In this document: one piece after another, positions 1 through 64,000 of the stretch
How positions within the stretch are numbered: the stretch's first letter is position 1
How the letters are laid out: every line of letters starts with the position of its first letter
Assembly: GCA_028289445.1 (NCBI GenBank)
Contig: JANQPO010000019.1
Location: forward strand, 186,001-250,000
DNA from: Tepidamorphaceae bacterium
GTDB lineage: Bacteria; Pseudomonadota; Alphaproteobacteria; Rhizobiales; JAKSCL01
Direction: 5' to 3'
DNA length: 64,000 nucleotides
Notes under the pieces: generated by a model
Seen by the model: the letters and a program-made list of their open reading frames with translations, nothing else
Database searches by the model: none
Told to the model about the DNA's origin: nothing
Position numbers and translations under genes: made by a program

Positions 1-91
1 CCTTGCCGGTGTCGTCATAGAGATAGCACCCCTTGCCACCCACTGCGCGGGGCGGAATCTTGCGGGTGTGGCGGTGCAAAATGTGCGACAT
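1..91 (-). CDS. Class III aminotransferase, N-terminal fragment
   Basis: Only the first 30 codons lie in the window; the gene runs off the left edge. The peptide begins MSHILHRHTRKIPPRAVGGK and continues with a GCYLYDDTGK stretch, the usual opening of PLP-dependent class III aminotransferases, where a Y-x-D-x-x-G strand precedes the cofactor domain. It lies 18 bases downstream of the flavoprotein gene on the same strand, so the two probably share a transcript. The substrate cannot be told from this fragment. A class III assignment is likely but rests on a short segment. Confidence 0.6.
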   Translation of the reverse strand, partial: MSHILHRHTRKIPPRAVGGKGCYLYDDTGK

Positions 92-109
92 ACGTTCTTT
101 CTCGGCCAA

Positions 110-2542
110 CTAGCCAGCTAGCGCCGGAACGCGAATGCGACCATGGTCACGGCGCATGATTGATCCATCCGGGTCGAACAAAGCGCCATTCTTGACCTGT
201 GCGGTGGTCTCGCGACCGGCAATGTTGACGATCAGTGTTGTGCCGTCTTTTAGCCGTGTGTGTACATGCGCTAGCGCAATCGGGGCGTTCAATCGGTAAC
301 CGAAGGCGCATGACGTCGTTTGTCCTATCACTTCGCCGTCCAGATAGATCGGCTCATGCCCGAGCGGCACGACCTCGCGGTCATCGAAGATGAGTGAGAC
401 AACTGATAGCTCGGCGCCGGACCTCAACCGTGCGTCCAGCGCTTTATGCCCCATGAAACCGCCGGTCTTTCGAACCGCGAACATCAGTCCGGCTTCAATT
501 GGCGAAATGTCGGAATCGAGTTCATGGCCGATGGCGCAGTAACCCTTCTCGATCCGCATCGAGGTTTGGGCAAAGAGCCCGGCGGGTTTGGCACCTTCTG
601 CTGTAAATGCTGAATAGATCTTTGCGCAGTTTTCAACCTTACAGGTGATTTCCCAACCGGCTTCTCCGACATAGGAAATGCGGGCCGCGCGAACATGCCT
701 GCCAGCGATGTGCGCGGTGCCGATCTTGAAGTAACCGATATCGTTGAGTTCGGGTGCGCCGCATGCCGTCGCGATCCGCGCCGCGTCCGGCCCCATTAAA
801 CCGAGGACCGCATAATCCTCGGTACTGTCGGTAATCGTGAGGTCGAACCCGTCAGCGTGCCGCCGCAACCATGTCAGGTCGCGCTTGATGGCGGCCGTTC
901 CGACAAAGAGCCGATAGTGATCAACCGCGATCCGGTGCACCGTGATATCGCTTTCGAACGTGCCGCGCTCGTTCAGCATCGCGGTATAGATCACCGAACC
1001 AGGTGCGCGATTGACGTGGCCGGCACAGACCAACATTAGGAAGGCCTCGGCGTCCGGACCTTCGACCTCGATCTTTCCAAATGAAGATGCGTCGAAGATC
1101 GCGGCCGCTTCGTGCGCGGCCTGGACTTCCAAGCGAACATTCTCGAACCAGTCCGGCCGATCGAACCGAAGCTGCGGTTCCTGCGCACTGCCGAAGTAAA
1201 GCGGACGTTCCCATCCGTAGAACTGGCCAAAATGGGCACGGGCCTCACGGTACTGGACATCGAGTGGCAGCCGCCGCACACCGCGCACCGTCTTCAGCTG
1301 CTTTCCGGGATAGGCGATATCGTAATGCGTGCCCAGAATCTCAGGCGCCCTGGCCATCAGATGCTCGACCGAGTTGAACACGGGCGCGAAGCGCTTCGCA
1401 TCCGCTTCGCTCAGATCATAGGCCGTGTGTCCATGGACAATGCAGTGAGCCAGGTTCATACCGGCGCCGCCGCCAGCCGCCATGCCCACCGAGTTCATAC
1501 CGCAACCCAGGAACAGGCCCCTGGTTTCAGCGGTCTCGCCGAGCATGAACGTTCCGTCGGGCGTGAAGCTCTCGGGTCCGTTGAGGAGCATCTTCACTTC
1601 AGCCGTTTCGAGCGCCGGCAATCGATGTAGCGCGCCCATCATCATTGGCTCGAAATGATCCCAGTCTTCCGGAAGCAATTGAAAGGCGAAGTTCTCGTCC
1701 AGGCGCCCGGGCTCGATCGGCTTGCCCATGGGTTCGAAGCATCCGACCAGAAGGCCGCCGGAGTCATCGCGAATGTAAAGATGGCTGTCGTGGTCGGACA
1801 GCGTCGGCATATTGCCAGCGACACCGTCGACCGGCTTGGTCAGCAGATAGAAGTGCTCGCACGCCAGTAAGGGAATTTCGGCACCGGCCATCTGGCCGAG
1901 TTCGCGTGACCACAGGCCAGCGCAAATGGCAATGGCGTTGCATCGGATCGTGCCCTTGACGGTCTCGACGCCCTCGATGCGCCCGTTCTTGGTTAGAATG
2001 CCGGTCACGCCCGTGTCTTCGAAAAACCGTGCGCCGAGGGCCCGTGCGCCTTTCACAAGGACCGCACATACGTCTGAGGGCGAGACGCGCCCGTCATCGG
2101 GGGACCACACCGCCCCCAAGACGTCGTCGGCGTTCATGAGCGGCCAGCGTTCTTTGGCCTCTTGGGCGGAAACCGAGCGCGCCGGAATGCCGTAGGCGTG
2201 AGCAAGAGCCTCCTGCCGCTTGATATGCGTCAGCCGGTCCGGGTGCGTGGCGATCGATAGGGATCCCTCTTGAATCCACCCGACCGCCTGTCCGGTCTCC
2301 TGCTCCAGCCGGCTGTAGAGGTCGACGGAATACTGAATCATGCGCGTCAGATTGCGCGAATGCCGAAGCGCGCGCACCTGGGCCGCCGAATGCCAGGTTG
2401 TCCCGGACGTCAATTGGTTGCGCTCGATCAGGATGGCATCGGAGATTCCCATCTGGGCGAGGTGATAGAGCGTCGAACAGCCCATGATGCCGCCGCCGAT
2501 GACGACGACAGGTGCATGCTCTGGAAGTGTGGACTCGGTCAT
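110..2542 (-). CDS. Dimethylglycine/sarcosine dehydrogenase-like flavoprotein (DAO plus GcvT domains)
   Basis: This is an 810-residue protein that probably oxidatively demethylates an N-methylated amino acid and passes the one-carbon unit to tetrahydrofolate. The N-terminal half is a DAO-type FAD domain with the dinucleotide motif VVVIGGGIMGCSTLYHL near residue 13 and an SGTTWHSAAQ stretch whose His is the site of covalent flavin attachment in dimethylglycine dehydrogenases. The second half, from about residue 430, is a GcvT-like aminomethyltransferase fold with its C-terminal barrel. Length matches the family. The start was taken at MTESTLPEH, directly before the FAD strand; an upstream in-frame start would add 46 unlikely residues. 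It is divergent from an RpiR regulator and a TRAP transporter. The exact substrate (dimethylglycine, sarcosine or another N-methyl compound) is inferred only from the family. Confidence 0.85.
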   Translation of the reverse strand: MTESTLPEHAPVVVIGGGIMGCSTLYHLAQMGISDAILIERNQLTSGTTWHSAAQVRALRHSRNLTRMIQYSVDLYSRLEQETGQAVGWIQEGSLSIATHPDRLTHIKRQEALAHAYGIPARSVSAQEAKERWPLMNADDVLGAVWSPDDGRVSPSDVCAVLVKGARALGARFFEDTGVTGILTKNGRIEGVETVKGTIRCNAIAICAGLWSRELGQMAGAEIPLLACEHFYLLTKPVDGVAGNMPTLSDHDSHLYIRDDSGGLLVGCFEPMGKPIEPGRLDENFAFQLLPEDWDHFEPMMMGALHRLPALETAEVKMLLNGPESFTPDGTFMLGETAETRGLFLGCGMNSVGMAAGGGAGMNLAHCIVHGHTAYDLSEADAKRFAPVFNSVEHLMARAPEILGTHYDIAYPGKQLKTVRGVRRLPLDVQYREARAHFGQFYGWERPLYFGSAQEPQLRFDRPDWFENVRLEVQAAHEAAAIFDASSFGKIEVEGPDAEAFLMLVCAGHVNRAPGSVIYTAMLNERGTFESDITVHRIAVDHYRLFVGTAAIKRDLTWLRRHADGFDLTITDSTEDYAVLGLMGPDAARIATACGAPELNDIGYFKIGTAHIAGRHVRAARISYVGEAGWEITCKVENCAKIYSAFTAEGAKPAGLFAQTSMRIEKGYCAIGHELDSDISPIEAGLMFAVRKTGGFMGHKALDARLRSGAELSVVSLIFDDREVVPLGHEPIYLDGEVIGQTTSCAFGYRLNAPIALAHVHTRLKDGTTLIVNIAGRETTAQVKNGALFDPDGSIMRRDHGRIRVPALAG

Positions 2543-2567
2543 GGGCGCCTCTTTGACCGATATACTG

Positions 2568-2579
2568 AAACATTTGTTT
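2568..2579. promoter_or_regulatory. Inverted repeat in the divergent flavoprotein/RpiR promoter region
   Basis: AAACA-TT-TGTTT is a perfect 5-base inverted repeat in the short AT-rich gap between the two divergent genes. Its place is right for an operator of the adjacent RpiR-type regulator acting on both directions. That it binds RpiR is inference. Confidence 0.3.
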
Positions 2580-2635
2580 TGTAGATTGACAATGTGAAAA
2601 ACAGTTGGAACACTCAGTTTCACGCCAGGGAGGAC

Positions 2636-3508
2636 ATGTTGGCGCCGACGACGACAATCGAAGATCGCATCAGCGAGCATTACGCCGACCTAAGCACCAA
2701 GCTGCGCACGGCGGCGGACTATGTGGCCAACAATCCTGTTGATGTGGCGACCCGCTCGCTCCGCTCCGTCGCCCACACAAGCGGGGTATCGCCGGCGACG
2801 TTCTCGCGCCTGGCGCGGATGCTCGGCTTCGAGGACTACGAAGAGATGCGGGAGGCGGGCCGGGTGGCGGTCGGCCGGAAGTTGGTGCCGTTCTCCGAAC
2901 GCGCGCGCAGCTTGCGCCAAAGCGGGCAAAGCCAACGCGCCGACGAATTCCTGCATCATCAGGCCAAGGCCTGCGTATCCAATATCACCTTCTTGGATCA
3001 GAACATTTCCGGCGAGCGGTTGGACGCCGCCGTCACCGCGCTTCATCGGGCGAAGAACGTGCTGCTCATCGGGTCGATGGGATCATCCGGCTTTGTCGAT
3101 TATTTCGGCTATCAAGCGCAGTGGTTCAAATCGAACTGGTCGATCGCCGGGCGCAACGGCGTGACGGCTGCGGCAGCGTTGGCGCGTATGGAAGCGGACG
3201 ATGCGATCTTTGTTTTGTCGAAATCGCCCTACGCCCGGCGCTCGATTCTCGCCTTGCAAGAGGCGCGTCGCAAAAGGCTGAAAACTGTCGTTGTCACCGA
3301 TAGCCACAGCTCTCCAGCGCTCCAGTTCGCCGATCACTTCTTCGTCGTTCCAACCGAAACACCGAATTTTTTCTCGTCATATGCGGCGACGCTTGTTTTG
3401 ATGGAAACCATGATGAGCTTGCTGCTCATGAAGGCGGGTTCGGGTGCCGAATCCAGAGTGAAGGACACCGAGGCGCATGTCGAAAGGCTGGGAGAAAACT
3501 GGTCCTAG
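2636..3508 (+). CDS. RpiR-family transcriptional regulator (HTH plus SIS domain)
   Basis: A 290-residue regulator with an N-terminal HTH_6 domain (about residues 5-80, containing ATFSRLARMLGFEDYEEMR) and a C-terminal SIS sugar-isomerase-like domain (about residues 115-255, with VLLIGSMGSSGFVDYFGYQ as the phosphosugar-binding loop). RpiR proteins usually bind a phosphorylated sugar or acid through SIS and control neighbouring catabolic genes. The ATG start follows AGGGAGG at 2627-2633; a GTG at 2594 would add 14 residues with no clear ribosome site. The TRAP transporter genes follow 39 bases downstream on the same strand, and the flavoprotein gene is divergent, so both are likely targets. The inducer is unknown. 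Confidence 0.85.
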   Translation: MLAPTTTIEDRISEHYADLSTKLRTAADYVANNPVDVATRSLRSVAHTSGVSPATFSRLARMLGFEDYEEMREAGRVAVGRKLVPFSERARSLRQSGQSQRADEFLHHQAKACVSNITFLDQNISGERLDAAVTALHRAKNVLLIGSMGSSGFVDYFGYQAQWFKSNWSIAGRNGVTAAAALARMEADDAIFVLSKSPYARRSILALQEARRKRLKTVVVTDSHSSPALQFADHFFVVPTETPNFFSSYAATLVLMETMMSLLLMKAGSGAESRVKDTEAHVERLGENWS

Positions 3509-3547
3509 CCACACAGTTCAATCAATGACCTAGAGAGGGAGAACCAC

Positions 3548-4516
3548 ATGTCGACATATGTGAAACTTGCGGGGGCGGCAGTCGTTGCCGCTCTGGCTTT
3601 TGGGACTGGCGCGCAGGCCCAACAAACCTTCATCACGATCGGAACGGGCGGCGTGACCGGCGTCTACTATCCCACTGGCGGTGCGATCTGCCGCCTGGTG
3701 AACAAGGGACGCAAGGACCACGGCGTTCGCTGCTCGGTCGAGTCAACAGGCGGATCGGTCTACAACACCCGCACGATCCGTGAGGGTGAGCTGGACTTCG
3801 GCGTCGTGCAGTCCGATGTCCAGTCGGCAGCCATGGAGGGCGTGCGTGCATTTGACGGCGACGAACCCTACGGCGATCTGCGTGCTGTCTTTTCGGTTCA
3901 CCCAGAACCGATGCACGTCATGGTGCGGGCGGATGCCGGGATCAACTCGGTCGCCGACATGAAAGGCAAGCGGGTGAATATCGGCAATCCGGGGTCCGGA
4001 ACGCGCGTATTGGCGGATGTGCTAATGGCGGCCGCCGGCGTGGCACCGTCTGATTTCGCCCTCGCTGCGGAGCTGAAATCGTCAGAGCAGTCAGCCGCCC
4101 TTTGCGATGGCAAGATCGATGCTGCGATCTGGGCCGCCGGGCTCCCGAACGGCTCGACCATGGAAGCCACGTCCACCTGCGACATCAAGCTTCTGGACCT
4201 GACGACCAGCGGTACAGACAAAGTGCTGGCCGAGAATTCTGCCTACGCGGCCGCAACGATCCCTGGCGGCCTTTATCCCGGCAACGATGCCGACGTTGAG
4301 TCCTGGGGCCCGAAGGCAACCTTCGTGACCGATGCCGGCACGTCTGAAGACGTTGTCTACGTGCTGGTGAAGTCGATCTTCGAAAACTTCGAGGACTTCA
4401 AAAAACTTCATCCAGCCTTTGGTCGGCTGACCGAAGAACAGATGATCAAAGACGGCCTGTCGGCACCGCTGCATCCAGGCGCTGAGAAGTACTACAAAGA
4501 GCGCGGGTGGATGTAA
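3548..4516 (+). CDS. TAXI-family TRAP transporter substrate-binding protein
   Basis: A 322-residue periplasmic binding protein for a tripartite ATP-independent (TRAP) transporter. It opens with a Sec signal peptide (hydrophobic core AAVVAALAFGTG, predicted cleavage after AQA near residue 25). The mature start reads TFITIGTGGVTGVYYPTGGA, the hallmark of the TAXI subfamily. The fused permease gene follows after a 78-base gap that contains a strong hairpin, an arrangement that would let the binding protein be made in excess. Ligands known for TAXI proteins are mainly amino acids and dicarboxylates; the ligand here is unknown, although the divergent N-methyl amino acid dehydrogenase suggests a nitrogenous compound. 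Confidence 0.92.
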   Translation: MSTYVKLAGAAVVAALAFGTGAQAQQTFITIGTGGVTGVYYPTGGAICRLVNKGRKDHGVRCSVESTGGSVYNTRTIREGELDFGVVQSDVQSAAMEGVRAFDGDEPYGDLRAVFSVHPEPMHVMVRADAGINSVADMKGKRVNIGNPGSGTRVLADVLMAAAGVAPSDFALAAELKSSEQSAALCDGKIDAAIWAAGLPNGSTMEATSTCDIKLLDLTTSGTDKVLAENSAYAAATIPGGLYPGNDADVESWGPKATFVTDAGTSEDVVYVLVKSIFENFEDFKKLHPAFGRLTEEQMIKDGLSAPLHPGAEKYYKERGWM

Positions 4517-4540
4517 TCCCAGCAGTCGCCGCAACAATAC

Positions 4541-4569
4541 GCCTCCGCCGCCACATCGGCGGCGGAGGC
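4541..4569. other. Intercistronic hairpin between TRAP binding protein and permease
   Basis: Twelve bases, GCCTCCGCCGCC, are followed by a 5-base loop and the exact complement GGCGGCGGAGGC. No T-run follows, so it is not a typical terminator. Such structures after binding-protein genes commonly protect the upstream mRNA and lower expression of the downstream permease. Confidence 0.7.
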
Positions 4570-4594
4570 CCATGAAGAGTTTCGGGGGAACATC

Positions 4595-7195
4595 GTGACC
4601 GAGGTGCGAAACGAGGCCGTCCAAGATACGGCGGTAGAGGATATCGTTGCCGACTCCGATACTGGCGGGCGGGCACCGGCCGACAGCTTTGGCCGAAATG
4701 CACTGTGGTACATCCCCCTCGTCTGGTCCCTTTACCAGCTTTGGATCGCCTCGCCGCTGCCGTTCATGCTCGGAATCGGGGTGTGGAACGATACCCAAAC
4801 GCGGTCCATACACCTGGGCTTTGCCGTCTTGCTGGCCTTCCTCGCCTTTCCGGCATTCAGGTCTTCGCCGCGCGACCGCATCCGGATCCTAACTTGGATC
4901 ATCGCAATCGTCGCTTGTGTTACGGCGTCCTATCAGTGGTGGGATTACCGGGGAGTCGCCGATCGGACCGGCAACCCCAACATGACCGACATCGTCATGG
5001 CGGGTATCGGCATTGTCCTGTTGCTGGAAGCCGCGCGCCGGTCGCTTGGCATCCCCCTCATGGCCGTTGCGCTGTTCTTCTTAAGCTATGTGTTCTTTGG
5101 AAGCTGGTCCGGCCTGCCAGAGGTCGTGCAATGGAAAGGCGCCTCGTTCGAAAAAGCCATGAGCCATATGTGGCTCACGACCGAAGGTGTCTTCGGCGTT
5201 GCCCTTGGTGTCTCTTCCGGCTTCGTTTTCCTATTCGTTCTGTTCGGGTCTCTGTTGAACCAGGCCGGTGCGGGCAACTACTTTTTGAAGCTTGCCTTTG
5301 CCGCGCTCGGCCATCTGCGGGGCGGTCCGGCCAAAGCGGCTGTTATCGCCTCGGCCGCGACCGGACTGATTTCCGGCTCATCGATCGCCAATGTCGTAAC
5401 AACCGGCACATTCACGATCCCATTGATGAAGAAGGTCGGCTTCCCGGCGACCAAGGCAGGCGCCGTCGAAGTATCGTCTTCGATCAACGGCGTGCTAACG
5501 CCGCCTGTCATGGGCGCGGTGGCCTTTTTGATGACCGAGTATGTCGGCATCTCCTACATTGAAGTGGTCAAGACAGCGATCGTTCCCGCCGCCATTTCCT
5601 ACATCGCGCTCGTCTACATCGTGCACCTGGAAGCCGTGAAGTCCGGCATGAAGGGCTCAAGCACGATGCATCCGGTGAAGGTGATGTTGAGCACCGTGGT
5701 CTCCATCGGCCTATCGCTCGCGATTGCGGCGGGCGCGCTCTACCTCTGTGGCTTGGCCATGGACGTGCTGGGTACGACGTTCGGCGGCGGGTCGACATGG
5801 ATCGCTCTGTTGGCCTTGCTCGCCGGATACATCGCCGCCGTGCGCTTCGCGGCCAAAGGTCCCGATCTGGACACAAGCTTGGAGTCAATGGAGCATCTGC
5901 CGCCGGCACGGGAGATTTTTAAGACCGGCATCCACTACATCCTGCCGATTCTGCTTTTGATGTATCTGCTGATGATCGAGCGCAAGTCGCCGGGCCTATC
6001 GGCGTTCTGGTCGACGGTGGCGATGCTGTTCATTCTTCTGACTCAAAATCCATTGAAGGCCTTTTTCCGCGGCGAAGGGAACATTGGCCCTCATGTTCGC
6101 CAGGGCCTCGCGGACATCGCTGAAGGCTTGATTGCCGGCGCGCGCAACATGATCGGCCTTGCGGCCGCCATGGGCGTGGCCGGCATCATCGTCGGTGCTG
6201 TGACCCTGACCGGTATTGGTCAGGTGATGGCCGAGTTCGTCGAATTTCTCTCCGGCGGGAACCTCTTGGCGATGCTGTTCTTCGTCGCCGTTATTTCCAT
6301 TGTCTTGGGTATGGGGTTGCCGACGACCGCGAACTACATCGTGGTGTCGTCGCTCATGGCCGGCGTCGTTGTGGAGCTTGGGGCGCAGAACGGACTGATC
6401 GTGCCACTGGTCGCCGTGCATATGTTCGTCTTCTATTTTGGGATCATGGCGGATGTGACCCCGCCGGTTGGCCTGGCGAGCTTCGCCGCAGCGGCGATCT
6501 CAAAAGGGGATCCCTTGAAGACCGGCTTCCAGGCGTTCTTTTACTCGATCCGCACCGCGCTGTTGCCGTTCCTGTTTATCTTCAACACCGACCTTTTGTT
6601 GATCGACGTCGGGCCATACAAGGCGGTGTTGGTCTTCATCATTGCTTTGATCGCCATGCTTCTCTTTGCGGCAAGCACGATGGGCTATTTCATGGCCAAG
6701 TCGCGCCTTTGGGAGAGCGCCGCCCTGTTGGTCGCAGCGTTCGTATTGTTCCAGCCCGGCTATCTCCTCAATCAGATCTCGCCGGAGTTCGAAGCGGTGC
6801 CGGGTAGTGCACTCTATGAACGAGCAGAGGCTGGCGGCGCAAACACCTCGCTACGCGTACGCCTGAAGGGCGAAAACCTGAACGGCGATCCGGTGGACGC
6901 GCGCTATCTGTTGCCGCTTGGCGAGACGGGCGAAGACGGCGCTACGCGCTTGCTGAATGCCGCCGGCATCGAATTCCGCGATGAGGACGGCACGCTTTTC
7001 GTCGATAATCTGAACTTTGGCGGTCCCGCCGAACAGCTCGGTATCGACTTTGACTGGGAGGTCGTCGAGCTCGAAGTTGAGGCGGACCGTATGCCGAAGG
7101 AAATTTTCTACATTCCGGCGCTCGGCCTCGTATTCCTGATCTATCTGCTGCAAACGCGTCGGAAACGGAGATCCGAGGAAGGAGCCGCAGCATGA
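4595..7195 (+). CDS. TRAP transporter fused permease (4TM/12TM, DUF3394 C-terminus)
   Basis: An 866-residue inner-membrane protein that fuses the small (DctQ-like) and large (DctM-like) TRAP permease subunits, as is usual for TAXI systems, and uses an ion gradient to drive uptake. Four hydrophobic segments lie in about residues 35-170, followed by the DctM core with GLISGSSIANVVTTGTFTIP near residue 260 and MGLPTTANYIVVSSLMAG near 570. After about residue 715 comes a soluble acidic domain and one last membrane helix, matching DUF3394. Translation starts at GTG, reading MTEVRNEAV. The gene overlaps the next gene by four bases (ATGA), so the two are translationally coupled. The substrate is unknown. 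Confidence 0.93.
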   Translation: MTEVRNEAVQDTAVEDIVADSDTGGRAPADSFGRNALWYIPLVWSLYQLWIASPLPFMLGIGVWNDTQTRSIHLGFAVLLAFLAFPAFRSSPRDRIRILTWIIAIVACVTASYQWWDYRGVADRTGNPNMTDIVMAGIGIVLLLEAARRSLGIPLMAVALFFLSYVFFGSWSGLPEVVQWKGASFEKAMSHMWLTTEGVFGVALGVSSGFVFLFVLFGSLLNQAGAGNYFLKLAFAALGHLRGGPAKAAVIASAATGLISGSSIANVVTTGTFTIPLMKKVGFPATKAGAVEVSSSINGVLTPPVMGAVAFLMTEYVGISYIEVVKTAIVPAAISYIALVYIVHLEAVKSGMKGSSTMHPVKVMLSTVVSIGLSLAIAAGALYLCGLAMDVLGTTFGGGSTWIALLALLAGYIAAVRFAAKGPDLDTSLESMEHLPPAREIFKTGIHYILPILLLMYLLMIERKSPGLSAFWSTVAMLFILLTQNPLKAFFRGEGNIGPHVRQGLADIAEGLIAGARNMIGLAAAMGVAGIIVGAVTLTGIGQVMAEFVEFLSGGNLLAMLFFVAVISIVLGMGLPTTANYIVVSSLMAGVVVELGAQNGLIVPLVAVHMFVFYFGIMADVTPPVGLASFAAAAISKGDPLKTGFQAFFYSIRTALLPFLFIFNTDLLLIDVGPYKAVLVFIIALIAMLLFAASTMGYFMAKSRLWESAALLVAAFVLFQPGYLLNQISPEFEAVPGSALYERAEAGGANTSLRVRLKGENLNGDPVDARYLLPLGETGEDGATRLLNAAGIEFRDEDGTLFVDNLNFGGPAEQLGIDFDWEVVELEVEADRMPKEIFYIPALGLVFLIYLLQTRRKRRSEEGAAA

Positions 7196-7620
7196 CACAG
7201 CACATTCTCTGTGCGGTTGACTTGACGCATGATGAAGACGCGCGCGCCATGCTGTCTGAAGCTGGCAAGCTCGCGGAACTCTATGGTGCCGCCTTGAGCG
7301 TCATCACCGTCTTGCCCGACTATAATTCATCCTGGGTCGGGACGTTCTTCAAAGAGGGTACGCTCAAGGAGGCGGCCAGCAAGGCAAGCGAAGCGCTGCA
7401 TGACTTGGTCCGTGCAGTTCTGCCGGACGTCGCCAATGTGCAGCATATCGTTGAAATCGGCACCGCATATGAAAAGGTCCTGGCGGCGATCGAGCAAACG
7501 GGATCGGATTTGGTGGTCGTCGGGGCGCACAAGCCTGACTTCAAGGATCGCATCATCGGCCCGAACGCCTCGCGCATTGTGAGGTACGCCGAGGTTTCCG
7601 TCCTGGTTGTCAGGTTGTGA
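7192..7620 (+). CDS. Universal stress protein, UspA family
   Basis: A 142-residue single-domain Usp fold protein. The first strand reads HILCAVDLTHDEDARAML, and the C-terminal GAHKPDFKDRIIGPNASRIV corresponds to the G-2x-G-9x-G(S/N) nucleotide-binding motif of ATP-binding Usp proteins. It overlaps the TRAP permease by four bases. Usp genes are often the last gene of TRAP operons, and TeaD of the ectoine TRAP system modulates its transporter, so a regulatory role on this transporter is plausible but not shown by the sequence. Confidence 0.88.
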   Translation: MTQHILCAVDLTHDEDARAMLSEAGKLAELYGAALSVITVLPDYNSSWVGTFFKEGTLKEAASKASEALHDLVRAVLPDVANVQHIVEIGTAYEKVLAAIEQTGSDLVVVGAHKPDFKDRIIGPNASRIVRYAEVSVLVVRL

Positions 7621-7829
7621 CCGGCCGCTGAGCCGAATTTCCTAGACTGGCTGATCCAACCAGCTCGGACGTCCACGAGGCTGGCCGGGCACGCTTGAGA
7701 AGATGCAAGCACCGATCTCGGCGCATCAAGACATCGGACGACCAGTCAAAGAGTGGCAAAGGGCCGTGGGCCGCAGTCTATCCCCTACGCATCGCGCTTC
7801 GGTGAACTAGTAGTGGATTAGTGAGGACC

Positions 7830-9296
7830 CTAACCCTCCAGGTAGGCCCGCAGCGCGGTCTCGCACCCTTCTGCCCAGATCATCGCCAACCATCGCTCGA
7901 ATGTAGCAACGAAAGGCGCGGCATCCACAAGGTCGCCGTAGAACTGCCGCTGCTCCAGCCATGCACACGGACGATCCTTTGCGGTCTTGGCCGCCGTGAC
8001 GAGGCTCGCCCAGTGGGGATCGTTGGGCGCGATCGTGCTGCCGTCTTCCCGCATGCCCGTACACATACGGGCCCAAAGCGCCTCGACAAGGCTGAGGCCG
8101 TCGACCGAAGCGCCCGCGGCGAGGCCATCCCGAACGATCGGCAACACGAAGCCAGTGTGGCGGGACGATCCATCAAAGGCGACACGCCGCGTCGTGTCCA
8201 CGATCGCCGCGTTAGCGAAGCGCCGCTCGATGAGATCGACGTATGACTCTGGCGTCATGCCGGGCACCGCGCTGACGTATGGCACGATTTCATCCATCTG
8301 GACCTTGTGAAAGAAGCGCCCGATCAAGGGATGCGCCATACAGTCCGCGATGGTCTCGACGGACAGAATCTCGCCCGGGTTCGCGATGACCTGATGCCCG
8401 GCATTGAGGATGCGGATCTTCATGGTCTCGTAGTCGTCGACATCGGTCGAGAAGGTCGCGCCTGCGCGATCCCAATCCGGCCGTCCCACGCAAAAGTCGT
8501 CCTCGATGACCCACTGGCGAAAGTTCTCGTGGGTCACCGGCGACGCGTCGTCGATGCCGAATGCGCGGGCTGCCGCGATTTCCTTCGGTCCGGTAGCGGG
8601 TACGATGCAATCGACCATCGCGTTCGGGAAGGAACAGGTCGCGTCGATCCAGTCGGCTAGATCCGGATCGGAAAGACGCGCGAGCGAGACAACCGTCTGT
8701 CGCAGGATCGTTCCATTGCCCTGGAGGTTGTCGCAGCACTGCCCCGTGAAAGGGCCGGTGCCCTGCTCCCGACGCCGTCTAAGTGCAGCAACCATCGCGC
8801 CGAAGGCTGTCCGAGGCGCATCCGGGTTCGCCGCATCGTGGACGATATCGGGATGACTCGCATCGAAGCCCTTCGTCACCGGATCGATGTAGTAGCCACC
8901 TTCGGTGACCGTGAGTGCAACAATCCGAATAGCGGGATCGGTCATCGCGCGGATCAGCGCACCGTTTCCCGCTTCGATGGGAACATAGTCGATCATCGAC
9001 CCTACGACCTCGGCCGACGGGCCGGAGGGGGCCAACTCGATCAGTGTCGACAGGCAATCCTGAGCAAGCAGCTTCTCGCGAACCTCGGCATCGTAGGGCC
9101 GCACGCCCGCTCCGATGATCCCCCAGTCGAGCGCCCGACCATCCTGCATCAGTCGATGGAGATACCAGGCCTGGTGCGCGCGATGAAAATTTCCGACGCC
9201 GATGTGAACGATGCCGGGTGTCAACGATGTCCGGTCATAGCGGGGACGCGCGACGCATTCAGGCAGATCCGAAAGGGTCGCGTTTGACAGACGCAT
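7830..9296 (-). CDS. mtlK: Mannitol 2-dehydrogenase
   Basis: A 488-residue polyol-specific long-chain dehydrogenase that oxidises D-mannitol to D-fructose with NAD. The N-terminal Rossmann domain contains TPGIVHIGVGNFHRAHQAWY, and the C-terminal domain contains MKIRILNAGHQVIANPGEIL, in which the Asn-His helix and preceding Lys belong to the family active site. The start was taken at [12 protein letters not shown], where TGATG overlaps the smoS stop codon; an ATG four codons upstream is also possible. It is the last gene of the sorbitol/mannitol operon. The order smoEFGK-smoS-mtlK and the sequence support MtlK rather than fructuronate reductase. Confidence 0.88.
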   Translation of the reverse strand: MRLSNATLSDLPECVARPRYDRTSLTPGIVHIGVGNFHRAHQAWYLHRLMQDGRALDWGIIGAGVRPYDAEVREKLLAQDCLSTLIELAPSGPSAEVVGSMIDYVPIEAGNGALIRAMTDPAIRIVALTVTEGGYYIDPVTKGFDASHPDIVHDAANPDAPRTAFGAMVAALRRRREQGTGPFTGQCCDNLQGNGTILRQTVVSLARLSDPDLADWIDATCSFPNAMVDCIVPATGPKEIAAARAFGIDDASPVTHENFRQWVIEDDFCVGRPDWDRAGATFSTDVDDYETMKIRILNAGHQVIANPGEILSVETIADCMAHPLIGRFFHKVQMDEIVPYVSAVPGMTPESYVDLIERRFANAAIVDTTRRVAFDGSSRHTGFVLPIVRDGLAAGASVDGLSLVEALWARMCTGMREDGSTIAPNDPHWASLVTAAKTAKDRPCAWLEQRQFYGDLVDAAPFVATFERWLAMIWAEGCETALRAYLEG

Positions 9297-10069
9297 CAGC
9301 TCATCCACTGTCCGCCGTCGACATTGTATGTCTGTGCGACGATGTAGTCGGCTTCGTCGCTGGCGAGGAAGATCGCCATGCCGGTCAGATCTTGCGCCGT
9401 GCCCATGCGGCCATAGGGCACGGCCGCACCGACTTCCTTCTTCTTCTGACCGGGCGCCTTGCCTTCATATTTCGCGAAAAAGGCGTCGACCCCGTCCCAG
9501 TGTTCGCCGTCGACGACACCGGGTGCGATGGCGTTGACATTGATGCCGTGGCGAATCAGGTCGAGCCCGGCGGACTGCGTGAGGCTGATGACAGCGGCCT
9601 TGGTGGCGCAATAAACGGCGACAAGTGGCTCGCCACGGCGGCCGGCCTGGCTCGCCATGTTGATGATCTTTCCGCCGTCGCCCCTTTCGATCATGTGGCG
9701 GGCGACGGCCTGTAGCGTGAAGAGCGTGCCGGCGACGTTGATGTCGAACACCCGCTGGTAATCCGTGCGGCCGATCTCGACGATCGGCGCGGCGGTGAAG
9801 AGCGCCGCATTGTTGATCAGGATATCGATCCGCCCGAACCGATCCACCGTCTCGGCTACAGCGCGCTCAATGCTGTCCTGTTGCGTGACATCCATCTCGA
9901 CGGCCATCGCCGCCTCACCGATTCCGCCCGCTGATTGGCGGGCGCGGGCGATGTCGATATCGGCAATGGCGACCTTGGCGCCCTCGCGCACATAGGCTTT
10001 GGCAAAGGCCAGACCGATGCCCCGCGCCGCACCGGTGATCAGCGCGATCTTGCCGTCAAGCCGCTTCAT
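9296..10069 (-). CDS. smoS: Sorbitol dehydrogenase, short-chain dehydrogenase family
   Basis: A 257-residue SDR that probably oxidises D-sorbitol (glucitol) to D-fructose with NAD. It has the cofactor motif [11 protein letters not shown] near residue 13, Asp in IADID for NAD preference, the NNAAL motif near residue 87, and the catalytic Ser in NMASQAG with Tyr-x3-Lys in YCATKAAV. It overlaps the transporter ATPase gene by four bases (ATGA) and abuts mtlK, so both polyols imported by this system would converge on fructose. Length and the C-terminal DGGQWMS agree with SmoS-type enzymes. No fructokinase gene is visible in the operon. Confidence 0.87.
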
Positions 10070-11070
10070 GCGATGCGCAAACCGTCGGCATCGAACTTGT
10101 GAATGGCGTCGGCGCGCGGCGTCATATGGATTCTGTCACCGTGGCGGAAGCCGACCTCGCCGTCAGCCCGCACGGTGATGGTTTCGGCCAAGCCCGTCTC
10201 GTGAACGTGGAAGAAGGTGTCGGACCCCAGATGCTCCGATACGCCGACCACCCCCGACCAGGGACCGTCGCTTTCGGAGACGGCTATATGCTCCGGGCGA
10301 ACGCCGATCGCATGCGCCCCATGCGTTCCGGCTTCGCCACCTTCGATGAAGTTCATCTTGGGCGAGCCGATGAAGCCGGCGACGAAGAGGTTGCGCGGAG
10401 ACCGATAAAGCTCCAGCGGCGATCCCACTTGCTCGATGTTCCCGGCGCGCAGGACAACGATCTTGTCGGCCATGGTCATGGCTTCGACCTGGTCGTGAGT
10501 CACGTAGATCATCGTCGTCTTCAGACGCTCATGCAGTTCGGATATCTCCAGCCGCATCCCGACCCTGAGCGCCGCATCCAGGTTCGACAACGGTTCGTCG
10601 AACAGGAAGGCCGCTGGTTCGCGGACGATGGCGCGGCCGATGGCGACGCGCTGGCGCTGGCCGCCAGAGAGTTGTCCGGGGCGCCTGTCCAGATAATCGG
10701 TCAGGTTCAGGACCGCTGCCGCCTGCTCGACCCGGCGGTTCTGTTCGGCCTGGTCGAGTTTCGCCATCCGAAGCGGAAACGCGATGTTTTTGCGCACCGA
10801 CATATGGGGATAAAGCGCATAGGACTGAAAGACCATGGCCAGGCCGCGCTTGGCGGGCGGCACCTCGGTCGCGTCCTGACCGTCGATATCGATCTCGCCG
10901 GAGGTGACGTCCTCAAGCCCGGCAATTAGCCGCAAGAGTGTCGACTTGCCACAGCCAGACGGGCCGACGAAGACCGCAAACTCTCCGTCTTCGATGGTCA
11001 GGTCGAGCGGCGGAATGACTTCCACGTCCCCGAAACTCTTGGTGACTTTTTCGAGTACAATGCGTCCCAT
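10066..11070 (-). CDS. smoK: Sorbitol/mannitol ABC transporter ATPase
   Basis: A 334-residue MalK/UgpC-type ATPase. It has Walker [10 protein letters not shown] near residue 37, the signature [18 protein letters not shown], Walker [13 protein letters not shown], switch histidine in [10 protein letters not shown], and a C-terminal TOBE regulatory domain with a GVRPEHIAV strand. All catalytic motifs are intact, as expected for a homodimer, in contrast to the paired ATPases of the two other ABC importers in this window. It lies between the permease genes and smoS and overlaps smoS by four bases. The operon context gives the polyol specificity. Confidence 0.9.
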
Positions 11071-11081
11071 AGCTTTCGTCC

Positions 11082-11912
11082 TTACTTGACCGCGCCGAAG
11101 GTGAGGCCGCGCACGAGCTGCTTCTGGCTGAACCAGCCTAGAATCAGAATCGGTGCAATGGCCATGGTCGAGGCGGCGCTGAGCTTGGCAAAGAACAACC
11201 CCTCGGGGCTGGAATAGCTGGCAATGAACGCGGTCAGCGGTCCGGCATTGGCAGCCGTGAGATTCAGGGTCCAGAACGCCTCGTTCCAGGCCAGAATCAG
11301 GTTCAGGAGGATCGTCGAGGCAATGCCGGGCACGGCCATCGGCGTCAGCACATAGAGGATTTCGTCACGCAGGCCGGCGCCATCCATACGCGCCGCTTCG
11401 AGGATCTCGCCCGGGATTTCCTTGAAATAGGTATAGAGCATCCAAACGATGATCGGCAGATTGATCAGCATCAGCACGATCACGAGCCCGATCCGGGTGT
11501 CGAGAAGCCCCAGCTGGATGAACAGAAGGTAGATCGGATAGAGCACGCCGACGGCAGGCAGCATCTTGGTCGACAGCATCCAGAGGAGAATATCCTTGGT
11601 GCGCTTGGACGGCACGAACGCCATCGACCAGGCCGCGGGCACGGCGATGATGGTGCCGAGAATTGTCGAACCGCCGGCGATGATCACGGAGTTCCAAAGG
11701 AAACGCATATAGTCCGACCGCTCTTGAACGACCGAGTAGTTTTCAAGCGTCCAGTCGAAGAATAGGAAGAGCGGCGGATCGTTGATGGCCTGGGCTTCGG
11801 TTTTGAAGCTCGTCAGAATCGTCCAGAGAATGGGGAAGAAGATCAGTAAGCCGACCCCCCATGCAATAACGGTGTTGATGGTCTTGCGTTGACTTGTGAC
11901 GGCGCGGGCCAT
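11082..11912 (-). CDS. smoG: Sorbitol/mannitol ABC transporter permease (MalG-like)
   Basis: A 276-residue inner-membrane permease of the binding-protein-dependent family with six predicted helices. The cytoplasmic EAA loop that docks the ATPase is seen as [20 protein letters not shown] near residue 180. The start at [10 protein letters not shown] follows GAGGAGAACGCC; the longer in-frame version would overlap smoF without a better ribosome site. It ends [15 protein letters not shown], the usual tail of MalG-type subunits. It pairs with SmoF to form the membrane pore. Confidence 0.9.
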
Positions 11913-11922
11913 GGCGTTCTCC

Positions 11923-12801
11923 TCACGCGTCCAGGTTCTTGCCAACGATGCGCATCAGGAAGATTGCAACGATGTTGGCGAGGATGATGGCGTAGACGCC
12001 GCCGGCCGAACCGAGCCCGACATTCTGGCTCTCCAGCACTCTTTGGAAGATCAGATAGGTCAGCGTCTTGGTGCCGAAGGCGCCGGCGGTGGTCACGAAG
12101 ATCTCGGCGAAGATCGACAAAAGGAAGATTGTCTGGATCAGGATCACGATGGTGATCGCACGCGACAGGTGCGGCAGGATAATGAAGCCGAAGCGTGCGA
12201 GCGGTGGCGCGCCGTCCATCTCGGCCGCTTCCAGCTGCTCGCTGTCGAGCGACTGGATCGCGGTCAGCAGGATGAGCGTCGCAAACGGCAGCCACTGCCA
12301 CGAGACGATCAGGATGATCGATTGCATGGATGCTTGGCTCAGCCATTCGAGCGGTGCCGCGCCGAAGAACTTCCAAAGGTGCGCGAAGAGTCCGTTCACC
12401 GGATCCATGAACATGTTTTTCCACACCAAACCCGACACGGTTGGCATGACGAAGAACGGCGCGATGACGAGAATCCGGACGACTCCCTGTCCCCACATCG
12501 GCTGATCCAGCAGGATCGCCAACAAAACCCCTAAGACGACCGTGACGACCAGCACGCCGCCAACGATGATGAGTGTCGCCTGAACACTGGGCCAAAACGA
12601 ACTGGAGGTGACGAAGCGGGTGTAGTTATCGAAGCCGACCCAGTCGAGGCCGCCGGCCAGCGAGTCGCCCCTGAGCGGCAGGTACTTCTTGAACGAGAAG
12701 TACAGCGTCATGGTCAGCGGCACCAGCATCCAGCCCAGAAGCAGGATCACTGCGGGCGCCATCATCATCCGAGCCGCAGATCGGGAGTGTTGGGTCGCCA
12801 T
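11923..12801 (-). CDS. smoF: Sorbitol/mannitol ABC transporter permease (MalF-like)
   Basis: A 292-residue permease, first of the operon pair. It has six predicted helices beginning with MMMAPAVILLLGWMLVPLTM, and an EAA loop around LEAAEMDGAPPLARFGFIIL near residue 190. The ATG start follows GAGGAGG with seven-base spacing; the GTG two codons upstream lies too close. The gap to the upstream smoE gene is 118 bases and GC-rich, with imperfect stem-loops, while smoG follows after ten bases. It partners with SmoG. Confidence 0.9.
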   Translation of the reverse strand: MATQHSRSAARMMMAPAVILLLGWMLVPLTMTLYFSFKKYLPLRGDSLAGGLDWVGFDNYTRFVTSSSFWPSVQATLIIVGGVLVVTVVLGVLLAILLDQPMWGQGVVRILVIAPFFVMPTVSGLVWKNMFMDPVNGLFAHLWKFFGAAPLEWLSQASMQSIILIVSWQWLPFATLILLTAIQSLDSEQLEAAEMDGAPPLARFGFIILPHLSRAITIVILIQTIFLLSIFAEIFVTTAGAFGTKTLTYLIFQRVLESQNVGLGSAGGVYAIILANIVAIFLMRIVGKNLDA

Positions 12802-12919
12802 GGTCACACCTCCTCTGTTGGCGGCAGGTTACGCCACCTGGAAATGATGCGCGGGTTTGGTCGGGTTCGAAAGACCGGAGGCGACATACTTTGGCCGCCC
12901 CCGGCCCGGGAGGTCGGCT

Positions 12920-14218
12920 TTAGTAGCCGGCAGCTTCCATTGCGTCAGTGGTCAGGGCCTGCGCTTTGGCAAGGGCCTCTTCCACAGTTTGCTGGCCTGC
13001 GTAGGCGGCCGAGAACTCCTGACTGACTTCCGTCGCAATGCCGGCAAACTCCGGAATGGCGACGAACTGAATGCCGACATACGGCACCGGCTTGACCGTC
13101 GGGTTGTTCGGGTCGGCCGCGTTGATCGAATCTAGCGTCATCTGAGCAAACGGCACTTTCTGGTATTCCGGGTTCGCATACAGCGAGGTCCGAGCGCCTG
13201 GTGGAACGTTGGCCCAGCCTTCTTTCGCTGCCACAAGCTCGATGTACTCTTTCGAGGTGGCCCATTCGATGAACTGCTTGGCGGCATCGGCCTTTTGCGT
13301 ACCGGCCGGGATAGCCAGCGCCCAGGCCCAAAGCCAGTTCGACCGCTTGCCCAAGCCGTTGTCCGGCGCCAGAGCGAAGCCGACCTTGTCGGCCACGGTC
13401 GAGTCGTTCGGGTTGGTCACGAAGGACGCCGCGACGGTTGCGTCGATCCACATGCCGCACTTGCCCTGTTGGAACAGAGACAGGTTTTCGTTGAAACCGT
13501 TGGTCGCGTATCCTGGAGGGCCGGCTTCATTCATCAGATCGACGAAGAAGTTGAGCGCGTTGGCCCATTCCGGCTGATCGAACTGTGCCTTCCAGTCCTC
13601 GTCGAACCAGCGGGCGCCAAACGAGTTTCCTGTAACCGTGATGAAGGCACCGCCCTCACCCCAACCGGCCTTGCCGCGTAGGCAGACACCGTTGATCTCG
13701 TTGTCGCGGTCGGTCATGGCGATCGCGGCTTCCCGGATGAAGTCCCAGGTCGGCGCCTTCGGCATTTCCAGACCGGCCTTTTCCATCAGGTCGGTGCGGT
13801 ACATGACCATCGAGCTCTCGCCGTAAAACGGCGCCGCATAGAGCGTGCCGTCATGGCTCAGGCCGTTTCTCATCGCAGGCAGGATGTCATCGACGTCATA
13901 TTCGGCGCTGAGGCCATCGAGCGGCACCAGCCAGCCGTTCTTGCCCCAGATCGGCGTTTCGTACATGCCGATGGTCATGATGTCGAACGCACCACCCTTG
14001 GTGGTGATGTCGGTGGTGACACGCTGACGCAGGACGTTCTCTTCCAGCGTGACCCACTCGACCGTGTGGCCGGTCTTGGCCGTGAAGTCGTCGGTATAAC
14101 CCTGCATCCTGATCATGTCGCCGTTGTTCACGGTCGCGATCGTGATGGTTTCCGCGTAGGCGGTGCTGGCAACAAGCGCCAACGCGCTCGCCGCGCAAAG
14201 TGCGGTCCTCAGGTGCAT
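12920..14218 (-). CDS. smoE: Sorbitol/mannitol-binding periplasmic protein
   Basis: A 432-residue extracellular solute-binding protein (family 1) and first gene of the polyol operon. A Sec signal peptide ends at STAYA near residue 22, and the mature protein starts ETITIATVNNGDMIRMQGYT. Later blocks such as GKCGMWIDATVAASF are typical of SmoE-type mannitol/sorbitol binders. The ribosome site TAGGGAGGAATAGG immediately precedes ATG. Tandem operator-like repeats lie about 60-95 bases upstream of the start, next to the LacI-type regulator gene, which suggests control of the whole operon at this point. Confidence 0.9.
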   Translation of the reverse strand: MHLRTALCAASALALVASTAYAETITIATVNNGDMIRMQGYTDDFTAKTGHTVEWVTLEENVLRQRVTTDITTKGGAFDIMTIGMYETPIWGKNGWLVPLDGLSAEYDVDDILPAMRNGLSHDGTLYAAPFYGESSMVMYRTDLMEKAGLEMPKAPTWDFIREAAIAMTDRDNEINGVCLRGKAGWGEGGAFITVTGNSFGARWFDEDWKAQFDQPEWANALNFFVDLMNEAGPPGYATNGFNENLSLFQQGKCGMWIDATVAASFVTNPNDSTVADKVGFALAPDNGLGKRSNWLWAWALAIPAGTQKADAAKQFIEWATSKEYIELVAAKEGWANVPPGARTSLYANPEYQKVPFAQMTLDSINAADPNNPTVKPVPYVGIQFVAIPEFAGIATEVSQEFSAAYAGQQTVEEALAKAQALTTDAMEAAGY

Positions 14219-14275
14219 CCTATTCCTCCCTAGGTTTTTTTGATGGACTACCCGGGGGCAGTGAACACGAGAAGA

Positions 14276-14311
14276 TTTACTCGCGTCAAGTAAAATTTTA
14301 CGCGCGTCAAA
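14276..14311. promoter_or_regulatory. Tandem operator-like repeats upstream of smoE
   Basis: Two near-identical 15-mers, TTTACTCGCGTCAAG (14276-14290) and TTTACGCGCGTCAAA (14297-14311), start exactly 21 bases apart, that is two DNA turns. Each has a partly palindromic CGCG centre typical of LacI-family operators, and on the minus strand each contains TTGACG, so they may overlap the -35 region of smoE. Binding by the adjacent LacI-family regulator is inferred. Confidence 0.55.
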
Positions 14312-14323
14312 AAACTTTTGGAT

Positions 14324-15400
14324 TCAAGCGGATTGCCGCATAATCAATCGCGCCGGAAATAGAGATTCCGTGCGCCTATCGAAACGACCGCCGCTTTCGA
14401 TCAGCCGGAACAGTGTTTCAACGGCATGATCCGACACGGCAGCATAGTCGTGCGCCGCTGTCGTCAGCGAAGGACATGTGAAGCGGGAAAATGGATGGTC
14501 ATCATGCGATGCGACTCGAAGGCTGCAACCTTTGCCGCGCCCGACCCGCACGCCCTTTTCGCAACAGGCCGACAGGAAACCGATCGCCAGCCGGTCGTTG
14601 CTGCACAAGACGGTGTTGGTGGGGAGCAACTTTTTCTCAAGAACGCCCAGCCCACCCTGGCGTCCGATCTCCTCGAATCCCCAGCCCGAGCCTTCGATCT
14701 TGATCACATGAGGCTCAAGCCCCAGCATCTCCATCATCGAGAGATAGGCTGTGCGCCGTTTGTTGGCGTTTGGATTTACCGGATGCCGCATTTCAAAGAA
14801 ACAAGGCGGCTCACCCGTACGATTGAGATATTCGACGGTCTGCGAGACGAAACTGTGGTTGTCCGAGCCCACGAAAGCCTCGCCCATTCCCTCAATATTG
14901 CTATCGAAAAGCACGGTCGGAACATTGCGGCAGAATGCATCGATCGCCGACTTGTCCGACGCGCGGCCAAGCGGAGCCATAAGAACGCCGGCGGGCTTGA
15001 TGGCGCGCAGGCTGTCCATGTTTTCATTCTCGATGGCGGGTTCGCCATGGGAGCTAAACAAGATGGGTCGATAGCCGGATTCGATACACAAGCGTTCAAT
15101 CATGCGGGCGATTTCCGCGAAGAACGGGTCTGCCAGATAGGGCACCACGATTCCGATGTTCTTGGTCAGACGTCGGTTCTGGTTGATGGCGTAGATGTTC
15201 GGGCGATAATCGTAGCGCTCAAGGGCTGTCTCGATCCGCTCGCGTGTCGAGCGGCGTACGCTGTCCGGGTCATTGAAATACTTCGAGACGGTGGGTCGGG
15301 AGATCCCGCTGACTGCGGCAAACTCCTCCATATTCTTGATCTTTTTCTGTCCGCCCATCTGGCCGTCTGACACCTCCGAAACGCGCAATCTGCGCGCCAT
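14324..15400 (-). CDS. LacI-family transcriptional regulator of the polyol operon
   Basis: A 358-residue repressor-type protein. The helix-turn-helix is MEEFAAVSGISRPTVSKYFN, followed by the hinge-helix region RYDYRPNIYAINQNRRLTKN and a periplasmic-binding-protein-like effector domain starting NIGIVVPYLADPFFAEIARM. It lies upstream of smoE on the same strand with a 105-base gap holding tandem operator-like repeats. The upstream start MARRLRV has no clear ribosome site; MGGQKKIKN, 14 codons in, is an alternative. The likely ligand is a hexitol or fructose, inferred from its neighbours. Confidence 0.85.
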   Translation of the reverse strand: MARRLRVSEVSDGQMGGQKKIKNMEEFAAVSGISRPTVSKYFNDPDSVRRSTRERIETALERYDYRPNIYAINQNRRLTKNIGIVVPYLADPFFAEIARMIERLCIESGYRPILFSSHGEPAIENENMDSLRAIKPAGVLMAPLGRASDKSAIDAFCRNVPTVLFDSNIEGMGEAFVGSDNHSFVSQTVEYLNRTGEPPCFFEMRHPVNPNANKRRTAYLSMMEMLGLEPHVIKIEGSGWGFEEIGRQGGLGVLEKKLLPTNTVLCSNDRLAIGFLSACCEKGVRVGRGKGCSLRVASHDDHPFSRFTCPSLTTAAHDYAAVSDHAVETLFRLIESGGRFDRRTESLFPARLIMRQSA

Positions 15401-15408
15401 TCGCTATC

Positions 15409-15422
15409 GCACAACGTTGCGC
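15409..15422. promoter_or_regulatory. Palindrome upstream of the LacI-type gene
   Basis: GCACAACGTTGCGC is a 14-base palindrome with one mismatched pair, centred on AACGTT, just upstream of the regulator start. LacI-family operators often have this CG-centred form, so it may serve autoregulation. Its core differs from the smoE repeats. Confidence 0.35.
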
Positions 15423-15547
15423 CAAAGTTGCAATGAAACATAACGCGCGCAAAGTTTTAACTTAACAGTATTCAGGTGGCTGGAAGGCCGTCAAGCCCAA
15501 GCCGGTGCGTATTTCAAGACCATCGGCCAAGGTGCCCTCAGTTTACC

Positions 15548-16387
15548 TTACGCGTGGGGCATAACGGAGCCGTGATACGCGGCGAAGCGGATGTCCATGG
15601 ACTGCCGGTGGATGTCCACGCACTCCTGATCATATTCGCGTTGCGGCACGGCGGGCTCCTCGACCCAATGGCCATGGCGGTCAACGCCTTGAACGAGCGT
15701 CGCCGTATCGCGGCCCGAGCGCGGCTGGATGTGCGGCGGAATATAGGTGATGGCGACCGTCATGCGCCGTTGCGCCGTCGTGTTACCGGGCGAACCGTGG
15801 ATCGTCCGGATGTGGTGAAGGGACATCTGCCCTGGGGACAGAACGACCGGAACGGCACTGTCGGCCCCTTCCGGCTCGGCGATATGCTCGCCCCTAAGCG
15901 CGATATGCTTGCTTGCGTCATCCTCGGCATGGGAAATGAAGCCGCCTAGATGCGAGCCGGGGATGACGTTCATCGTGCCGTTGGCGATGCTGGTTTGCGT
16001 CAGCGCGACCCAGGCGCGAACGGCTTGGTCGTTGTCGGACAGGTCCATGTGAAACCCGTCCTGGTGCCATCTAATCACGGTCGGATCGTTGGGCTCCTTG
16101 ATGAAGAGCCCGGACGCCCACACCATGATATCGGGCCCGATGATCTCTTCGACGGCCCTAAGCACGCCCGGATGACGCACCAGTTCGGCGGCCCATTTGA
16201 AGATCAGATAAGGCTTGAAGCGATAAAGCTTTTGCGCCGGAAGGCCGTAGCCGATCGGCCCGGCCTCAAGGGCCTCGATGCGCGCACGGAACGAGGCCGC
16301 GTCCGCCTCGCTCATAACATCGATCGGGAACGCATGCCCGGACGCGGCGAACGGTTCGCTGAGGGTTTTGCGCTCTTCGCTGTGCAT
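15548..16387 (-). CDS. Phytanoyl-CoA dioxygenase (PhyH) family protein
   Basis: A 279-residue Fe(II)/2-oxoglutarate-dependent oxygenase fold. The iron ligands are visible as His and Asp in IRWHQDGFHMDLSD near residue 105 and the distal His in HHIRTIHGSPGNTT near residue 195; the following Arg in AQRRMTVAITYIPP fits 2-oxoglutarate binding. The start follows GGGAGGCGGCCA. Members of this family hydroxylate very different small molecules, so no substrate is offered. It stands between the polyol and glycerol operons with its own upstream region. The 147-base gap downstream holds the upstream region of the LacI-type gene. Confidence 0.82.
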   Translation of the reverse strand: MHSEERKTLSEPFAASGHAFPIDVMSEADAASFRARIEALEAGPIGYGLPAQKLYRFKPYLIFKWAAELVRHPGVLRAVEEIIGPDIMVWASGLFIKEPNDPTVIRWHQDGFHMDLSDNDQAVRAWVALTQTSIANGTMNVIPGSHLGGFISHAEDDASKHIALRGEHIAEPEGADSAVPVVLSPGQMSLHHIRTIHGSPGNTTAQRRMTVAITYIPPHIQPRSGRDTATLVQGVDRHGHWVEEPAVPQREYDQECVDIHRQSMDIRFAAYHGSVMPHA

Positions 16388-16458
16388 TGGCCGCCTCCCT
16401 CGCCGTTCCCTTGGATCGGATCACAGGCTTGGCACCTCGTGCACAGCATAACACACGT

Positions 16459-16471
16459 CACGGTATCCGTG
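16459..16471. promoter_or_regulatory. Palindrome upstream of the PhyH-family gene
   Basis: CACGG-TAT-CCGTG is a perfect 5-base inverted repeat about 70 bases upstream of the dioxygenase start. On the minus strand a TATGCT hexamer follows it, so it may be an operator near the promoter. The binding protein is unknown. Confidence 0.3.
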
Positions 16472-16525
16472 CTCGCCGAGAAGGTTGCGTCGGGAGAAAA
16501 ATGCGGGCGATCCTATGAGCAGAGC

Positions 16526-16561
16526 AAAAAACGCCGGGGCTTTTCGACCCCGGCGTTTTTC
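16526..16561 (-). terminator. Rho-independent terminator of the glycerol operon
   Basis: The arms ACGCCGGGG and CCCCGGCGT form a nine-base stem, flanked by A-run and T-run on the plus strand. Read on the minus strand, the hairpin is followed by a run of T, downstream of glpV. The symmetry may allow it to work in both directions. The rest of the 16388-16609 gap holds the upstream region of the dioxygenase gene. Confidence 0.9.
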
Positions 16562-16609
16562 TTTTGTGACGAACCGCCGGCGCAGTGCGCCGGCGGTCAT
16601 GTCGTCAGA

Positions 16610-18346
16610 TCACTGCTGCCAGCGGGCAACCAGATCGTCGTAGTTGACGGTGACCCCTTGCGGCTTCTCGTTGTCGAGTTTCGCCTTCGGGGAACCATCC
16701 TGTGCCAGCCACTCTTCCGCAGCCTTCGGCTCGTTCAGGCGCGGGCCGCAGCCGCCATAGACATTGGCAGCCTCATCGGCCTGCTGCATGCGGGCCATGG
16801 TGACGTCCATCTCCTCGGCCAGCCGGTCCATGGCCTCCTGCGGCGTAAACGCGCCGGAGTTCACGTCACCGATCTGCTGCCACCAGATCTGCGCCAGCTT
16901 CGGATAGTCCGGCACGTTGACGCCCGTCGGCGACCAGAGGACGCGGTCGGGCGAACGATAGAACTCGACCAAGCCGCCGAGTTTCGGCGCGCGCTCGGTG
17001 AAGGACTCATGCCGCACCGAGGAGTCGCGGATGAAGGTCAGCCCGACATGGCTCTTCTTCGTGTCGACCGTCTTGGACGTGACGAACTGGGCGTAGAGCC
17101 AGGCCGCCTTGGCCCGATCCGCCGGCGTCGACTTCAGGAACGTCCAGGACCCGGCATCCTGATAGCCGAGCTTCTGGCCTTCTTCCCAATACGGACCCTT
17201 CGGCGAAGGCGCCATCCGCCATAGCGGATTGCCGTCGTCGTCGACCGTGTTGTTGCCTTCCGACTTCGGCGCCACCATCGACGCGGTGAAGGCCGTGTAC
17301 CAGAAGATCTGTTGGGCGACGTTGCCTTGGCTGAGAGCCGGCAGCGACTGATAGAAGTCATAGGACGCCGCACCGGGAGGCGCATACTGGCGCAGCCACT
17401 CATCCCATTTGCGGATGGCATAGACGGCTGCAGGCCCGTTCGCAGCACCGCCGCGCGACACCGAGGCGCCGACCGGGTTGCAGCTGCCTTCCTCCATGCG
17501 GATGCCCCACTCATCGACAGGCACACCGTTCGGCAGACCCTTCGAGCCGGCACCGGCCATCGACAACCATGCGTCGGTCATGCGCCAGCCAAGGTCGGGC
17601 GCGCGCTTGCCGTAGTCCATGTGGCCGTAGACGCGGACGCCGTCGATTTCCTGGACATCGTTGGTGAAGAATTCGGCGATGTCTTCATAGGCCGACCAGT
17701 TGACCGGCACGCCCAGGTCGTAGCCGTATTTTTCCTTGAACTGAGCCTTCAGGTCGTCGCGGTCGAACCAGTCCTTGCGGAACCAGTAGAGATTGGCGAA
17801 CTGCTGGTCGGGAAGCTGATAGAGCTTGCCGTCCGGACCGGTGGTAAACGACTTGCCGATGAAGTCGTCGATGTCGATACCGGGATTGGTCACGTCGGAC
17901 CAGTCACCTGCCATCATGTCATCCAGATTATAGGCGAGCTGGAGACGCGAGTGGGTCCCGATCAGATCGGAGTCGTTGATGTAGCCATCATAGAGATTCC
18001 GATTGGTCTGCATCTGGGTCTGAACGGCCTGAACGACTTCGCCTTCGCCCAGGAGCTGATGATTGACCTTGATCCCGGTGATTTCCTCGAAGGCCTTGGT
18101 CAGGACTTCCGATTCATAAGTGTGGGTCGGGATCGTCTCCGACAGAACATTGATCTCCATGCCCGAGAACGGTGCCGCGGCATCGATGAACCACTGCATC
18201 TCCGCTTTCTGCTCTTCGACCGAGAGCACCGACGGCTGGAACTCGTCGTTGATCCACTTTTCGGCCGCAGCCATGTCGGCGAGGCTCTGGCCGGCGGGCC
18301 AAAGCAGCGCCACAGCAGCGGCGGTTGCCATCAGTCTTGCTTTCAT
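16610..18346 (-). CDS. glpV: Glycerol ABC transporter substrate-binding protein
   Basis: A 578-residue periplasmic binding protein, long for the family but usual for GlpV of rhizobia. The signal peptide MKARLMATAAAVALLWPAGQ ends near SLADMA. Diagnostic blocks are INVLSETIPTHTYESEVLTK near residue 65 and LLGEGEVVQAVQTQMQT near residue 100. The ribosome site GGGGAGGAAACC precedes ATG. It is the last gene of the operon, followed by a strong terminator, and preceded by two small hairpins that may set its separate mRNA level. Glycerol as ligand follows from the glpD and glpR linkage and known rhizobial operons. Confidence 0.9.
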   Translation of the reverse strand: MKARLMATAAAVALLWPAGQSLADMAAAEKWINDEFQPSVLSVEEQKAEMQWFIDAAAPFSGMEINVLSETIPTHTYESEVLTKAFEEITGIKVNHQLLGEGEVVQAVQTQMQTNRNLYDGYINDSDLIGTHSRLQLAYNLDDMMAGDWSDVTNPGIDIDDFIGKSFTTGPDGKLYQLPDQQFANLYWFRKDWFDRDDLKAQFKEKYGYDLGVPVNWSAYEDIAEFFTNDVQEIDGVRVYGHMDYGKRAPDLGWRMTDAWLSMAGAGSKGLPNGVPVDEWGIRMEEGSCNPVGASVSRGGAANGPAAVYAIRKWDEWLRQYAPPGAASYDFYQSLPALSQGNVAQQIFWYTAFTASMVAPKSEGNNTVDDDGNPLWRMAPSPKGPYWEEGQKLGYQDAGSWTFLKSTPADRAKAAWLYAQFVTSKTVDTKKSHVGLTFIRDSSVRHESFTERAPKLGGLVEFYRSPDRVLWSPTGVNVPDYPKLAQIWWQQIGDVNSGAFTPQEAMDRLAEEMDVTMARMQQADEAANVYGGCGPRLNEPKAAEEWLAQDGSPKAKLDNEKPQGVTVNYDDLVARWQQ

Positions 18347-18394
18347 CGGGTTTCCTCCCCTTGGTTACTGTTCACACGGTTCCCGTGTCGTTGA

Positions 18395-18430
18395 GCCCGG
18401 CTGAACCGGGCACCGCCACCTCATCGGCGG
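18395..18430. other. Paired hairpins between glpU and glpV
   Basis: GCCCGG-CTGAA-CCGGGC (18395-18411) and CCGCC with GGCGG (18413-18430) form two adjacent stem-loops in the only sizeable gap of the transporter operon. No T-run is present. They could act as processing or stability elements for the glpV message. Confidence 0.5.
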
Positions 18431-18448
18431 CGATGGCGTTTGGTCGCG

Positions 18449-18730
18449 TCACACCCATCGGAAAACCCAGAGCGCGAAGACGACCGCAAGCGCGGTGCCG
18501 CCCCATAGCGGCAGGTCAGTGAAGGCAAGCCAGCCCAAATGAATGAAGGCGCTGCCTAGAAGCGAGATGAACAGGCGGTCGCCGCGCGTGGTGTCGAGGC
18601 CGAGCGCGCCGCGTCGTGGCCCGCCGCCGGGGCTGGCCCATTCCCAGATCATCATCGTGGTGAGGCAGAGCGCGATGAAGCCGAAAAAGGCGGCGGTCTG
18701 CCAGGTCCATGCCATCCATGAAAGACCCAT
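18449..18730 (-). CDS. glpU: Small integral membrane protein of the glycerol transporter (DUF2160)
   Basis: A 93-residue membrane protein with three hydrophobic segments: about residues 10-30 (TAAFFGFIALCLTTMMIWEW), 52-70 and 75-92. It matches GlpU/DUF2160, a protein found only inside glycerol ABC operons and thought to be an accessory of the permease. It lies between glpQ and glpV. Its role in transport is not established; a protein of similar size sits at a comparable place in the second transporter locus of this window. Confidence 0.88.
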   Translation of the reverse strand: MGLSWMAWTWQTAAFFGFIALCLTTMMIWEWASPGGGPRRGALGLDTTRGDRLFISLLGSAFIHLGWLAFTDLPLWGGTALAVVFALWVFRWV

Positions 18731-18742
18731 CTTCGATCTCCC

Positions 18743-19543
18743 CTAAACCCGCCCCAGGGCGAAGCCCTTGGCGATGTAGTTGCGGACGAAATAGATGACG
18801 ATTGCGCCGGGAATGATCGTCAGAACACCGGCGGCTGCCAGAAGGCCCAATTCATAACCCGATGTCGATGCCGTGCGCGTCATCACCGCCGCGATCGGCT
18901 TGGCGGCGACCGAGGTCAGCGTTTTGGCAAGCAGCATCTCCACCCAGGAGAACATGAAGCAGAAGAACGCCGTGACACCGATGCCGGACGCGATCAGCGG
19001 CATGAAGATCTTCACGAAGAATTTCGGGAAGGAATAGCCGTCGATATAGGCGGTCTCGTCGATTTCCTTCGGCACGCCGGACATGAAGCCTTCCAGGATC
19101 CAGACCGCCAGCGGGATGTTGAAGAGACAGTGGGCCAGCGCCACGGCGATGTGGGTGTCGAACAGGCCGATCTCCGAATAAAGCTGCAGGAACGGCAGGG
19201 CGAAGACCGCCGGCGGCGCCATCCGGTTGGTCAGGAGCCAGAAGAACAGGTGCTTGTCGCCGAGGAAGCGATAGCGCGAGAAGGCGTAGGCCGCCGGCAG
19301 CGCCACGGCGACGGACAGCACCGTGTTGATCACCACATAGGTAATCGACGACAGGTAGCCGTTGTACCAGACCGGATTGGTGAGGATCTCGCGATAGCTG
19401 TCGAGCGTGAAGTCGCTCGGCCACATCGAAAAGCCGCCGAGAATCTCGTTCGTGGTCTTGAACGACATGTTGAGCAGCCAGTAGATCGGCAGCATCAAGA
19501 AGACGATGTAGAGCGTGGGCACCAGCCATTTGACCCGTCTCAT
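18743..19543 (-). CDS. glpQ: Glycerol ABC transporter permease
   Basis: A 266-residue MalG-like permease with six predicted helices, starting MRRVKWLVPTLYIVFLMLPI. The EAA loop is seen as GVPKEIDETAYIDGYSFPKF near residue 165, with the less common ETAYIDG sequence typical of glycerol permeases. It overlaps glpP by four bases (ATGA). With GlpP it forms the membrane channel that the GlpS/GlpT ATPase pair drives. Confidence 0.9.
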   Translation of the reverse strand: MRRVKWLVPTLYIVFLMLPIYWLLNMSFKTTNEILGGFSMWPSDFTLDSYREILTNPVWYNGYLSSITYVVINTVLSVAVALPAAYAFSRYRFLGDKHLFFWLLTNRMAPPAVFALPFLQLYSEIGLFDTHIAVALAHCLFNIPLAVWILEGFMSGVPKEIDETAYIDGYSFPKFFVKIFMPLIASGIGVTAFFCFMFSWVEMLLAKTLTSVAAKPIAAVMTRTASTSGYELGLLAAAGVLTIIPGAIVIYFVRNYIAKGFALGRV

Positions 19544-20403
19544 TGCTCTTCTCCCCGCATCATCAGCGTGTAGAAGACCCAGCAGAAGAGAAGGGTCATC
19601 AAGAAGTAGATGATCGACATGGCCGCGGCGATGCCGAGGTTGAACTCGCCGAGCGCCGCCTTGACGAGGTCGATCGACAACAAGGTCGTTGCGTTGCCGG
19701 GCCCACCGCCGGTCAGCACAAAGGGCTCGGTATAGATCATGAAGGAGTCCATGAAGCGCAGGAGGACGGCGATGGTCAAAACGCGCTTCATCTTCGGCAG
19801 CTGGATATGGCGGAACACGGCCCAGCGGGAGGCGGAATCAATCTTGGCGGCCTGGTAATAAGCGTCGGGGATCGACGACAAGCCGGCATAGGCCAGAAGC
19901 ACGACCAGCGACGTCCAATGCCAGACATCCATCAAGATGACCGTGAACCAGGCCGACACCGGTTGCTGGGTGAAGTTGTAATCGATACCCAGCGCGTTCA
20001 GCCCGTAACCCAAAAGCCCGATATCCGGCAGCGCAAAAATGTTCCACATGGCGCCGACGACGTTCCACGGGATCAGCAGAGGTAGCGCCATCAACACCAG
20101 GCAGACCGAGACCCACGCACCGCGTCGCGGCATGGCCAGCGCGATGGCAACGCCCAGCGGGATTTCGATGAGAAGAATTGTGAAGGTGAAGGCGAACTGA
20201 CGGACGAGCGCCGCGTGGAAGCGCTCCGACGCCAGCAGCGCCTCGTACCATTTGACGCCCTCGAAGAAGAAGATGTTGTTGCCGAACGTATCCTGGACGG
20301 AATAGTTGACGACCGTCATGAGCGGGATGATGGCGTTGAAGGCGACCAGCGCCATCACGGGCAACACCATCAGCCAGGCACGATTGTTCCAGGTCTTGCC
20401 CAT
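19540..20403 (-). CDS. glpP: Glycerol ABC transporter permease
   Basis: A 287-residue MalF-like permease. The start MGKTWNNRAW is taken because its ATG shares an A with the glpT stop codon (TGATG), giving translational coupling; a longer reading would run nine codons into glpT. Six helices are predicted, and the EAA loop appears as DAYYQAAKIDSASRWAVFRH near residue 185. It overlaps glpQ downstream. Confidence 0.9.
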   Translation of the reverse strand: MGKTWNNRAWLMVLPVMALVAFNAIIPLMTVVNYSVQDTFGNNIFFFEGVKWYEALLASERFHAALVRQFAFTFTILLIEIPLGVAIALAMPRRGAWVSVCLVLMALPLLIPWNVVGAMWNIFALPDIGLLGYGLNALGIDYNFTQQPVSAWFTVILMDVWHWTSLVVLLAYAGLSSIPDAYYQAAKIDSASRWAVFRHIQLPKMKRVLTIAVLLRFMDSFMIYTEPFVLTGGGPGNATTLLSIDLVKAALGEFNLGIAAAMSIIYFLMTLLFCWVFYTLMMRGEEQ

Positions 20404-21473
20404 CAGCGATCTTCCAGTTCGACGCGCCAAGACTCGGCGTAAACATTGATACCGGCCGGATCGAACGTGACATGCGGTTCGGCCGGGATCTCGGCGGACT
20501 CCGGCAGAACAGCGGCCAAGTCGTGCCCTTCGAGCGAAAGGTGAACGATCTTCTGCCGGCCGATATCCTCCACCTTGGTGATCTTGGTCGGCATGCCCGT
20601 CTCGCCGATGCGGACGAACTCCGGGCGGATTCCCAGCTCTGCGGTTCGAACGGTCGAGGCCGCCGCGCCGGGAAGCACGATGGTCTGCTTACCCAGCTGC
20701 GCGTTGAGGCCCTCGACCTCGATCGGCATCACGTTCATGCCCGGCGAGCCGATGAAGTAACCGACAAAGGTGTGGCGCGGCCGTTCGAACAAGTCCGCCG
20801 GCGTGCCGATCTGAACGATCTCGCCCTCATACATGACGACGACGGTATCGGCGAAGGTCAGCGCCTCGGTCTGGTCGTGGGTGACGTAGACCATGGTGTA
20901 GCCGAAGCGCCGGTGCAGTTGCTTCAACTGCGAGCGCAGCACCCATTTCATATGCGGATCGATGACCGTCAGGGGTTCGTCGAACAGGATCGCGTTGACG
21001 TCTGAGCGCACCAAACCGCGGCCGAGCGAGATTTTCTGCTTCTGGTCGGCCGTGAGGCCCCGTGCCTTGCGATCGGACCAATCGGCAAGATCGATCATCT
21101 CCAGCGTCTCGCGTACTTTGCGGTCGACGCGCTCCTCGGCGACGCCGCGATTGCGGAGCGGGAAGGCCAGATTGTCGTAGACCGTCATCGTGTCGTAGAT
21201 CACCGGGAACTGGAAAACCTGCGCGATGTTGCGGTCGCGAGTCTCCAGATCGGTCACATCCTTGCCGTCGAACAGGATGCGCCCTTCGCTCGGATGCAGA
21301 AGGCCCGAAATGATGTTCAAGAGGGTTGTCTTGCCGCAGCCAGACGGTCCCAAAAGGGCATAGGCGCCGCCGTCTTCCCAGTGGTGGTGAACCTCTTTGA
21401 GCGCATAGTCGACATCCGACATCGGCCTGCGCAGGTAAGAATGCCGAATATGTTCGAGATCGATTCGCGCCAT
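20403..21473 (-). CDS. glpT: Glycerol ABC transporter ATPase with degenerate signature
   Basis: A 356-residue ATPase. Walker A is GPSGCGKT at residues 42-49, Walker B ILFDEP at 162-167, and the switch histidine is H199 in YVTHDQTEAL. The ABC signature, normally LSGGQ, reads LTADQ at 140-144. A TOBE-like domain follows with GIRPEFVRI. It pairs with GlpS, which shows the opposite pattern (signature intact, histidine lost), so the two should form a heterodimer with one consensus ATP site. The gene begins four bases after the glpS stop. Confidence 0.9.
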   Translation of the reverse strand: MARIDLEHIRHSYLRRPMSDVDYALKEVHHHWEDGGAYALLGPSGCGKTTLLNIISGLLHPSEGRILFDGKDVTDLETRDRNIAQVFQFPVIYDTMTVYDNLAFPLRNRGVAEERVDRKVRETLEMIDLADWSDRKARGLTADQKQKISLGRGLVRSDVNAILFDEPLTVIDPHMKWVLRSQLKQLHRRFGYTMVYVTHDQTEALTFADTVVVMYEGEIVQIGTPADLFERPRHTFVGYFIGSPGMNVMPIEVEGLNAQLGKQTIVLPGAAASTVRTAELGIRPEFVRIGETGMPTKITKVEDIGRQKIVHLSLEGHDLAAVLPESAEIPAEPHVTFDPAGINVYAESWRVELEDR

Positions 21474-21477
21474 GGTC

Positions 21478-22560
21478 TCAGGCCGCCATTTTCCGGTCGG
21501 CGGTCATCGACCGTCCGGTGTCATCGAAAACAAGCAGGGCGCCTGGATCGAGGAAAACCTCGACCGCCTCACCGCCCGGCAGATCGTGAATGCCGTGGGT
21601 CAGGAGCACCCAGCGCTCGCCGGCATAGTCGAGGTGAATGAAGCTCTCAGAGCCAGTGATTTCGGTCACCGACACCTTCGCGTTCATGGCAACGGCGTCG
21701 GTGCCGGGGCGCGTCAGTGTCAAATGGTGCGGCTGGAAGCCGATAGTGTAGCGGCCGTCAGGAATGTCAGAGATTGCGGCCGCCACGGGGATGTCGACGG
21801 CGCCATCGAGCGAAAACCGGTCGCCGGCCTTGGTCACGCTCGCCGTGTTGAGCGGCGGGTCGGAGAAGGTTCTGGCGGTGATGAGATCGACTGGGTTGCG
21901 GAAGACATCGATCGTCGGACCGAATTGCGTCACGCGTCCTTCCGACAAGGTGGCCGTGTTGCCGCCAAGCAGCAGCGCCTCGGAGGGCTCGGTCGTCGCA
22001 TAGACGAAGACCGTGCCGGATTCGGCGAAAATCTTCGGCAGTTCGGCGCGCAACTCCTCGCGTAGCTTGTAGTCGAGATTTGCAAGCGGCTCGTCGAGAA
22101 GCAACAAGCCGGCATCCTTGACGATCGCTCGGGCCAGTGCTGTCCGCTGCTGTTGGCCGCCCGACAGCATGAGCGGCGTGCGGTCGAGATAGGGCGTGAG
22201 CTTCAAAAGCTCCGCCGCGCGCTTGACGGTGGTATCGATCTCCGCCAGCGGGGCACCGGCCACGCGCATCGGCGAGGCGATGTTCTCGTAGACCGTCATC
22301 GACGGGTAATTGATAAACTGCTGATAGACCATCGCGATATCGCGCTTTTGAACCGGCATTCCGGTCACATCGACACCGTCGAACCAGACGGTGCCGGCGG
22401 TCGGGCGCTCCAGTCCCGCCATGAGGCGCATAAGGGTCGTCTTGCCCGACAGCGTCGGTCCAAGCAGAACGTTCAGCGACCCGGCTTCAAACGTCAAAGA
22501 GACATCGGCGATGTGGGTTTCTCCACCGACTGTCTTGCTGACGGATTTGAGTTCAAGCAT
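21478..22560 (-). CDS. glpS: Glycerol ABC transporter ATPase lacking the switch histidine
   Basis: A 360-residue ATPase. Walker A is GPTLSGKT at residues 34-41, the signature LSGGQ is intact at 132-136, and Walker B LLLLDEP lies at 152-158. The H-loop reads YATTEPSEAL, with Thr190 where His is expected and Glu-Pro replacing Asp-Gln. The C-terminal TOBE region contains TIGFQPHHLTL. It is the first transporter gene, 18 bases after glpD. Loss of the histidine suggests that its own Walker site hydrolyses ATP poorly. Confidence 0.9.
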   Translation of the reverse strand: MLELKSVSKTVGGETHIADVSLTFEAGSLNVLLGPTLSGKTTLMRLMAGLERPTAGTVWFDGVDVTGMPVQKRDIAMVYQQFINYPSMTVYENIASPMRVAGAPLAEIDTTVKRAAELLKLTPYLDRTPLMLSGGQQQRTALARAIVKDAGLLLLDEPLANLDYKLREELRAELPKIFAESGTVFVYATTEPSEALLLGGNTATLSEGRVTQFGPTIDVFRNPVDLITARTFSDPPLNTASVTKAGDRFSLDGAVDIPVAAAISDIPDGRYTIGFQPHHLTLTRPGTDAVAMNAKVSVTEITGSESFIHLDYAGERWVLLTHGIHDLPGGEAVEVFLDPGALLVFDDTGRSMTADRKMAA

Positions 22561-22578
22561 TGCCGGGACCCTGCATCT

Positions 22579-24108
22579 TCACTCCGCCGCTGCCGTGTCG
22601 GTTCCGTGGGACTGGTTGCTCATGAACTGTTTGAGCGCATCGATCTCGTTTTCGGAAAGGTGCAGCCCGTCCTTAGTGCGGCGCCAGAGGATATCGTCGG
22701 CCTCCTGCACGAATTCCGTCTCGATCAGATAGCGGACCTCTGCCTCGTAGAGGCCGCCGCCGAAATGGCGACCGAGATCGGCTTCCGCCCTGGCATCGCC
22801 CAGAATGATCCGAGCGCGCGCGCCGTAAAGTCGCATGAGTCTGCGCGCCTGCTGCGCGGTCAAGAAGGCATAATCACGCAGCAGTTGGTCGCATTCGTCT
22901 GCGAATGCCATCGGCGCGAATTCGCCGCCGGGCAACGGCGCCGTCGCGGTCCAGGGCGAGCCGGAGCGACCGAGATGATTGCCGATCAATGCCAGTGTGG
23001 ACTCGGCCAGGCGACGGTAGGTGGTGATCTTGCCGCCGAAGATGTTGATGAGCGGTGCGACGCCGTCCCCACCCTCGTCCTTCAACACATAGTCGCGCGT
23101 TGCCTCTTGGGCTTTCGAGGCGCCGTCGTCAAAGAGCGGTCTGACGCCTGAATAGGTCCATACGACTTGATCCGGCGTGATCGGCGCTTCGAAATACTCG
23201 CTTGCCGCCGCGCACAGATAGTCGATCTCCGATTGGGAAATTTCAACGGCGGCCGGATCGGCTTCATAGTCCTGGTCGGTGGTGCCGATCAGGGTGAAGT
23301 CGTCCTCGTAGGGAATGGCGAAGATGATCCGGCCATCGGCATTTTGGAAGATATAGCAGCGGTCATGATCGAAGAGCCGCTTGACGACGATGTGGCTTCC
23401 CTTGACGAGGCGCACGTTGTGCACGTCGTTGCGGCCGACCGTCGAGGCAAGCACGTGGTCGACCCAGGGTCCGGCGGCGTTGACCAGAAGTCGCGCCGAA
23501 ACGGTCTGGCTTTCGCCCGGCTCCGAGGAGTCCAAAGCGATCTTCCAGATGTCGCCCTCGCGCACCGCCGAAACGACTTTCGTGCGCGGCATGATGGTGG
23601 CGCCGCGTTCGGCCGCGTCGACGGCGTTCAAAACGACCAAGCGAGTGTCGTTGACCCAGCAGTCGGAATACTCAAAGGCCTTTGAAAAGACAGGTTTCAG
23701 CGGTCGGCCGGCCTCATCCTGGCGCATGTCGAGCACACGGGTCGGCGGCAATAGCTTCCGGCCGCCGAGATGATCGTAAATGAACAGTCCAAGACGTAGC
23801 AGCCAGGACGGTCGAAGCCCGTTGTGATGCGGCAGGATGAAGCGGAGCGGCCAGATGATGTGCGGTGCGCTTCTCCAAAGCACCTCGCGCTCCAAGAGCG
23901 CTTCGCGCACCAGCCGGAACTCATAATGTTCGAGATAGCGCAGGCCACCATGTACGAGCTTGGTCGACCCGGACGACGTGCCGCTTCCAAGGTCGCTCAT
24001 CTCGGCTAACCCGACCGCATATCCCCGTCCGACCGCGTCCCGCGCGATGCCGCAGCCGTTGATACCGCCACCGATAATGAAAATGTCGTATGCGGCGTCG
24101 TTCGCCAC
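22579..24108 (-). CDS. glpD: Glycerol-3-phosphate dehydrogenase (FAD-dependent)
   Basis: A 509-residue membrane-associated flavoenzyme that oxidises glycerol 3-phosphate to dihydroxyacetone phosphate and feeds electrons to ubiquinone. The FAD motif is IIGGGINGCGIARDAVGRGY near residue 10, followed by the GlpD signature GSGTSSGSTKLVHGGLRYLE, and a C-terminal helical domain from about residue 390. The GTG start was chosen because GGGGGAGG lies just upstream; a TTG 11 codons earlier lacks a ribosome site. It heads the glycerol operon behind a TTGACA promoter and GlpR-like operators. No glycerol kinase gene is visible in the window. Confidence 0.93.
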   Translation of the reverse strand: MANDAAYDIFIIGGGINGCGIARDAVGRGYAVGLAEMSDLGSGTSSGSTKLVHGGLRYLEHYEFRLVREALLEREVLWRSAPHIIWPLRFILPHHNGLRPSWLLRLGLFIYDHLGGRKLLPPTRVLDMRQDEAGRPLKPVFSKAFEYSDCWVNDTRLVVLNAVDAAERGATIMPRTKVVSAVREGDIWKIALDSSEPGESQTVSARLLVNAAGPWVDHVLASTVGRNDVHNVRLVKGSHIVVKRLFDHDRCYIFQNADGRIIFAIPYEDDFTLIGTTDQDYEADPAAVEISQSEIDYLCAAASEYFEAPITPDQVVWTYSGVRPLFDDGASKAQEATRDYVLKDEGGDGVAPLINIFGGKITTYRRLAESTLALIGNHLGRSGSPWTATAPLPGGEFAPMAFADECDQLLRDYAFLTAQQARRLMRLYGARARIILGDARAEADLGRHFGGGLYEAEVRYLIETEFVQEADDILWRRTKDGLHLSENEIDALKQFMSNQSHGTDTAAAE

Positions 24109-24156
24109 TGCCTCCCCCTTGGCGAATTTCGCAATGCACAATTTTTGCTGCTAATG

Positions 24157-24204
24157 CGAAAGATAATTAATTCGATACGAAATCAAATCGCATGTCAAAC
24201 GAAA
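24157..24204. promoter_or_regulatory. GlpR operator half-site array at the glpD promoter
   Basis: CGAAA occurs at 24157, 24178 and 24200, spaced 21 and 22 bases, so all lie on one face of the helix. The middle copy is part of the perfect inverted repeat TTCG-ATA-CGAA (24171-24181), which resembles the TCG/CGA dyad of known GlpR operators and overlaps the predicted -10 box. Confidence 0.6.
24170..24198 (-). promoter_or_regulatory. Predicted glpD promoter
   Basis: On the minus strand a perfect TTGACA (24198-24193) is separated by 17 bases from TCGAAT (24175-24170), which matches TATAAT at four of six positions. It directs transcription towards glpD and the transporter genes. Confidence 0.6.
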
Positions 24205-24241
24205 TTTTCCGAACTTCAGCGCGCGCGCCTGGCGATACAGA

Positions 24242-25012
24242 TCAAGCCGCTGTTTCGGTTTCGATCAAACGAACGTCCGACTCCAGGCACATGCGCCGGA
24301 CGGCGGTAACTGGGCAGCGGTCCGTGATAAACGTGTTGACTTGCGACACATGACCTATCCGCACGGGCGCGGTGCGCTCGAATTTCGACGAATCGGATAC
24401 CAGGATGACGTGACGGGCGTTCTCGATGATCGCCTGTGCGACCTTCACCTCGCGATAATCGAAATCGAGAAGCGCGCCGTCCTGATCGATCGCGGACGTT
24501 CCGATGACGGCGAAGTCCACCTTGAACTGCTTGATGAAATCAACCGCCGCCTCGCCGACCACGCCGCCATCATAGGAGCGAACGACACCGCCCGTGATCA
24601 CCACTTCGGTGTCGGGGTTCAAGCGCATCCGATTGGCAACATTGATATTATTCGTGATGACCATCAATCCGGAGTGCCCTTCGAGCGCACCGCTGACCGC
24701 CTCCGTGGTCGTGCCGATATTGATGAAGAGCGACGCGTTGTCGGTGATCAGGGCAGCGGCGGCCCGGCCGATGGCTTCCTTTTCAGCGGATGCCAGCCGG
24801 CGCCGCGCTTCGTATTCCACATTGGCGCGCCCGGTCGGGAAAAGCGCGCCGCCATGGACCCGATTGAGATGACGCGCTTCGCACAGCGCGTTGAGGTCCT
24901 TGCGGATCGTCTGCGGCGAAACGGCGAACCGTTCGGCCAGCGAGTCGACCAGAACGCGGCCCTCGGTCTTTGCGATTTCCATGATCGCGGCATGGCGCGG
25001 CAGTAGGTGCAT
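24242..25012 (-). CDS. glpR: DeoR-family repressor of glycerol genes
   Basis: A 256-residue DeoR-family regulator. The N-terminal winged helix reads RHAAIMEIAKTEGRVLVDSL and continues with SPQTIRKDLNALCEA and LNRVHGGA, the diagnostic DeoR signature. The C-terminal sensor domain has FINIGTTTEAV as its phosphosugar loop, with glycerol 3-phosphate the known effector of GlpR. It lies upstream of glpD on the same strand, and CGAAA motifs occur before both genes, suggesting repression of the operon and of itself. Confidence 0.9.
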   Translation of the reverse strand: MHLLPRHAAIMEIAKTEGRVLVDSLAERFAVSPQTIRKDLNALCEARHLNRVHGGALFPTGRANVEYEARRRLASAEKEAIGRAAAALITDNASLFINIGTTTEAVSGALEGHSGLMVITNNINVANRMRLNPDTEVVITGGVVRSYDGGVVGEAAVDFIKQFKVDFAVIGTSAIDQDGALLDFDYREVKVAQAIIENARHVILVSDSSKFERTAPVRIGHVSQVNTFITDRCPVTAVRRMCLESDVRLIETETAA

Positions 25013-25024
25013 GTCACCGGCAGC

Positions 25025-25066
25025 TTTCGTTTGCGGGAGCTTAGCTCAAAACGAAACCAAACGAAA
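25025..25066. promoter_or_regulatory. GlpR operator-like motifs upstream of glpR
   Basis: TTTCG at 25025 and CGAAA at 25052 and 25062 lie within 55 bases upstream of the glpR start. They repeat the half-site found at the glpD promoter, with inverted and direct arrangement. Autoregulation is inferred. Confidence 0.45.
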
Positions 25067-25149
25067 GGTCATCTCCGAAGCGTGATAGCTCGTTTGTTGA
25101 GCGCCGGCATCGGATCGCTATGATCGCGGCGCTTCACGAAGGACACGCC

Positions 25150-25626
25150 ATGTCCGAACTGCCCCGAACCAATCCTGCGGCCGTGCGCCATCCCGTTGTC
25201 GCCGTCGTCCGGCATCTGGTGTGCTGGATGGCCGCCATTCCCGACTGGACGTATCTGACACTCGCCCGGTTGGTCATTGCAATCGTCGTGTGGCAGTCGG
25301 GTCGGGAGAAAGCCGAGGGCGTGACGGTCAAGACCGACACGCTCTACACGTTCGAGTTCGACTACCGACTTCCGCTCATCAATCCGTATGTCGCGGCCTA
25401 TCTCTGGACCGTTGCGGAGCATATCCTGCCGATCCTCATCGCAATCGGTCTCGGATCGCGTTTTGTGGCCGTGATCCTGCTGCTGATGACGCTCATCGCG
25501 CAGGTCTACATCGCGCCCGACGACTTGGCCGCCCATGGTCTTGCCAGCGTGGTCCTTCTGGTCATCGTCGCGCGCGGCTCGGGACCCCTGTCGCTCGATC
25601 GGTTGATCGCCAGACGATTCACGTAG
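25150..25626 (+). CDS. DoxX-like small membrane protein
   Basis: A 158-residue inner-membrane protein with four predicted helices: about residues 38-56 (TYLTLARLVIAIVVWQSG), 80-98, 100-122 and 128-145. The first helix followed by an amphipathic charged stretch and the later AEHILPILIAIGLGSRFVAV block are typical of the DoxX/DoxD superfamily, whose members have varied redox or unknown roles. The ATG follows GAAGGACACGCC. It stands alone, divergent from glpR. No function is assigned. Confidence 0.7.
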   Translation: MSELPRTNPAAVRHPVVAVVRHLVCWMAAIPDWTYLTLARLVIAIVVWQSGREKAEGVTVKTDTLYTFEFDYRLPLINPYVAAYLWTVAEHILPILIAIGLGSRFVAVILLLMTLIAQVYIAPDDLAAHGLASVVLLVIVARGSGPLSLDRLIARRFT

Positions 25627-25709
25627 CCAACTCGTCCGATTGCCCTGCCGGCGCCAGCGACCCTCGCCAGACGGGTTGAAGACGGAGGGCGCGACGGTCG
25701 GAGTTTAGG

Positions 25710-25982
25710 TTATCCGGCCGGGCACGGCGCCGTCGATGCCGACGCGCAATCAGGCCGAGGCGCTGCTTCCCGCTTGACCGCGACCGCCGTCGGTCGCGGG
25801 TCATCCGCCGCCAAAGCGTTTCGATCGAAGGGCAAATCAGCCAGTTCGACCAGCGACATGCGCTCTAGGTCCGGATGCGACAACGGATCGCGCCACCAGC
25901 GCGGATTGCAATTCGATCCGGCATCAGCGTGCAATGGGTGACCCCGATACCGGTTGATCAGAGCATTCATAAACTTAAGCAT
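25710..25982 (-). CDS. Small DUF1127-like protein
   Basis: A 90-residue protein, transcribed divergently from the LysR-type gene. The segment HPDLERMSLVELADLPFDRN resembles the short DUF1127 (YjiS-like) helix pair, where ELADLG-type residues are conserved; the preceding NPRWWRDP also looks protein-like. The C-terminal third is rich in Ala, Pro and Arg, and its DNA contains the strong inverted repeat GACCGCGACC/GGTCGCGGGTC near 25778-25803, so the true end or expression is uncertain. A role is not known; some DUF1127 proteins bind RNA or take part in phosphate and carbon responses. Confidence 0.45.
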   Translation of the reverse strand: MLKFMNALINRYRGHPLHADAGSNCNPRWWRDPLSHPDLERMSLVELADLPFDRNALAADDPRPTAVAVKREAAPRPDCASASTAPCPAG

Positions 25983-26052
25983 GCCTACGATCTAAGCGAC
26001 AGTTCCATTGATTTTAATGGATAAATTCCTATTCTTGCTTTAGGAAAACTAT

Positions 26053-26949
26053 ATGAAAAACCTGAATGCCGTGCATTTGAACGGGCTGAGGGCGGTCGAA
26101 GCGGTTGGCCGGCTCGGCACGTTGCGCGCGGCGGCGGACGAACTGAATGTCACGGTCGGCGCCGTCAGCCAACAAGTGCAAAAGGCCGAACTGCAGCTCG
26201 GCCGGATCTTGTTCGAGCGCTCTCGAAAGGGCCTAACGCCGACAGCGCAAGGCGCGGACATCCTTGCGCACTTGACCCGTGGACTCTTTGAACTGTCCAC
26301 TGCCGTGTCCATTGCGCGCCAAACCGCCGAGAATACGCTAACGGTGTCCGTCGCGCCGGTGTTTGCCGGGAAGTGGCTGGTCTGGCGCCTGCAAGAGTTC
26401 AACGCCGCCCATCCCGGCATCCGGATCCGGGTCGACGCGACGGTCGAGCGCGCCGATCCGAACACGTCCGACGTCGACATTTGCATCCGAATCGGCCGCG
26501 GACCCTGGCCGAATGTCCGGGCCGACAAGCTGATCGACCATCGCGTCTTCCCGGTTTGCAGTCCGGAAATGGCCAATCGACTGAGAACCGTCGACGATCT
26601 GGCGCGCGTACCGATTATCCGAGACCCACATGCCATGTTCGGCTGGAATGTCTGGCTCGATCCGAACGGACTCAATGAGGATATCCTGGACGAGGGTCCA
26701 GTGTTCTCCGACGCATCGCTGTGTCTCGACGCAGCAGTGGCCGGCCAGGGTGTGTTCCTCGCCTGGGAGACGCTCGCCTGTGACGGACTGGCGGCCGGCC
26801 GCCTGGTCGAGCCGTTTCCAGGTCGTTATCCGACCGGCAATTCATATTGGTTCATCACGGCGCACAACACGCGGCCGACCGCGAACACGCGGGCGTTCGA
26901 ACGCTGGCTGCGCCATGAACTGGCGGAGTCCATCGGCGTGGAGGCATAA
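26053..26949 (+). CDS. LysR-family transcriptional regulator (GcvA-like)
   Basis: A 298-residue LysR regulator. The winged-helix domain spans about residues 1-65 with LRAAADELNVTVGAVSQQVQ as recognition segment and the LFERSRKGLTPTAQG wing. The effector-binding domain follows from about residue 95. The overall pattern (HLNGLRAVEAVGRLGTLRAA, then a C-terminal WFITAH strand) is like GcvA regulators of glycine cleavage or beta-lactamase genes. The divergent neighbour is a small unknown gene, and galU is convergent, so the target is not evident. Confidence 0.85.
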   Translation: MKNLNAVHLNGLRAVEAVGRLGTLRAAADELNVTVGAVSQQVQKAELQLGRILFERSRKGLTPTAQGADILAHLTRGLFELSTAVSIARQTAENTLTVSVAPVFAGKWLVWRLQEFNAAHPGIRIRVDATVERADPNTSDVDICIRIGRGPWPNVRADKLIDHRVFPVCSPEMANRLRTVDDLARVPIIRDPHAMFGWNVWLDPNGLNEDILDEGPVFSDASLCLDAAVAGQGVFLAWETLACDGLAAGRLVEPFPGRYPTGNSYWFITAHNTRPTANTRAFERWLRHELAESIGVEA

Positions 26950-26971
26950 TGAAGAAGCTGTCCGGCGGCGC

Positions 26972-27856
26972 CTATCCTGCGCCGTTTTCGGCAAGCAGCG
27001 CCGTGACAACGTCGCGAAACTCGGCGGCGATGTCGCTACGATCGAGCGCAAAGGCGACATTGGCCTCCAAGAACCCCACCTTGTTGCCGCAATCGAAGCT
27101 CTTGCCGTTGAACTTGACGCCGTAAAAGGCCTGGCTTTCGGCCAGTTTGATCATGGCGTCGGTGAGTTGGATTTCGTTGCCGGCGCCGCGCTCATGCCGG
27201 GCCAAGAGGCCCATGATCTCCGGCTGAAGAATATAGCGGCCGTTGATGAAGAGATTGGAGGGTGCGGCATCGACCGACGGTTTTTCGATCATCTCGGTGA
27301 GACGGTGCCCCTTTCCGGCCGGCTCGCCGAGCCCGACGATGCCGTAGCGGCTGACATGCTCCGGATCGCAAGCCTCCAGCGACAAGACGTTGCCGCCATA
27401 GGCGTCATAGATCTCCATCATCTGTGCCAGACAGCCCGGTTCACCCTTCATCACCATGTCGGGCAAAAGCAGCGCGAATGGTTCGTCGCCGACGATGTCA
27501 CGGGCACACCACACCGCATGGCCAAGGCCAAGGGGCTCTTGCTGGCGCGTGAATGTGGCGGTGCCCGCCACCGGCAAACTCGCGGATAAGGCCTCCAGTT
27601 CGGCCGTCTTGCCCCGCGCCTTCAACGTGCTTTGCAATTCCACCTGGATATCGAAATGGTCCTCAATCACGCCCTTGTTGCGGCCGGTGACGAAGACGAA
27701 ATGCTCGATGCCCGCCGCCCGTGCTTCCTCGACGGCATATTCGATGACCGGCTTGTCGACGACAGTGAGCATTTCCTTTGGGACCGCCTTGGTCGCCGGC
27801 AGGAAACGCGTACCCAGGCCAGCGACGGGAAACACGGCTTTGCGGATTTTCTTCAT
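26972..27856 (-). CDS. galU: UTP-glucose-1-phosphate uridylyltransferase
   Basis: A 294-residue nucleotidyltransferase that makes UDP-glucose from UTP and glucose 1-phosphate. The nucleotide-binding loop is [20 protein letters not shown] near residue 10, followed by the conserved [10 protein letters not shown] and [17 protein letters not shown]. Length and sequence agree with bacterial GalU. The divergent gene 104 bases away is galE, so UDP-glucose and UDP-galactose for envelope polysaccharides are made from one locus. Confidence 0.95.
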
Positions 27857-27960
27857 AGTTCGTCCGATGCGGTGGCGTCCGGCCCGCTTTGCTTACGCTA
27901 ATGAAAGGGTTTGTGTGAACACTTGACGTGTTATTCATCTGTCTAAGCACTGGACAAAAG

Positions 27961-28953
27961 ATGACCGTACTCGTGACAGGCGGCGCCGGCTATATCGGCA
28001 GCCACATGGTTCTGGAACTGGTCGATCGCGGCGAAGACGTTGTTGTCGTTGATAATTTGTCGACGGGCTTCGACTGGGCGGTGCACGAAAAGGCGACGCT
28101 GGTGTCCGGCGATATCGGCGATCAGGACCTCGTTGAAGCCGTCATTGCCGCTCATGGCGTTAACGCCATCATTCACTTCGCCGGCTCCATTGTCGTTCCC
28201 GATTCGGTGACCGATCCGCTTGGCTACTATTTCAACAACACGGTCAAATCGCGGGCTTTGATCGAATCGGCGGTGCGGTCCGGCGTCCGGCACTTCATCT
28301 TCTCGTCGACCGCGGCCGTTTATGGCATGCCCGACACTATTCCGGTGCCCGAGGACGCCCGGCTCGATCCCATGTCGCCTTACGGCTCCTCGAAGCGCAT
28401 GACCGAAATCATGCTGCGCGATACGGCGGCCGCGCACGACTTCCGCTATGCGGCGCTTCGCTATTTCAATGTCGCGGGCGCCGATCCCGCCGGCCGCAGC
28501 GGTCAATCGACGCCGCGCGCCACCCACCTCATCAAGGTCGCGTGCCAGGCGGCGCTCGGGCATCGCAGCCATCTCGATGTCTTCGGCACGGACTATGACA
28601 CCCGCGATGGCACCTGCATCCGCGATTACATCCACGTCACCGATCTGGTCCGTGCCCACGGCCTGGCGCTCGACTATTTGCGCGATGACGGAGCCGAACT
28701 GGTGGTCAATTGCGGTTATGGTAAAGGCTTCACCGTCACCGAAGTCGCCGAAACGGTGAAGACCGTGTCCGGAGTCGATTTCGAGGTCAAGCTGGCGGAC
28801 CGGCGGCCCGGCGATCCGGCGGAGATTGTCGCCATGGCCGAGCGCATTCGCACCACGCTCGGCTGGTCACCCCGGCACGATGACCTTGAGGGGATCGTCA
28901 AGTCCGCGCTCGACTGGGAACGGCGACTCCATAACAGATCGGCCGCTGCCTAA
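27961..28953 (+). CDS. galE: UDP-glucose 4-epimerase
   Basis: A 330-residue extended short-chain dehydrogenase that interconverts UDP-glucose and UDP-galactose with bound NAD. The start MTVLVTGGAGYIGSHMVLEL gives the family's GxxGxxG motif at residue 8. The catalytic elements are Ser in FSSTAAVYG and Tyr-x3-Lys in SPYGSSKRMTE near residue 145. An upstream ATG would add 11 residues before the first strand and is unlikely. The inverted repeat AACAC-TTGAC-GTGTT at 27918-27932 lies before the start and may be a control site. Confidence 0.95.
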   Translation: MTVLVTGGAGYIGSHMVLELVDRGEDVVVVDNLSTGFDWAVHEKATLVSGDIGDQDLVEAVIAAHGVNAIIHFAGSIVVPDSVTDPLGYYFNNTVKSRALIESAVRSGVRHFIFSSTAAVYGMPDTIPVPEDARLDPMSPYGSSKRMTEIMLRDTAAAHDFRYAALRYFNVAGADPAGRSGQSTPRATHLIKVACQAALGHRSHLDVFGTDYDTRDGTCIRDYIHVTDLVRAHGLALDYLRDDGAELVVNCGYGKGFTVTEVAETVKTVSGVDFEVKLADRRPGDPAEIVAMAERIRTTLGWSPRHDDLEGIVKSALDWERRLHNRSAAA

Positions 28954-29067
28954 CGGATGACTCAATTGTCGGCAACACAGCCGACGCGAAGACGCCGCCA
29001 TACATGTCACGAACCTGGCGGCTCGTACAGCGTAGTCCCATTCATCGACCCAATGGATTGAGGAACG

Positions 29068-30276
29068 ATGCAACGTTCAGCACTCCTGGCAGGCCTGGCG
29101 ATTGGCGCCACGGTCTATGCCACCGATTCCAGCGCCAACAGCTTTGCGCATTGCGTATCCGCCCTGCGTTCGAGCGCGACCGCCTCTGGGGTTTCACAAG
29201 CCGTGTTCGACACCGCGCTACGCGGCGTCAGACCGGATCCAGAGGTCTTGGAAAAAGCGTCTCGCCAGCCCGAATTCACCAAGCCGATTTGGGAGTATTT
29301 GGACGGCGCGGTCTCGGATCGCAGAGTCGCCGACGGGCGAAAGATGAAGCGCCGGTATCGGCGTCAGCTTGCCGCTATCGAAGCGACCTATGGCATTGAT
29401 CGGCATATCCTTTTAGCGATCTGGGGTCTTGAGTCCGCCTACGGCGCGGTGCTCGACAATCCCGAAATCGTCAAGCCGACAATCCGCTCTTTGGCAACAC
29501 TTGCCTGCCAGGGCGGGCGACGCGCGAAGTTTGGCCGCACACAGTTGACGGCAGCCTTACAGATCATTGAACGCGGCGACATCGCCGCTGGCCAGATGAC
29601 CGGCTCCTGGGCGGGCGCGATGGGCCATACGCAGTTCATTCCAACAACCTACAACGCCTATGCCGTCGATTTCACCGGCGACGGTCGGCGCGATATCTGG
29701 CACTCCGTGGGCGACGCGCTCGCCTCAACGGCCAACTACCTCGCCAAATCCGGATGGCGGACCGGCGCGCCATGGGCCTATGAAGTGCGTTTGCCAGCCG
29801 GTTTCGACTTCACGCTCGCGGACGGTGCCGAGGCGCGGCCAATCGCCGCATGGAAGCACGCCGGCATCGTTCACGCCGATGGCTCAAACCTTGATCCAGC
29901 GGGGGGCGACGCGACGTTGGTTTTGCCGGCCGGCGCTAGCGGGCCAGCCTTTCTGCTCTTTAAGAATCATCGTGTTATCCGGCGCTACAACAACGCTTTC
30001 GCCTATGCGCTGGCCATCGGCCATTTGGCGGACCGAATCCGCGGCGACGGCCCGTTTGCAACCCCTTGGCCCCGCGCTGAAACGCCGCTCGATGTCGCTG
30101 AGCGCCGCGAGCTTCAGGCGATTTTGAACCGGCGCGGGTTTTCGGCCGGCGGCATTGACGGTAAGGTGGGTCCCAGGACCAGAAGCGCCGTGCGGGCCTT
30201 TCAACGGTCCGCGGGGTTGGTTGCCGACGGTTACCCATCCCGGTCATTGTTGAAACGACTGCGCGCCGGAGGATGA
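29068..30276 (+). CDS. Lytic murein transglycosylase, MltB family with peptidoglycan-binding domain
   Basis: A 402-residue secreted cell-wall enzyme that cleaves between MurNAc and GlcNAc. After a signal-like N-terminus (LLAGLAIGATVYATDSSANS) comes an SLT_2 domain with the catalytic Glu in IWGLESAYGAVLDN near residue 130 and GAMGHTQFIPTTYNAYAVDF near residue 190. The last 65 residues are a PG_binding_1 repeat, NRRGFSAGGIDGKVGPRTRS. The next gene starts almost directly after the stop, so the two are probably one operon. Confidence 0.92.
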   Translation: MQRSALLAGLAIGATVYATDSSANSFAHCVSALRSSATASGVSQAVFDTALRGVRPDPEVLEKASRQPEFTKPIWEYLDGAVSDRRVADGRKMKRRYRRQLAAIEATYGIDRHILLAIWGLESAYGAVLDNPEIVKPTIRSLATLACQGGRRAKFGRTQLTAALQIIERGDIAAGQMTGSWAGAMGHTQFIPTTYNAYAVDFTGDGRRDIWHSVGDALASTANYLAKSGWRTGAPWAYEVRLPAGFDFTLADGAEARPIAAWKHAGIVHADGSNLDPAGGDATLVLPAGASGPAFLLFKNHRVIRRYNNAFAYALAIGHLADRIRGDGPFATPWPRAETPLDVAERRELQAILNRRGFSAGGIDGKVGPRTRSAVRAFQRSAGLVADGYPSRSLLKRLRAGG

Positions 30277-30279
30277 GCG

Positions 30280-31545
30280 ATGGCACTTGGCATGTGCCGC
30301 GGATCGACGTTGATGATCGCGTTGGCGGCGTTTTGCATTGCCCTCTTCGCTCCGCTGGACGGTTCGCCAACGTCGGGCGAAGCCATCGCGCAGGAAAAGA
30401 AACGCGGCAACATCTTCCGAAACCTGTTCAAACGCCGCGACGCGCCACGTCCGTCGCGCGAGGTCGGCAAGCGCAGTACCAAGAAACGCGCGACCAAACG
30501 TCGTGCGAAGCGCAAGATTGTCGTTCGCCAGCGTTCGACCAAGCGCCGTTCAACGGCGCGCCGTAGCTCGAACCCGGCAGCGCGGCAAACGGCCCGGCGC
30601 GTGGTCGCGACGCCGAACAAAAGCGAAGACGCCCGCGTTATATTGGTGATTGGCGACTTCCTGGCTGCCGGCCTGGCGCGCGGTCTGCGCAATACCTATG
30701 CCGATAATCCGACGATCGTTGTGATCGATCGGTCCATGCCATCGTCCGGTCTCGTGCGCGCGGACCATTTCGACTGGCAGGCCCGCGCCGAGGAGTTCTT
30801 AACCACCGAGAAGCGGGTCGACCTCGTGGCGGTCGTCGTCGGTGCCAATGACGGCCAGGCCTTCCGTCGACCGCCGATCACATTCGGCGCGGAGGAATGG
30901 TCGGCGGCTTACAAAGAACGGGCGACGACCCTGATGCGTTCCATCGTCTCGGCCGGGAAGCCGGTGGTTTGGGTCGGCGTGCCGTCGATGCAAAAATCCT
31001 CTTTGTCGCGAAAGATCGCGTTTTTGAACGACGTTCAACAGCAGGCTGCCGGCGAGGTGCCCGGCGTCACCTATGTGGACATTTGGGACGGTTTTGCCGA
31101 CGAGAACGGCCGCTATGTGTCAACCGGCCCGGACGAGAAAGGCCAAGTTCGGCGACTGCGGACAAGCGATGGCATCAATCTCGCTTCGGCCGGCCGCAGT
31201 AAGATCGCGTTCTACGCGCAGCAGGAAATCGACAAACTGCTCGGCTCGGTCTCGGCGATCGCGGCATTGCAGGTCGCGCCCGGTCAGGCTGGCCCGGATG
31301 CCGCTCGGCCCGTGCGCCCCGATGTGTGGGAGATGGTGCTGACTGGCGAGTCGGAGACCCCCGGTGCACCCGTCGCGCTTGCGGGCGCCAAACCAGATGC
31401 GCCGACCGATCTGAAGCCGAGAGAAGGCGATGTCGACGCCGACATTGTCTCAAAGCGACTCCGCGACGGCCTGCCGCCGACTGCCCGGTCCGGTCGGGTC
31501 GACGAATTCACCGGCGGTGTGGACGAGGCACTTCCCCGGCTTTGA
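30280..31545 (+). CDS. DUF459 protein, SGNH-hydrolase-like fold without canonical catalytic residues
   Basis: A 421-residue exported protein. After an N-terminal hydrophobic segment (TLMIALAAFCIALFAPL) comes a very basic stretch, about residues 45-105, rich in Lys, Arg and Ser, then a DUF459 domain. The domain shows SGNH-like blocks: VILVIGDFLAAGLARGL, VVVGANDGQ and DGINLASAGRSK. In active SGNH enzymes block I has Ser after GD and block V has His in D-x-x-H; here these are Phe and Asn, so hydrolase activity is doubtful. The acidic, Pro/Ala-rich tail may be flexible. It follows the transglycosylase gene with GGAGGA at its start, suggesting a cell-envelope role. Confidence 0.85.
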   Translation: MALGMCRGSTLMIALAAFCIALFAPLDGSPTSGEAIAQEKKRGNIFRNLFKRRDAPRPSREVGKRSTKKRATKRRAKRKIVVRQRSTKRRSTARRSSNPAARQTARRVVATPNKSEDARVILVIGDFLAAGLARGLRNTYADNPTIVVIDRSMPSSGLVRADHFDWQARAEEFLTTEKRVDLVAVVVGANDGQAFRRPPITFGAEEWSAAYKERATTLMRSIVSAGKPVVWVGVPSMQKSSLSRKIAFLNDVQQQAAGEVPGVTYVDIWDGFADENGRYVSTGPDEKGQVRRLRTSDGINLASAGRSKIAFYAQQEIDKLLGSVSAIAALQVAPGQAGPDAARPVRPDVWEMVLTGESETPGAPVALAGAKPDAPTDLKPREGDVDADIVSKRLRDGLPPTARSGRVDEFTGGVDEALPRL

Positions 31546-31550
31546 CTTTG

Positions 31551-31596
31551 AGCATGGTCTTGTCCGAAAACCGCGCGCACTTTTCGGGACCATGCA
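31551..31596. repeat. Palindromic intergenic element of rhizobial type
   Basis: The outer arms GCATGGTC (31552-31559) and GACCATGC (31588-31595) and inner arms CCGAAAA (31564-31570) and TTTTCGG (31581-31587) form a long two-part hairpin that exactly fills the gap between two convergent genes. The pattern closely resembles short palindromes repeated many times in rhizobial genomes, as I recall them. Here it probably also serves as a two-way terminator. Confidence 0.65.
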
Positions 31597-32037
31597 TTAA
31601 CCGCCTTCTGGGATTGTTACCACCGACAGTGTTACCACGGTGCGCGAGACGTGCGTCTCGGTTCCATCGCTCACGGCGAACACGTCGGATTCCGCGACGC
31701 AAAGCGTGCGCCCCGGCTTTAGCACCCGAGCGCGGCAGACAAGCGCATCTCCCTTGGCTGGCCGCAGCAGATTGATCTTGAACTCGGCCGTCAGCACGGC
31801 CTGACCGGGGTCCAACAACGTCGTGGCCGCACAGCCGGCGGAATGATCGGCCATGGTCGCCTGCACGCCGGCATGGACGAACCCGTGATGCTGGCAATGG
31901 CGTTTCTTGACCGTCAGTCGAGTCTCGACAAAGCCGGGCTCGACGCGCGTCAGTTCGTAGCCGATATCGGCAACGAAGGGGGCCTGGTGGAAAATGGCCT
32001 TTGTGATCGCGATCGGATCCGTCGCCGGCTGGGTCAT
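31597..32037 (-). CDS. PaaI-like hotdog thioesterase
   Basis: A 146-residue single hotdog-fold protein, probably an acyl- or aryl-CoA thioesterase. The start MTQPATDPIA overlaps the upstream transporter gene by four bases (ATGA). The active-site region reads HHGFVHAGVQATMADHSAGC, where HAGV and the following Asp on the long helix match PaaI-type enzymes. The KINLLRPAKGDALVCRA strand is also typical. The acyl substrate is unknown; coupling to an EamA transporter offers no strong hint. Confidence 0.85.
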   Translation of the reverse strand: MTQPATDPIAITKAIFHQAPFVADIGYELTRVEPGFVETRLTVKKRHCQHHGFVHAGVQATMADHSAGCAATTLLDPGQAVLTAEFKINLLRPAKGDALVCRARVLKPGRTLCVAESDVFAVSDGTETHVSRTVVTLSVVTIPEGG

Positions 32038-32990
32038 GACAGTCTCTTTTGGAGTGTCCAGACCACGATGGCGTTGCCGGCGAGCACGAGTGTCAGGCCG
32101 ATCAAGGACGTCATCGTCCATCGATAGTCTTCCAAAACGCTTGAAATCAGCAAGGCGACGACTGGAAACATCACGGTCAAATAGCCGGCGCGGCCGGCGC
32201 CGATGCGGCCCAAAAGCGTGAGATAGGCCGCAAAAGCGACGACGGATGAAAAGACCGAGAGCCATAACAGCGAGCCAACATAGGGAACGCTCCACTCGAA
32301 CGTTACGGGCAAGCCCCGCAAGGCGACGAACGCCGCCATCCAGACGACGCCCCACGCCATGCCCCAGGCGTTTGCCTCAGCGACCGGAATCCCGGCGGCC
32401 TGCGTACGAGCGGAGATCATATTGCCGGCGACGAACAGGCAGTTCCCAAAGATGCATAGGCCGACAGCGCCCAGCACCGGACCGTTGATCGCCTGCCCGG
32501 CGATCTGCGGCCAGAAGATCGTTGCGATGCCGCTCACGCCAAGACCCGCCGCAAACAGCACGCGGGGGTCGGGACGGGTGCGCGCAAGCACTGCGGCGAC
32601 AAGCGTGTTCATGATCGAGACCAGGGAGAATAAAACGGCCAGATAGCCGGACGGAATCGTGTCCGACGCGTGGTAGAAGCACAGGAAATTGAAGGAGAAC
32701 ATCATCGCGCCCATGGTCGCGAACCGCAGATGGGCGGATATCGGAAAGCGGGCCTTGCGCCCGCGCAGAACCACCCAAGCCGCCATGACAGCCGCCGCGA
32801 TCCCGAAGCGATAGAGAATGGAGACCTCTTCGGCGACGCCGGCCGCCGCATTGATCTTCAATGCATACCAGCTTGTTCCCCAGGCAAAGAGCGTTGCGGC
32901 GAACAATCCGAGATTGACGCCGCCTGGAGCGGACAGGTTCCGGTCCGGCGGGCGTGTTGGGGGCGCAAGGGATGCTACTTGATCGGTCAT
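32034..32990 (-). CDS. EamA/DMT-family membrane transporter
   Basis: A 318-residue protein with ten predicted membrane helices arranged as two EamA repeats (about residues 25-155 and 170-305). The motif LFAATLFAWGTSWYALKINA at the first helix and GAVGLCIFGNCLFVAGNMIS at the start of the second repeat are typical of drug/metabolite transporters. These usually export amino acids, nucleobases or other metabolites. It overlaps the thioesterase gene by four bases. The substrate cannot be told. Confidence 0.88.
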   Translation of the reverse strand: MTDQVASLAPPTRPPDRNLSAPGGVNLGLFAATLFAWGTSWYALKINAAAGVAEEVSILYRFGIAAAVMAAWVVLRGRKARFPISAHLRFATMGAMMFSFNFLCFYHASDTIPSGYLAVLFSLVSIMNTLVAAVLARTRPDPRVLFAAGLGVSGIATIFWPQIAGQAINGPVLGAVGLCIFGNCLFVAGNMISARTQAAGIPVAEANAWGMAWGVVWMAAFVALRGLPVTFEWSVPYVGSLLWLSVFSSVVAFAAYLTLLGRIGAGRAGYLTVMFPVVALLISSVLEDYRWTMTSLIGLTLVLAGNAIVVWTLQKRLS

Positions 32991-33068
32991 GACACGACTT
33001 GGTCGTAAGGCGCGACACCTTGCCCAGCAAACCTCGCCCTGTCCAATCGCTAAGTTTGATCTATTCGA

Positions 33069-34445
33069 TCAATAGGCGTGATCGCGAAAGAGCCGTGTGA
33101 TGTCGCCCTTCCAGGGGCCGTTATAAAGATCCAGGAGGTCGCAGGCCGGTGTCTTGCCGGTGGCGACGCTGTCTTCGAGCGCAAACAGATAGCGCGTTTC
33201 GTCCTCGCCGGTGCCGTCAAGATTACGCCGGCGCGCAAGTCCCTCGCGGGCGATATCGACGGCCGCGTCGGCGATCTCCAATACGCCGCGGCCCGCGACA
33301 TGCGCCGAGAAGCCCTTTGTCGACACATCCTCCCGCAACGCAGCTAGGTCGTCGACCGACCAATCCTTGACCAGATCGTAGGCGGCGTCGAGGCAAGCTT
33401 TGTCGTAGACGATGCCGGTCCAAAACGCCGGCAGCGCGCAAAGCCGCCGCCAAGGACCACCGTCGGCACCGCGCATCTCAATGAACTGCTTCAGCCGAAC
33501 CTCGGGAAACAGCGTGGTGAGATGATCCTCCCAATCGCCAAGGGTCGGCTCGACGCCTGGAAGCTCATCGCGCAAGGCGCCATCCAGATATTGCCGGAAA
33601 GTCACATGCGTGGCGCGATGGTAATGGCCGTTCCGCGTTACGAAATACATGGGCACGTCGAGGGCATAGTCGGCGTAGCGCTCATAGCCGAACCCATCCT
33701 CGAAGACGAACGGCAGTTGGCCCGTGCGGTCCGGATCGACATCGGTCCAGATCGCGGCACGCAGCGACAGATGACCGTTGGGTTTGCCCTCGGTAAAGGG
33801 TGAGTTGGCAAATAGCGCCGTCACGATCGGCTGGAGCGCGATCCCGACCCGCATGATCTTGACCATGTCGGCTTCCGACGCGAAGTCGAGATTGACCTGC
33901 ACCGTGGCCGTGCGAAACATCATGTCGAGGCCACGCGACCCCTTTTCCGGCATATAGGCGCGCATGATATTGTAGCGGCCCTTGGGCATGATCGGCGTGT
34001 CGGCGAGGGTCCAAAGTGGCGAGAAGCCCATGCCGAGAAAACCGATACCGATCGGTTCGGCAACGTCGCGCACCTGGGCCAGATGGGTGTGGACCTCAGA
34101 ACAGGTCTGGTGCAGCGTCGCCAGCGGCGCGCCGGACAACTCGAACTGTCCCCCCGGCTCCAGCGAGACCGAAGCACCGGTGTTCGGATCCTTTAGGCCG
34201 ATGATGGTTTCGCCTTCCATGACCGGCGTCCAAACGAAACGATCGCGCAAACCTTCCAGCATCGCGCGCACGCCGGCTTCGCCCTCATAGGCGAGCGGTG
34301 ACAGGTCCGCCGTGTGGAACCCGAATTTTTCGTGTTCGGTGCCAATCCGCCAGTCTTTGGAATCGGGCTTGGCGCCATCCTCCAGCCATTCGACGAGCTG
34401 GGCGTGGTTTTCGATCGGTGCTGTCGCCAAAGACGCCGTGGACAT
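33069..34445 (-). CDS. gshA: Glutamate-cysteine ligase (alphaproteobacterial/plant type)
   Basis: A 458-residue enzyme for the first step of glutathione synthesis, ATP-dependent joining of glutamate and cysteine. Recognisable blocks are WRIGTEHEKFGFH near residue 32 (ATP/metal-binding Glu), SLEPGGQFELSGAPL near residue 94, and RTATVQVNLDFASEADMV near residue 180. These define the GCS2-like type of alphaproteobacteria and plants rather than E. coli GshA. Length is as expected. A gamma-glutamyltransferase gene lies 5 kb away, but gshB is not in the window. Confidence 0.94.
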   Translation of the reverse strand: MSTASLATAPIENHAQLVEWLEDGAKPDSKDWRIGTEHEKFGFHTADLSPLAYEGEAGVRAMLEGLRDRFVWTPVMEGETIIGLKDPNTGASVSLEPGGQFELSGAPLATLHQTCSEVHTHLAQVRDVAEPIGIGFLGMGFSPLWTLADTPIMPKGRYNIMRAYMPEKGSRGLDMMFRTATVQVNLDFASEADMVKIMRVGIALQPIVTALFANSPFTEGKPNGHLSLRAAIWTDVDPDRTGQLPFVFEDGFGYERYADYALDVPMYFVTRNGHYHRATHVTFRQYLDGALRDELPGVEPTLGDWEDHLTTLFPEVRLKQFIEMRGADGGPWRRLCALPAFWTGIVYDKACLDAAYDLVKDWSVDDLAALREDVSTKGFSAHVAGRGVLEIADAAVDIAREGLARRRNLDGTGEDETRYLFALEDSVATGKTPACDLLDLYNGPWKGDITRLFRDHAY

Positions 34446-34538
34446 GATCGCCTCTCACGTGGTCCGGCATTCGGCGGCCGGAAAATCGGCGCGGACCCTA
34501 ACGATGTGTCGGTGCATTAGCAATCGCCGACATTCGCC

Positions 34539-35228
34539 TCAAGCGCTCGTGATCAACGCCGGCAGCTCGTCGAGCGATGCGATGACCGCCTTCGGCTCGC
34601 CGGGTAGGCGTTCCGGCGGCAGACCGAACCTGTTCAGCCAGACGGTGCGAAAGCCATAGGCCGCCGATGCCCAAGCGTCCCAGCCATTGCAGGAGACGAA
34701 CGCCATCTCCGACGCCCGAACACCGAACCGGCCCTCCGCCAGGGCGTAGACCACGCCGTCGGGCTTAAAGACGTGGGCATCGGCGACCGAGAGCACAGCA
34801 TCGAGATGCGCGTCGGCGCCCGACGACGATACGGCGGCGCTCAGCATGTCCTTCGATCCGTTGGAGAGGATGCCGGTGCGCATCCCGGCCGCCTTCAGCC
34901 GTTCCAACGTCGAAATGGCATCGGGATAAGCGTCAAGCTCGAAGTAAAGGTCCAAAAGGCGCTTGCGCAAGTCCGGATCGGCGAGATCGAGGGCTTCCAG
35001 GGCATAGTCGAGTCCGTCCTGGGTGACCGTCCAGAAGTCGACATAGTGTCCCATCAGGCTGCGCAGCCAGGAATACTGCAACTGCTTCTCGCGCCACAAT
35101 TTGCCAAGGGCGTCCGCCTTGGCGTCATCGCCCATCGTTTCGGCCGCCTTTGCCGTCGGTGCATGGATATCGAACAGTGTCCCATAGGCGTCGAACACCA
35201 CCGCCTGAACTGGCCCGATCCCGGTCAT
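34539..35228 (-). CDS. Haloacid dehalogenase, type II
   Basis: A 229-residue HAD-superfamily hydrolase. The nucleophile motif is AVVFDAYGTLFDIHAPT near residue 10, motif II is GILSNGSKDML near residue 118, and the end of the core reads MAFVSCNGWDAWASAAYGF, with WDAWAS typical of L-2-haloacid dehalogenases. These enzymes hydrolyse L-2-haloacids to D-2-hydroxyacids through an aspartyl ester. Whether haloacids are its natural substrate here is unknown. It is divergent from the nitrile hydratase operon. Confidence 0.85.
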   Translation of the reverse strand: MTGIGPVQAVVFDAYGTLFDIHAPTAKAAETMGDDAKADALGKLWREKQLQYSWLRSLMGHYVDFWTVTQDGLDYALEALDLADPDLRKRLLDLYFELDAYPDAISTLERLKAAGMRTGILSNGSKDMLSAAVSSSGADAHLDAVLSVADAHVFKPDGVVYALAEGRFGVRASEMAFVSCNGWDAWASAAYGFRTVWLNRFGLPPERLPGEPKAVIASLDELPALITSA

Positions 35229-35313
35229 GGCTCCACCCCGTCTTCCGCCGCTTTTTTCTTGGTTGCTATAACGCTAAGCTCCCTGGGCCTGGATTGAAAG
35301 GGCAGCGGCTGAC

Positions 35314-35937
35314 ATGGCCCATCGTCACGACACCGATCACGGATCGCATATGAGCGCGCTTGAAGCGCGGGTCAGGGCGCTTGAAACCGTCTTGACCGAG
35401 AAGGGCTACATTGATCCGGCGGCGCTCGATGTCATCATCGACACCTATGAAACGAAGATCGGCCCGCGCAACGGCGCCAAAGTCGTTGCCAAGGCCTGGC
35501 TCGATCCGTCCTATCGCGATGCGCTTCAAGAGAATGCAACGGAGGCGATCGCTTCTCTCGGATTCACCGGACGCCAGGGCGAGCATATGGTGGCTCTGGA
35601 GAATGGCGATGGCGTTCACAACATGGTCGTGTGCACGCTGTGCTCCTGCTATCCCTGGCCGGTATTGGGCCTGCCGCCGGTCTGGTACAAATCAGCGCCC
35701 TACCGCGCCCGCGCCGTCCAGGACCCGCGCGGGGTTCTGGCCGATTTCGGCATCGCGCTGCCCGAAGAGACCGACATCCGCGTCTGGGATTCAACGGCCG
35801 AAATTCGCTATCTCGTCATCCCCGAACGGCCGGACGGGACGGAGGGTTGGAGCGAGGAACAGCTTGCCGCCCTGGTCACGCGCGATTCGATGATCGGCAC
35901 CGGTCTGGCGCTTGCGCCGGAAGCGGCAGGCGCATGA
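35314..35937 (+). CDS. nthA: Nitrile hydratase alpha subunit, cobalt type
   Basis: A 207-residue subunit of the enzyme that hydrates nitriles to amides. The metal site is [20 protein letters not shown], with Cys107, Cys110 and Cys112; Thr108 between the first two cysteines is the mark of cobalt enzymes (Ser in iron enzymes). The two later cysteines are oxidised in mature enzymes. The N-terminus [13 protein letters not shown] is His-rich, which may bind metal but is not part of the known site. The gene overlaps the beta-subunit gene by four bases. Confidence 0.95.
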
Positions 35938-36590
35938 AGGGCGCACAGGACCTGGGCGGCCGCCACGGCTTCGGGCCAGTGGTCCCGGAAGCCGACGAGC
36001 CGCCCTTTCATGCCGAGTGGGAGAAGCGTGCCCTTGCTCTGGTGGTTGCAATGGGGGCAACGGGATCATGGCCGCTTGATACATCGCGTCATGCGCGGGA
36101 GTCTCTGCCGCCGGCGGATTATCTGGCGTCCAGCTATTACGAGATCTGGCTGGCCGGCCTTGAAAAGCTTCTGACTGAACATGGTTTGGCTACGGCGGAC
36201 GAAATCGAGAGCGGCGCCGTGTCCGTTGCAGCAAAGCCAGTCGCGCGCGTGCTGGCCGGCGAGAATACGGCCAATGCACTTGCCTCCAGTGGGTCCTATG
36301 ACCGACCGACGGATGCAAAGCCTCGCTTCTCAGTGAGCGACTCCGTGCAGACCCGTCTCACCAATCCGCCGACCCACACGCGGCTTCCGTCCTACGCCAT
36401 GGGCCGCACCGGCTCGATTCACGCCGTGCACGGCTTTCACGTCTTCCCCGATGCGAACGCCCATGGCGGCGGCGAGGACCCGCAATGGCTCTATAGCGTC
36501 CGGTTCGCGGCAGAGGACCTTTGGGGTGCCGAGACGACGGCCGCCGATGTCTTCATCGATCTGTGGGAGCCCTACCTTGAGCCAGCGTGA
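35934..36590 (+). CDS. nthB: Nitrile hydratase beta subunit
   Basis: A 218-residue beta subunit. The start [20 protein letters not shown] is the family's characteristic N-terminus (D-x-GG-x-x-G-FG-x-V) and overlaps the alpha stop (ATGA). The C-terminal SH3-like barrel is visible as [20 protein letters not shown] and ending with [19 protein letters not shown]. An earlier in-frame start inside nthA is not plausible. Alpha and beta form the active heterodimer, in which the beta subunit helps to form the active-site pocket. Confidence 0.95.
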
Positions 36591-36897
36591 CGCCGAGCGG
36601 GTATTCGCCGCGCCCTGGGAGGCGAAAGTCTTTGCGCTACAGCAGTCCCTCTTGGACGCGGGCGTATTCTCCGCGACGGAATGGGCGGAACGGCTCGGCG
36701 CCGAGATCGCCAAGGATGATTGCCGCGATGACGCGGAAGGGACCGCTTATTTCCGCTACTGGTTGAAGGCGCTGGAATGTCTGATTGCGGAAAAGGGCGT
36801 GGCATCGGCGGATAACCTTACCGGCCTCAGCGCGGACTGGCTGGCCGCGGCCGCCCGCACGCCCCACGGCAAACCGATCGAACTGACCTTAAAATAG
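36577..36897 (+). CDS. Nitrile hydratase accessory/activator protein
   Basis: A 106-residue homologue of the N-terminal part of the nitrile hydratase beta subunit, as in the P14K/NhlE-type activators that help cobalt insertion and cysteine oxidation in the alpha subunit. Characteristic residues are FAAPWEAKVFALQQSLLDAG and EGTAYFRYWLKALECLIAEK. I place the start at TTG (36577), preceded by GGGAG at 36565-36569; it overlaps nthB by 14 bases. A longer frame to an ATG at 36451 lies wholly inside nthB and reads as non-protein. It converges on the NicO gene with a nine-base overlap. Confidence 0.85.
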   Translation: MSQRDAERVFAAPWEAKVFALQQSLLDAGVFSATEWAERLGAEIAKDDCRDDAEGTAYFRYWLKALECLIAEKGVASADNLTGLSADWLAAAARTPHGKPIELTLK

Positions 36898-37869
36898 CGC
36901 GGGCCGCGGGCCGAAACTACCGATCAGGAGCACCAAGCCGAAGCCGAAGATCAGAAAAGCGCCAAGACCCTCGATCGCGCGCTGAACCGTCTCGGCTCTT
37001 CCCTGGTCGCCGGCGGCAAGCCGCATCACCAGGGTCCGCCCGCCGACGGCACCCAGCACGATAGCGGACACTGTGATCGCCGTGCCGAGGCTGATCGCGA
37101 AGACGGAGAGCGCCCCGGTCCAGACCATGTTCTGCGACAGGGCGAAAATGAGCACGATAATCGCGCCGGAACACGGCCGCATTCCAATGGACGCGACGAG
37201 GCTTGCTGCCTGGCCGAATGGGATGCGCCCCTCCATCGCCTGCGCCTCAGGTAGGTGGGCATGGCCGCAGTCCGCGCCGTGCACATGATCGTGGGCGTGA
37301 TCATTGGCATGGTTCGCCGGCGCGATGATTGGCTGCACGACCTTGCGCCATAGCATCCAAAGGCCGAACAGGGTCAGGATCGCGAAACTGATCCGCTCCA
37401 GCGTCCACACGCTTTCCGAAATCCGTGCGCCCGTCGCATTGAGAGCGACGGCAAGGACACCGACGGCGATGAGTGCCGTGACGCCTTGGACGAGGCTCGA
37501 CACCAGCGCCAAAAGCGCCCCACGCCGCGCCGCCGCGCGGCTGGCCAGCATATAGGATCCGAGCACCGCCTTACCGTGGCCCGGGCCGGCAGCATGGAGG
37601 ATCCCATAGAGAAAACTCGCAGCCACAAGCCACACGCCCGCCATCGGCGACTCGCGAAACGCCACCAGGGCATCGATCAAAAGCTTGTAGAAGGCCGACT
37701 GCTGCGCCGCGACCCAGGCGGCAAAGCCCGTGGGCGTCGGCGCTTGCGCGGCATTCGGATCAGGACGCAAGAGCGTCGCTTGAGCAAGCGCCTCTCCGGC
37801 ACCGGCAATCAAGAGAATGAAAATGGCAGCCGCGACAAGCGGGCCGGCTATCCCGCGCCTTGTGCGCAC
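36889..37869 (-). CDS. NicO-family nickel/cobalt transporter
   Basis: A 326-residue membrane protein of the NicO/RcnA family with six or seven predicted helices. The helix-1 region has FLYGILHAAGPGHGKAVLGS, the conserved H-x4-GHGK metal motif. A cytoplasmic loop near residue 190 carries HANDHAHDHVHGADCGHAHL, a His-rich metal-binding segment. Later, GMRPCSGAIIVLIFALSQ is the second conserved block. Family members import or export Ni or Co. The tail-to-tail position next to a cobalt nitrile hydratase suggests cobalt, but a DUF1007 partner is a common neighbour of these transporters in general. Confidence 0.88.
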   Translation of the reverse strand: MRTRRGIAGPLVAAAIFILLIAGAGEALAQATLLRPDPNAAQAPTPTGFAAWVAAQQSAFYKLLIDALVAFRESPMAGVWLVAASFLYGILHAAGPGHGKAVLGSYMLASRAAARRGALLALVSSLVQGVTALIAVGVLAVALNATGARISESVWTLERISFAILTLFGLWMLWRKVVQPIIAPANHANDHAHDHVHGADCGHAHLPEAQAMEGRIPFGQAASLVASIGMRPCSGAIIVLIFALSQNMVWTGALSVFAISLGTAITVSAIVLGAVGGRTLVMRLAAGDQGRAETVQRAIEGLGAFLIFGFGLVLLIGSFGPRPALF

Positions 37870-38510
37870 GTCAGCTTGATCTCCTCGGCGAACTGCGAGG
37901 CGAAATTGTCCAACTCGTCGATCGCAGCCAGGAAGTCATCGGAGAAATCGGTGGTCGAATCGAGCTTGTTCTCGCCGACCGTGACATGCTCCATCGTGCA
38001 GGCGCCGTTGCCGCCGGCGAAAGTTGCCGGCTCTTCCTTGTCGAGGAAGAACGCCACGAAAATGGTCGGATCATAGACCTGCATGGTGGCCGGCTGCTCG
38101 GTAATCGACAGGGTTTCGACCAAAGGCAGTGTGAAGTTCAGCGTGAGTTGCACGCCGTCATAGTCGAGCCAGTAGTTGATCGGCTCGTTGAATACGACCT
38201 CGGTTCCACCGGATTCGACGAAGGTGAAAAACTCATACTCTGCAAGCGATTCGACGTTCACTTGCGCCAGTTCGGCCAGTTCCTCGCGGGAATATTCGCC
38301 GTCGCCGTTCTCGTCGAGACCTTGCAGCGCGTAGGCGGAAAAGGCCGGGTCGAACGTCCATTTGTGACGGACCGCGGTGAGACTGCGCGTCTCATCCATC
38401 ACGAACTCGGACCGGCTATCGATGAACACATGTGGGTGCGCGAGCGCTGGCACAGCGACGCCGAGCGCAAGACCGGCGCCGACGAGCGACGAAAGAAGAC
38501 GATTCGACAC
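37848..38510 (-). CDS. DUF1007 periplasmic protein, partner of NicO transporter
   Basis: A 220-residue secreted protein. GTG was chosen as start because AAAGGGG lies six bases upstream and it gives a compact signal peptide (LLSSLVGAGLALGVAVPALA) with cleavage before HPHVFID; an ATG six codons earlier has no ribosome site. The mature N-terminus HPHVFIDSRSEFVMDETRSL is diagnostic for DUF1007. It contains an EF-hand-like loop DENGDGEYSREEL near residue 78. It overlaps the NicO gene by 22 bases. Members are thought to deliver or sense metal for the transporter; this is not proven. Confidence 0.82.
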   Translation of the reverse strand: MSNRLLSSLVGAGLALGVAVPALAHPHVFIDSRSEFVMDETRSLTAVRHKWTFDPAFSAYALQGLDENGDGEYSREELAELAQVNVESLAEYEFFTFVESGGTEVVFNEPINYWLDYDGVQLTLNFTLPLVETLSITEQPATMQVYDPTIFVAFFLDKEEPATFAGGNGACTMEHVTVGENKLDSTTDFSDDFLAAIDELDNFASQFAEEIKLTCAQGAG

Positions 38511-38589
38511 GCAATGCCCCTTTGCCATTTCAGCGAGACTTGCCTCCAGAAGATGGAGAATTCGTGACCAAATGCCAAGGCTTGGGCAA

Positions 38590-39423
38590 TCAGCCGATCC
38601 AATCGCTGGTTTTCGCCCGTACGGCAGCCGCGTCCAGGCGCCGCCGTCCAGTGGCCAGACCCGCCTCACGCGCCAGGCCGACCAGCTCAGATGTGGTGTT
38701 GGCGACCTGTCCGTCCGGCATCATCATGTTGTTCTCAAAGCCGACCCGTATGTCGCCGCCACGCAAGAGCGCCTGTTTGACGCAGGCCGCTTCGCCACGT
38801 CCGAACGCGCAAACCGCCCAGCGATGGGGCGGGGCATCCGCCATGGCGGCCAGAAACGGATCGAGGTCCGCCGGCGCGCTGATCTGGCCGGGCGTATAGC
38901 GGCCCAAGACATAAAGACAATAGGGGTGAGCGAAAGGGATGTGAGCGGCATTCATCATTGCCTTGAAACGCTCGGTGTCGGCGGCGTCATAAAGGATGAA
39001 CTGTGGCCACACGCCTTCGTCCTTCATCCAGCGAAAGAATGCGAACGCGACGGCTTCGTCGTCGGGTGACGGGCAGATCTCCCGTAGCGCAATGGAAGCC
39101 GCTTCCGGCTTAACCGCCTTGATCGTCGCGATTTGTTCATCGGGCGTGTACTGGTCCATCGCCTCGCTGGTGATCTGGACAATCACCCGATCCCCGGCCA
39201 GGTCCCGGATCGCCGCGATGGCTTCCCGATACCGCCCGGGATCAAGAGAATGCCCCCCGGCCTCGTCTCGAACATGAATGTGGACAACGGCCGCACCTGC
39301 AGCCGCGCAGCGCTTGGCCTCGGCTGCGATCTCATCCGGGGTGATCGGTAAGTTCGGATGATCGAGCTTGGTCTTGCGCGCACCATTGGGAGCCGCCATC
39401 ACGATGAGGTCCGAATCCGTCAT
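38590..39423 (-). CDS. Beta-keto acid cleavage enzyme family (DUF849/BKACE)
   Basis: A 277-residue TIM-barrel, zinc-dependent enzyme. The metal-binding His pair lies in AAVVHIHVRDEAGGHSLDPG near residue 40, and ITSEAMDQYTPDEQ follows near residue 85. BKACE enzymes cleave a beta-keto acid with acetyl-CoA to give acetoacetate and an acyl-CoA; the founding member, Kce, acts on 3-keto-5-aminohexanoate in lysine fermentation. The start follows GGGGAGAAA. No other lysine-fermentation or carnitine genes are adjacent, so the specific keto acid is not known. Confidence 0.88.
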   Translation of the reverse strand: MTDSDLIVMAAPNGARKTKLDHPNLPITPDEIAAEAKRCAAAGAAVVHIHVRDEAGGHSLDPGRYREAIAAIRDLAGDRVIVQITSEAMDQYTPDEQIATIKAVKPEAASIALREICPSPDDEAVAFAFFRWMKDEGVWPQFILYDAADTERFKAMMNAAHIPFAHPYCLYVLGRYTPGQISAPADLDPFLAAMADAPPHRWAVCAFGRGEAACVKQALLRGGDIRVGFENNMMMPDGQVANTTSELVGLAREAGLATGRRRLDAAAVRAKTSDWIG

Positions 39424-39545
39424 TTTCTCCCCGATTTCCGTGACTTGCCGCAACGCGAAACATGACAGCGCCCGGTCGCGCGGCTACAACTGTGTCGAAA
39501 TGATGACGCGCGGAGCGGCGCCGCGCAACGCAGGATGACATATCG

Positions 39546-41297
39546 ATGAAGCGTCTTCGCCCCCTCTTGCTTGCCGGATTCGCCGCTTTAATGCTGAATC
39601 TTCCGGCTTCCGCCCAGGTCTCGCAGGCCGAACCGGAAGCCGCGACCGGGGCACAATCCGTCCGTCCATCCATCACTGGCACGACCCACATGGCCGTGAC
39701 CGCGCATCCGGCCGCCAGCGAGGCGGCGCGGGATATCTTGCGCGCCGGCGGCAGCGCCATCGACGCCGCAATCGCCGCGCAAATGGTGCTGACCCTCGTC
39801 GAACCGCAGTCCTCCGGCATCGGCGGCGGCGCCTTCATTCTCCATTTCGAGGGCGAGAACCGGCTGGTCACAACCTATGACGGCCGTGAAACTGCGCCGA
39901 AACTGACGACAGAGAATCGGTTTCTGGACGATGCCGGGACTCCGCTGCCTTGGCCCGAAGCCGTTTTCAGCGGCTTATCGGTCGGCGTGCCCGGTGTGTT
40001 GGCGGCGCTTGAATTGGCGCACCAAAATCACGGAAAATTGCCGTGGGCCGATCTCTTTCAGCCGGCCATCCGACTGGCCCGATCAGGCTTCGCGGTTGGA
40101 CCGCGCCTCAATGGGCTCTTGACCCGCATGGGTGCGGACGCGTTCTTTCCGGCCGCACGCGCTTACTTCTTCGATGAGGCCGGCGCGCCCTGGTCCGTCG
40201 GCCATGTCCTTCAGAACTCCGACCTCGCCGACACTTTGGAACGGATCGCCAACGAAGGGCCGGATGCCTTTTATCTGGGCGGGATTGCGCGCGACATCGT
40301 ATCCGCCGTTCAAAACACCGAGCGCTTGCCGGGCGACATGACGCTGATCGACCTTGCAGATTATGTCGCTAAGGTCCGCGATCCGGTGTGCAGCCGCTAT
40401 CGTCGCCGCACCGTGTGCGGCATGGGTCCGCCGTCGTCCGGCGGTCTGGCCGTCGGGCAGACGCTCGCACTCCTCGACGGGCGTTGGATCGGTCCGACGA
40501 TGTCGGACACCGCGCTTCACCGGATCGCCGAGGCGGAGAAGCTCGCCTTCGCCGACCGCAATCGCTATGTCGGCGACAGCGATTTTGTCGCCGTGCCGGC
40601 CAAGGGCATGCTCGACCGGGCGTACATCGCAAGCCGACGCGCCTTGATCGATCCGGATCGCGCGATGGAGAAGGCGGAGCCCGGCGAGCCGCCGGCGATC
40701 GAACCAGTGGTGAACGGTGCCGATGCCAGCCGCGAAAACCCCGGCACCAGTCATATCTCGATCGTCGACGCCAACGGCAACGCCGTGTCGATGACGACGA
40801 CAATTGAGTCAGCGTTCGGCGCCCGGTTGATGGTGCGGGGCTTCCTCTTGAACAACGAGTTGACCGATTTTTCCTTCCGGCCTGAGGACGACGCGGGTCG
40901 GCCCATCGCCAACCGTGTGGAGCCCGGTAAACGGCCGCGCTCGTCGATGGCGCCGACACTCGTTTTCGCCGAAAGCGGCGCGTTGGAGTTGGTGCTCGGC
41001 TCGCCGGGCGGCAGCCGGATCATTCCTTATGTCGTCAAAGGGATCGTGGGCGCGATCGATTGGCGGCTCGATGCCCAGGCCGTCGCCGACCTCCCGAATT
41101 TCGGCAGTCGCAATGGACCGTTCGAGATCGAAGAGGGTCATGAAGGCTCCGCGTTCATCCCGCGCCTGGAGCAACGCGGGCACACGATCCGCGTGGGCGC
41201 CATGACCAGCGGCTTGAACATCATCAAGGTGAAACCGAACGGTACGCTTGAGGGCGGTAGCGATCCGAGACGGGAAGGTGTGGCGCTGGCGGATTAG
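39546..41297 (+). CDS. ggt: Gamma-glutamyltransferase
   Basis: A 583-residue secreted Ntn-hydrolase that cleaves the gamma-glutamyl bond of glutathione. A signal peptide ([19 protein letters not shown]) is followed by [20 protein letters not shown] and [19 protein letters not shown]. The autoprocessing site and N-terminal nucleophile Thr of the small subunit lie in [20 protein letters not shown] near residue 400. The oxyanion-type block [13 protein letters not shown] follows. With gshA nearby the cell can both make and recycle glutathione. The stop overlaps the convergent nucleoside phosphorylase gene by four bases. Confidence 0.93.
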
Positions 41298-42001
41298 TGG
41301 CTAAACGCCGCTTCCAGCGCGATTTCGACCATCTCGCCGAAACTGCGCTCTCGGTCGGCGGCCGGTAACTCTTCGCCGGTCGTCAGGTGGTCGGAAACCG
41401 TAACGACAGCCAGCGCCCGACAGCCGTGGCGGGCCGCGAGGGTGTAGAGTTCCGCGGCCTCCATTTCGACGGCTAGCGTTCCGTGGCGGACAAGTTGCTC
41501 CATCAGATCCGGGCGCTCGTCGTAGAACGTATCACCGGAGTAGATGCCGCCGACATGAACGGCCGTGCCCCTGGCCTCCGCCGCCGCGACAGCCGCTCGT
41601 AACAGACCCCAATCGGCCGCCGGCGCGAAGTTCAGTTCTCGCATAATGCCGCGGCTGGGAGTCGAGATGGACGAGGCCGTCATGGCAATCACGATGTCGC
41701 GCAGCGCCACCTGCGGCGCCATCCCGCCGCAGGACCCGATGCGGATCAAGGTCCGGGCGCCGAAATCCTTGATCAGCTCGTTGACGTAGATCGACAGCGA
41801 CGGCATGCCCATGCCGGTGCCGTGAACCGTGACCGGATGACCACGCCAGGCGCCGGTATAGCCGAGCATGCCGCGTACCTCGTTAACGAGGCGCGGTTCG
41901 TCCAGAAACGTCTCCGCCGCCCAGCGGGCACGATAGGGATCGCCGGGCAGGAGAACCGTCTCGGCGATGTCGCCCGGCTGCGCGCCGATGTGGATGGACA
42001 T
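41294..42001 (-). CDS. deoD: Purine nucleoside phosphorylase, DeoD type
   Basis: A 235-residue hexameric-type nucleoside phosphorylase. The start [20 protein letters not shown] contains His and the GDP phosphate-binding motif seen in DeoD. Further motifs are [17 protein letters not shown] near residue 62, RIGSCGGM near 86, and [13 protein letters not shown] near 178, where Glu binds the ribose. It cleaves purine nucleosides with phosphate to base and ribose 1-phosphate. It stands alone between ggt and the photolyase gene. Confidence 0.9.
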
Positions 42002-42075
42002 TGCGGTACCCCCTCAATCGTCTCGCGAATTGTGCGCCCAAAGCCTGCGGCCGGACAAGATGTGCGATGCAATCG

Positions 42076-43605
42076 CTAGCTCAGCGTGTCGAGAAAATCC
42101 GCTGCGCTCTCGCGATAGGCCTGCTTCTTCTCGGCGGACATGCGATCCCAGGTCCGATAGATCTGGGCAAGGCGCGGATTGCCGCGCAGGATCCGTTCGT
42201 TGCGCGCCAAGAAATCCCAGTAGAGCGGGTTGAATGGGCAGGCGTCCTTGCCAATCTTTTGCTTCACGTCGTAGCGGCACGCACCGCAATAGTCGGACAT
42301 CTTGTTGATATAGTTGCCGCTTGCCGCATAGGGCTTGGAGGCAAGGATGCCGCCATCGGCGAATTGGCTCATGCCGAGCGTGTTCGGCAGTTCGACCCAC
42401 TCATAGGCGTCGGCGTAGACCATGAGATACCACTCGTGCACGGCCTTGGGATCGACGCCGGCGAGCATGGCGAAGTTTCCGGTGACCATGAGGCGCTGAA
42501 TGTGGTGGGCGTAGGCCTCCTCCTTGGTCTGGTCGATCGCGGCCTTTAGGCAGGCCATGCCCGTGTCGCCGGTCCAATAGAACACGGGCAGCGGGCGGTC
42601 GGCGCCGAAGGTGTTCAGCTCAACGTAGCCCGGCATCTTCAGCCAATAGAGACCCCGCACGAACTCGCGCCAGCCGATGATCTGGCGGATGAAGCCTTCC
42701 ACGGCGTTGAGCGGCGCCCGCCCGGCGCGATACTCCGCTTCCACGCGCCGGCATATGGCCAGCGGATCGAGCAACCCGACATTGATGTAGGCCGAAAGGA
42801 CCGCGTGATAGAGGAACCGCTCGTTCTCAAGCATCGCGTCCTGATAGTCGCCAAAGAACGGCAAGGCCGTTTCGATGAAGCGGTCAAGCGCGACCTGTGC
42901 TTGTTCGGCTGTCACGGCAAACCAAAACGGTTCGAGATCGCCGAAGTGATCGGCGAACCGCTCGCTGACCAGTGCGAGCACGGCTCGGGTCGTCGCGTCC
43001 GGATCGAAGCGTGCCGGTGCCGGCATGAATAAGTCCGGATCGGCCCGCTTTCTGTTCTCTGTGTCGAAATTCCAGCGACCGCCGACCGGCGTGTCGCTGT
43101 CCATCAACAGCCCGGTCTTGCGCCGCATCTCGCGATAGAAATGTTCCATGCGCAACTGCTTGCGGTCCTTGGCCCATTCGGCGAAATCTGACCTGGAGCA
43201 GAGGAACCGATCGTCTTCGAGGGTGTCGACGGGAATGCCGAACCGTTCGGCCCAGGTGTCCATTGCCGTCCGCACCCGCCACTCGCCGGGTTCGACTACT
43301 ATGATCCTGTCGGGCGCGTGGCGGTCGATCGCGCGCGCGATTTCACCGGTGAACGATCCGCTGTTTTCTGGGTCGTCGAGCGCGACATAGTCGACCATCC
43401 AGCCGTCGGACCGGAGCGCCGCCGCGAAATGGCGCATCGCCGAGAAGACGAACGCGATCTTCTTCTTGTGGTGCCGGACATAGGTCGCCTCCTCGGCGAC
43501 CTCGACCATCAAGACACGGGCGCTGGCCTTGTTGGCGGCTTCGAGCGATGACAGCGACGGCGTGAGCTGGTCGCCGAGCACCAGCACAAGGTCGGTATCG
43601 GGCAT
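42076..43605 (-). CDS. Cryptochrome/photolyase of the FeS-BCP ((6-4) photolyase) class
   Basis: A 509-residue flavoprotein of the bacterial iron-sulfur photolyase/cryptochrome group, which includes PhrB (6-4) photolyase and CryB. The N-terminal antenna domain begins DLVLVLGDQLTPSLSSL. The FAD-binding helical domain has AHHIQRLMVTGNFAMLAGVD and LGMSQFADGGILASKPYAAS, and the cysteines in MSDYCGACRYDVKQKIGKDA plus the following CPFNPLYWDFL are ligands of the 4Fe-4S cluster. It most likely repairs UV photoproducts with light, but a signalling role is possible. There is no clear Shine-Dalgarno sequence; a hairpin ends ten bases before the start. Confidence 0.9.
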   Translation of the reverse strand: MPDTDLVLVLGDQLTPSLSSLEAANKASARVLMVEVAEEATYVRHHKKKIAFVFSAMRHFAAALRSDGWMVDYVALDDPENSGSFTGEIARAIDRHAPDRIIVVEPGEWRVRTAMDTWAERFGIPVDTLEDDRFLCSRSDFAEWAKDRKQLRMEHFYREMRRKTGLLMDSDTPVGGRWNFDTENRKRADPDLFMPAPARFDPDATTRAVLALVSERFADHFGDLEPFWFAVTAEQAQVALDRFIETALPFFGDYQDAMLENERFLYHAVLSAYINVGLLDPLAICRRVEAEYRAGRAPLNAVEGFIRQIIGWREFVRGLYWLKMPGYVELNTFGADRPLPVFYWTGDTGMACLKAAIDQTKEEAYAHHIQRLMVTGNFAMLAGVDPKAVHEWYLMVYADAYEWVELPNTLGMSQFADGGILASKPYAASGNYINKMSDYCGACRYDVKQKIGKDACPFNPLYWDFLARNERILRGNPRLAQIYRTWDRMSAEKKQAYRESAADFLDTLS

Positions 43606-43615
43606 TACGCAACAA

Positions 43616-43644
43616 TCTCAGGAACGGGGTTTTCGTTCCTGAGA
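43616..43644 (-). terminator. Hairpin between oxidoreductase and photolyase genes
   Basis: TCTCAGGAACG and its exact complement CGTTCCTGAGA form an 11-base stem with a 7-base loop. Read on the minus strand it follows the oxidoreductase stop by some 30 bases and is followed by TTGTTG, a weak T-tract. It is a plausible terminator but also lies in the photolyase leader directly before its start. Confidence 0.55.
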
Positions 43645-43677
43645 CATGGCGCAGCAATCGGAACTTGCCAGGGGCTG

Positions 43678-44820
43678 TTACCCCGTCGCGTTCTCCCACT
43701 GGCCCGATTGCGCCGAGCGCAGAACGGCGTCGGTGACCAGATCGGTGGCGAGCGCGTCGCGGAAGGTCGGCGCCGCCGGCGTGCCCGAGGACAGGCCCTC
43801 GATGAAATCGGCGGCCTGGTGGATGAAGGTGTGCTCATATCCAATTTGCAGGCCGGGCACCCACCAATGGTCCATATACGGATGGTCGCCATCGGTGATG
43901 TGAACCGACCGCCACCCACGCGTTTGCCCCTCGTCGCGGTGGTCGAAATATTCGAGCCGGTGCAGATCGTGAAGGTCCCAGAAGATCGAGGCATGCTCGC
44001 CGTTAATCTCCAGCGTGTAGAGCGCTTTATGGCCGCGGGCGTAGCGCGTCGCCTCGAACGTTGCCAGCGAACCGTTGGCGAACTTGGCAAGGAACAGGCT
44101 GGCGTCGTCTATGCCGACCTTTTGCACCTGGCCGGTCAAATTGTGCATGCGTTCCTTGACAAAGGTCTCCGTCAGGCCGGACACGGAGTCGATCCCGCCG
44201 TTCAGCCACATCGCCGTGTCGATGCAGTGGGCCAGAAGATCGCCGGTCACGCCGGAGCCGGCGACATCGACATCCAGCCGCCAGAGGCCTTCGCCGCCTT
44301 GCGGGAGATCGGCGGAGATCGTCCAGTCCTGCAGGAATTTGGCGCGATAGTGGAAGATGCGACCGAGTTTTCCCTCATCGATCAACTGCTTAGCAAGTGT
44401 GACAGCAGGCACGCGGCGATAGTTGTACCACACCATGTTCGCCACGCCGGCCTTCTCGACAGCATCGACCATGGCGCCGGATTCAGCGGCGTTGCGGCCG
44501 AGCGGCTTTTCGCACATCACCATTTTGCCGGCCTCGGCGGCGGCAATCGCGATGTCGTGGTGCGTGTCGTTCGGGCTGGCGATATCGATCAGATCGATGT
44601 CGTCGCGCGCGATCAACGCGCGCCAGTCTGTTTCGACGCTTTCATAGCCCCACTGCGCGGCAAACGCATTGGCGCGTTCCTCGTTTCGGGCGCAGACAGC
44701 CGCCAGCACCGGGCGTCGGTCGAGATCGAAGAAATTGTTGACGCTGCGAAACGCATTCGAATGGGTCCGGCCCATGAAGCCGTAGCCGATCAGGCCGACT
44801 CTGAGGTCTTGTTGCGCCAT
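43678..44820 (-). CDS. Gfo/Idh/MocA-family sugar oxidoreductase
   Basis: A 380-residue NAD(P)-dependent dehydrogenase. The Rossmann motif is [17 protein letters not shown] near residue 8, and the family's catalytic Lys lies in [15 protein letters not shown] near residue 97. A second domain has [16 protein letters not shown]. Members oxidise hydroxyls of sugars, inositols or their derivatives. It lies 12 bases after a TIM-barrel epimerase gene on the same strand, so the pair probably acts on one substrate in the carbohydrate locus that follows. The substrate is unknown. Confidence 0.88.
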
Positions 44821-44832
44821 CGGTCCGCCTCC

Positions 44833-45879
44833 TTATTCCTGCCAGCCATGCGCGTCGCGCACGGAGATCATAGCGGCCAAGACATCGTTCCACGTGTCCT
44901 GTCGCATCAGTTCGGCGTTCGGGAACATGCAGCCATCCCAGCAGATATGGCGGATCGCCTTGGTCACGTTGCCGTCACCGTCGCGCAGCCAGAACCCGGC
45001 ATCTTCGGCGATGTTGAGCTTGCCGTTCGGGTCGTTGGCCATGCAGTGGCGGCCGGTCTTGTCGTGCGAGCCCATTCCTTTCACCGTCGCGTCGTTCTGA
45101 GCGACATGGAAGTCGATGGTCCAGGGTCTCAGCGCATCGGTCATCTGCTTCAGGGCATCCTTGAGGATAGATCGATCGGACCAGTCATAGTCCTTCGGCA
45201 GAATGCGGTGCTCGGGCGCGTTGTGGCCGAGCGTGTAAAGAAGCGTGTGCGCCATGTCGGCCTGGAAGCCGAGGGTCTGCGGCCGGTCGACGGCTTCAAG
45301 CAGATCGAGCATATCGCGCCAGGAATGCATGCCGCCCCAGCAGATTTCACCTTCCGCCGCCAGGCGTTGGCCGTGATCCTCGGCGACATTGCAGGCTTCG
45401 CGGAACGTCTCGGCGATGATCTTGGTGTTGCCGGCGGGATCCTTGGCCCAGTCCTCGACACCGGCGGCTGAGTCAATCCGCACGACGCCGGACGGCCGCA
45501 CGCCGAGCTCCGTCAGCCGCTGACAGATCTTGCAGGCCTTCTCGACCATGGCGACGAACTGCTTGCGCTCCTCGGCCGAGCCCATCGCGGAACCGCCGCC
45601 GACGGGCGGCCACACCGGCGCCACCGCCGACCCGATGGCCAGACCCTTCGCCTGGGCCTTGTCGGCCAGCGCCTTGATGCCGTCATCGTCGACATCGATG
45701 GACGTGTGCGGATCGGCCAGGAAGATGTCGATGCCGTCGAACTTGACGCCGTCGACCTCGGCCGCCGCAGTCAGGTCGATCATGGTGTCGAGATCGATCG
45801 GCGGCTCTGAATCCGGCCCTTTTCCGACCAGGCCCGGCCACATAGCATTGTGTAGTTTCGGATAGGTATTCGTGCCCAT
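44833..45879 (-). CDS. Xylose-isomerase-like TIM-barrel protein (sugar phosphate isomerase/epimerase family)
   Basis: A 348-residue protein of the AP endonuclease 2/xylose isomerase-like barrel superfamily. Visible features are [17 protein letters not shown] near residue 40, [15 protein letters not shown] with a probable metal-binding Glu near residue 178, [19 protein letters not shown] near residue 207, and [20 protein letters not shown] near residue 255, all fitting divalent-metal ligands. It is longer than simple hydroxypyruvate isomerases. It forms a two-gene unit with the oxidoreductase and is divergent from a second epimerase operon. The reaction is not known. Confidence 0.78.
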
Positions 45880-45961
45880 TCAGTCCTCCCGTCCAGGCCC
45901 GCTCATTGACCGGCGACCCTTCGGCAAACTCTACCGGTGCAGCACGATAATTGGAAGTCAC

Positions 45962-46032
45962 GAAGCGCATTGCGGCTTCCCTCTTTGCCGCCAAATATCC
46001 TATAAATAACAGCAAGAAAGCCGCGATCGCGG
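45962..46032. promoter_or_regulatory. Candidate operators and promoter in the divergent epimerase region
   Basis: GAAGC (45962-45966) and GCTTC (45975-45979) form an inverted repeat, TATAAA at 46001 is a possible -10 box for the plus-strand genes, and CCGCGATCGCGG (46021-46032) is a perfect 12-base palindrome 24 bases before the ATG. No regulator gene is adjacent, so the binding protein is unknown. Confidence 0.35.
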
Positions 46033-46055
46033 TCAATCAACGGGGAGAGGACGCC

Positions 46056-46904
46056 ATGAAGATCGGATTTTGCATGTTGCTCTGGACGACGGGCGTCACG
46101 GAGGCGCACCGGCCGATCCTCGAAGACCTCAAAGCGACCGGATACGATGGTGTCGAGATCCCGATTTTTGACGGTTCGCCGGACGACTTTTCGGCGCTCG
46201 GTAAGATGCTCGACGAGATCGGTCTCGGGCGCACCGGGATCAGTGTCATCCCGACGGAAGACAAGAACCCCCTGTCCGAAGACGCCGGTGCACGACAGGC
46301 AGCGGTGGACTACCTGAACTATTGCATCGACTGCACGGCAGCGCTCGGCGCGTCGGCCATCGGCGGGCCGCTGCATCAGACCCTTGGTCATTTCTCAGGC
46401 ACCGGACCGACGGATGAGGAACGGGCGCGTGCCCGCGATGTCCATCGCGCCGTCGGGGAGCATGCACAGGCAAACAGCGTGACCATCGCGCTTGAGGCGG
46501 TCAACCGGTTCGAGACCTATTTCGTCACGACGATGGACCAACTCTCCGCCTATGTCGCCTCTGTCGACCATCCAAACATCCAGGCGATGTACGATACCTT
46601 CCACGCCAATATCGAGGAGACCGATCCGGTCGCCGCCTTCACGCGCAACGCCGGCTGTGTCCGCCATGTCCATATTTCCGAGAACGACCGCGGCGTGCCC
46701 GGGCGCGGCCATGTGCCCTGGGCGGAGACCTTCAAGGCGATCAAGGCGTCCGGGTATGACGGCTGGCTGACGATTGAATCCTTCGGGCGCGGTCTGCCAG
46801 AGCTGGCGGCGGCGACGCGCGTCTGGCGCGACTTCGCCGAGTCCCCCGAGGCCGTCTACAAAGACGGCTACACACACATTCGCAATGGCTGGGATGCGGC
46901 GTGA
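46056..46904 (+). CDS. Ketose 3-epimerase-like protein (D-tagatose 3-epimerase family)
   Basis: A 282-residue TIM-barrel enzyme. The metal and substrate residues of the D-tagatose/D-psicose 3-epimerase family are recognisable: Glu in IALEAVNRFETYFVTTM near residue 148, Asp in MYDTFHANIEE near residue 183, His in CVRHVHISENDRGVPGRGHV near residue 209, and Glu in WLTIESFG near residue 243. The start follows GGGGAGAGG. It heads a three-gene operon with a DhaK-type kinase and a triose-phosphate-isomerase-like gene, overlapping the kinase start (TGATG). It probably epimerises a ketose or ketose phosphate at C3; chain length is unknown. Confidence 0.82.
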   Translation: MKIGFCMLLWTTGVTEAHRPILEDLKATGYDGVEIPIFDGSPDDFSALGKMLDEIGLGRTGISVIPTEDKNPLSEDAGARQAAVDYLNYCIDCTAALGASAIGGPLHQTLGHFSGTGPTDEERARARDVHRAVGEHAQANSVTIALEAVNRFETYFVTTMDQLSAYVASVDHPNIQAMYDTFHANIEETDPVAAFTRNAGCVRHVHISENDRGVPGRGHVPWAETFKAIKASGYDGWLTIESFGRGLPELAAATRVWRDFAESPEAVYKDGYTHIRNGWDAA

Positions 46905-47899
46905 TGGCGAAGAAAGTCCTCAACAATCCGGACCATGTGATCGAGGAAATGCTGGAGGGCATTCTGGCGGCCCATCCGGAGCATCTGCGCCAGCCTGAAG
47001 GCGCGCCACGCACGATCGTCGCGACCGACGGGCCGCGCGACGGCAAGGTCGGGCTGGTCATCGGCGGTGGCTCGGGTCACGAGCCGACATTTCTCGGCTT
47101 CGTCGGCCGAGGCCTGGCCGATGTCGCTGTGATTGGCGACGTCTTCACGTCGCCGACGCCGGACGCAATCCTCGATTCCGCCCGGGCAGCCAATGGCAGG
47201 GCCGGCGTGCTCTTCATGTACGGCAACTATGCCGGCGACGTTATGAATTTCGACATGGCGGCGGAGATGGCGGCGATGGACGACATCGAAGTCCGCACCG
47301 TGTTGTCGACCGACGATGTGGCGATCAAGGAGAAGGAGAAGCGGCGGGGCGTTGCCGGCAATTTCTTCATCTTCAAGTCAGCGGGCGCCGCCTGCGACAA
47401 AATGCTGTCGTTCGATGAGTGCGAGCGTATCGCCCGCAAGTCCAACGACCACACGTTCACGATGGGCGTCGCGCTGGCGCCCTGTTCGCTGCCGCAAACC
47501 CTGAAACCGAGCTTCACTCTCGGCGACAACGAAATGGAGATCGGGCTCGGCATCCATGGCGAGGCGGGGGTTTATCGCGGGCCGCTTCAAACGGCAGACG
47601 AGATCACCGACCGGATCGTCGACGCGATCTTCGCGCAGATGAGCCCCTCAAAGGGCGATCGCGTGGCTGTCCTCGTCAATTCGCTCGGCGCGACGCCGCT
47701 GATGGAGCTTTACATCGTCAACCGGCGTCTCAGGCAGCGGCTCGACGATGCTGGGATCACGGTGCACAAGACCTGGGTCGGAAACTACTGCACATCGCTT
47801 GAAATGGCGGGCCTGTCGGTGACGCTCCATCACCTCGATGGCGAGTTGACCGAAATGCTCGATCACCCTTGCGACTGCGCCATGTTCCGCGCCGGATAG
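46904..47899 (+). CDS. dhaK: DhaK-type dihydroxyacetone/short-ketose kinase subunit
   Basis: A 331-residue protein covering only the DhaK (Dak1) domain, which binds the keto-sugar covalently through a His. Motifs are GLVIGGGSGHEPTFLGFVG near residue 47, FMYGNYAGDVMNFDMA near residue 105, and the substrate His in LGIHGEAGVYRGP near residue 215. In characterised kinases the ATP-binding DhaL domain is fused or encoded next to DhaK; neither is seen here. The next gene is a TPI-like isomerase, and the previous one a ketose 3-epimerase. The substrate could be dihydroxyacetone or a tetrulose such as erythrulose; the former name is used only for the family. Confidence 0.85.
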   Translation: MAKKVLNNPDHVIEEMLEGILAAHPEHLRQPEGAPRTIVATDGPRDGKVGLVIGGGSGHEPTFLGFVGRGLADVAVIGDVFTSPTPDAILDSARAANGRAGVLFMYGNYAGDVMNFDMAAEMAAMDDIEVRTVLSTDDVAIKEKEKRRGVAGNFFIFKSAGAACDKMLSFDECERIARKSNDHTFTMGVALAPCSLPQTLKPSFTLGDNEMEIGLGIHGEAGVYRGPLQTADEITDRIVDAIFAQMSPSKGDRVAVLVNSLGATPLMELYIVNRRLRQRLDDAGITVHKTWVGNYCTSLEMAGLSVTLHHLDGELTEMLDHPCDCAMFRAG

Positions 47900-47908
47900 G
47901 ATCTACAC

Positions 47909-48652
47909 ATGTTTTGGATCGGGACGTCTTGGAAGATGAACAAGACGCAGGCGGATGCGCGGGCGTTCTTCGATGCGCTTTCGAGATTCGATCTGCCGGC
48001 GGCGCCCGAGGCGCAGCTTTTCGTCATACCGCCGTTCACGGCCATTGAGACGGCAATGCGCGCGGCGGCGAATATGCCAATCCTGATCGGCGCGCAAAAT
48101 GTCGGCCCGGCGGAGGAGGGGGCTTTCACCGGAGAAGTGTCGGCCGCGATGCTCGCCGAGATCGGGTGCGATCTGGTTGAGATCGGTCATTCGGAGCGGC
48201 GGCAATACTTCGGCGAGACCGATGAGACTGTGAACGCCAAGGTCCGTCTGGTTCTCGGCCAGGGCATGCGGCCGCTTGTATGCGTCGGCGAAACGGCGGA
48301 GCAACGGGCAAGCGGCGCGGCGCAAGATATCGTTCTCGGTCAGACACGGATTGCCTTTCGCGATGTCGCGGAGACCCAACTCGCGCAGTGCCTGATTGCC
48401 TATGAGCCGGTTTGGGCGATCGGCGATGGCGGCACGCCGGCGCAGCCTGACGACGCGGCCGAGGTCCACGCGTTATTGAAGGCCGAATTTCCGGCGTGCC
48501 CGGTTCTCTATGGCGGCAGCGTGACGGCGGATAACTGCGCGGGCTTCGCGCAGCGGCCGGAGATCGATGGCCTCTTCATCGGCCGCGCCGCCTGGGCGGC
48601 AGAGGGCTTTCAGACGATTATCGCACGATCGCTGGCCGCGCTTACCGCCTAG
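47909..48652 (+). CDS. Triose-phosphate isomerase family protein
   Basis: A 247-residue TIM-family isomerase. All catalytic residues are present: Lys in GTSWKMNKTQ at residue 11, His in EIGHSERRQYFG near residue 92, and Glu in IAYEPVWAIGDGG near residue 165; the phosphate-binding YGGSVTADN follows. As it lies after a DhaK-type kinase in a sugar operon, it may be a second TPI or an isomerase of tetrulose phosphates, as EryH and LerI are in erythritol and threitol pathways. Its stop overlaps the convergent cupin stop by four bases. Sequence alone cannot decide between triose and tetrose. Confidence 0.87.
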   Translation: MFWIGTSWKMNKTQADARAFFDALSRFDLPAAPEAQLFVIPPFTAIETAMRAAANMPILIGAQNVGPAEEGAFTGEVSAAMLAEIGCDLVEIGHSERRQYFGETDETVNAKVRLVLGQGMRPLVCVGETAEQRASGAAQDIVLGQTRIAFRDVAETQLAQCLIAYEPVWAIGDGGTPAQPDDAAEVHALLKAEFPACPVLYGGSVTADNCAGFAQRPEIDGLFIGRAAWAAEGFQTIIARSLAALTA

Positions 48653-49050
48653 CTGCGGAGCGTATTCCAGGGCGCCTCGCCGGCGACGTCGACCAGTTCA
48701 TAACCGCCCTCGCCGACACAGGGACCCAGGATCGCGACGATCTTGGCATCGGTATCGCCTGCGTTGAAGGAGGCGTGCACCATATCCGCCGGCAGGTAGG
48801 CGGAGTCGCCTGGGCCCAGGATCCGCATCTCCTGGTCGACCCATTGTTCGACCGTGCCGGCGACCACATAGAGCACCTCTTCCTGGTCCGGATGCTTGTG
48901 GAAGTCGTGGCCCTTGCCGGGCGCAAGCGTCACGTCGATGACCGTGAGTTGCGTCGCGCCGGTCGATGGCGGATGGCTCAGCCAGCGCAGGCGACCCCAG
49001 TCCAAGACCTCTTGCGGTGTTTCGGCGGCGGTGACGAATTTTCCTGGCAT
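48649..49050 (-). CDS. Cupin-domain protein
   Basis: A 133-residue single cupin. The metal-binding motifs are HDFHKHPDQEEVLYVVAGTV near residue 50 (two His and Glu) and LPADMVHASFNAGDTDAK near residue 88 (third His). It is the last gene of the transporter operon, 10 bases after the Tm-1-like gene. Single cupins of this type can be sugar isomerases, mutarotase-like enzymes or dioxygenases. An enzymatic role in the pathway is plausible, but no reaction can be named. Confidence 0.8.
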   Translation of the reverse strand: MPGKFVTAAETPQEVLDWGRLRWLSHPPSTGATQLTVIDVTLAPGKGHDFHKHPDQEEVLYVVAGTVEQWVDQEMRILGPGDSAYLPADMVHASFNAGDTDAKIVAILGPCVGEGGYELVDVAGEAPWNTLRS

Positions 49051-49060
49051 TCAATCCTCC

Positions 49061-50263
49061 CTATCGCGGCGTAATGTCGTTGAACTGGGCGACGACCGCA
49101 TCGGCGAATTCCGGGTCGTTGATGGCGTGTGGCAGGCGAATCAGGCGGCGTGTATCGGTCACTTCGACAGTATCCGCCAGCGCCTCGAAAAGCGCCGCAT
49201 CGGCGTTCGGGTCGTGGAACGGCTGGCCGGGGATATCGATCGCCGAAACGCCGCCCTGCGGAATCAGGAACCGGACGGGCCCACTCATCCGGTTCAGTTT
49301 TTCGCCGATCCAGCGGCCGATCTCCCTGTTCTCCTCCGACGTCGTGCGCATCAGCGTCACTTGCGCATTGTGGACGTAGAGATTTCGGTCGCGGAAGCGT
49401 TCCGGCACCGTATCCATGGCACCGAAATTGACCATGTCGAGCGCGCCGCAGGACCCGACATAGGGAACGCCGCTTTCGATGATCGCGTCCAGCCGACCCG
49501 GCCCGGCGGAGAGTGTACCACCGACCAGATGGTCGGCGATCTCCGTCGTGGTCGTATCGATGACGGCGTTGATCATGCCCGACTCGACCAGCTTTTCCAT
49601 CGACCGGCCGCCGGTGCCGGTGGCGTGAAACACGAGGCAATCATAGCGGTCGGCGAGGGCCACCTGAACGGCTTGCACCAGCGGTGTGGTGACGCCGAAC
49701 ATGGTGAGGCCGATCGCCGGTTTGTCATCGACTTCTGGGATCGCGCCGGCGCTGACGATCATGCCCGCCAGCGCATGGGCCGCATTGGCAAGCACCCGCC
49801 TGGAGATGCGATTGAGACCCTGGACGTCGGTGATCGAATACATCATCGCGATATCGGCCGGACCGACATAGGCGCTGACATTGCCCGACGCGACGGTCGA
49901 GACCAGCACTTTTGGCGTACCGGCCGGCAGCGCCCGCATCGCTGGAGCCACAAGAGCCGTTCCGCCTGAGCCGCCGGCGCCGATCATACCGTCGATGTCC
50001 TGGCGCGATCGCGTCATCGCCTCAAAGGCGATAGCCATGGCGGTTACCGCCGCGCCGCGATCGCCGGCCTTCAAGACGGCATCGGCGCCATCTGGATGAT
50101 GCGCAGCGACCTTGTCCGGTTCAATGTCAGCGGGGGACGCGTGCCCACCGGTGCCCAGATCGACAGTGGTGACGTCGACGCCAGCCGCCTGGATCAAATC
50201 CGCGATATAGCCGAGTTCCGCCGCCTTGGTGTCGAAGGTTCCAGCGACATAGGCGGTCGGCAT
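49061..50263 (-). CDS. Tm-1-like ATP-binding protein (UPF0261)
   Basis: A 400-residue protein of the UPF0261 family, whose N-terminal domain matches the ATP-binding domain of the tomato Tm-1 resistance protein. Conserved blocks are [20 protein letters not shown] at the start, [20 protein letters not shown] near residue 95, and [19 protein letters not shown] near residue 215, all Gly-rich phosphate-type loops. The start follows GGAG and lies four bases after the PfkB stop. Its biochemical role is unknown in bacteria. Being fixed between a sugar kinase and a cupin in this operon points to a catabolic step. Confidence 0.85.
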
Positions 50264-50267
50264 CGTG

Positions 50268-51212
50268 TCAGCTCCGCCAGCTCCGCATCGCGTCGAGCGT
50301 CTGGTCGAGTGAGATAATGCCGGCGTCCGAGCCAAGGCCGGAGGCGACGAGCGATGCCGACGCGGTTGCCAGATGGCCGCATTCCTCAAGATCGTAGCCG
50401 AGCGACACACCGGTCACGAAGCCCGCTGAATAGGCGTCGCCGCAACCCGTCGTGTCGACGACAGTGATATCGTAGGGCTTGATCTGAATGCGGGTATCGC
50501 CCGTCGCGATCAGCGAGCCTTCCTCGCCCATCGTCAAGGCGCAGCAGCCCACGCCATGATCGAGGAAGAAGCGGGCGTTGTCCTCCGTATCGTGGAGGCC
50601 CGACAAGTCACGCGCCTCTTCAATCGACGGCATGAAATAGTCGATATGGGGCATGAGCGGCTTGACGATGTTGATCGTGTCGGGATTGGTGGCGATCAGA
50701 TCGAACGAGGTCGTGCAGCCGGCCTCCTTTGCCGCCGCCAGAAGCTTGCGGCTCGGCTCGCCGTCGAGCTTTTGCAACAGGCCGGTGCCGCCGAGGTGGA
50801 CAAAACGGGCATCCAGAACTTGCGGCAGGGTCGCGTTGTCGATGTCGAAGTGGTCGGATGCGCCGCGCACATGGAGCGCTGGGCGATCGCCGTTCGGGCG
50901 TACGTTGAGGATCGTCGCCGAAGTCGGCACGCCGGACAAACGCTGCATGGCTGCGCAGTCGATGCCGTGCTTCTCCATCTCCATGATGACGAAGTCGGCC
51001 TTCTCGTCCTGACCAACGGCGCCGACGGCGAGGCATTTCTGGCCGAGCTTGGCGAAGTCTATGACGGTGCCGCCGGCCGTACCGGCGACGGTCAAGCGGA
51101 TCTCCTCGATGAACTCGACGTTGCCGCGCTCTGGGATACGCTCCACCGGGCGGCCCAGAATATCGAGGATATAAAGCCCAACGACGCTGACGTCATAGGT
51201 CCGCTCGGTCAT
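50268..51212 (-). CDS. PfkB-family carbohydrate kinase
   Basis: A 314-residue ribokinase-fold kinase. The N-terminal signature is [20 protein letters not shown] near residue 42, and the C-terminal PfkB signature is [20 protein letters not shown] near residue 250, with the catalytic Asp in GCGD (usually GAGD). The start overlaps the small membrane protein gene by four bases. It is probably the kinase that phosphorylates the imported sugar or a metabolite of it. The acceptor is unknown; members include ribokinase, fructokinase, KDG kinase and others. Confidence 0.88.
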
Positions 51213-51496
51213 CTGAGCGTTCCCAAATAGTACACATAAAGATTGGCGGTCCCGATGCCCAACAACGCCGCGATCCCAAGGATGATAAGGACAATGATCA
51301 CCACGCGGATCAGCGCTGAGGCCGGCACGCCGGGCCGGCAAACCGGAATGAGGTTGAAGGCAAGGCCGCCGACGACGACGGCGACGCAGCCGATCGAGAA
51401 CAGCGTGAGCGAAAATGGCTGGAAGATCATCGCGACCGCAGCGAGACACAGCCCGATGACGAACCACTCGACGACTTTGGCCTGTGTGGCGGTCAT
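51209..51496 (-). CDS. Small integral membrane protein of the second ABC importer
   Basis: A 95-residue protein with two to three strongly hydrophobic helices: about residues 10-28 (EWFVIGLCLAAVAMIFQPF), 30-48, and 63-88 (VVIIVLIILGIAALLGIG). It overlaps both the ATPase gene upstream and the PfkB gene downstream by four bases each, so it is tightly co-translated with the transporter. Its position recalls GlpU in the glycerol importer, although I see no clear sequence similarity between them. A role as permease accessory is inferred. Confidence 0.72.
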   Translation of the reverse strand: MTATQAKVVEWFVIGLCLAAVAMIFQPFSLTLFSIGCVAVVVGGLAFNLIPVCRPGVPASALIRVVIIVLIILGIAALLGIGTANLYVYYLGTLR

Positions 51497-52587
51497 GATG
51501 CCCTCACCGCAGTTCCGTCCTGCCCGAAGATGTGCGTGGCGCCGGGCTGGAACCGGACATGCACCGTGTCGCCCTCTTCGACCGGGGTCTGCCAATCGGT
51601 GACAACACGAATGTCGTGCTTACCGTCGTTCATGTGCGCCAGCGTTTCAGCACCCATCGGTTCGACGATATCGATGACGGAGGACAGACCGTCCTCGACC
51701 TGTTCGCGAACGATATCGATGTTGCGCGGCCGGATGCCGAGCGTAACCGGATCGCCCTGATTGAGATCGGCGGCGGCGGGATCGACGGTGATCGAGAGCG
51801 TCTGTCCACCCTCGACGGCGAACCGCGCATTGGTTGCGTCAGACATCTCGGTGAAGGTTGCCGGAACGAGGTTCATCTGCGGCGTGCCGATGAAGCCGGC
51901 GACGAAAAGATTGGCGGGCTTTTGAAAGATCGTATGGGGCGTATCGACCTGTTCGATCCGGCCATCGCGCATGACGGCGATCCGGTCGGCCATTGTCAGC
52001 GCTTCCAGCTGATCATGGGTGACGATGACCGTTGGCCGGCTGAGACCCTGCAACACCGATTTGATCTCTCCGCGCATGACCTCGCGCAGCTGAACATCGA
52101 GACGCGAGAGCGGCTCGTCGAACAGGAAGCAATTCGGATCGCGGATGATCGACCGGCCGACCGCCACGCGCTGCTTTTCCCCTTCAGCCAACTGGCCGGG
52201 CAGACGGTCGAGAATCCCCTCCAATTGCAGGACGGCGGCAGTTTCGGCGACTTTTGCGTCGATCTCGGCCTTCGACATCGATTCCGCGTGCAGCGGATAG
52301 GCGAGGTTCTCGGCAACGGTCAGGCTTGGATAAAGCGCATAAAACTGGAAGCTCATCGCCACATTGCGGTCGCGCGGTGCAATGTCGTTGACCCGGTTGC
52401 CGGCCAGTATGACGTCGCCGTCATTGGCCCATTCGAGGCCGGCGACCATTCTAAGCGTCGTCGTCTTGCCGCAGCCGGACGGCCCCAGCAGACACAACAC
52501 TTCGCCCTCGCCGACAGTCAGGTCGATGGCATCGACCGCCGTCAGATCGCCGAACCGCTTGGTCAGTTTTTTCAGCTCGATCGTCAT
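51493..52587 (-). CDS. ABC transporter ATPase with degenerate signature (second importer)
   Basis: A 364-residue MalK-type ATPase. Walker A is GPSGCGKT at residues 35-42, Walker B FLFDEP at 154-159, and the switch histidine is H191 in VTHDQLEAL. The signature, normally LSGGQ, reads LAEGE at 133-137. A TOBE-type domain with LGIRPRNIDIV follows. The partner ATPase at the head of the operon has LSGGE but lacks the histidine. This is the same complementary pattern as GlpT/GlpS and points to an asymmetric heterodimer. It overlaps the permease gene upstream by four bases. Confidence 0.88.
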   Translation of the reverse strand: MTIELKKLTKRFGDLTAVDAIDLTVGEGEVLCLLGPSGCGKTTTLRMVAGLEWANDGDVILAGNRVNDIAPRDRNVAMSFQFYALYPSLTVAENLAYPLHAESMSKAEIDAKVAETAAVLQLEGILDRLPGQLAEGEKQRVAVGRSIIRDPNCFLFDEPLSRLDVQLREVMRGEIKSVLQGLSRPTVIVTHDQLEALTMADRIAVMRDGRIEQVDTPHTIFQKPANLFVAGFIGTPQMNLVPATFTEMSDATNARFAVEGGQTLSITVDPAAADLNQGDPVTLGIRPRNIDIVREQVEDGLSSVIDIVEPMGAETLAHMNDGKHDIRVVTDWQTPVEEGDTVHVRFQPGATHIFGQDGTAVRAS

Positions 52588-53453
52588 TTCTTGACCGTGC
52601 CGAACGTGACGCCGCGCAGAAGCTGGTTCTGCAAGAGGAAGGTGACGAAGAAGATCGGGATCAGGAACAACGTGACAATCGCGGCAAGCAGGCCGTAGTC
52701 AACGCCGACCTCGCCGCCCAGCGTGCGTGCCATGGCAACCGGAACGGTGCGCGTGTCGACGCCGGTCAAAAGCAGCGCGAAGAGGAACTCGTTCCAGGTC
52801 AGGATCAAGCCGAACACGAAAGTCGCCGCCAGGCCGGCCAGAATTTGCGGAATGCACATGCCGAAGAACACCTGGCGCTCCTTCGCGCCGTCCATGCGCG
52901 CGGCGTCCTCGATCTCCGGATTGAGTTCGTCGAAGAAGCTCTTCACCAACCAGACCGAGAAGGGAATGTTGAAGGCGGTGTAGAGCAGGATGATGCCCCA
53001 ATAGGTGCCGGCGAGGCCAGAGATGCGGAACATCAGGAAGATCGGGATGATGACGACGATCGGCGGCATCATCCGCGTGGTGAGGATGATGAACAGATAG
53101 GTGTCGTTGCCCTTCAGCGGATAGCGCGAGAAGGCGTAAGCCGCCAGCGTGCCGACGATCAGCGCCAGCATCACCGATGTCCCGGCGATGAAGATGGAGT
53201 TGAAGAAGTAGAGCGGAAACGCCGTTTCCTGGCTGGCGCCCGCGGTGATCGAGGCGCGGTAGAAGACGGAGATGAAATTATCAAACGTCGGCGTGAAGAA
53301 AATCTTCGGCGGAATCGCCAGCGCATCCGTCCGGGTCTTGAATGCCGTGAGGATGATCCACAGAACCGGGAAGAAGTAGATAAAGCTGATGACAGCGGCA
53401 ATCGCCGTCCAGCCCCAGCCGGCCTTGCCGATTTCGCGCCGTTTCACCGCCAT
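52584..53453 (-). CDS. ABC importer permease (MalG-like, second importer)
   Basis: A 289-residue permease with six predicted helices, the first being GWTAIAAVISFIYFFPVLWI. The EAA loop reads DELNPEIEDAARMDGAKERQ near residue 185, and the C-terminus ends NQLLRGVTFGTVKK, typical of MalG-type subunits. It abuts the other permease gene (sharing one base) and overlaps the ATPase gene by four bases. It belongs to the carbohydrate uptake (CUT1) family; substrate unknown. Confidence 0.9.
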   Translation of the reverse strand: MAVKRREIGKAGWGWTAIAAVISFIYFFPVLWIILTAFKTRTDALAIPPKIFFTPTFDNFISVFYRASITAGASQETAFPLYFFNSIFIAGTSVMLALIVGTLAAYAFSRYPLKGNDTYLFIILTTRMMPPIVVIIPIFLMFRISGLAGTYWGIILLYTAFNIPFSVWLVKSFFDELNPEIEDAARMDGAKERQVFFGMCIPQILAGLAATFVFGLILTWNEFLFALLLTGVDTRTVPVAMARTLGGEVGVDYGLLAAIVTLFLIPIFFVTFLLQNQLLRGVTFGTVKK

Positions 53454-54370
53454 CAGCTCACCTCCTGGGCGCGCCGGTTGACGGCGTAGAGATAAAGATT
53501 GGTCAGGACGATCACGACGAAGAGCACGATATAGGCGAGTGCCGACGACTGACTGGTTCTAAAGAACTGGAAGGCGAGACGGTAGAGATAGACGGCGATC
53601 GTCTCCGTTGCCGATCCAGGACCGCCCTCGGTGATGATGTAGACCAGGTCGAACAGTTTGAACGTCTCGATCGTTCGAAACAGGATCGCCAACAAGAGCA
53701 AACTCTTGATGTAGGGAAAGGTGATCGTCCAGAAGCGCCGCCAGGCCGAGGCGCGGTCGATCTCGGCCGCCTCATAGAGATATTTTGGCACCGACACCAA
53801 GCCGGCCAAGACCAAAAGCATCACGAACGGCGACCACATCCACGCATCCGCGATGACGATCCCGGCGATCGCGCCGGCCGGCGTCGCCAGCAGAACGAAG
53901 GGCTCGGACGTGAAGTTGTTGATCACATAGCTGACGAGCCCAAACGTCGGCTCATAGTAGAGCTTGAAGAACACGCCGACGGAGACGAAGGACAGCATCA
54001 TCGGCGCCAGCACCAGCATCAACAAAATGCGGCGCATGGGAAAGGCCTTGGCGAACAACAACGCCAGAAGGAAGCCGACGATCAGTTGCAAGAGCACCGA
54101 CGAGCCGACGATGATCGCGGTGGTCTGGAAGCGTTCCCAGACCTTGTCGTCGGTCAACACGCGTTCGTAGTAGAAGAGGCCCCTAAATTCCGGGATCTTC
54201 ACGCGGTTGGCGCGGTAGTTGAAAAAGGACAGACCGAACGACCACAAGAGCGGGAAGATGTTCATGATGAACAGGATGGCGATTGCCGGCGTGACCAAAA
54301 GCGCGCCGCGACGCTTTGGGTCCATCAGCCATCCGAAAAATCCACTGTGCTCGGCCGATGATGGCGCCAT
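53453..54370 (-). CDS. ABC importer permease (MalF-like, second importer)
   Basis: A 305-residue permease. Six helices are predicted from LLVTPAIAILFIMNIFPLLW onwards, and the EAA loop is KYLYEAAEIDRASAWRRFWT near residue 200. It follows the binding-protein gene after 80 bases that contain a strong hairpin, and shares its final base with the next permease gene. Together the pair forms the transport channel. Confidence 0.9.
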   Translation of the reverse strand: MAPSSAEHSGFFGWLMDPKRRGALLVTPAIAILFIMNIFPLLWSFGLSFFNYRANRVKIPEFRGLFYYERVLTDDKVWERFQTTAIIVGSSVLLQLIVGFLLALLFAKAFPMRRILLMLVLAPMMLSFVSVGVFFKLYYEPTFGLVSYVINNFTSEPFVLLATPAGAIAGIVIADAWMWSPFVMLLVLAGLVSVPKYLYEAAEIDRASAWRRFWTITFPYIKSLLLLAILFRTIETFKLFDLVYIITEGGPGSATETIAVYLYRLAFQFFRTSQSSALAYIVLFVVIVLTNLYLYAVNRRAQEVS

Positions 54371-54414
54371 AGTCGTGGTCGTCTCGCTCGTTTTGAACAG
54401 TCGCTAAAGGTAGG

Positions 54415-54442
54415 GGAAGGGCCCGGCGAACCAGGCCCTTCC
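54415..54442. other. Intercistronic hairpin after the binding-protein gene
   Basis: GGAAGGGCC and its exact complement GGCCCTTCC form a nine-base stem with a ten-base loop, between the binding-protein stop and the first permease. No T-run follows on the minus strand. It probably stabilises the binding-protein message. Confidence 0.65.
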
Positions 54443-54450
54443 GATTTGCG

Positions 54451-55923
54451 TTACTCGATGTGACCGGCTTCTTCCAACAGGTCCTGTTGGAACTCAGCCA
54501 CGGCGTCGAGCGCTTCCTTGGCGGAAATCTGGCCGGTGATCGCCTTGTCGAACTCTTCTTGTTGCTGGGTCAGCAGTTCGAAGAACTCGGGGATGTGCCA
54601 GACGTCGCGCTGCCAGTCGATCATCTCGACATGGGCCCGGTTCCACGGCCGCAGATCGTTGTAGGTCGGATCGGCCATGACACTCATGAGGCCCGACTGG
54701 CCGCCGTTCTTGACGGCTTCGATCTGGGTCTCGGGATTGAGCCACCACTTCACGACGTTGAGCGCCTCTTTGACGACTTCATCGCTGTTCCAGGTGGTCA
54801 GCACGAACGGTTGGCCACCGATATTGCCGGTGCGGTCGATCGAGCCGTCATCCTTGCGGGTGCCGGGCGCCGGACCGAAGGCCGACTTGTCGTGCACGGT
54901 CGAAGCGGTCGGATCGAGGACCGGCTCGCCGAGACCGACCCAATCGATGATCGCGCCGACCTTGCCCTGCATGTAAAGGTCCTGGATGACGAAAATGTCC
55001 ATCTGACCGGTCTGGGCCACCGGCGGCATGTACTGCAGATAGGACAGATATTCCTCGAACGCCTCAACGGCGATGTCGGAGTTCACCACGCCCTGGGCCT
55101 GGCCTTCCGGTGCGGTTGTTTCATCCCAGATCCCGCCGCCACGCTGCCAAATGAAGGCGTTGATGGCCATGGTCGAGAAGTCGTAGCCCTTACCGGCCTG
55201 ATAGGCGATTCCGTAGAAATCGTCTTCGGCCACGCCGTCTCCAAGGCTGTCGCCCTTGGCGCGCTTGAAGAACTCGCCGATCTGGCCCCACTTCTGCCAG
55301 TCGACATCCTGCCAGTCCTCATAGGTGCACGGCAGTTTGGAGCCATACTTATCCATGAACGCCGCTGCCTCGCCTTCGTGGCAGAAGAGGTCTTCCCGGT
55401 AGAAGGTCACATAGGTGTCCGGGAACTGCGGGAAGCCGTAGTAGCGAGCGTCGGGATGCGGAAAGCCGCCGGCTTCTTCGAGCTGCGCCCGCGTCTTGTG
55501 CGGATATGTCGAATAGGCCGAGACCAGCGCCGGATGCAGGTCCTTCATGATCGCCGTCAGTTCCGGGTCGGCGTTAATCAGATCGGTTAGATCCATATAG
55601 TATCCGCCCTCGACAAACGCACCGAGCCATTGCGAGTCGGTGACGATCATCTGGTATTTCTGTTCGCCCGATGTCAGCGACGCGGCGACACGCTCGTAGA
55701 AGCTCGGCCACGGAATGAAGTCCATGTCGAGTGTCGTGTTGTGGCCGTCCGGCGACTTATAGGTCTTGTCGAAGTGCTCCTTCATGAAGCGGGTCGGCGG
55801 CCAGTCCGGCGCCGCCATGGTGATGGTAACGTCCGACGCTACCGCCGGTGCCGGGCCGAAGCTGGCCATCACCGCCAAAGCCGATGCACCGAGCACGGCC
55901 TTCATCGTCATACTGTAACGCAT
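54451..55923 (-). CDS. ABC importer substrate-binding protein (second importer)
   Basis: A 490-residue family 1 extracellular solute-binding protein. The start MRYSMTMKAVLGASALAVMA gives a Sec signal peptide with cleavage after AVAS near residue 30; longer readings would bury it. Mature features include ITMAAPDWPPTRFMKEHFDK and VGLGEPVLDPTASTVHDKSA. It is somewhat long for sugar binders, as GlpV is, but is not close to GlpV. It lies between the first ATPase and the permeases. The ligand is unknown; nearby genes suggest a polyol or short ketose. Confidence 0.87.
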   Translation of the reverse strand: MRYSMTMKAVLGASALAVMASFGPAPAVASDVTITMAAPDWPPTRFMKEHFDKTYKSPDGHNTTLDMDFIPWPSFYERVAASLTSGEQKYQMIVTDSQWLGAFVEGGYYMDLTDLINADPELTAIMKDLHPALVSAYSTYPHKTRAQLEEAGGFPHPDARYYGFPQFPDTYVTFYREDLFCHEGEAAAFMDKYGSKLPCTYEDWQDVDWQKWGQIGEFFKRAKGDSLGDGVAEDDFYGIAYQAGKGYDFSTMAINAFIWQRGGGIWDETTAPEGQAQGVVNSDIAVEAFEEYLSYLQYMPPVAQTGQMDIFVIQDLYMQGKVGAIIDWVGLGEPVLDPTASTVHDKSAFGPAPGTRKDDGSIDRTGNIGGQPFVLTTWNSDEVVKEALNVVKWWLNPETQIEAVKNGGQSGLMSVMADPTYNDLRPWNRAHVEMIDWQRDVWHIPEFFELLTQQQEEFDKAITGQISAKEALDAVAEFQQDLLEEAGHIE

Positions 55924-56009
55924 TGCTTTTCCTCCCTTGTGTCGTCCCTTGTCTGAAACGCTTGAGGCCGCTTTTCGAAGCAGCCTGGATTCGGCGCCCA
56001 AAGGCGCCA

Positions 56010-57095
56010 TCAATTCACCCGAACTCCTGTCTCCGCCATGAACACATGCCCATCAGTGACACCGAGAGACACGTCGATCTCGTCCCCGGCATTGAGCTGC
56101 GCCGCCGCTTCCTCCGGCAGGACCATCTTCATTGTTTCGTCGCGCACGGCGATGTCGATCACCGTAACGTCGCCAAGAGGTTCGGTCAGCCGAATCTTGG
56201 CGCGCAAATTGACGCGTCCACTCTCCGAACGGCCGAGATGAATGTCGTGGGGCCGGATGCCATAGGTGATGCTATCGCCGTGGGTCAGCCCGGTCATCGT
56301 GATCGGGATTTGGCCGAACGGCAGCTCGACCACCGGTTCCCCATCGGTCTCCTTGACCTCCCCACTGATCAGATTCATCGCCGGTGCGCCCACCATTTGC
56401 GCCACATAGGTCGAGCCGGGCGCGCCGTAGAGATCGCGCGGCGCACCGGTCTCCACGACCTGACCGTCGCGGATCACGGCGATCCAGCGGCCCATCGTGA
56501 GCGCTTCAAGCTGATCCGGCGTGGCGTAGAGCATGGTCATGCCGAGTTCGCGGTGCAGACGTTTGAACTCGGCACGCATCTCGTGGCGAAGCTTGGCGTC
56601 GAGATTGGTCAGCGGCTCGTCGAGCAAGAGCAATTTCGGCCGTCGGATGATTGCCCGGCCGATCGCGACGCGCTGCTGTTCGCCGCCGGACAATGTCGGC
56701 GGTTTGCGGTCCAACGTGTGCGTGACGCGCAAAAGTTCGGCAATCTCGCCGACCCGCGTGTTGATCTCGGCCTTTTCCATCCCATCGCGTTCCAGCGGGT
56801 AGGCGAGGTTCTTGCGAACGGTGAAGTGCGGATAAAGCGCGAAGGTCTGAAAGATCATCGCCATATCGCGGCCCTGGACCGACGTGTCGGTGATGTTCTC
56901 GTCGCCGAACCAGACCTCGCCGCCGGCCAGCGTTTCCAAGCCGGCGATTGCTCTCAGCGTTGTCGTCTTTCCTGAAGAACTCGGGCCGAGCAGGCAGAAA
57001 AACTCGCCGCCGGCGACATCGAACGTCATGCCCCTGAGCGCTTCGACCTTTCCAAACGTCCGCCTGACATCGACAAGCCTAAGATTGGCCACCAA
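56010..57095 (-). CDS. ABC transporter ATPase lacking the switch histidine (second importer)
   Basis: A 361-residue MalK-type ATPase and first gene of the operon. Walker A is GPSSSGKT at residues 37-44, the signature LSGGE is intact at 135-139, and Walker B LLLLDEP lies at 155-161. The H-loop reads YATPDQLEAL, with Pro193 in place of the expected His. A TOBE domain follows with GIRPHDIHLG. Its partner, at the far side of the permease genes, has the histidine but a degenerate signature. The pattern equals that of GlpS. It is separated from the binding-protein gene by 86 bases. Confidence 0.88.
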   Translation of the reverse strand: MVANLRLVDVRRTFGKVEALRGMTFDVAGGEFFCLLGPSSSGKTTTLRAIAGLETLAGGEVWFGDENITDTSVQGRDMAMIFQTFALYPHFTVRKNLAYPLERDGMEKAEINTRVGEIAELLRVTHTLDRKPPTLSGGEQQRVAIGRAIIRRPKLLLLDEPLTNLDAKLRHEMRAEFKRLHRELGMTMLYATPDQLEALTMGRWIAVIRDGQVVETGAPRDLYGAPGSTYVAQMVGAPAMNLISGEVKETDGEPVVELPFGQIPITMTGLTHGDSITYGIRPHDIHLGRSESGRVNLRAKIRLTEPLGDVTVIDIAVRDETMKMVLPEEAAAQLNAGDEIDVSLGVTDGHVFMAETGVRVN

Positions 57096-57181
57096 GCGCT
57101 CCCTGCCCCGACCGTGTTTTGTCGCGATCTGTGTTTGGAGGCAATGTTGGCACAGTTCCCCACGCTTGCCAATTGCTTTGC

Positions 57182-57211
57182 GGGAATTTCCGCCTTATTG
57201 ATGGAATTCCC
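57182..57211. promoter_or_regulatory. Inverted repeat upstream of the carbohydrate importer operon
   Basis: GGGAATT (57182-57188) and AATTCCC (57205-57211) are perfect inverted arms 16 bases apart in the 289-base region between the importer operon and the YciA-like gene. The region is markedly AT-rich and must hold the importer promoter. No regulator is encoded beside it, so the factor is unknown. Confidence 0.35.
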
Positions 57212-57384
57212 TCATCGTTCTGATTAATCTCTATATTTCATAGAGTTATGATGCATCTGCACCTATAGGTTTCGACCCGTAAAACGATCCACAGGGGTCT
57301 CTACCACCGACACGGGAGGTTGGCCGACCCGACTTCTTTTCGTGGGTCCGACAGGCTAGGTTCGATGCAACGAGAGGGAGTCGA

Positions 57385-57777
57385 ATGGCCGAAGACACAG
57401 ATAAACCGCGCGGCGCGCTGACGGTCCGCACGATCGCCATGCCGGCCGATACCAACGCCAATGGCGACATTTTCGGCGGCTGGGTGATGAGCCGTATGGA
57501 CCAGGCGGGCGGCATCGCCGGTGTCGAACGGGCAAAGGGCCGGGTGGTGACGATCGCCGTGGAAGCGATGACGTTTCTAAAGCCCGTGCGGGTCGGCGAT
57601 GTCTTGTGCGTCTACACCGAGATTGAAGGTGTGGGCCGCACATCGATGAAAATCCACATCGAGGCCTGGGCGCGCCGCTTCCTGACCGGCGAACGGGAGA
57701 AGGTGACGGACGCAAAGTTCACCTTCGTTGCCATCGACGATAACGGGAAGCCAAGGCCGGTACCGGCGGAGGGGTAG
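57385..57777 (+). CDS. yciA: YciA-like acyl-CoA thioesterase
   Basis: A 130-residue hotdog-fold thioesterase of the YciA/BACH group. The N-terminal MPADTNANGDIFGGWVMSRM contains the conserved Asn-Gly-D-x-FGGW motif, with catalytic Asp in SRMDQAGGIAG. VEAMTFLKPVRVGDVL is the central strand pair. It hydrolyses acyl-CoA esters, typically of short to medium chain. It stands alone, convergent with the helicase gene. The start was taken at ATG, reading MAEDTDKPRG. Confidence 0.88.
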   Translation: MAEDTDKPRGALTVRTIAMPADTNANGDIFGGWVMSRMDQAGGIAGVERAKGRVVTIAVEAMTFLKPVRVGDVLCVYTEIEGVGRTSMKIHIEAWARRFLTGEREKVTDAKFTFVAIDDNGKPRPVPAEG

Positions 57778-57785
57778 GCGCTAGT

Positions 57786-58895
57786 CTACACCACAACGCA
57801 CAGCCGCTCGGCCGCGCGCGTGATGCCCGTATAGAGCCAGCGCTGGCGGTGTTCGCGAAACGCCCAGCTTTCATCGAAGAGCACGACGTCGTCCCACTGC
57901 GAGCCCTGGGATTTGTGAACCGTCAGCGCGTAGCCGAAGTCGAATTCCTCAAACCCCTTGCGGCGCGACCAATCGAGGTCTTCAAGGCCGCCCAGGAAAC
58001 ACTCCTGACGAACCGGAACGGTGACCGGACGCGCGCCGATCTCGTCCTCAGGCGCGATCCGCAACCGGACGATCCCGCCGCGCTCCGACACCACCTGGTC
58101 GATCCGCCAGAGGCTGCCGTTGAACAGACCGATCTTGCGGTTGTTCCTGAGGCAGACCAGGCGCTCGTCGGCGACCGGCAACATGGTCTCGATGCCGAGC
58201 CGCTCGCGTAAACGGGTGTTGTAGGCTCGCCGCGTGGCGTTGCGTCCGACCAGAACCTGGTCCGTTGCCATCACGCGATCGCCATCGAACTCTGCGCGCG
58301 CAACGACTTCCGTTTCGCCATAGAGGCCGGGTTCCAGCCGCTCGCCGGCACGCACATCCATCGACAAACGCACGATCGGATTGTCCTGCGCTTGACGGTG
58401 TACCTCCGTCAGCATGATGTCCGGCTCGGCATCGGTGAAGAAGCCGCCACCGGAGACCGGCGGCAACTGCGCCGGGTCACCTAAAACGAGCAGCGGCACG
58501 CCAAACGATAGGAGATCGTTGCCCAACTCGGCGTCGACCATGGAACATTCATCGACGATGATGAGGGCGGCGTTCGATACGGGGGCCGACGCCCAGAGTT
58601 GGAATTGCGGCGTATCCGTGTCGGTGTCGCGGGCGCGGTAGATCAGCGAGTGGATGGTCTGTGCACCCTCGCAGCCGCGATTGCGCATGACGAGTGCGGC
58701 CTTGCCGGTGAACGCGGCGAACTTGACCGTGCCGTCGACACCTTCGGCAATGCGCTGCGCCAGCATGGTCTTGCCCGTGCCGGCATAGCCGAACAGGCGG
58801 AAGATCTGCGGCGTTCCGCCATGACCAGGGCGATCGGCGAGCCAGCGATTTACGGCGACCAGCGCCTGATCCTGCACGGGAGAAAGGGTCGGCAT
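57786..58895 (-). CDS. RecD-like SF1 helicase/ATPase
   Basis: A 369-residue superfamily 1 ATPase. Walker A is FGYAGTGKTMLAQRIAEG near residue 33, Walker B is AALIIVDECSMVDAEL near residue 110 with the DEcS box, and the C-terminal UvrD_C_2 motif ALTVHKSQGSQWDDVVLFDE lies near residue 327. This set matches short RecD-like or Dda-like 5'-3' helicases. It is single-gene and lies between two converging or diverging neighbours. A role in DNA repair or replication is inferred from the family. Confidence 0.87.
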   Translation of the reverse strand: MPTLSPVQDQALVAVNRWLADRPGHGGTPQIFRLFGYAGTGKTMLAQRIAEGVDGTVKFAAFTGKAALVMRNRGCEGAQTIHSLIYRARDTDTDTPQFQLWASAPVSNAALIIVDECSMVDAELGNDLLSFGVPLLVLGDPAQLPPVSGGGFFTDAEPDIMLTEVHRQAQDNPIVRLSMDVRAGERLEPGLYGETEVVARAEFDGDRVMATDQVLVGRNATRRAYNTRLRERLGIETMLPVADERLVCLRNNRKIGLFNGSLWRIDQVVSERGGIVRLRIAPEDEIGARPVTVPVRQECFLGGLEDLDWSRRKGFEEFDFGYALTVHKSQGSQWDDVVLFDESWAFREHRQRWLYTGITRAAERLCVVV

Positions 58896-59000
58896 TTCGC
58901 CAGTCTTAAGAGATTCGTTTTACAAATCCCATAAACGGCTCGTTCACACACTCCCGCCACACTGTAGCCCTAACGTTCGCATGGGTTTGGAGTTCGAACG

Positions 59001-59594
59001 ATGGCGTGGCGTATTGTTGTTCTTGTGGCTTTGTCGGCCTTCATGCTGGCGGCTTGTTCGGGCGGTGACCGCCAAGCGGCGACTGGCCCCGTGTCCGGCG
59101 TCGGCTCCGCCCCCACGAAGATCGCCAAGCAGTCAAACAAACTGACCGATGTCGCGGTCGACGACCGGCGCTTCCTGGCGCTGATCAACGCGCACCGCCG
59201 GGCTCACGGCGTGCCGCCGGTCCGACTGAACGGTCAGCTCAAGGCCGTCGCCCAGGATATGGCGCGCCGCACGGCCAAGGCCGGCAAGCTGCGCATCCGC
59301 GAGCACTCCTCGGCGAGTGTCCGCAAGCGGGTGCGGGCGTCGGGCTATCCCTATCTCGCCGGCGCGGAGAACCTTGTTCGCGGCCGCGCGACGGAGGACG
59401 CCGCGTTCGCGGCTTGGAAAGCCTCGGCCGGTCATAACAAGAACATGCTGTGGCCATGGCTCACCGAGATCGGCCTGGCGCGCACGGATTCCGGCCGAGA
59501 CGGCAAGCCTTACTGGGTGCTCATCCTTGGCCTGCCGGAACGTGACGGCGGGCGCCTGGAAGTCGCTCATCGGTCCGGAACGCTGCCACGATAA
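59001..59594 (+). CDS. CAP-domain lipoprotein
   Basis: A 197-residue envelope protein. The N-terminus MAWRIVVLVALSAFMLAACS has a lipobox LAAC with Cys at residue 19, so the mature protein should be lipid-anchored. From about residue 50 comes a CAP/SCP domain: LALINAHRRAHGVPPVRLNG, then REHSS with a conserved His, and NLVRGRATEDAAFAAWKASA followed by GHNKNML. CAP proteins are extracellular with varied, mostly unclear functions in bacteria. Confidence 0.88.
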   Translation: MAWRIVVLVALSAFMLAACSGGDRQAATGPVSGVGSAPTKIAKQSNKLTDVAVDDRRFLALINAHRRAHGVPPVRLNGQLKAVAQDMARRTAKAGKLRIREHSSASVRKRVRASGYPYLAGAENLVRGRATEDAAFAAWKASAGHNKNMLWPWLTEIGLARTDSGRDGKPYWVLILGLPERDGGRLEVAHRSGTLPR

Positions 59595-59661
59595 GCAAGG
59601 ACCTTGGCGACGGGTGCGAAAACGGGCATGACACCGATTCCGGCAAACGCGAGGACTATGT

Positions 59662-60042
59662 GTGTCGCACGCCCTTATCGAGCGCTACTTCTCCGCCCTT
59701 AACGCCCGCGACATCGGCGGCGTTATCGATCTGCTTGACGATGACATCGTGCACGATCCTCGCGATGACGAGCGCCAGATCGGCCGAGAGGCTTTCGAGC
59801 GCTATTTGATACGCCATTTTCAGGCCTATCGTGAACGCGTCGACGCAATCACCATCTTCACCGCCGACAGCGAGACGCGCTTCGCAGCGGAATATGTTCT
59901 GGCTGGCGACTATGTCGAGCCTGGCGCCAATCGGGCCGCGGGCTCAGCACTTCGTTACTCCGTCCCAGGCGCTTCATTTTTCGAGATCGATGACGGACGG
60001 ATTTCCCGGATCACGACCTATGCCCATATGACAGCCGGCTAA
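59662..60042 (+). CDS. SnoaL-like/NTF2-fold protein
   Basis: A 126-residue NTF2-like cone-fold protein starting with GTG (reading MSHALIERYFSALNARDIGG). The N-terminal helix pair, followed by LLDDDIVHDPRDDERQIGRE and the C-terminal strand ASFFEIDDGRISRITTYAHM, is typical of SnoaL-like proteins and ketosteroid isomerase relatives. These have many roles, from isomerisation to ligand binding. It follows the CAP gene on the same strand after 67 bases, and is followed by a terminator. No function is assigned. Confidence 0.8.
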   Translation: MSHALIERYFSALNARDIGGVIDLLDDDIVHDPRDDERQIGREAFERYLIRHFQAYRERVDAITIFTADSETRFAAEYVLAGDYVEPGANRAAGSALRYSVPGASFFEIDDGRISRITTYAHMTAG

Positions 60043-60083
60043 GCGGCCAAGCGCCGGCTCATCTGAACATCGGGACAAAAAGA

Positions 60084-60117
60084 AACGGCCCCGCCGACAG
60101 AGGTCGACGGGGCCGTT
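60084..60117. terminator. Bidirectional terminator between SnoaL-like and TadG-like genes
   Basis: AACGGCCCCG (60084-60093) and CGGGGCCGTT (60108-60117) are exact complements around a 14-base loop. An A-tract lies before it and a T-rich stretch (TTGGTTTGGTTCTT) after it, so it can end transcription of both converging genes. Confidence 0.85.
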
Positions 60118-60140
60118 GGTTTGGTTCTTGGCCAATCCGA

Positions 60141-61823
60141 TCAGCGGGACAACCGCAACTCGGAAATCTGCTCACCGATGTTGACGAACGCTTCGTGCAA
60201 CTGCGAGACGTTGTCTGCGGTCATCGCCATTTCCGGCGAACTGGCACAGTCCTCGTACATTTCCCGCGTCGTCTGATTGTCGACATCGAACAGGACCGTG
60301 TAGATGAAGATTCCCTCGGCCTTGATGTTCTCGCAGGCAGTCTGAAGGCGACCGTCGATGTAGTCCTTGCCGCCCTGGATCGACTGCTCGGGGAAACGGC
60401 CATTAAGGGCATAGCCATAACCAGAATAGTCGGAGATCAGATCGTCGTTCTCGACCAGCTGGTTGTAGCCGTCCGTCATGAGAACGATGACCTTGCGCAG
60501 GTTGTCCGTGCCATAGGGCTGACCTTCGGTGAACGGCGCACCCGGCGACAGAACACGCCAGCCCCACACCAGGCCCTGCGGCGTGACCGTGCCACCATTA
60601 TAGTTGTGTGACATGGTGCTGATGGCGGTCAGAACATCGTTCTGATTGCTCGTCAGCGGCAGCAGCTCCTGCGGGCAGGCCTTATTCGGGCCGTTGGTCG
60701 ACGGCGGATTCTCGTCGAATGTTTGGTTGACATTGTCGTACTTCAACGTCGACCAGGACCGGCGCTTCTGGTTGCCCTTAAACTTGCGCCATTTGAAGCC
60801 GTAGACGTTGTTGTGCAGGATCGGCGAATCCGACAAGAAGTCGTTGTTGTAGTGCGGCACATCGCCGTTGTAGTCATCCGACTCGTCAGCCCAGAAATAG
60901 GGCACGAACAACGTGTCCGGATTGTCACCATCGGGTGGCGTGTCCAGAACGTCATAGGGTTCCGGGCGCGCTTCGACGCAGCCTTTCCATGTGACGTTGT
61001 TGAACTCGTCGAACAGATCGAAATGGTTGACCTTGGCCGGTGTCTTCAGCCAGCCGCAATCATTGTGATCGACGATGGTATAGCCCGTGGGAAGCGTTGG
61101 CGTCTCTTCCGGAATCGGATCCGAACACTTCTTGAAGCGCGCGATCCGCTTGTTCTCAAAGAACGCTCCGTGATGGGCCGAATCCCCGTTGATGTCGAGA
61201 TGCGCCTGGTTGAAGCCAGAGCCGACATTGACCGACGTCACGTAGGGTACAACGGCGACATGAACGGTATCTGCCTCTGCGCCTTCGAACACAATATTCG
61301 TGAAATCCGTGGCTGCGTCACGCAGATCGTCGATCTCATTCGCCATGGAACCGGTATTGTCCAGCACCAGAGCGACCTCGATTTCGCCCGTGCCGATGGC
61401 GCTTTCAGACGTGACGCCCGTCGACACGGAATCGAAGCCGAGAATGCCGATCAGCGTGGTCTCGACATGGGTCGTCGCGGTGACGCGGTGACCGCCTTCG
61501 ATTTCGACGATGTTGAAGACAATATCGTTACCAGTCTCCTCACCCGATAGATTGGCCCAGAAGATGTCCTCGGCTAGCTGCTCACGCTGCGGCAACGGCA
61601 AGCTTTTGTTCTTCGTTGCGAGTAGGGCAGCGGCGTCAGCGGCCAACTGCAGGCGTGTCTGCGCATCAACCGTCCGCGAGTAGTCGATCGACGCACCGAT
61701 GATGCCGAGGATCGGCGTAATTGTCAGCGCGAACGGGATCGCCACATTACCTGCCGGGTTCAGGACAAACCGCCCGAACACACTCGAGGTCATCGCTTTT
61801 TTCAGCGAATCCAGGATTTTCAT
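60141..61823 (-). CDS. TadG-like pilus-assembly protein with von Willebrand factor A domain
   Basis: A 560-residue protein with an N-terminal membrane helix in the TadE/TadG region (GNVAIPFALTITPILGIIGA near residue 24, followed by the conserved SIDYSRTVDAQTRLQLAADA). A vWA domain starts near residue 150 with the MIDAS motif ALVLDNTGSMANEIDDL, and the second part ends ASSPEMAMTADNVSQLHEAF. TadG proteins belong to Flp/Tad pilus systems; no other tad genes are in this window, and stand-alone TadG-like proteins are common in rhizobia. Its exact role is unknown. Confidence 0.88.
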   Translation of the reverse strand: MKILDSLKKAMTSSVFGRFVLNPAGNVAIPFALTITPILGIIGASIDYSRTVDAQTRLQLAADAAALLATKNKSLPLPQREQLAEDIFWANLSGEETGNDIVFNIVEIEGGHRVTATTHVETTLIGILGFDSVSTGVTSESAIGTGEIEVALVLDNTGSMANEIDDLRDAATDFTNIVFEGAEADTVHVAVVPYVTSVNVGSGFNQAHLDINGDSAHHGAFFENKRIARFKKCSDPIPEETPTLPTGYTIVDHNDCGWLKTPAKVNHFDLFDEFNNVTWKGCVEARPEPYDVLDTPPDGDNPDTLFVPYFWADESDDYNGDVPHYNNDFLSDSPILHNNVYGFKWRKFKGNQKRRSWSTLKYDNVNQTFDENPPSTNGPNKACPQELLPLTSNQNDVLTAISTMSHNYNGGTVTPQGLVWGWRVLSPGAPFTEGQPYGTDNLRKVIVLMTDGYNQLVENDDLISDYSGYGYALNGRFPEQSIQGGKDYIDGRLQTACENIKAEGIFIYTVLFDVDNQTTREMYEDCASSPEMAMTADNVSQLHEAFVNIGEQISELRLSR

Positions 61824-61957
61824 AACAACGCCCCTGTCTTTCTAGCTGCTGGACTATGACAGAAACGGATTTCGATTGGATTTGGCGGGGCCGTCACATT
61901 CGATTCAAATCCCGCGCATGAAATTTACTATTGCCTAAGACTGTTCAGGACCCGGGT

Positions 61958-61999
61958 GGCACCTATCTATAAGCGGCAACCGCTCGGAGATGGGGTGCC
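61958..61999 (+). promoter_or_regulatory. Leader hairpin directly before the cyclase start codon
   Basis: The arms GGCACC (61958) and GGTGCC (ending 61999), ATCT and AGAT, and AGCGG-CAA-CCGCT nest to form an imperfect stem-loop of 42 bases whose last base touches the ATG. The presumed ribosome site (CGGAGATGGGG) lies in the 3' side of the structure. A translation-controlling role is inferred. Confidence 0.5.
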
Positions 62000-63193
62000 A
62001 TGAGCCGGCCTGAGCCAGCCGAAGCAAAGATCGATGTCGACGTGCTCGCACGGGCGGAGGTCATTCGGACCTGGTTGATCGAGACGGCAATCACGTTTGC
62101 CGAACCCAATGACTTCATCACCGGGTTCACACAGCGGTTGCGCGAGGCGGGCTTGCCGCTGGACCGGTGGACCGGTGCCATGCCCACACTGCATTCGGAG
62201 CGGCGCGGCATTGGCATGGTGTGGCAGCGCGGTCAGGAGGTCCGCTCGCTAACGTTCGGCTGGAACAGCGAAGCCACTTATCGGCGAAGCCCCTATTTCG
62301 AAGCGCATGAGACTGGTGAATGGGTCATATTTCGACCTGACGAAACACCGGTCGATCGGTTCGATGTCGTCGCAGAGTTAAGGGACGAGGGCATTGCCCA
62401 CTACGTTTGCGTGCCCGTTTTCTTCATGGACGGTCTCTCGGCGGGGATGACGTTCGCGACCAAGGAGCCGCAAGGCTTCAGTGCCCAAGACATCATGATC
62501 CTGCGTTTGATCGCGCCGACATTTTCGCTCGTCATGGAATTGCGCGGCACGCGGATCATGCTTGACGATCTCCTGCGCATCTATGTCGGAGAGGAGCCGA
62601 AGAAGCGCATTCTCTCAGGCGAGGTCCGACGTGGCGAAGTGGTCTCGATCCGGTCGGCCATCTTGTTCGCGGACATGCGCGGCTTCACCGCGCTATCGAC
62701 CAAGCTGGACGAAGAGGCGACTGCGGACCTGTTGAACCGGTTCTACGATTGTGTGGTGCCGGCAATCGAGGCGGAAGGCGGTGAGGTCCTCAAATATATC
62801 GGCGACGGTATCTTGGCGATCTTCCGCGTCGGCGACGATGGGGACAATGAAGCCTGCGCACGGGCGCTGGTCGCTGCGGAAACAATGCTCGACAACGTAC
62901 GCCGCCAAGCCAATACCGAGGGTGACGGGCCGCGTTTCGATATGAAAGCGGCGCTGCACTTCGGCGAAGTGGCCTACGGCAATGTCGGGTCGGGCGCTCG
63001 GCTTGACTTCACGGTCATTGGCCACAGCGTCAATCTGGCTAGTCGAATCACGGACTTGTGCAACACCGTGTCGCGCAGGCTTCTGGTGTCCGAAGCCTTT
63101 GCGGAAACCGCCTTGACGCGCAAGTTCCTGCCCGTCGGTCGCTATGATTTGCGCGGCGTTCAGGGCAAGCAGCAAGTCTTCGAGACACGTTAG
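62000..63193 (+). CDS. Class III adenylate/guanylate cyclase with N-terminal sensor domain
   Basis: A 397-residue soluble cyclase. The first 200 residues resemble a GAF-like sensor (for example FGWNSEATYRRSPYFEAHET and YVCVPVFFMDGLSAGMTFAT). The catalytic domain starts near residue 220: metal-binding Asp residues lie in ILFADMRGFTALS and LKYIGDGILAIF, and the transition-state Asn and Arg in VIGHSVNLASRITD. The purine-selecting positions look like Lys (in LKYIGDG) and Thr (in DFTVIG), as in cyanobacterial adenylate cyclases, so cAMP is the probable product. A leader hairpin may control its translation. Confidence 0.88.
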   Translation: MSRPEPAEAKIDVDVLARAEVIRTWLIETAITFAEPNDFITGFTQRLREAGLPLDRWTGAMPTLHSERRGIGMVWQRGQEVRSLTFGWNSEATYRRSPYFEAHETGEWVIFRPDETPVDRFDVVAELRDEGIAHYVCVPVFFMDGLSAGMTFATKEPQGFSAQDIMILRLIAPTFSLVMELRGTRIMLDDLLRIYVGEEPKKRILSGEVRRGEVVSIRSAILFADMRGFTALSTKLDEEATADLLNRFYDCVVPAIEAEGGEVLKYIGDGILAIFRVGDDGDNEACARALVAAETMLDNVRRQANTEGDGPRFDMKAALHFGEVAYGNVGSGARLDFTVIGHSVNLASRITDLCNTVSRRLLVSEAFAETALTRKFLPVGRYDLRGVQGKQQVFETR

Positions 63194-63244
63194 CCAACCG
63201 GCCCGCGCCCGACAGCGTTGGAGATTGACGGGCCGTGGCGCCGA

Positions 63245-63991
63245 TCAGTCGGCCAACGACCAGGTAACGCTAACCTCGGCGGTAAGGTCGATATCGCCAC
63301 CTTCGATCGGCACCGGCGCGGACTCAGCAGCATCCGCCATCATGGCGCGGGCCATGACACGGCGCTGCGGTACGGCGACCCGCCCCTCCGAGATCGTCAG
63401 GATAGGGCCGAGGGTGATGTTGAACGCGGCGGCATAGAGTTCCGCCTTGCGCAGCGCATCGGCGGCAGCTTTCTCGCGCGCCCGATCCAAGACGCTTTGA
63501 CGATCTGCGATACCGAAATGCGGGCCGCTGATCGTGTTCGCACCGACATCGACGGACCGATCCAGCACCTGGCCGAGGATCGACAGGTCGCGAATGACGA
63601 CCACGACCTGGTTTTGAACCTGATAGCCGACGATGACCGGCGGCTTGGTGCCGTTGTTGGTGCGCTCATAATGATATTGCGGCTGGACCGAAAAATTCGC
63701 CGTTTGGAGATCCATCTCCGGAACGCCGGCAGCCTTGAACGCATCGATCACTTCCGTCATGCGCGCCGTGTTGGCGGAGAGCGCATCGCGTGCCGTCTTT
63801 GCCTGTGTGATAACGCCGGCCGTCATCGTAGCCATGTCGGGCTCGACCGTCGCCTTGCCAGACCCGGTCAACGTGATGACACGCTTTGGCGCCTCGGCGG
63901 CGTACGCCGCCGAAAGGGGAGACGAGGATAGCGAAGCGGCCACCGCAAATGCCGCGAAAACAAGGGTAAAACGCACGGAGATGTTCCTCAT
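63245..63991 (-). CDS. SIMPL-domain (DUF541) periplasmic protein
   Basis: A 248-residue secreted protein. The signal peptide MRNISVRFTLVFAAFAVAAS ends near AAYAAEAPK, residue 32. The SIMPL domain begins RVITLTGSGKATVEPDMATM and has TANFSVQPQYHYERTNNG and VGYQVQNQVVVVIRDLSILG as conserved blocks. Bacterial members (such as E. coli YggE) are linked to oxidative stress or outer-membrane functions, but the mechanism is unclear. The gene lies at the window's right edge with its start inside; the last nine bases hold nothing further. Confidence 0.9.
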   Translation of the reverse strand: MRNISVRFTLVFAAFAVAASLSSSPLSAAYAAEAPKRVITLTGSGKATVEPDMATMTAGVITQAKTARDALSANTARMTEVIDAFKAAGVPEMDLQTANFSVQPQYHYERTNNGTKPPVIVGYQVQNQVVVVIRDLSILGQVLDRSVDVGANTISGPHFGIADRQSVLDRAREKAAADALRKAELYAAAFNITLGPILTISEGRVAVPQRRVMARAMMADAAESAPVPIEGGDIDLTAEVSVTWSLAD

Positions 63992-64000
63992 TTGTGATCG

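Follow-up and report, generated by a model that had tools for sequence, protein, structure and literature searches.

Can a sugar importer be driven by two ATPases when each lacks a part that the other has kept? The question is raised by an operon on the minus strand of the window, a stretch of 64,000 nucleotides from a Tepidamorphaceae bacterium, in which five genes follow one another: ATPase A (56010-57095), a substrate-binding protein (54451-56013), the permeases TM1 (53453-54370) and TM2 (52584-53453), and ATPase B (51493-52587). Both ATPase reading frames were confirmed at these coordinates on the minus strand; the plus-strand frame, read as given, holds no ATPase. A (P0002) has 361 amino acids and a TTG start, and B (P0001) has 364.

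There is little about the operon as a whole that departs from the CUT1 class of importers. The binding protein matches SBP_bac_1, the permeases both match BPD_transp_1, and in A and B alike a MalK-type NBD is joined to the C-terminal domains OB_MalK (PF17912) and TOBE_2 (PF08402). The folds predicted for the single chains (mean pLDDT 90.7 for A and 91.3 for B) find their top structural matches among MalK-type proteins. What departs is the number of ATPases: two different genes, in 71 of the 80 loci described below, rather than one encoding a homodimer. A homodimeric ATPase is usual in CUT1 importers but does not define them, so the assignment stands. Downstream in the same direction lie a PfkB-family sugar kinase (50268-51467, the match starting at residue 93 of the longest reading frame) and a UPF0261/Tm-1-like protein (49061-50410), for which the papers listed in a literature search gave no pathway. 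Convergent with these, on the plus strand (45951-48652), are an AP_endonuc_2-type epimerase or isomerase, a DhaK subunit and a triose-phosphate isomerase. The kinase, epimerase and triose genes hint weakly at a small sugar or polyol as substrate.

A preliminary description of this DNA claimed that the two ATPases have complementary defects, and the translations bear it out. A keeps the signature LSGGE (residues 135-139, 56679-56693) and has proline at residue 193 (codon 56517-56519), which aligns with His192, the H-loop histidine of E. coli MalK (PDB 1q12). B keeps the histidine (His191, 52015-52017) and has a degenerate signature, LAEGE (residues 133-137, 52177-52191). Two more departures, which that description missed, fall on the same site. 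The D-loop of B reads SRLD (52096-52107), with arginine in place of the asparagine kept in the D-loop of A (TNLD, 56598-56609), and I take it to belong to the same composite site as the other changes. The Walker A motif of A reads GPSSSGKT (56964-56987), the fourth position being other than glycine.

How well do these changes hold up in relatives? Using the substrate-binding protein as query, and thus blind to the ATPases, 80 named loci were gathered. Their order is A, binding protein, TM1, TM2, B in 71 cases, and the other nine are cut by a contig end: five lack A and four lack B, the contig stopping within 366 bases (A) or 192 bases (B) of the gene's expected place. This gives 75 A and 77 B orthologues, the window proteins included. 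The random loss of residues that would speak against a paired change was looked for and not found, since the paired changes are invariant. Every A has proline at the histidine position, an intact SGG core and the D-loop asparagine (75/75 each); every B has glutamate at the third signature position, arginine in the D-loop, the histidine and the Walker A glycine (77/77 each). The Walker A change in A is not strict (serine in 40, alanine in 29, glycine in 6 of 75). A partial A protein outside the main count also has the proline. The first eight relatives collected (eight A and seven B proteins besides those of the window) show the same pattern; they were kept out of the counts because at least seven lie on contigs exactly as long as those of named loci.

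The invariance is not that of proteins that have barely diverged. Over 20 relatives aligned for A and 20 for B, identity to the window protein runs from 43 to 64% for A and from 51 to 75% for B. A evolves faster, at about 50% identity in most loci, against 60% for B and 70% for the permeases. Rough median dN/dS values of 0.14 for A (20 pairs above 78% identity) and 0.15 for B (32 such pairs) suggest purifying selection on the two genes; they come from 14 chosen loci in which synonymous sites are near saturation.

Then there are the controls. They are 48 further related ATPases, chosen because they matched B well: 22 are encoded in this genome and 26 in nine relatives. Those of this genome are what remains of its 30 best matches once the eight ATPases of four two-ATPase operons are taken out, and a few at the bottom of that list come from more distant types of importer. 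All 48 keep the Walker A glycine, the SGG signature and the histidine, and none has arginine in the D-loop, so the departures of A and B are more than chance. Nor does every pair of ATPase genes behave this way. Two other two-ATPase CUT1 operons (L127 and L128) served as controls; they were 2 of 163 plasmid records matching the binding protein, whose plasmid relatives are all below 60% identity and about 27% among the matches listed. Their four ATPases are canonical at the same positions, which means that two ATPase genes can occur without asymmetry. This genome has yet another two-ATPase pair, its third (L018/L021), in which the changes are spread, some on each site.

The preliminary description called the arrangement unusual for CUT1. 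That stands only in a relative sense, since a second example lies in the same window. In a glp-type operon on the minus strand, a GlpT-type ATPase (20403-21473) and a GlpS-type ATPase (21478-22560) adjoin glpR and glpD (22579-25012). The GlpSTPQ(U)V glycerol importer of Rhizobium leguminosarum, of which the original account is reportedly that of Ding et al. (2012, Microbiology), is likewise CUT1-like with two different MalK-type ATPases, and in its relatives the histidine is lost from the ATPase with the intact signature and the signature from the ATPase with the intact histidine. All 29 pairs share this polarity. GlpS has threonine or serine in place of the histidine and valine in the A-loop; GlpT has alanine or proline followed by aspartate in the signature (xAD or xPD) and valine in the D-loop, as against the proline and xEGE of A and B. 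The set was gathered by full-length similarity to GlpS (E of 1e-110 or better) and so could favour GlpS-like residues, though not those of GlpT; two GlpS matches (L153 and L156) are flagged with an internal stop, and their open part was used as is. The gene order is S-T-P-Q in the glycerol importer and A-binding protein-TM-TM-B in the other, and a GlpD/GlpR model had no match among ten proteins scanned at 45951-57095. Together, the invariant paired changes on one site and the same polarity in GlpS/GlpT strongly support an asymmetric heterodimer, to judge by sequence, and one that would not be unique to A and B.

I propose that the five genes encode a CUT1-type sugar or polyol importer driven by a heterodimer of A and B, and I consider this likely. 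When the departures of both subunits are mapped onto an ABC dimer, they fall on one composite site, as the preliminary description had predicted. Site 2, formed by the Walker motifs and His191 of B with the LSGGE signature and D-loop of A, would be complete and would hydrolyse ATP. Site 1, formed by the Walker motifs of A with Pro193 and by the xEGE signature and SRLD D-loop of B, would be degenerate, probably binding ATP, hydrolysing it slowly or not at all, and acting as a holding site. One ATP would then be hydrolysed per transport cycle. Because the conserved defects all lie on one site, it is probable that only the other ATP site works fully in this importer, and the same appears to be true of the nearby glycerol-type importer. 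That the heterodimer is obligate and that hydrolysis is lost at the weak site are predictions of the model.

The weak site is not stripped of everything. The catalytic glutamate, the Walker A lysine and the Q-loop glutamine are present in 75/75 A and 77/77 B proteins, and A keeps the Walker A threonine along with the lysine. ATP may therefore still bind at site 1, and the glutamate in A, a residue often lost from the degenerate sites of exporters, means that the site may retain some hydrolysis. One could go further and suppose that A and B pair only for docking, each fitting one permease coupling loop, that the changes are merely tolerated and that both sites hydrolyse. The intact residues just listed fit this view, and so do the canonical pairs of L127 and L128. 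But tolerated changes should vary, and the proline of A and the glutamate and arginine of B do not, despite the divergence of both proteins, and all of them fall on one site. I give docking alone an outside chance.

It is much less probable that A and B form separate homodimers or serve different transporters. The genome has many related importer ATPases, and some MalK-type ATPases are described as shared by several importers (multitask ATPases; PMC7658222). But a dimer of A would lack both switch histidines and a dimer of B would have two degenerate signatures, and a single block of binding protein and permeases lies between A and B wherever the contig does not end first. Least credible of all is that A is a pseudo-ATPase, either regulatory or in decay, with B paired to another partner: A does diverge faster than B or the permeases, but it keeps its SGG core and Walker B motif in 75/75 proteins, is present at every locus not cut by a contig end, is predicted to fold well and has a low dN/dS.

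If the A-B heterodimer is accepted, did the asymmetry arise once or twice? In a motif-masked tree of 69 ATPases (12 chosen from each of A, B, GlpS and GlpT, with 21 others), the four types form four supported clades. A is set apart from GlpS by a branch with support of 98/92, and B, GlpT, A and most others share one unresolved fork. In the permease trees, which favour neither one origin nor two decisively, TM1 and GlpP stand apart at 89/91. The importers occupy separate clades in the trees of both protein types, and AU tests do not reject a common origin: A with GlpS (p 0.133), the same with L021 and L022 added (p 0.363), and B with GlpT (p 0.432) are all retained, as is A with B (p 0.163). 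It is tempting to suppose that MalK-type importers with one dead site are a recurrent class, having arisen at least twice, in A/B and in GlpS/GlpT, by different substitutions of the same polarity and with one ATP hydrolysed per cycle. I offer this tentatively, as a possibility that I would not favour.

In MalK, two copies of one subunit form two ATP sites that are identical and complete. The E. coli maltose importer MalFGK2, like other CUT1 systems with a single ATPase, shares with the present importer the MalK fold with its OB/TOBE domains, two permeases and an SBP_bac_1 protein, but has one ATPase gene where this importer has two with complementary departures. In the heterodimeric exporters TM287/288, TAP and CFTR, as predicted here, one composite site is complete and the other degenerate. 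According to PMC7756269, in several such exporters one half is altered in the H-loop and the other half in the signature, and the Walker B glutamate is often lost at the degenerate site; they have the exporter fold, and A keeps the glutamate. The CUT2 ATPases RbsA and NupO also have one degenerate site (PMC11466899), but there two NBDs are fused in one chain, the importers are type II in that paper's scheme and not MalK-type, and the second half lacks the Walker A lysine that both ATPases here keep. The siderophore importer IrtAB of Mycobacterium tuberculosis is heterodimeric with asymmetric nucleotide binding but has a type IV exporter fold, and PMC10246721 sets it against transporters with a degenerate site. 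A paper on DppABCDF compares DppD and DppF with respect to consensus and degenerate sites (PMC12136057). Among the titles, abstract openings and passages searched, with subscription papers mostly outside their scope, no CUT1 importer was found to be described as having a degenerate ATP site; Ding et al. may mention one.

The number of ATPs used per cycle by type I importers, and the need for both sites, have been argued largely from engineered homodimer mutants. A natural importer family with a strictly conserved site predicted to be weak, together with the glycerol family, of which a Rhizobium member has already been studied genetically, would allow a direct test in native systems. The usual annotation of such subunits as "UgpC/MalK" would hide their predicted functional asymmetry. 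And if importers with one dead site do prove to be a recurrent class, then two working sites, as in MalFGK2, would be no requirement of the fold.

The preliminary description read LSGGE at residues 135-139 and Pro193 in ATPase A (56010-57095), LAEGE at 133-137 and His191 in ATPase B (51493-52587), and both readings hold, the open reading frames lying on the minus strand (the plus frame gives no ATPase). In an alignment, the column of Pro193 is that of position 192 of MalK, a histidine (PDB 1q12). The minus-strand order is A, binding protein, permeases TM1 and TM2, B, a PfkB kinase, and a UPF0261 protein. Judged by sequence, the parts of the operon are those of the MalK-type importer family; Pfam finds ABC_tran, OB_MalK, and TOBE_2 in the ATPases, along with SBP_bac_1 and two instances of BPD_transp_1. 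Single-chain AlphaFold2 models (mean pLDDT 90.7 for A, 91.3 for B) have MalK-type subunits as their ten best PDB matches (TM 0.83-0.92), and the two models alike place Pro193 or His191 after a strand and the signature before a helix. The UPF0261 (Tm-1-like) protein, at 49061-50410, adjoins the kinase, and a UPF0261 match occurs in 26 of the 80 related loci considered below.

The D-loop of the subunit that contributes the signature faces the same ATP site as that signature. Each site in an ABC dimer joins the signature of one subunit with the two Walker motifs, the Q-loop, and the H-loop of the other (PMC7756269, available part). It is because of this geometry that the altered Walker A position and Pro193 of A and the altered signature and D-loop of B all fall on one site (site 1). 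By its residues, site 2, made of the Walker motifs and His191 of B with the signature and D-loop of A, is complete. Site 1 retains the lysine and glutamate required for ATP binding and perhaps for slow cleavage.

The class set of 385 genomes contains 9 with a relative of the binding protein (E 1e-60 or better), and the phylum set of 398 contains 2, own genome counted in each. An alignment of nine binding proteins served as query against species genomes whose records carry names, and the loci of the best 80 of 145 relatives were taken, chosen by binding protein and blind to the ATPases. Most are labelled Alphaproteobacteria, with a few Gammaproteobacteria, one Rokuibacteriota, and one Solirubrobacterales, labels that may err because many are metagenome bins. 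The order A-SBP-TM1-TM2-B, by match position, recurs in 71 of the 80. Five loci lack A and four lack B, with a contig end no more than 366 and 192 bases, respectively, from the expected place. One full-order locus (L120) carries an extra canonical MalK-type ATPase at 4771-6174, upstream of the A/B operon.

The paired changes, whose conservation the preliminary description had left to an alignment of homologues, proved invariant when motif columns were counted in 75 A and 77 B proteins, window included. The switch position of A is always proline (75/75), as it is in one more A, a partial sequence from locus L051. All 75 A proteins keep SGG, the D-loop Asn, Walker A Lys and Thr, Q-loop Gln, and Walker B Asp-Glu; the fourth Walker A position is Ser in 40, Ala in 29, and Gly in 6. 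All 77 B proteins have Glu at the third signature position, Arg replacing Asn in the D-loop, the switch His, and canonical Walker A, Walker B, and Q-loop residues, with Ala (44), Ser (23), or Gly (10) second in the signature.

Then there are the control ATPases. When the 8 that belong to four two-ATPase operons are set aside, the own genome's 30 best matches to B leave 22. Each of these keeps SGG, the Walker A Gly and Lys, the Walker B Asp-Glu, the Q-loop Gln, and the switch His; the D-loop position is variable (Asn 15, Ala 6, Gly 1). The same holds for all 26 loci added from nine relatives, which were fetched out of a longer list of matches (D-loop Asn 22, Ala 4). Two further two-ATPase CUT1 operons, L127 and L128, lie on plasmids of Sinorhizobium meliloti and Agrobacterium vitis; all four of their ATPases are canonical in signature, Walker motifs, and His, so two ATPase genes alone do not entail defects.

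A second asymmetric pair lies in the window itself. Two glp-type ATPases (20403-22560) share a cluster with two permeases, a glycerol-3-phosphate dehydrogenase (22579-24141), and a DeoR/GlpR-type regulator (24242-25012; best model score below the curated cut-off), much like the R. leguminosarum glp operon in the available part of PMC7912956. Relatives of GlpS occur on 120 Rhizobium plasmid records among 243. A GlpS search of 289 genomes of the class gave matches in 29, the own genome among them, and in those 29 GlpT always adjoins. The switch His is replaced by Thr in 23 of the GlpS proteins and by Ser in 6; their fourth Walker A position is Leu (23), Gly (5), or Ser (1), and all 29 have an A-loop Val and SGG. 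GlpT has in all 29 Ala or Pro then Asp in its signature, a D-loop Val, and His. The polarity and the one-site degeneracy are thus identical to those of A/B in 29 of 29 pairs, but the residues differ. Elsewhere in the own genome (C19:49359-51007), GlpP/GlpQ-like permeases close to a contig end are possibly from a second glp-type importer.

Unlike A/B, a third own-genome pair, L018/L021 (CUT1; C19:4494-6694), has changes not limited to one site: one ATPase carries SNGQ, with Asp-Asp instead of Asp-Glu in Walker B and Gln instead of the switch His, and the other carries Glu both in the D-loop and where the Q-loop Gln would be. The pattern is identical in all three pairs (L211 and L212 too) among 190 genomes, own included. 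Both members of another two-ATPase pair of the own genome, L013/L022 (C6:15149-17283), carry Glu instead of the Q-loop Gln and a His in the D-loop; they retain the signature and the switch His.

Did the asymmetry arise once? In a tree built after the motif columns had been taken out, each of A, B, GlpS, and GlpT is a single supported clade, GlpS is separated from A by a 98/92 branch, and B and GlpT hang from a single unresolved fork. The permease tree sets TM1 and GlpP apart at 89/91. AU tests rejected none of the joint clades A+GlpS, A+GlpS+L021+L022 (with one ATPase from each of the other two pairs), B+GlpT, and A+B. The best tree leans towards two origins.

Exporters with degenerate ATP sites are known. 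In the available part of PMC11466899, a degenerate site is noted as an observation in RbsA and NupO, fused CUT2 ATPases of Bacillus. Among the literature matches listed, a scope with few subscription papers, no report of one in CUT1 importers was seen.

I propose that A and B would assemble as a heterodimer in which both sites hold ATP and hydrolysis takes place mainly at site 2. Site 1 may keep the dimer together between strokes, by analogy to degenerate-site exporters, where such a role is discussed (PMC7756269, available part). Matches to neighbouring PfkB, UPF0261, epimerase, or DhaK proteins in 50 of the 80 loci weakly suggest a small sugar or polyol as substrate. In E. coli, mutating His192 in just one subunit of the MalK dimer reportedly impairs it badly; if that is right, the A/B family must have adjusted to working with a single switch histidine.
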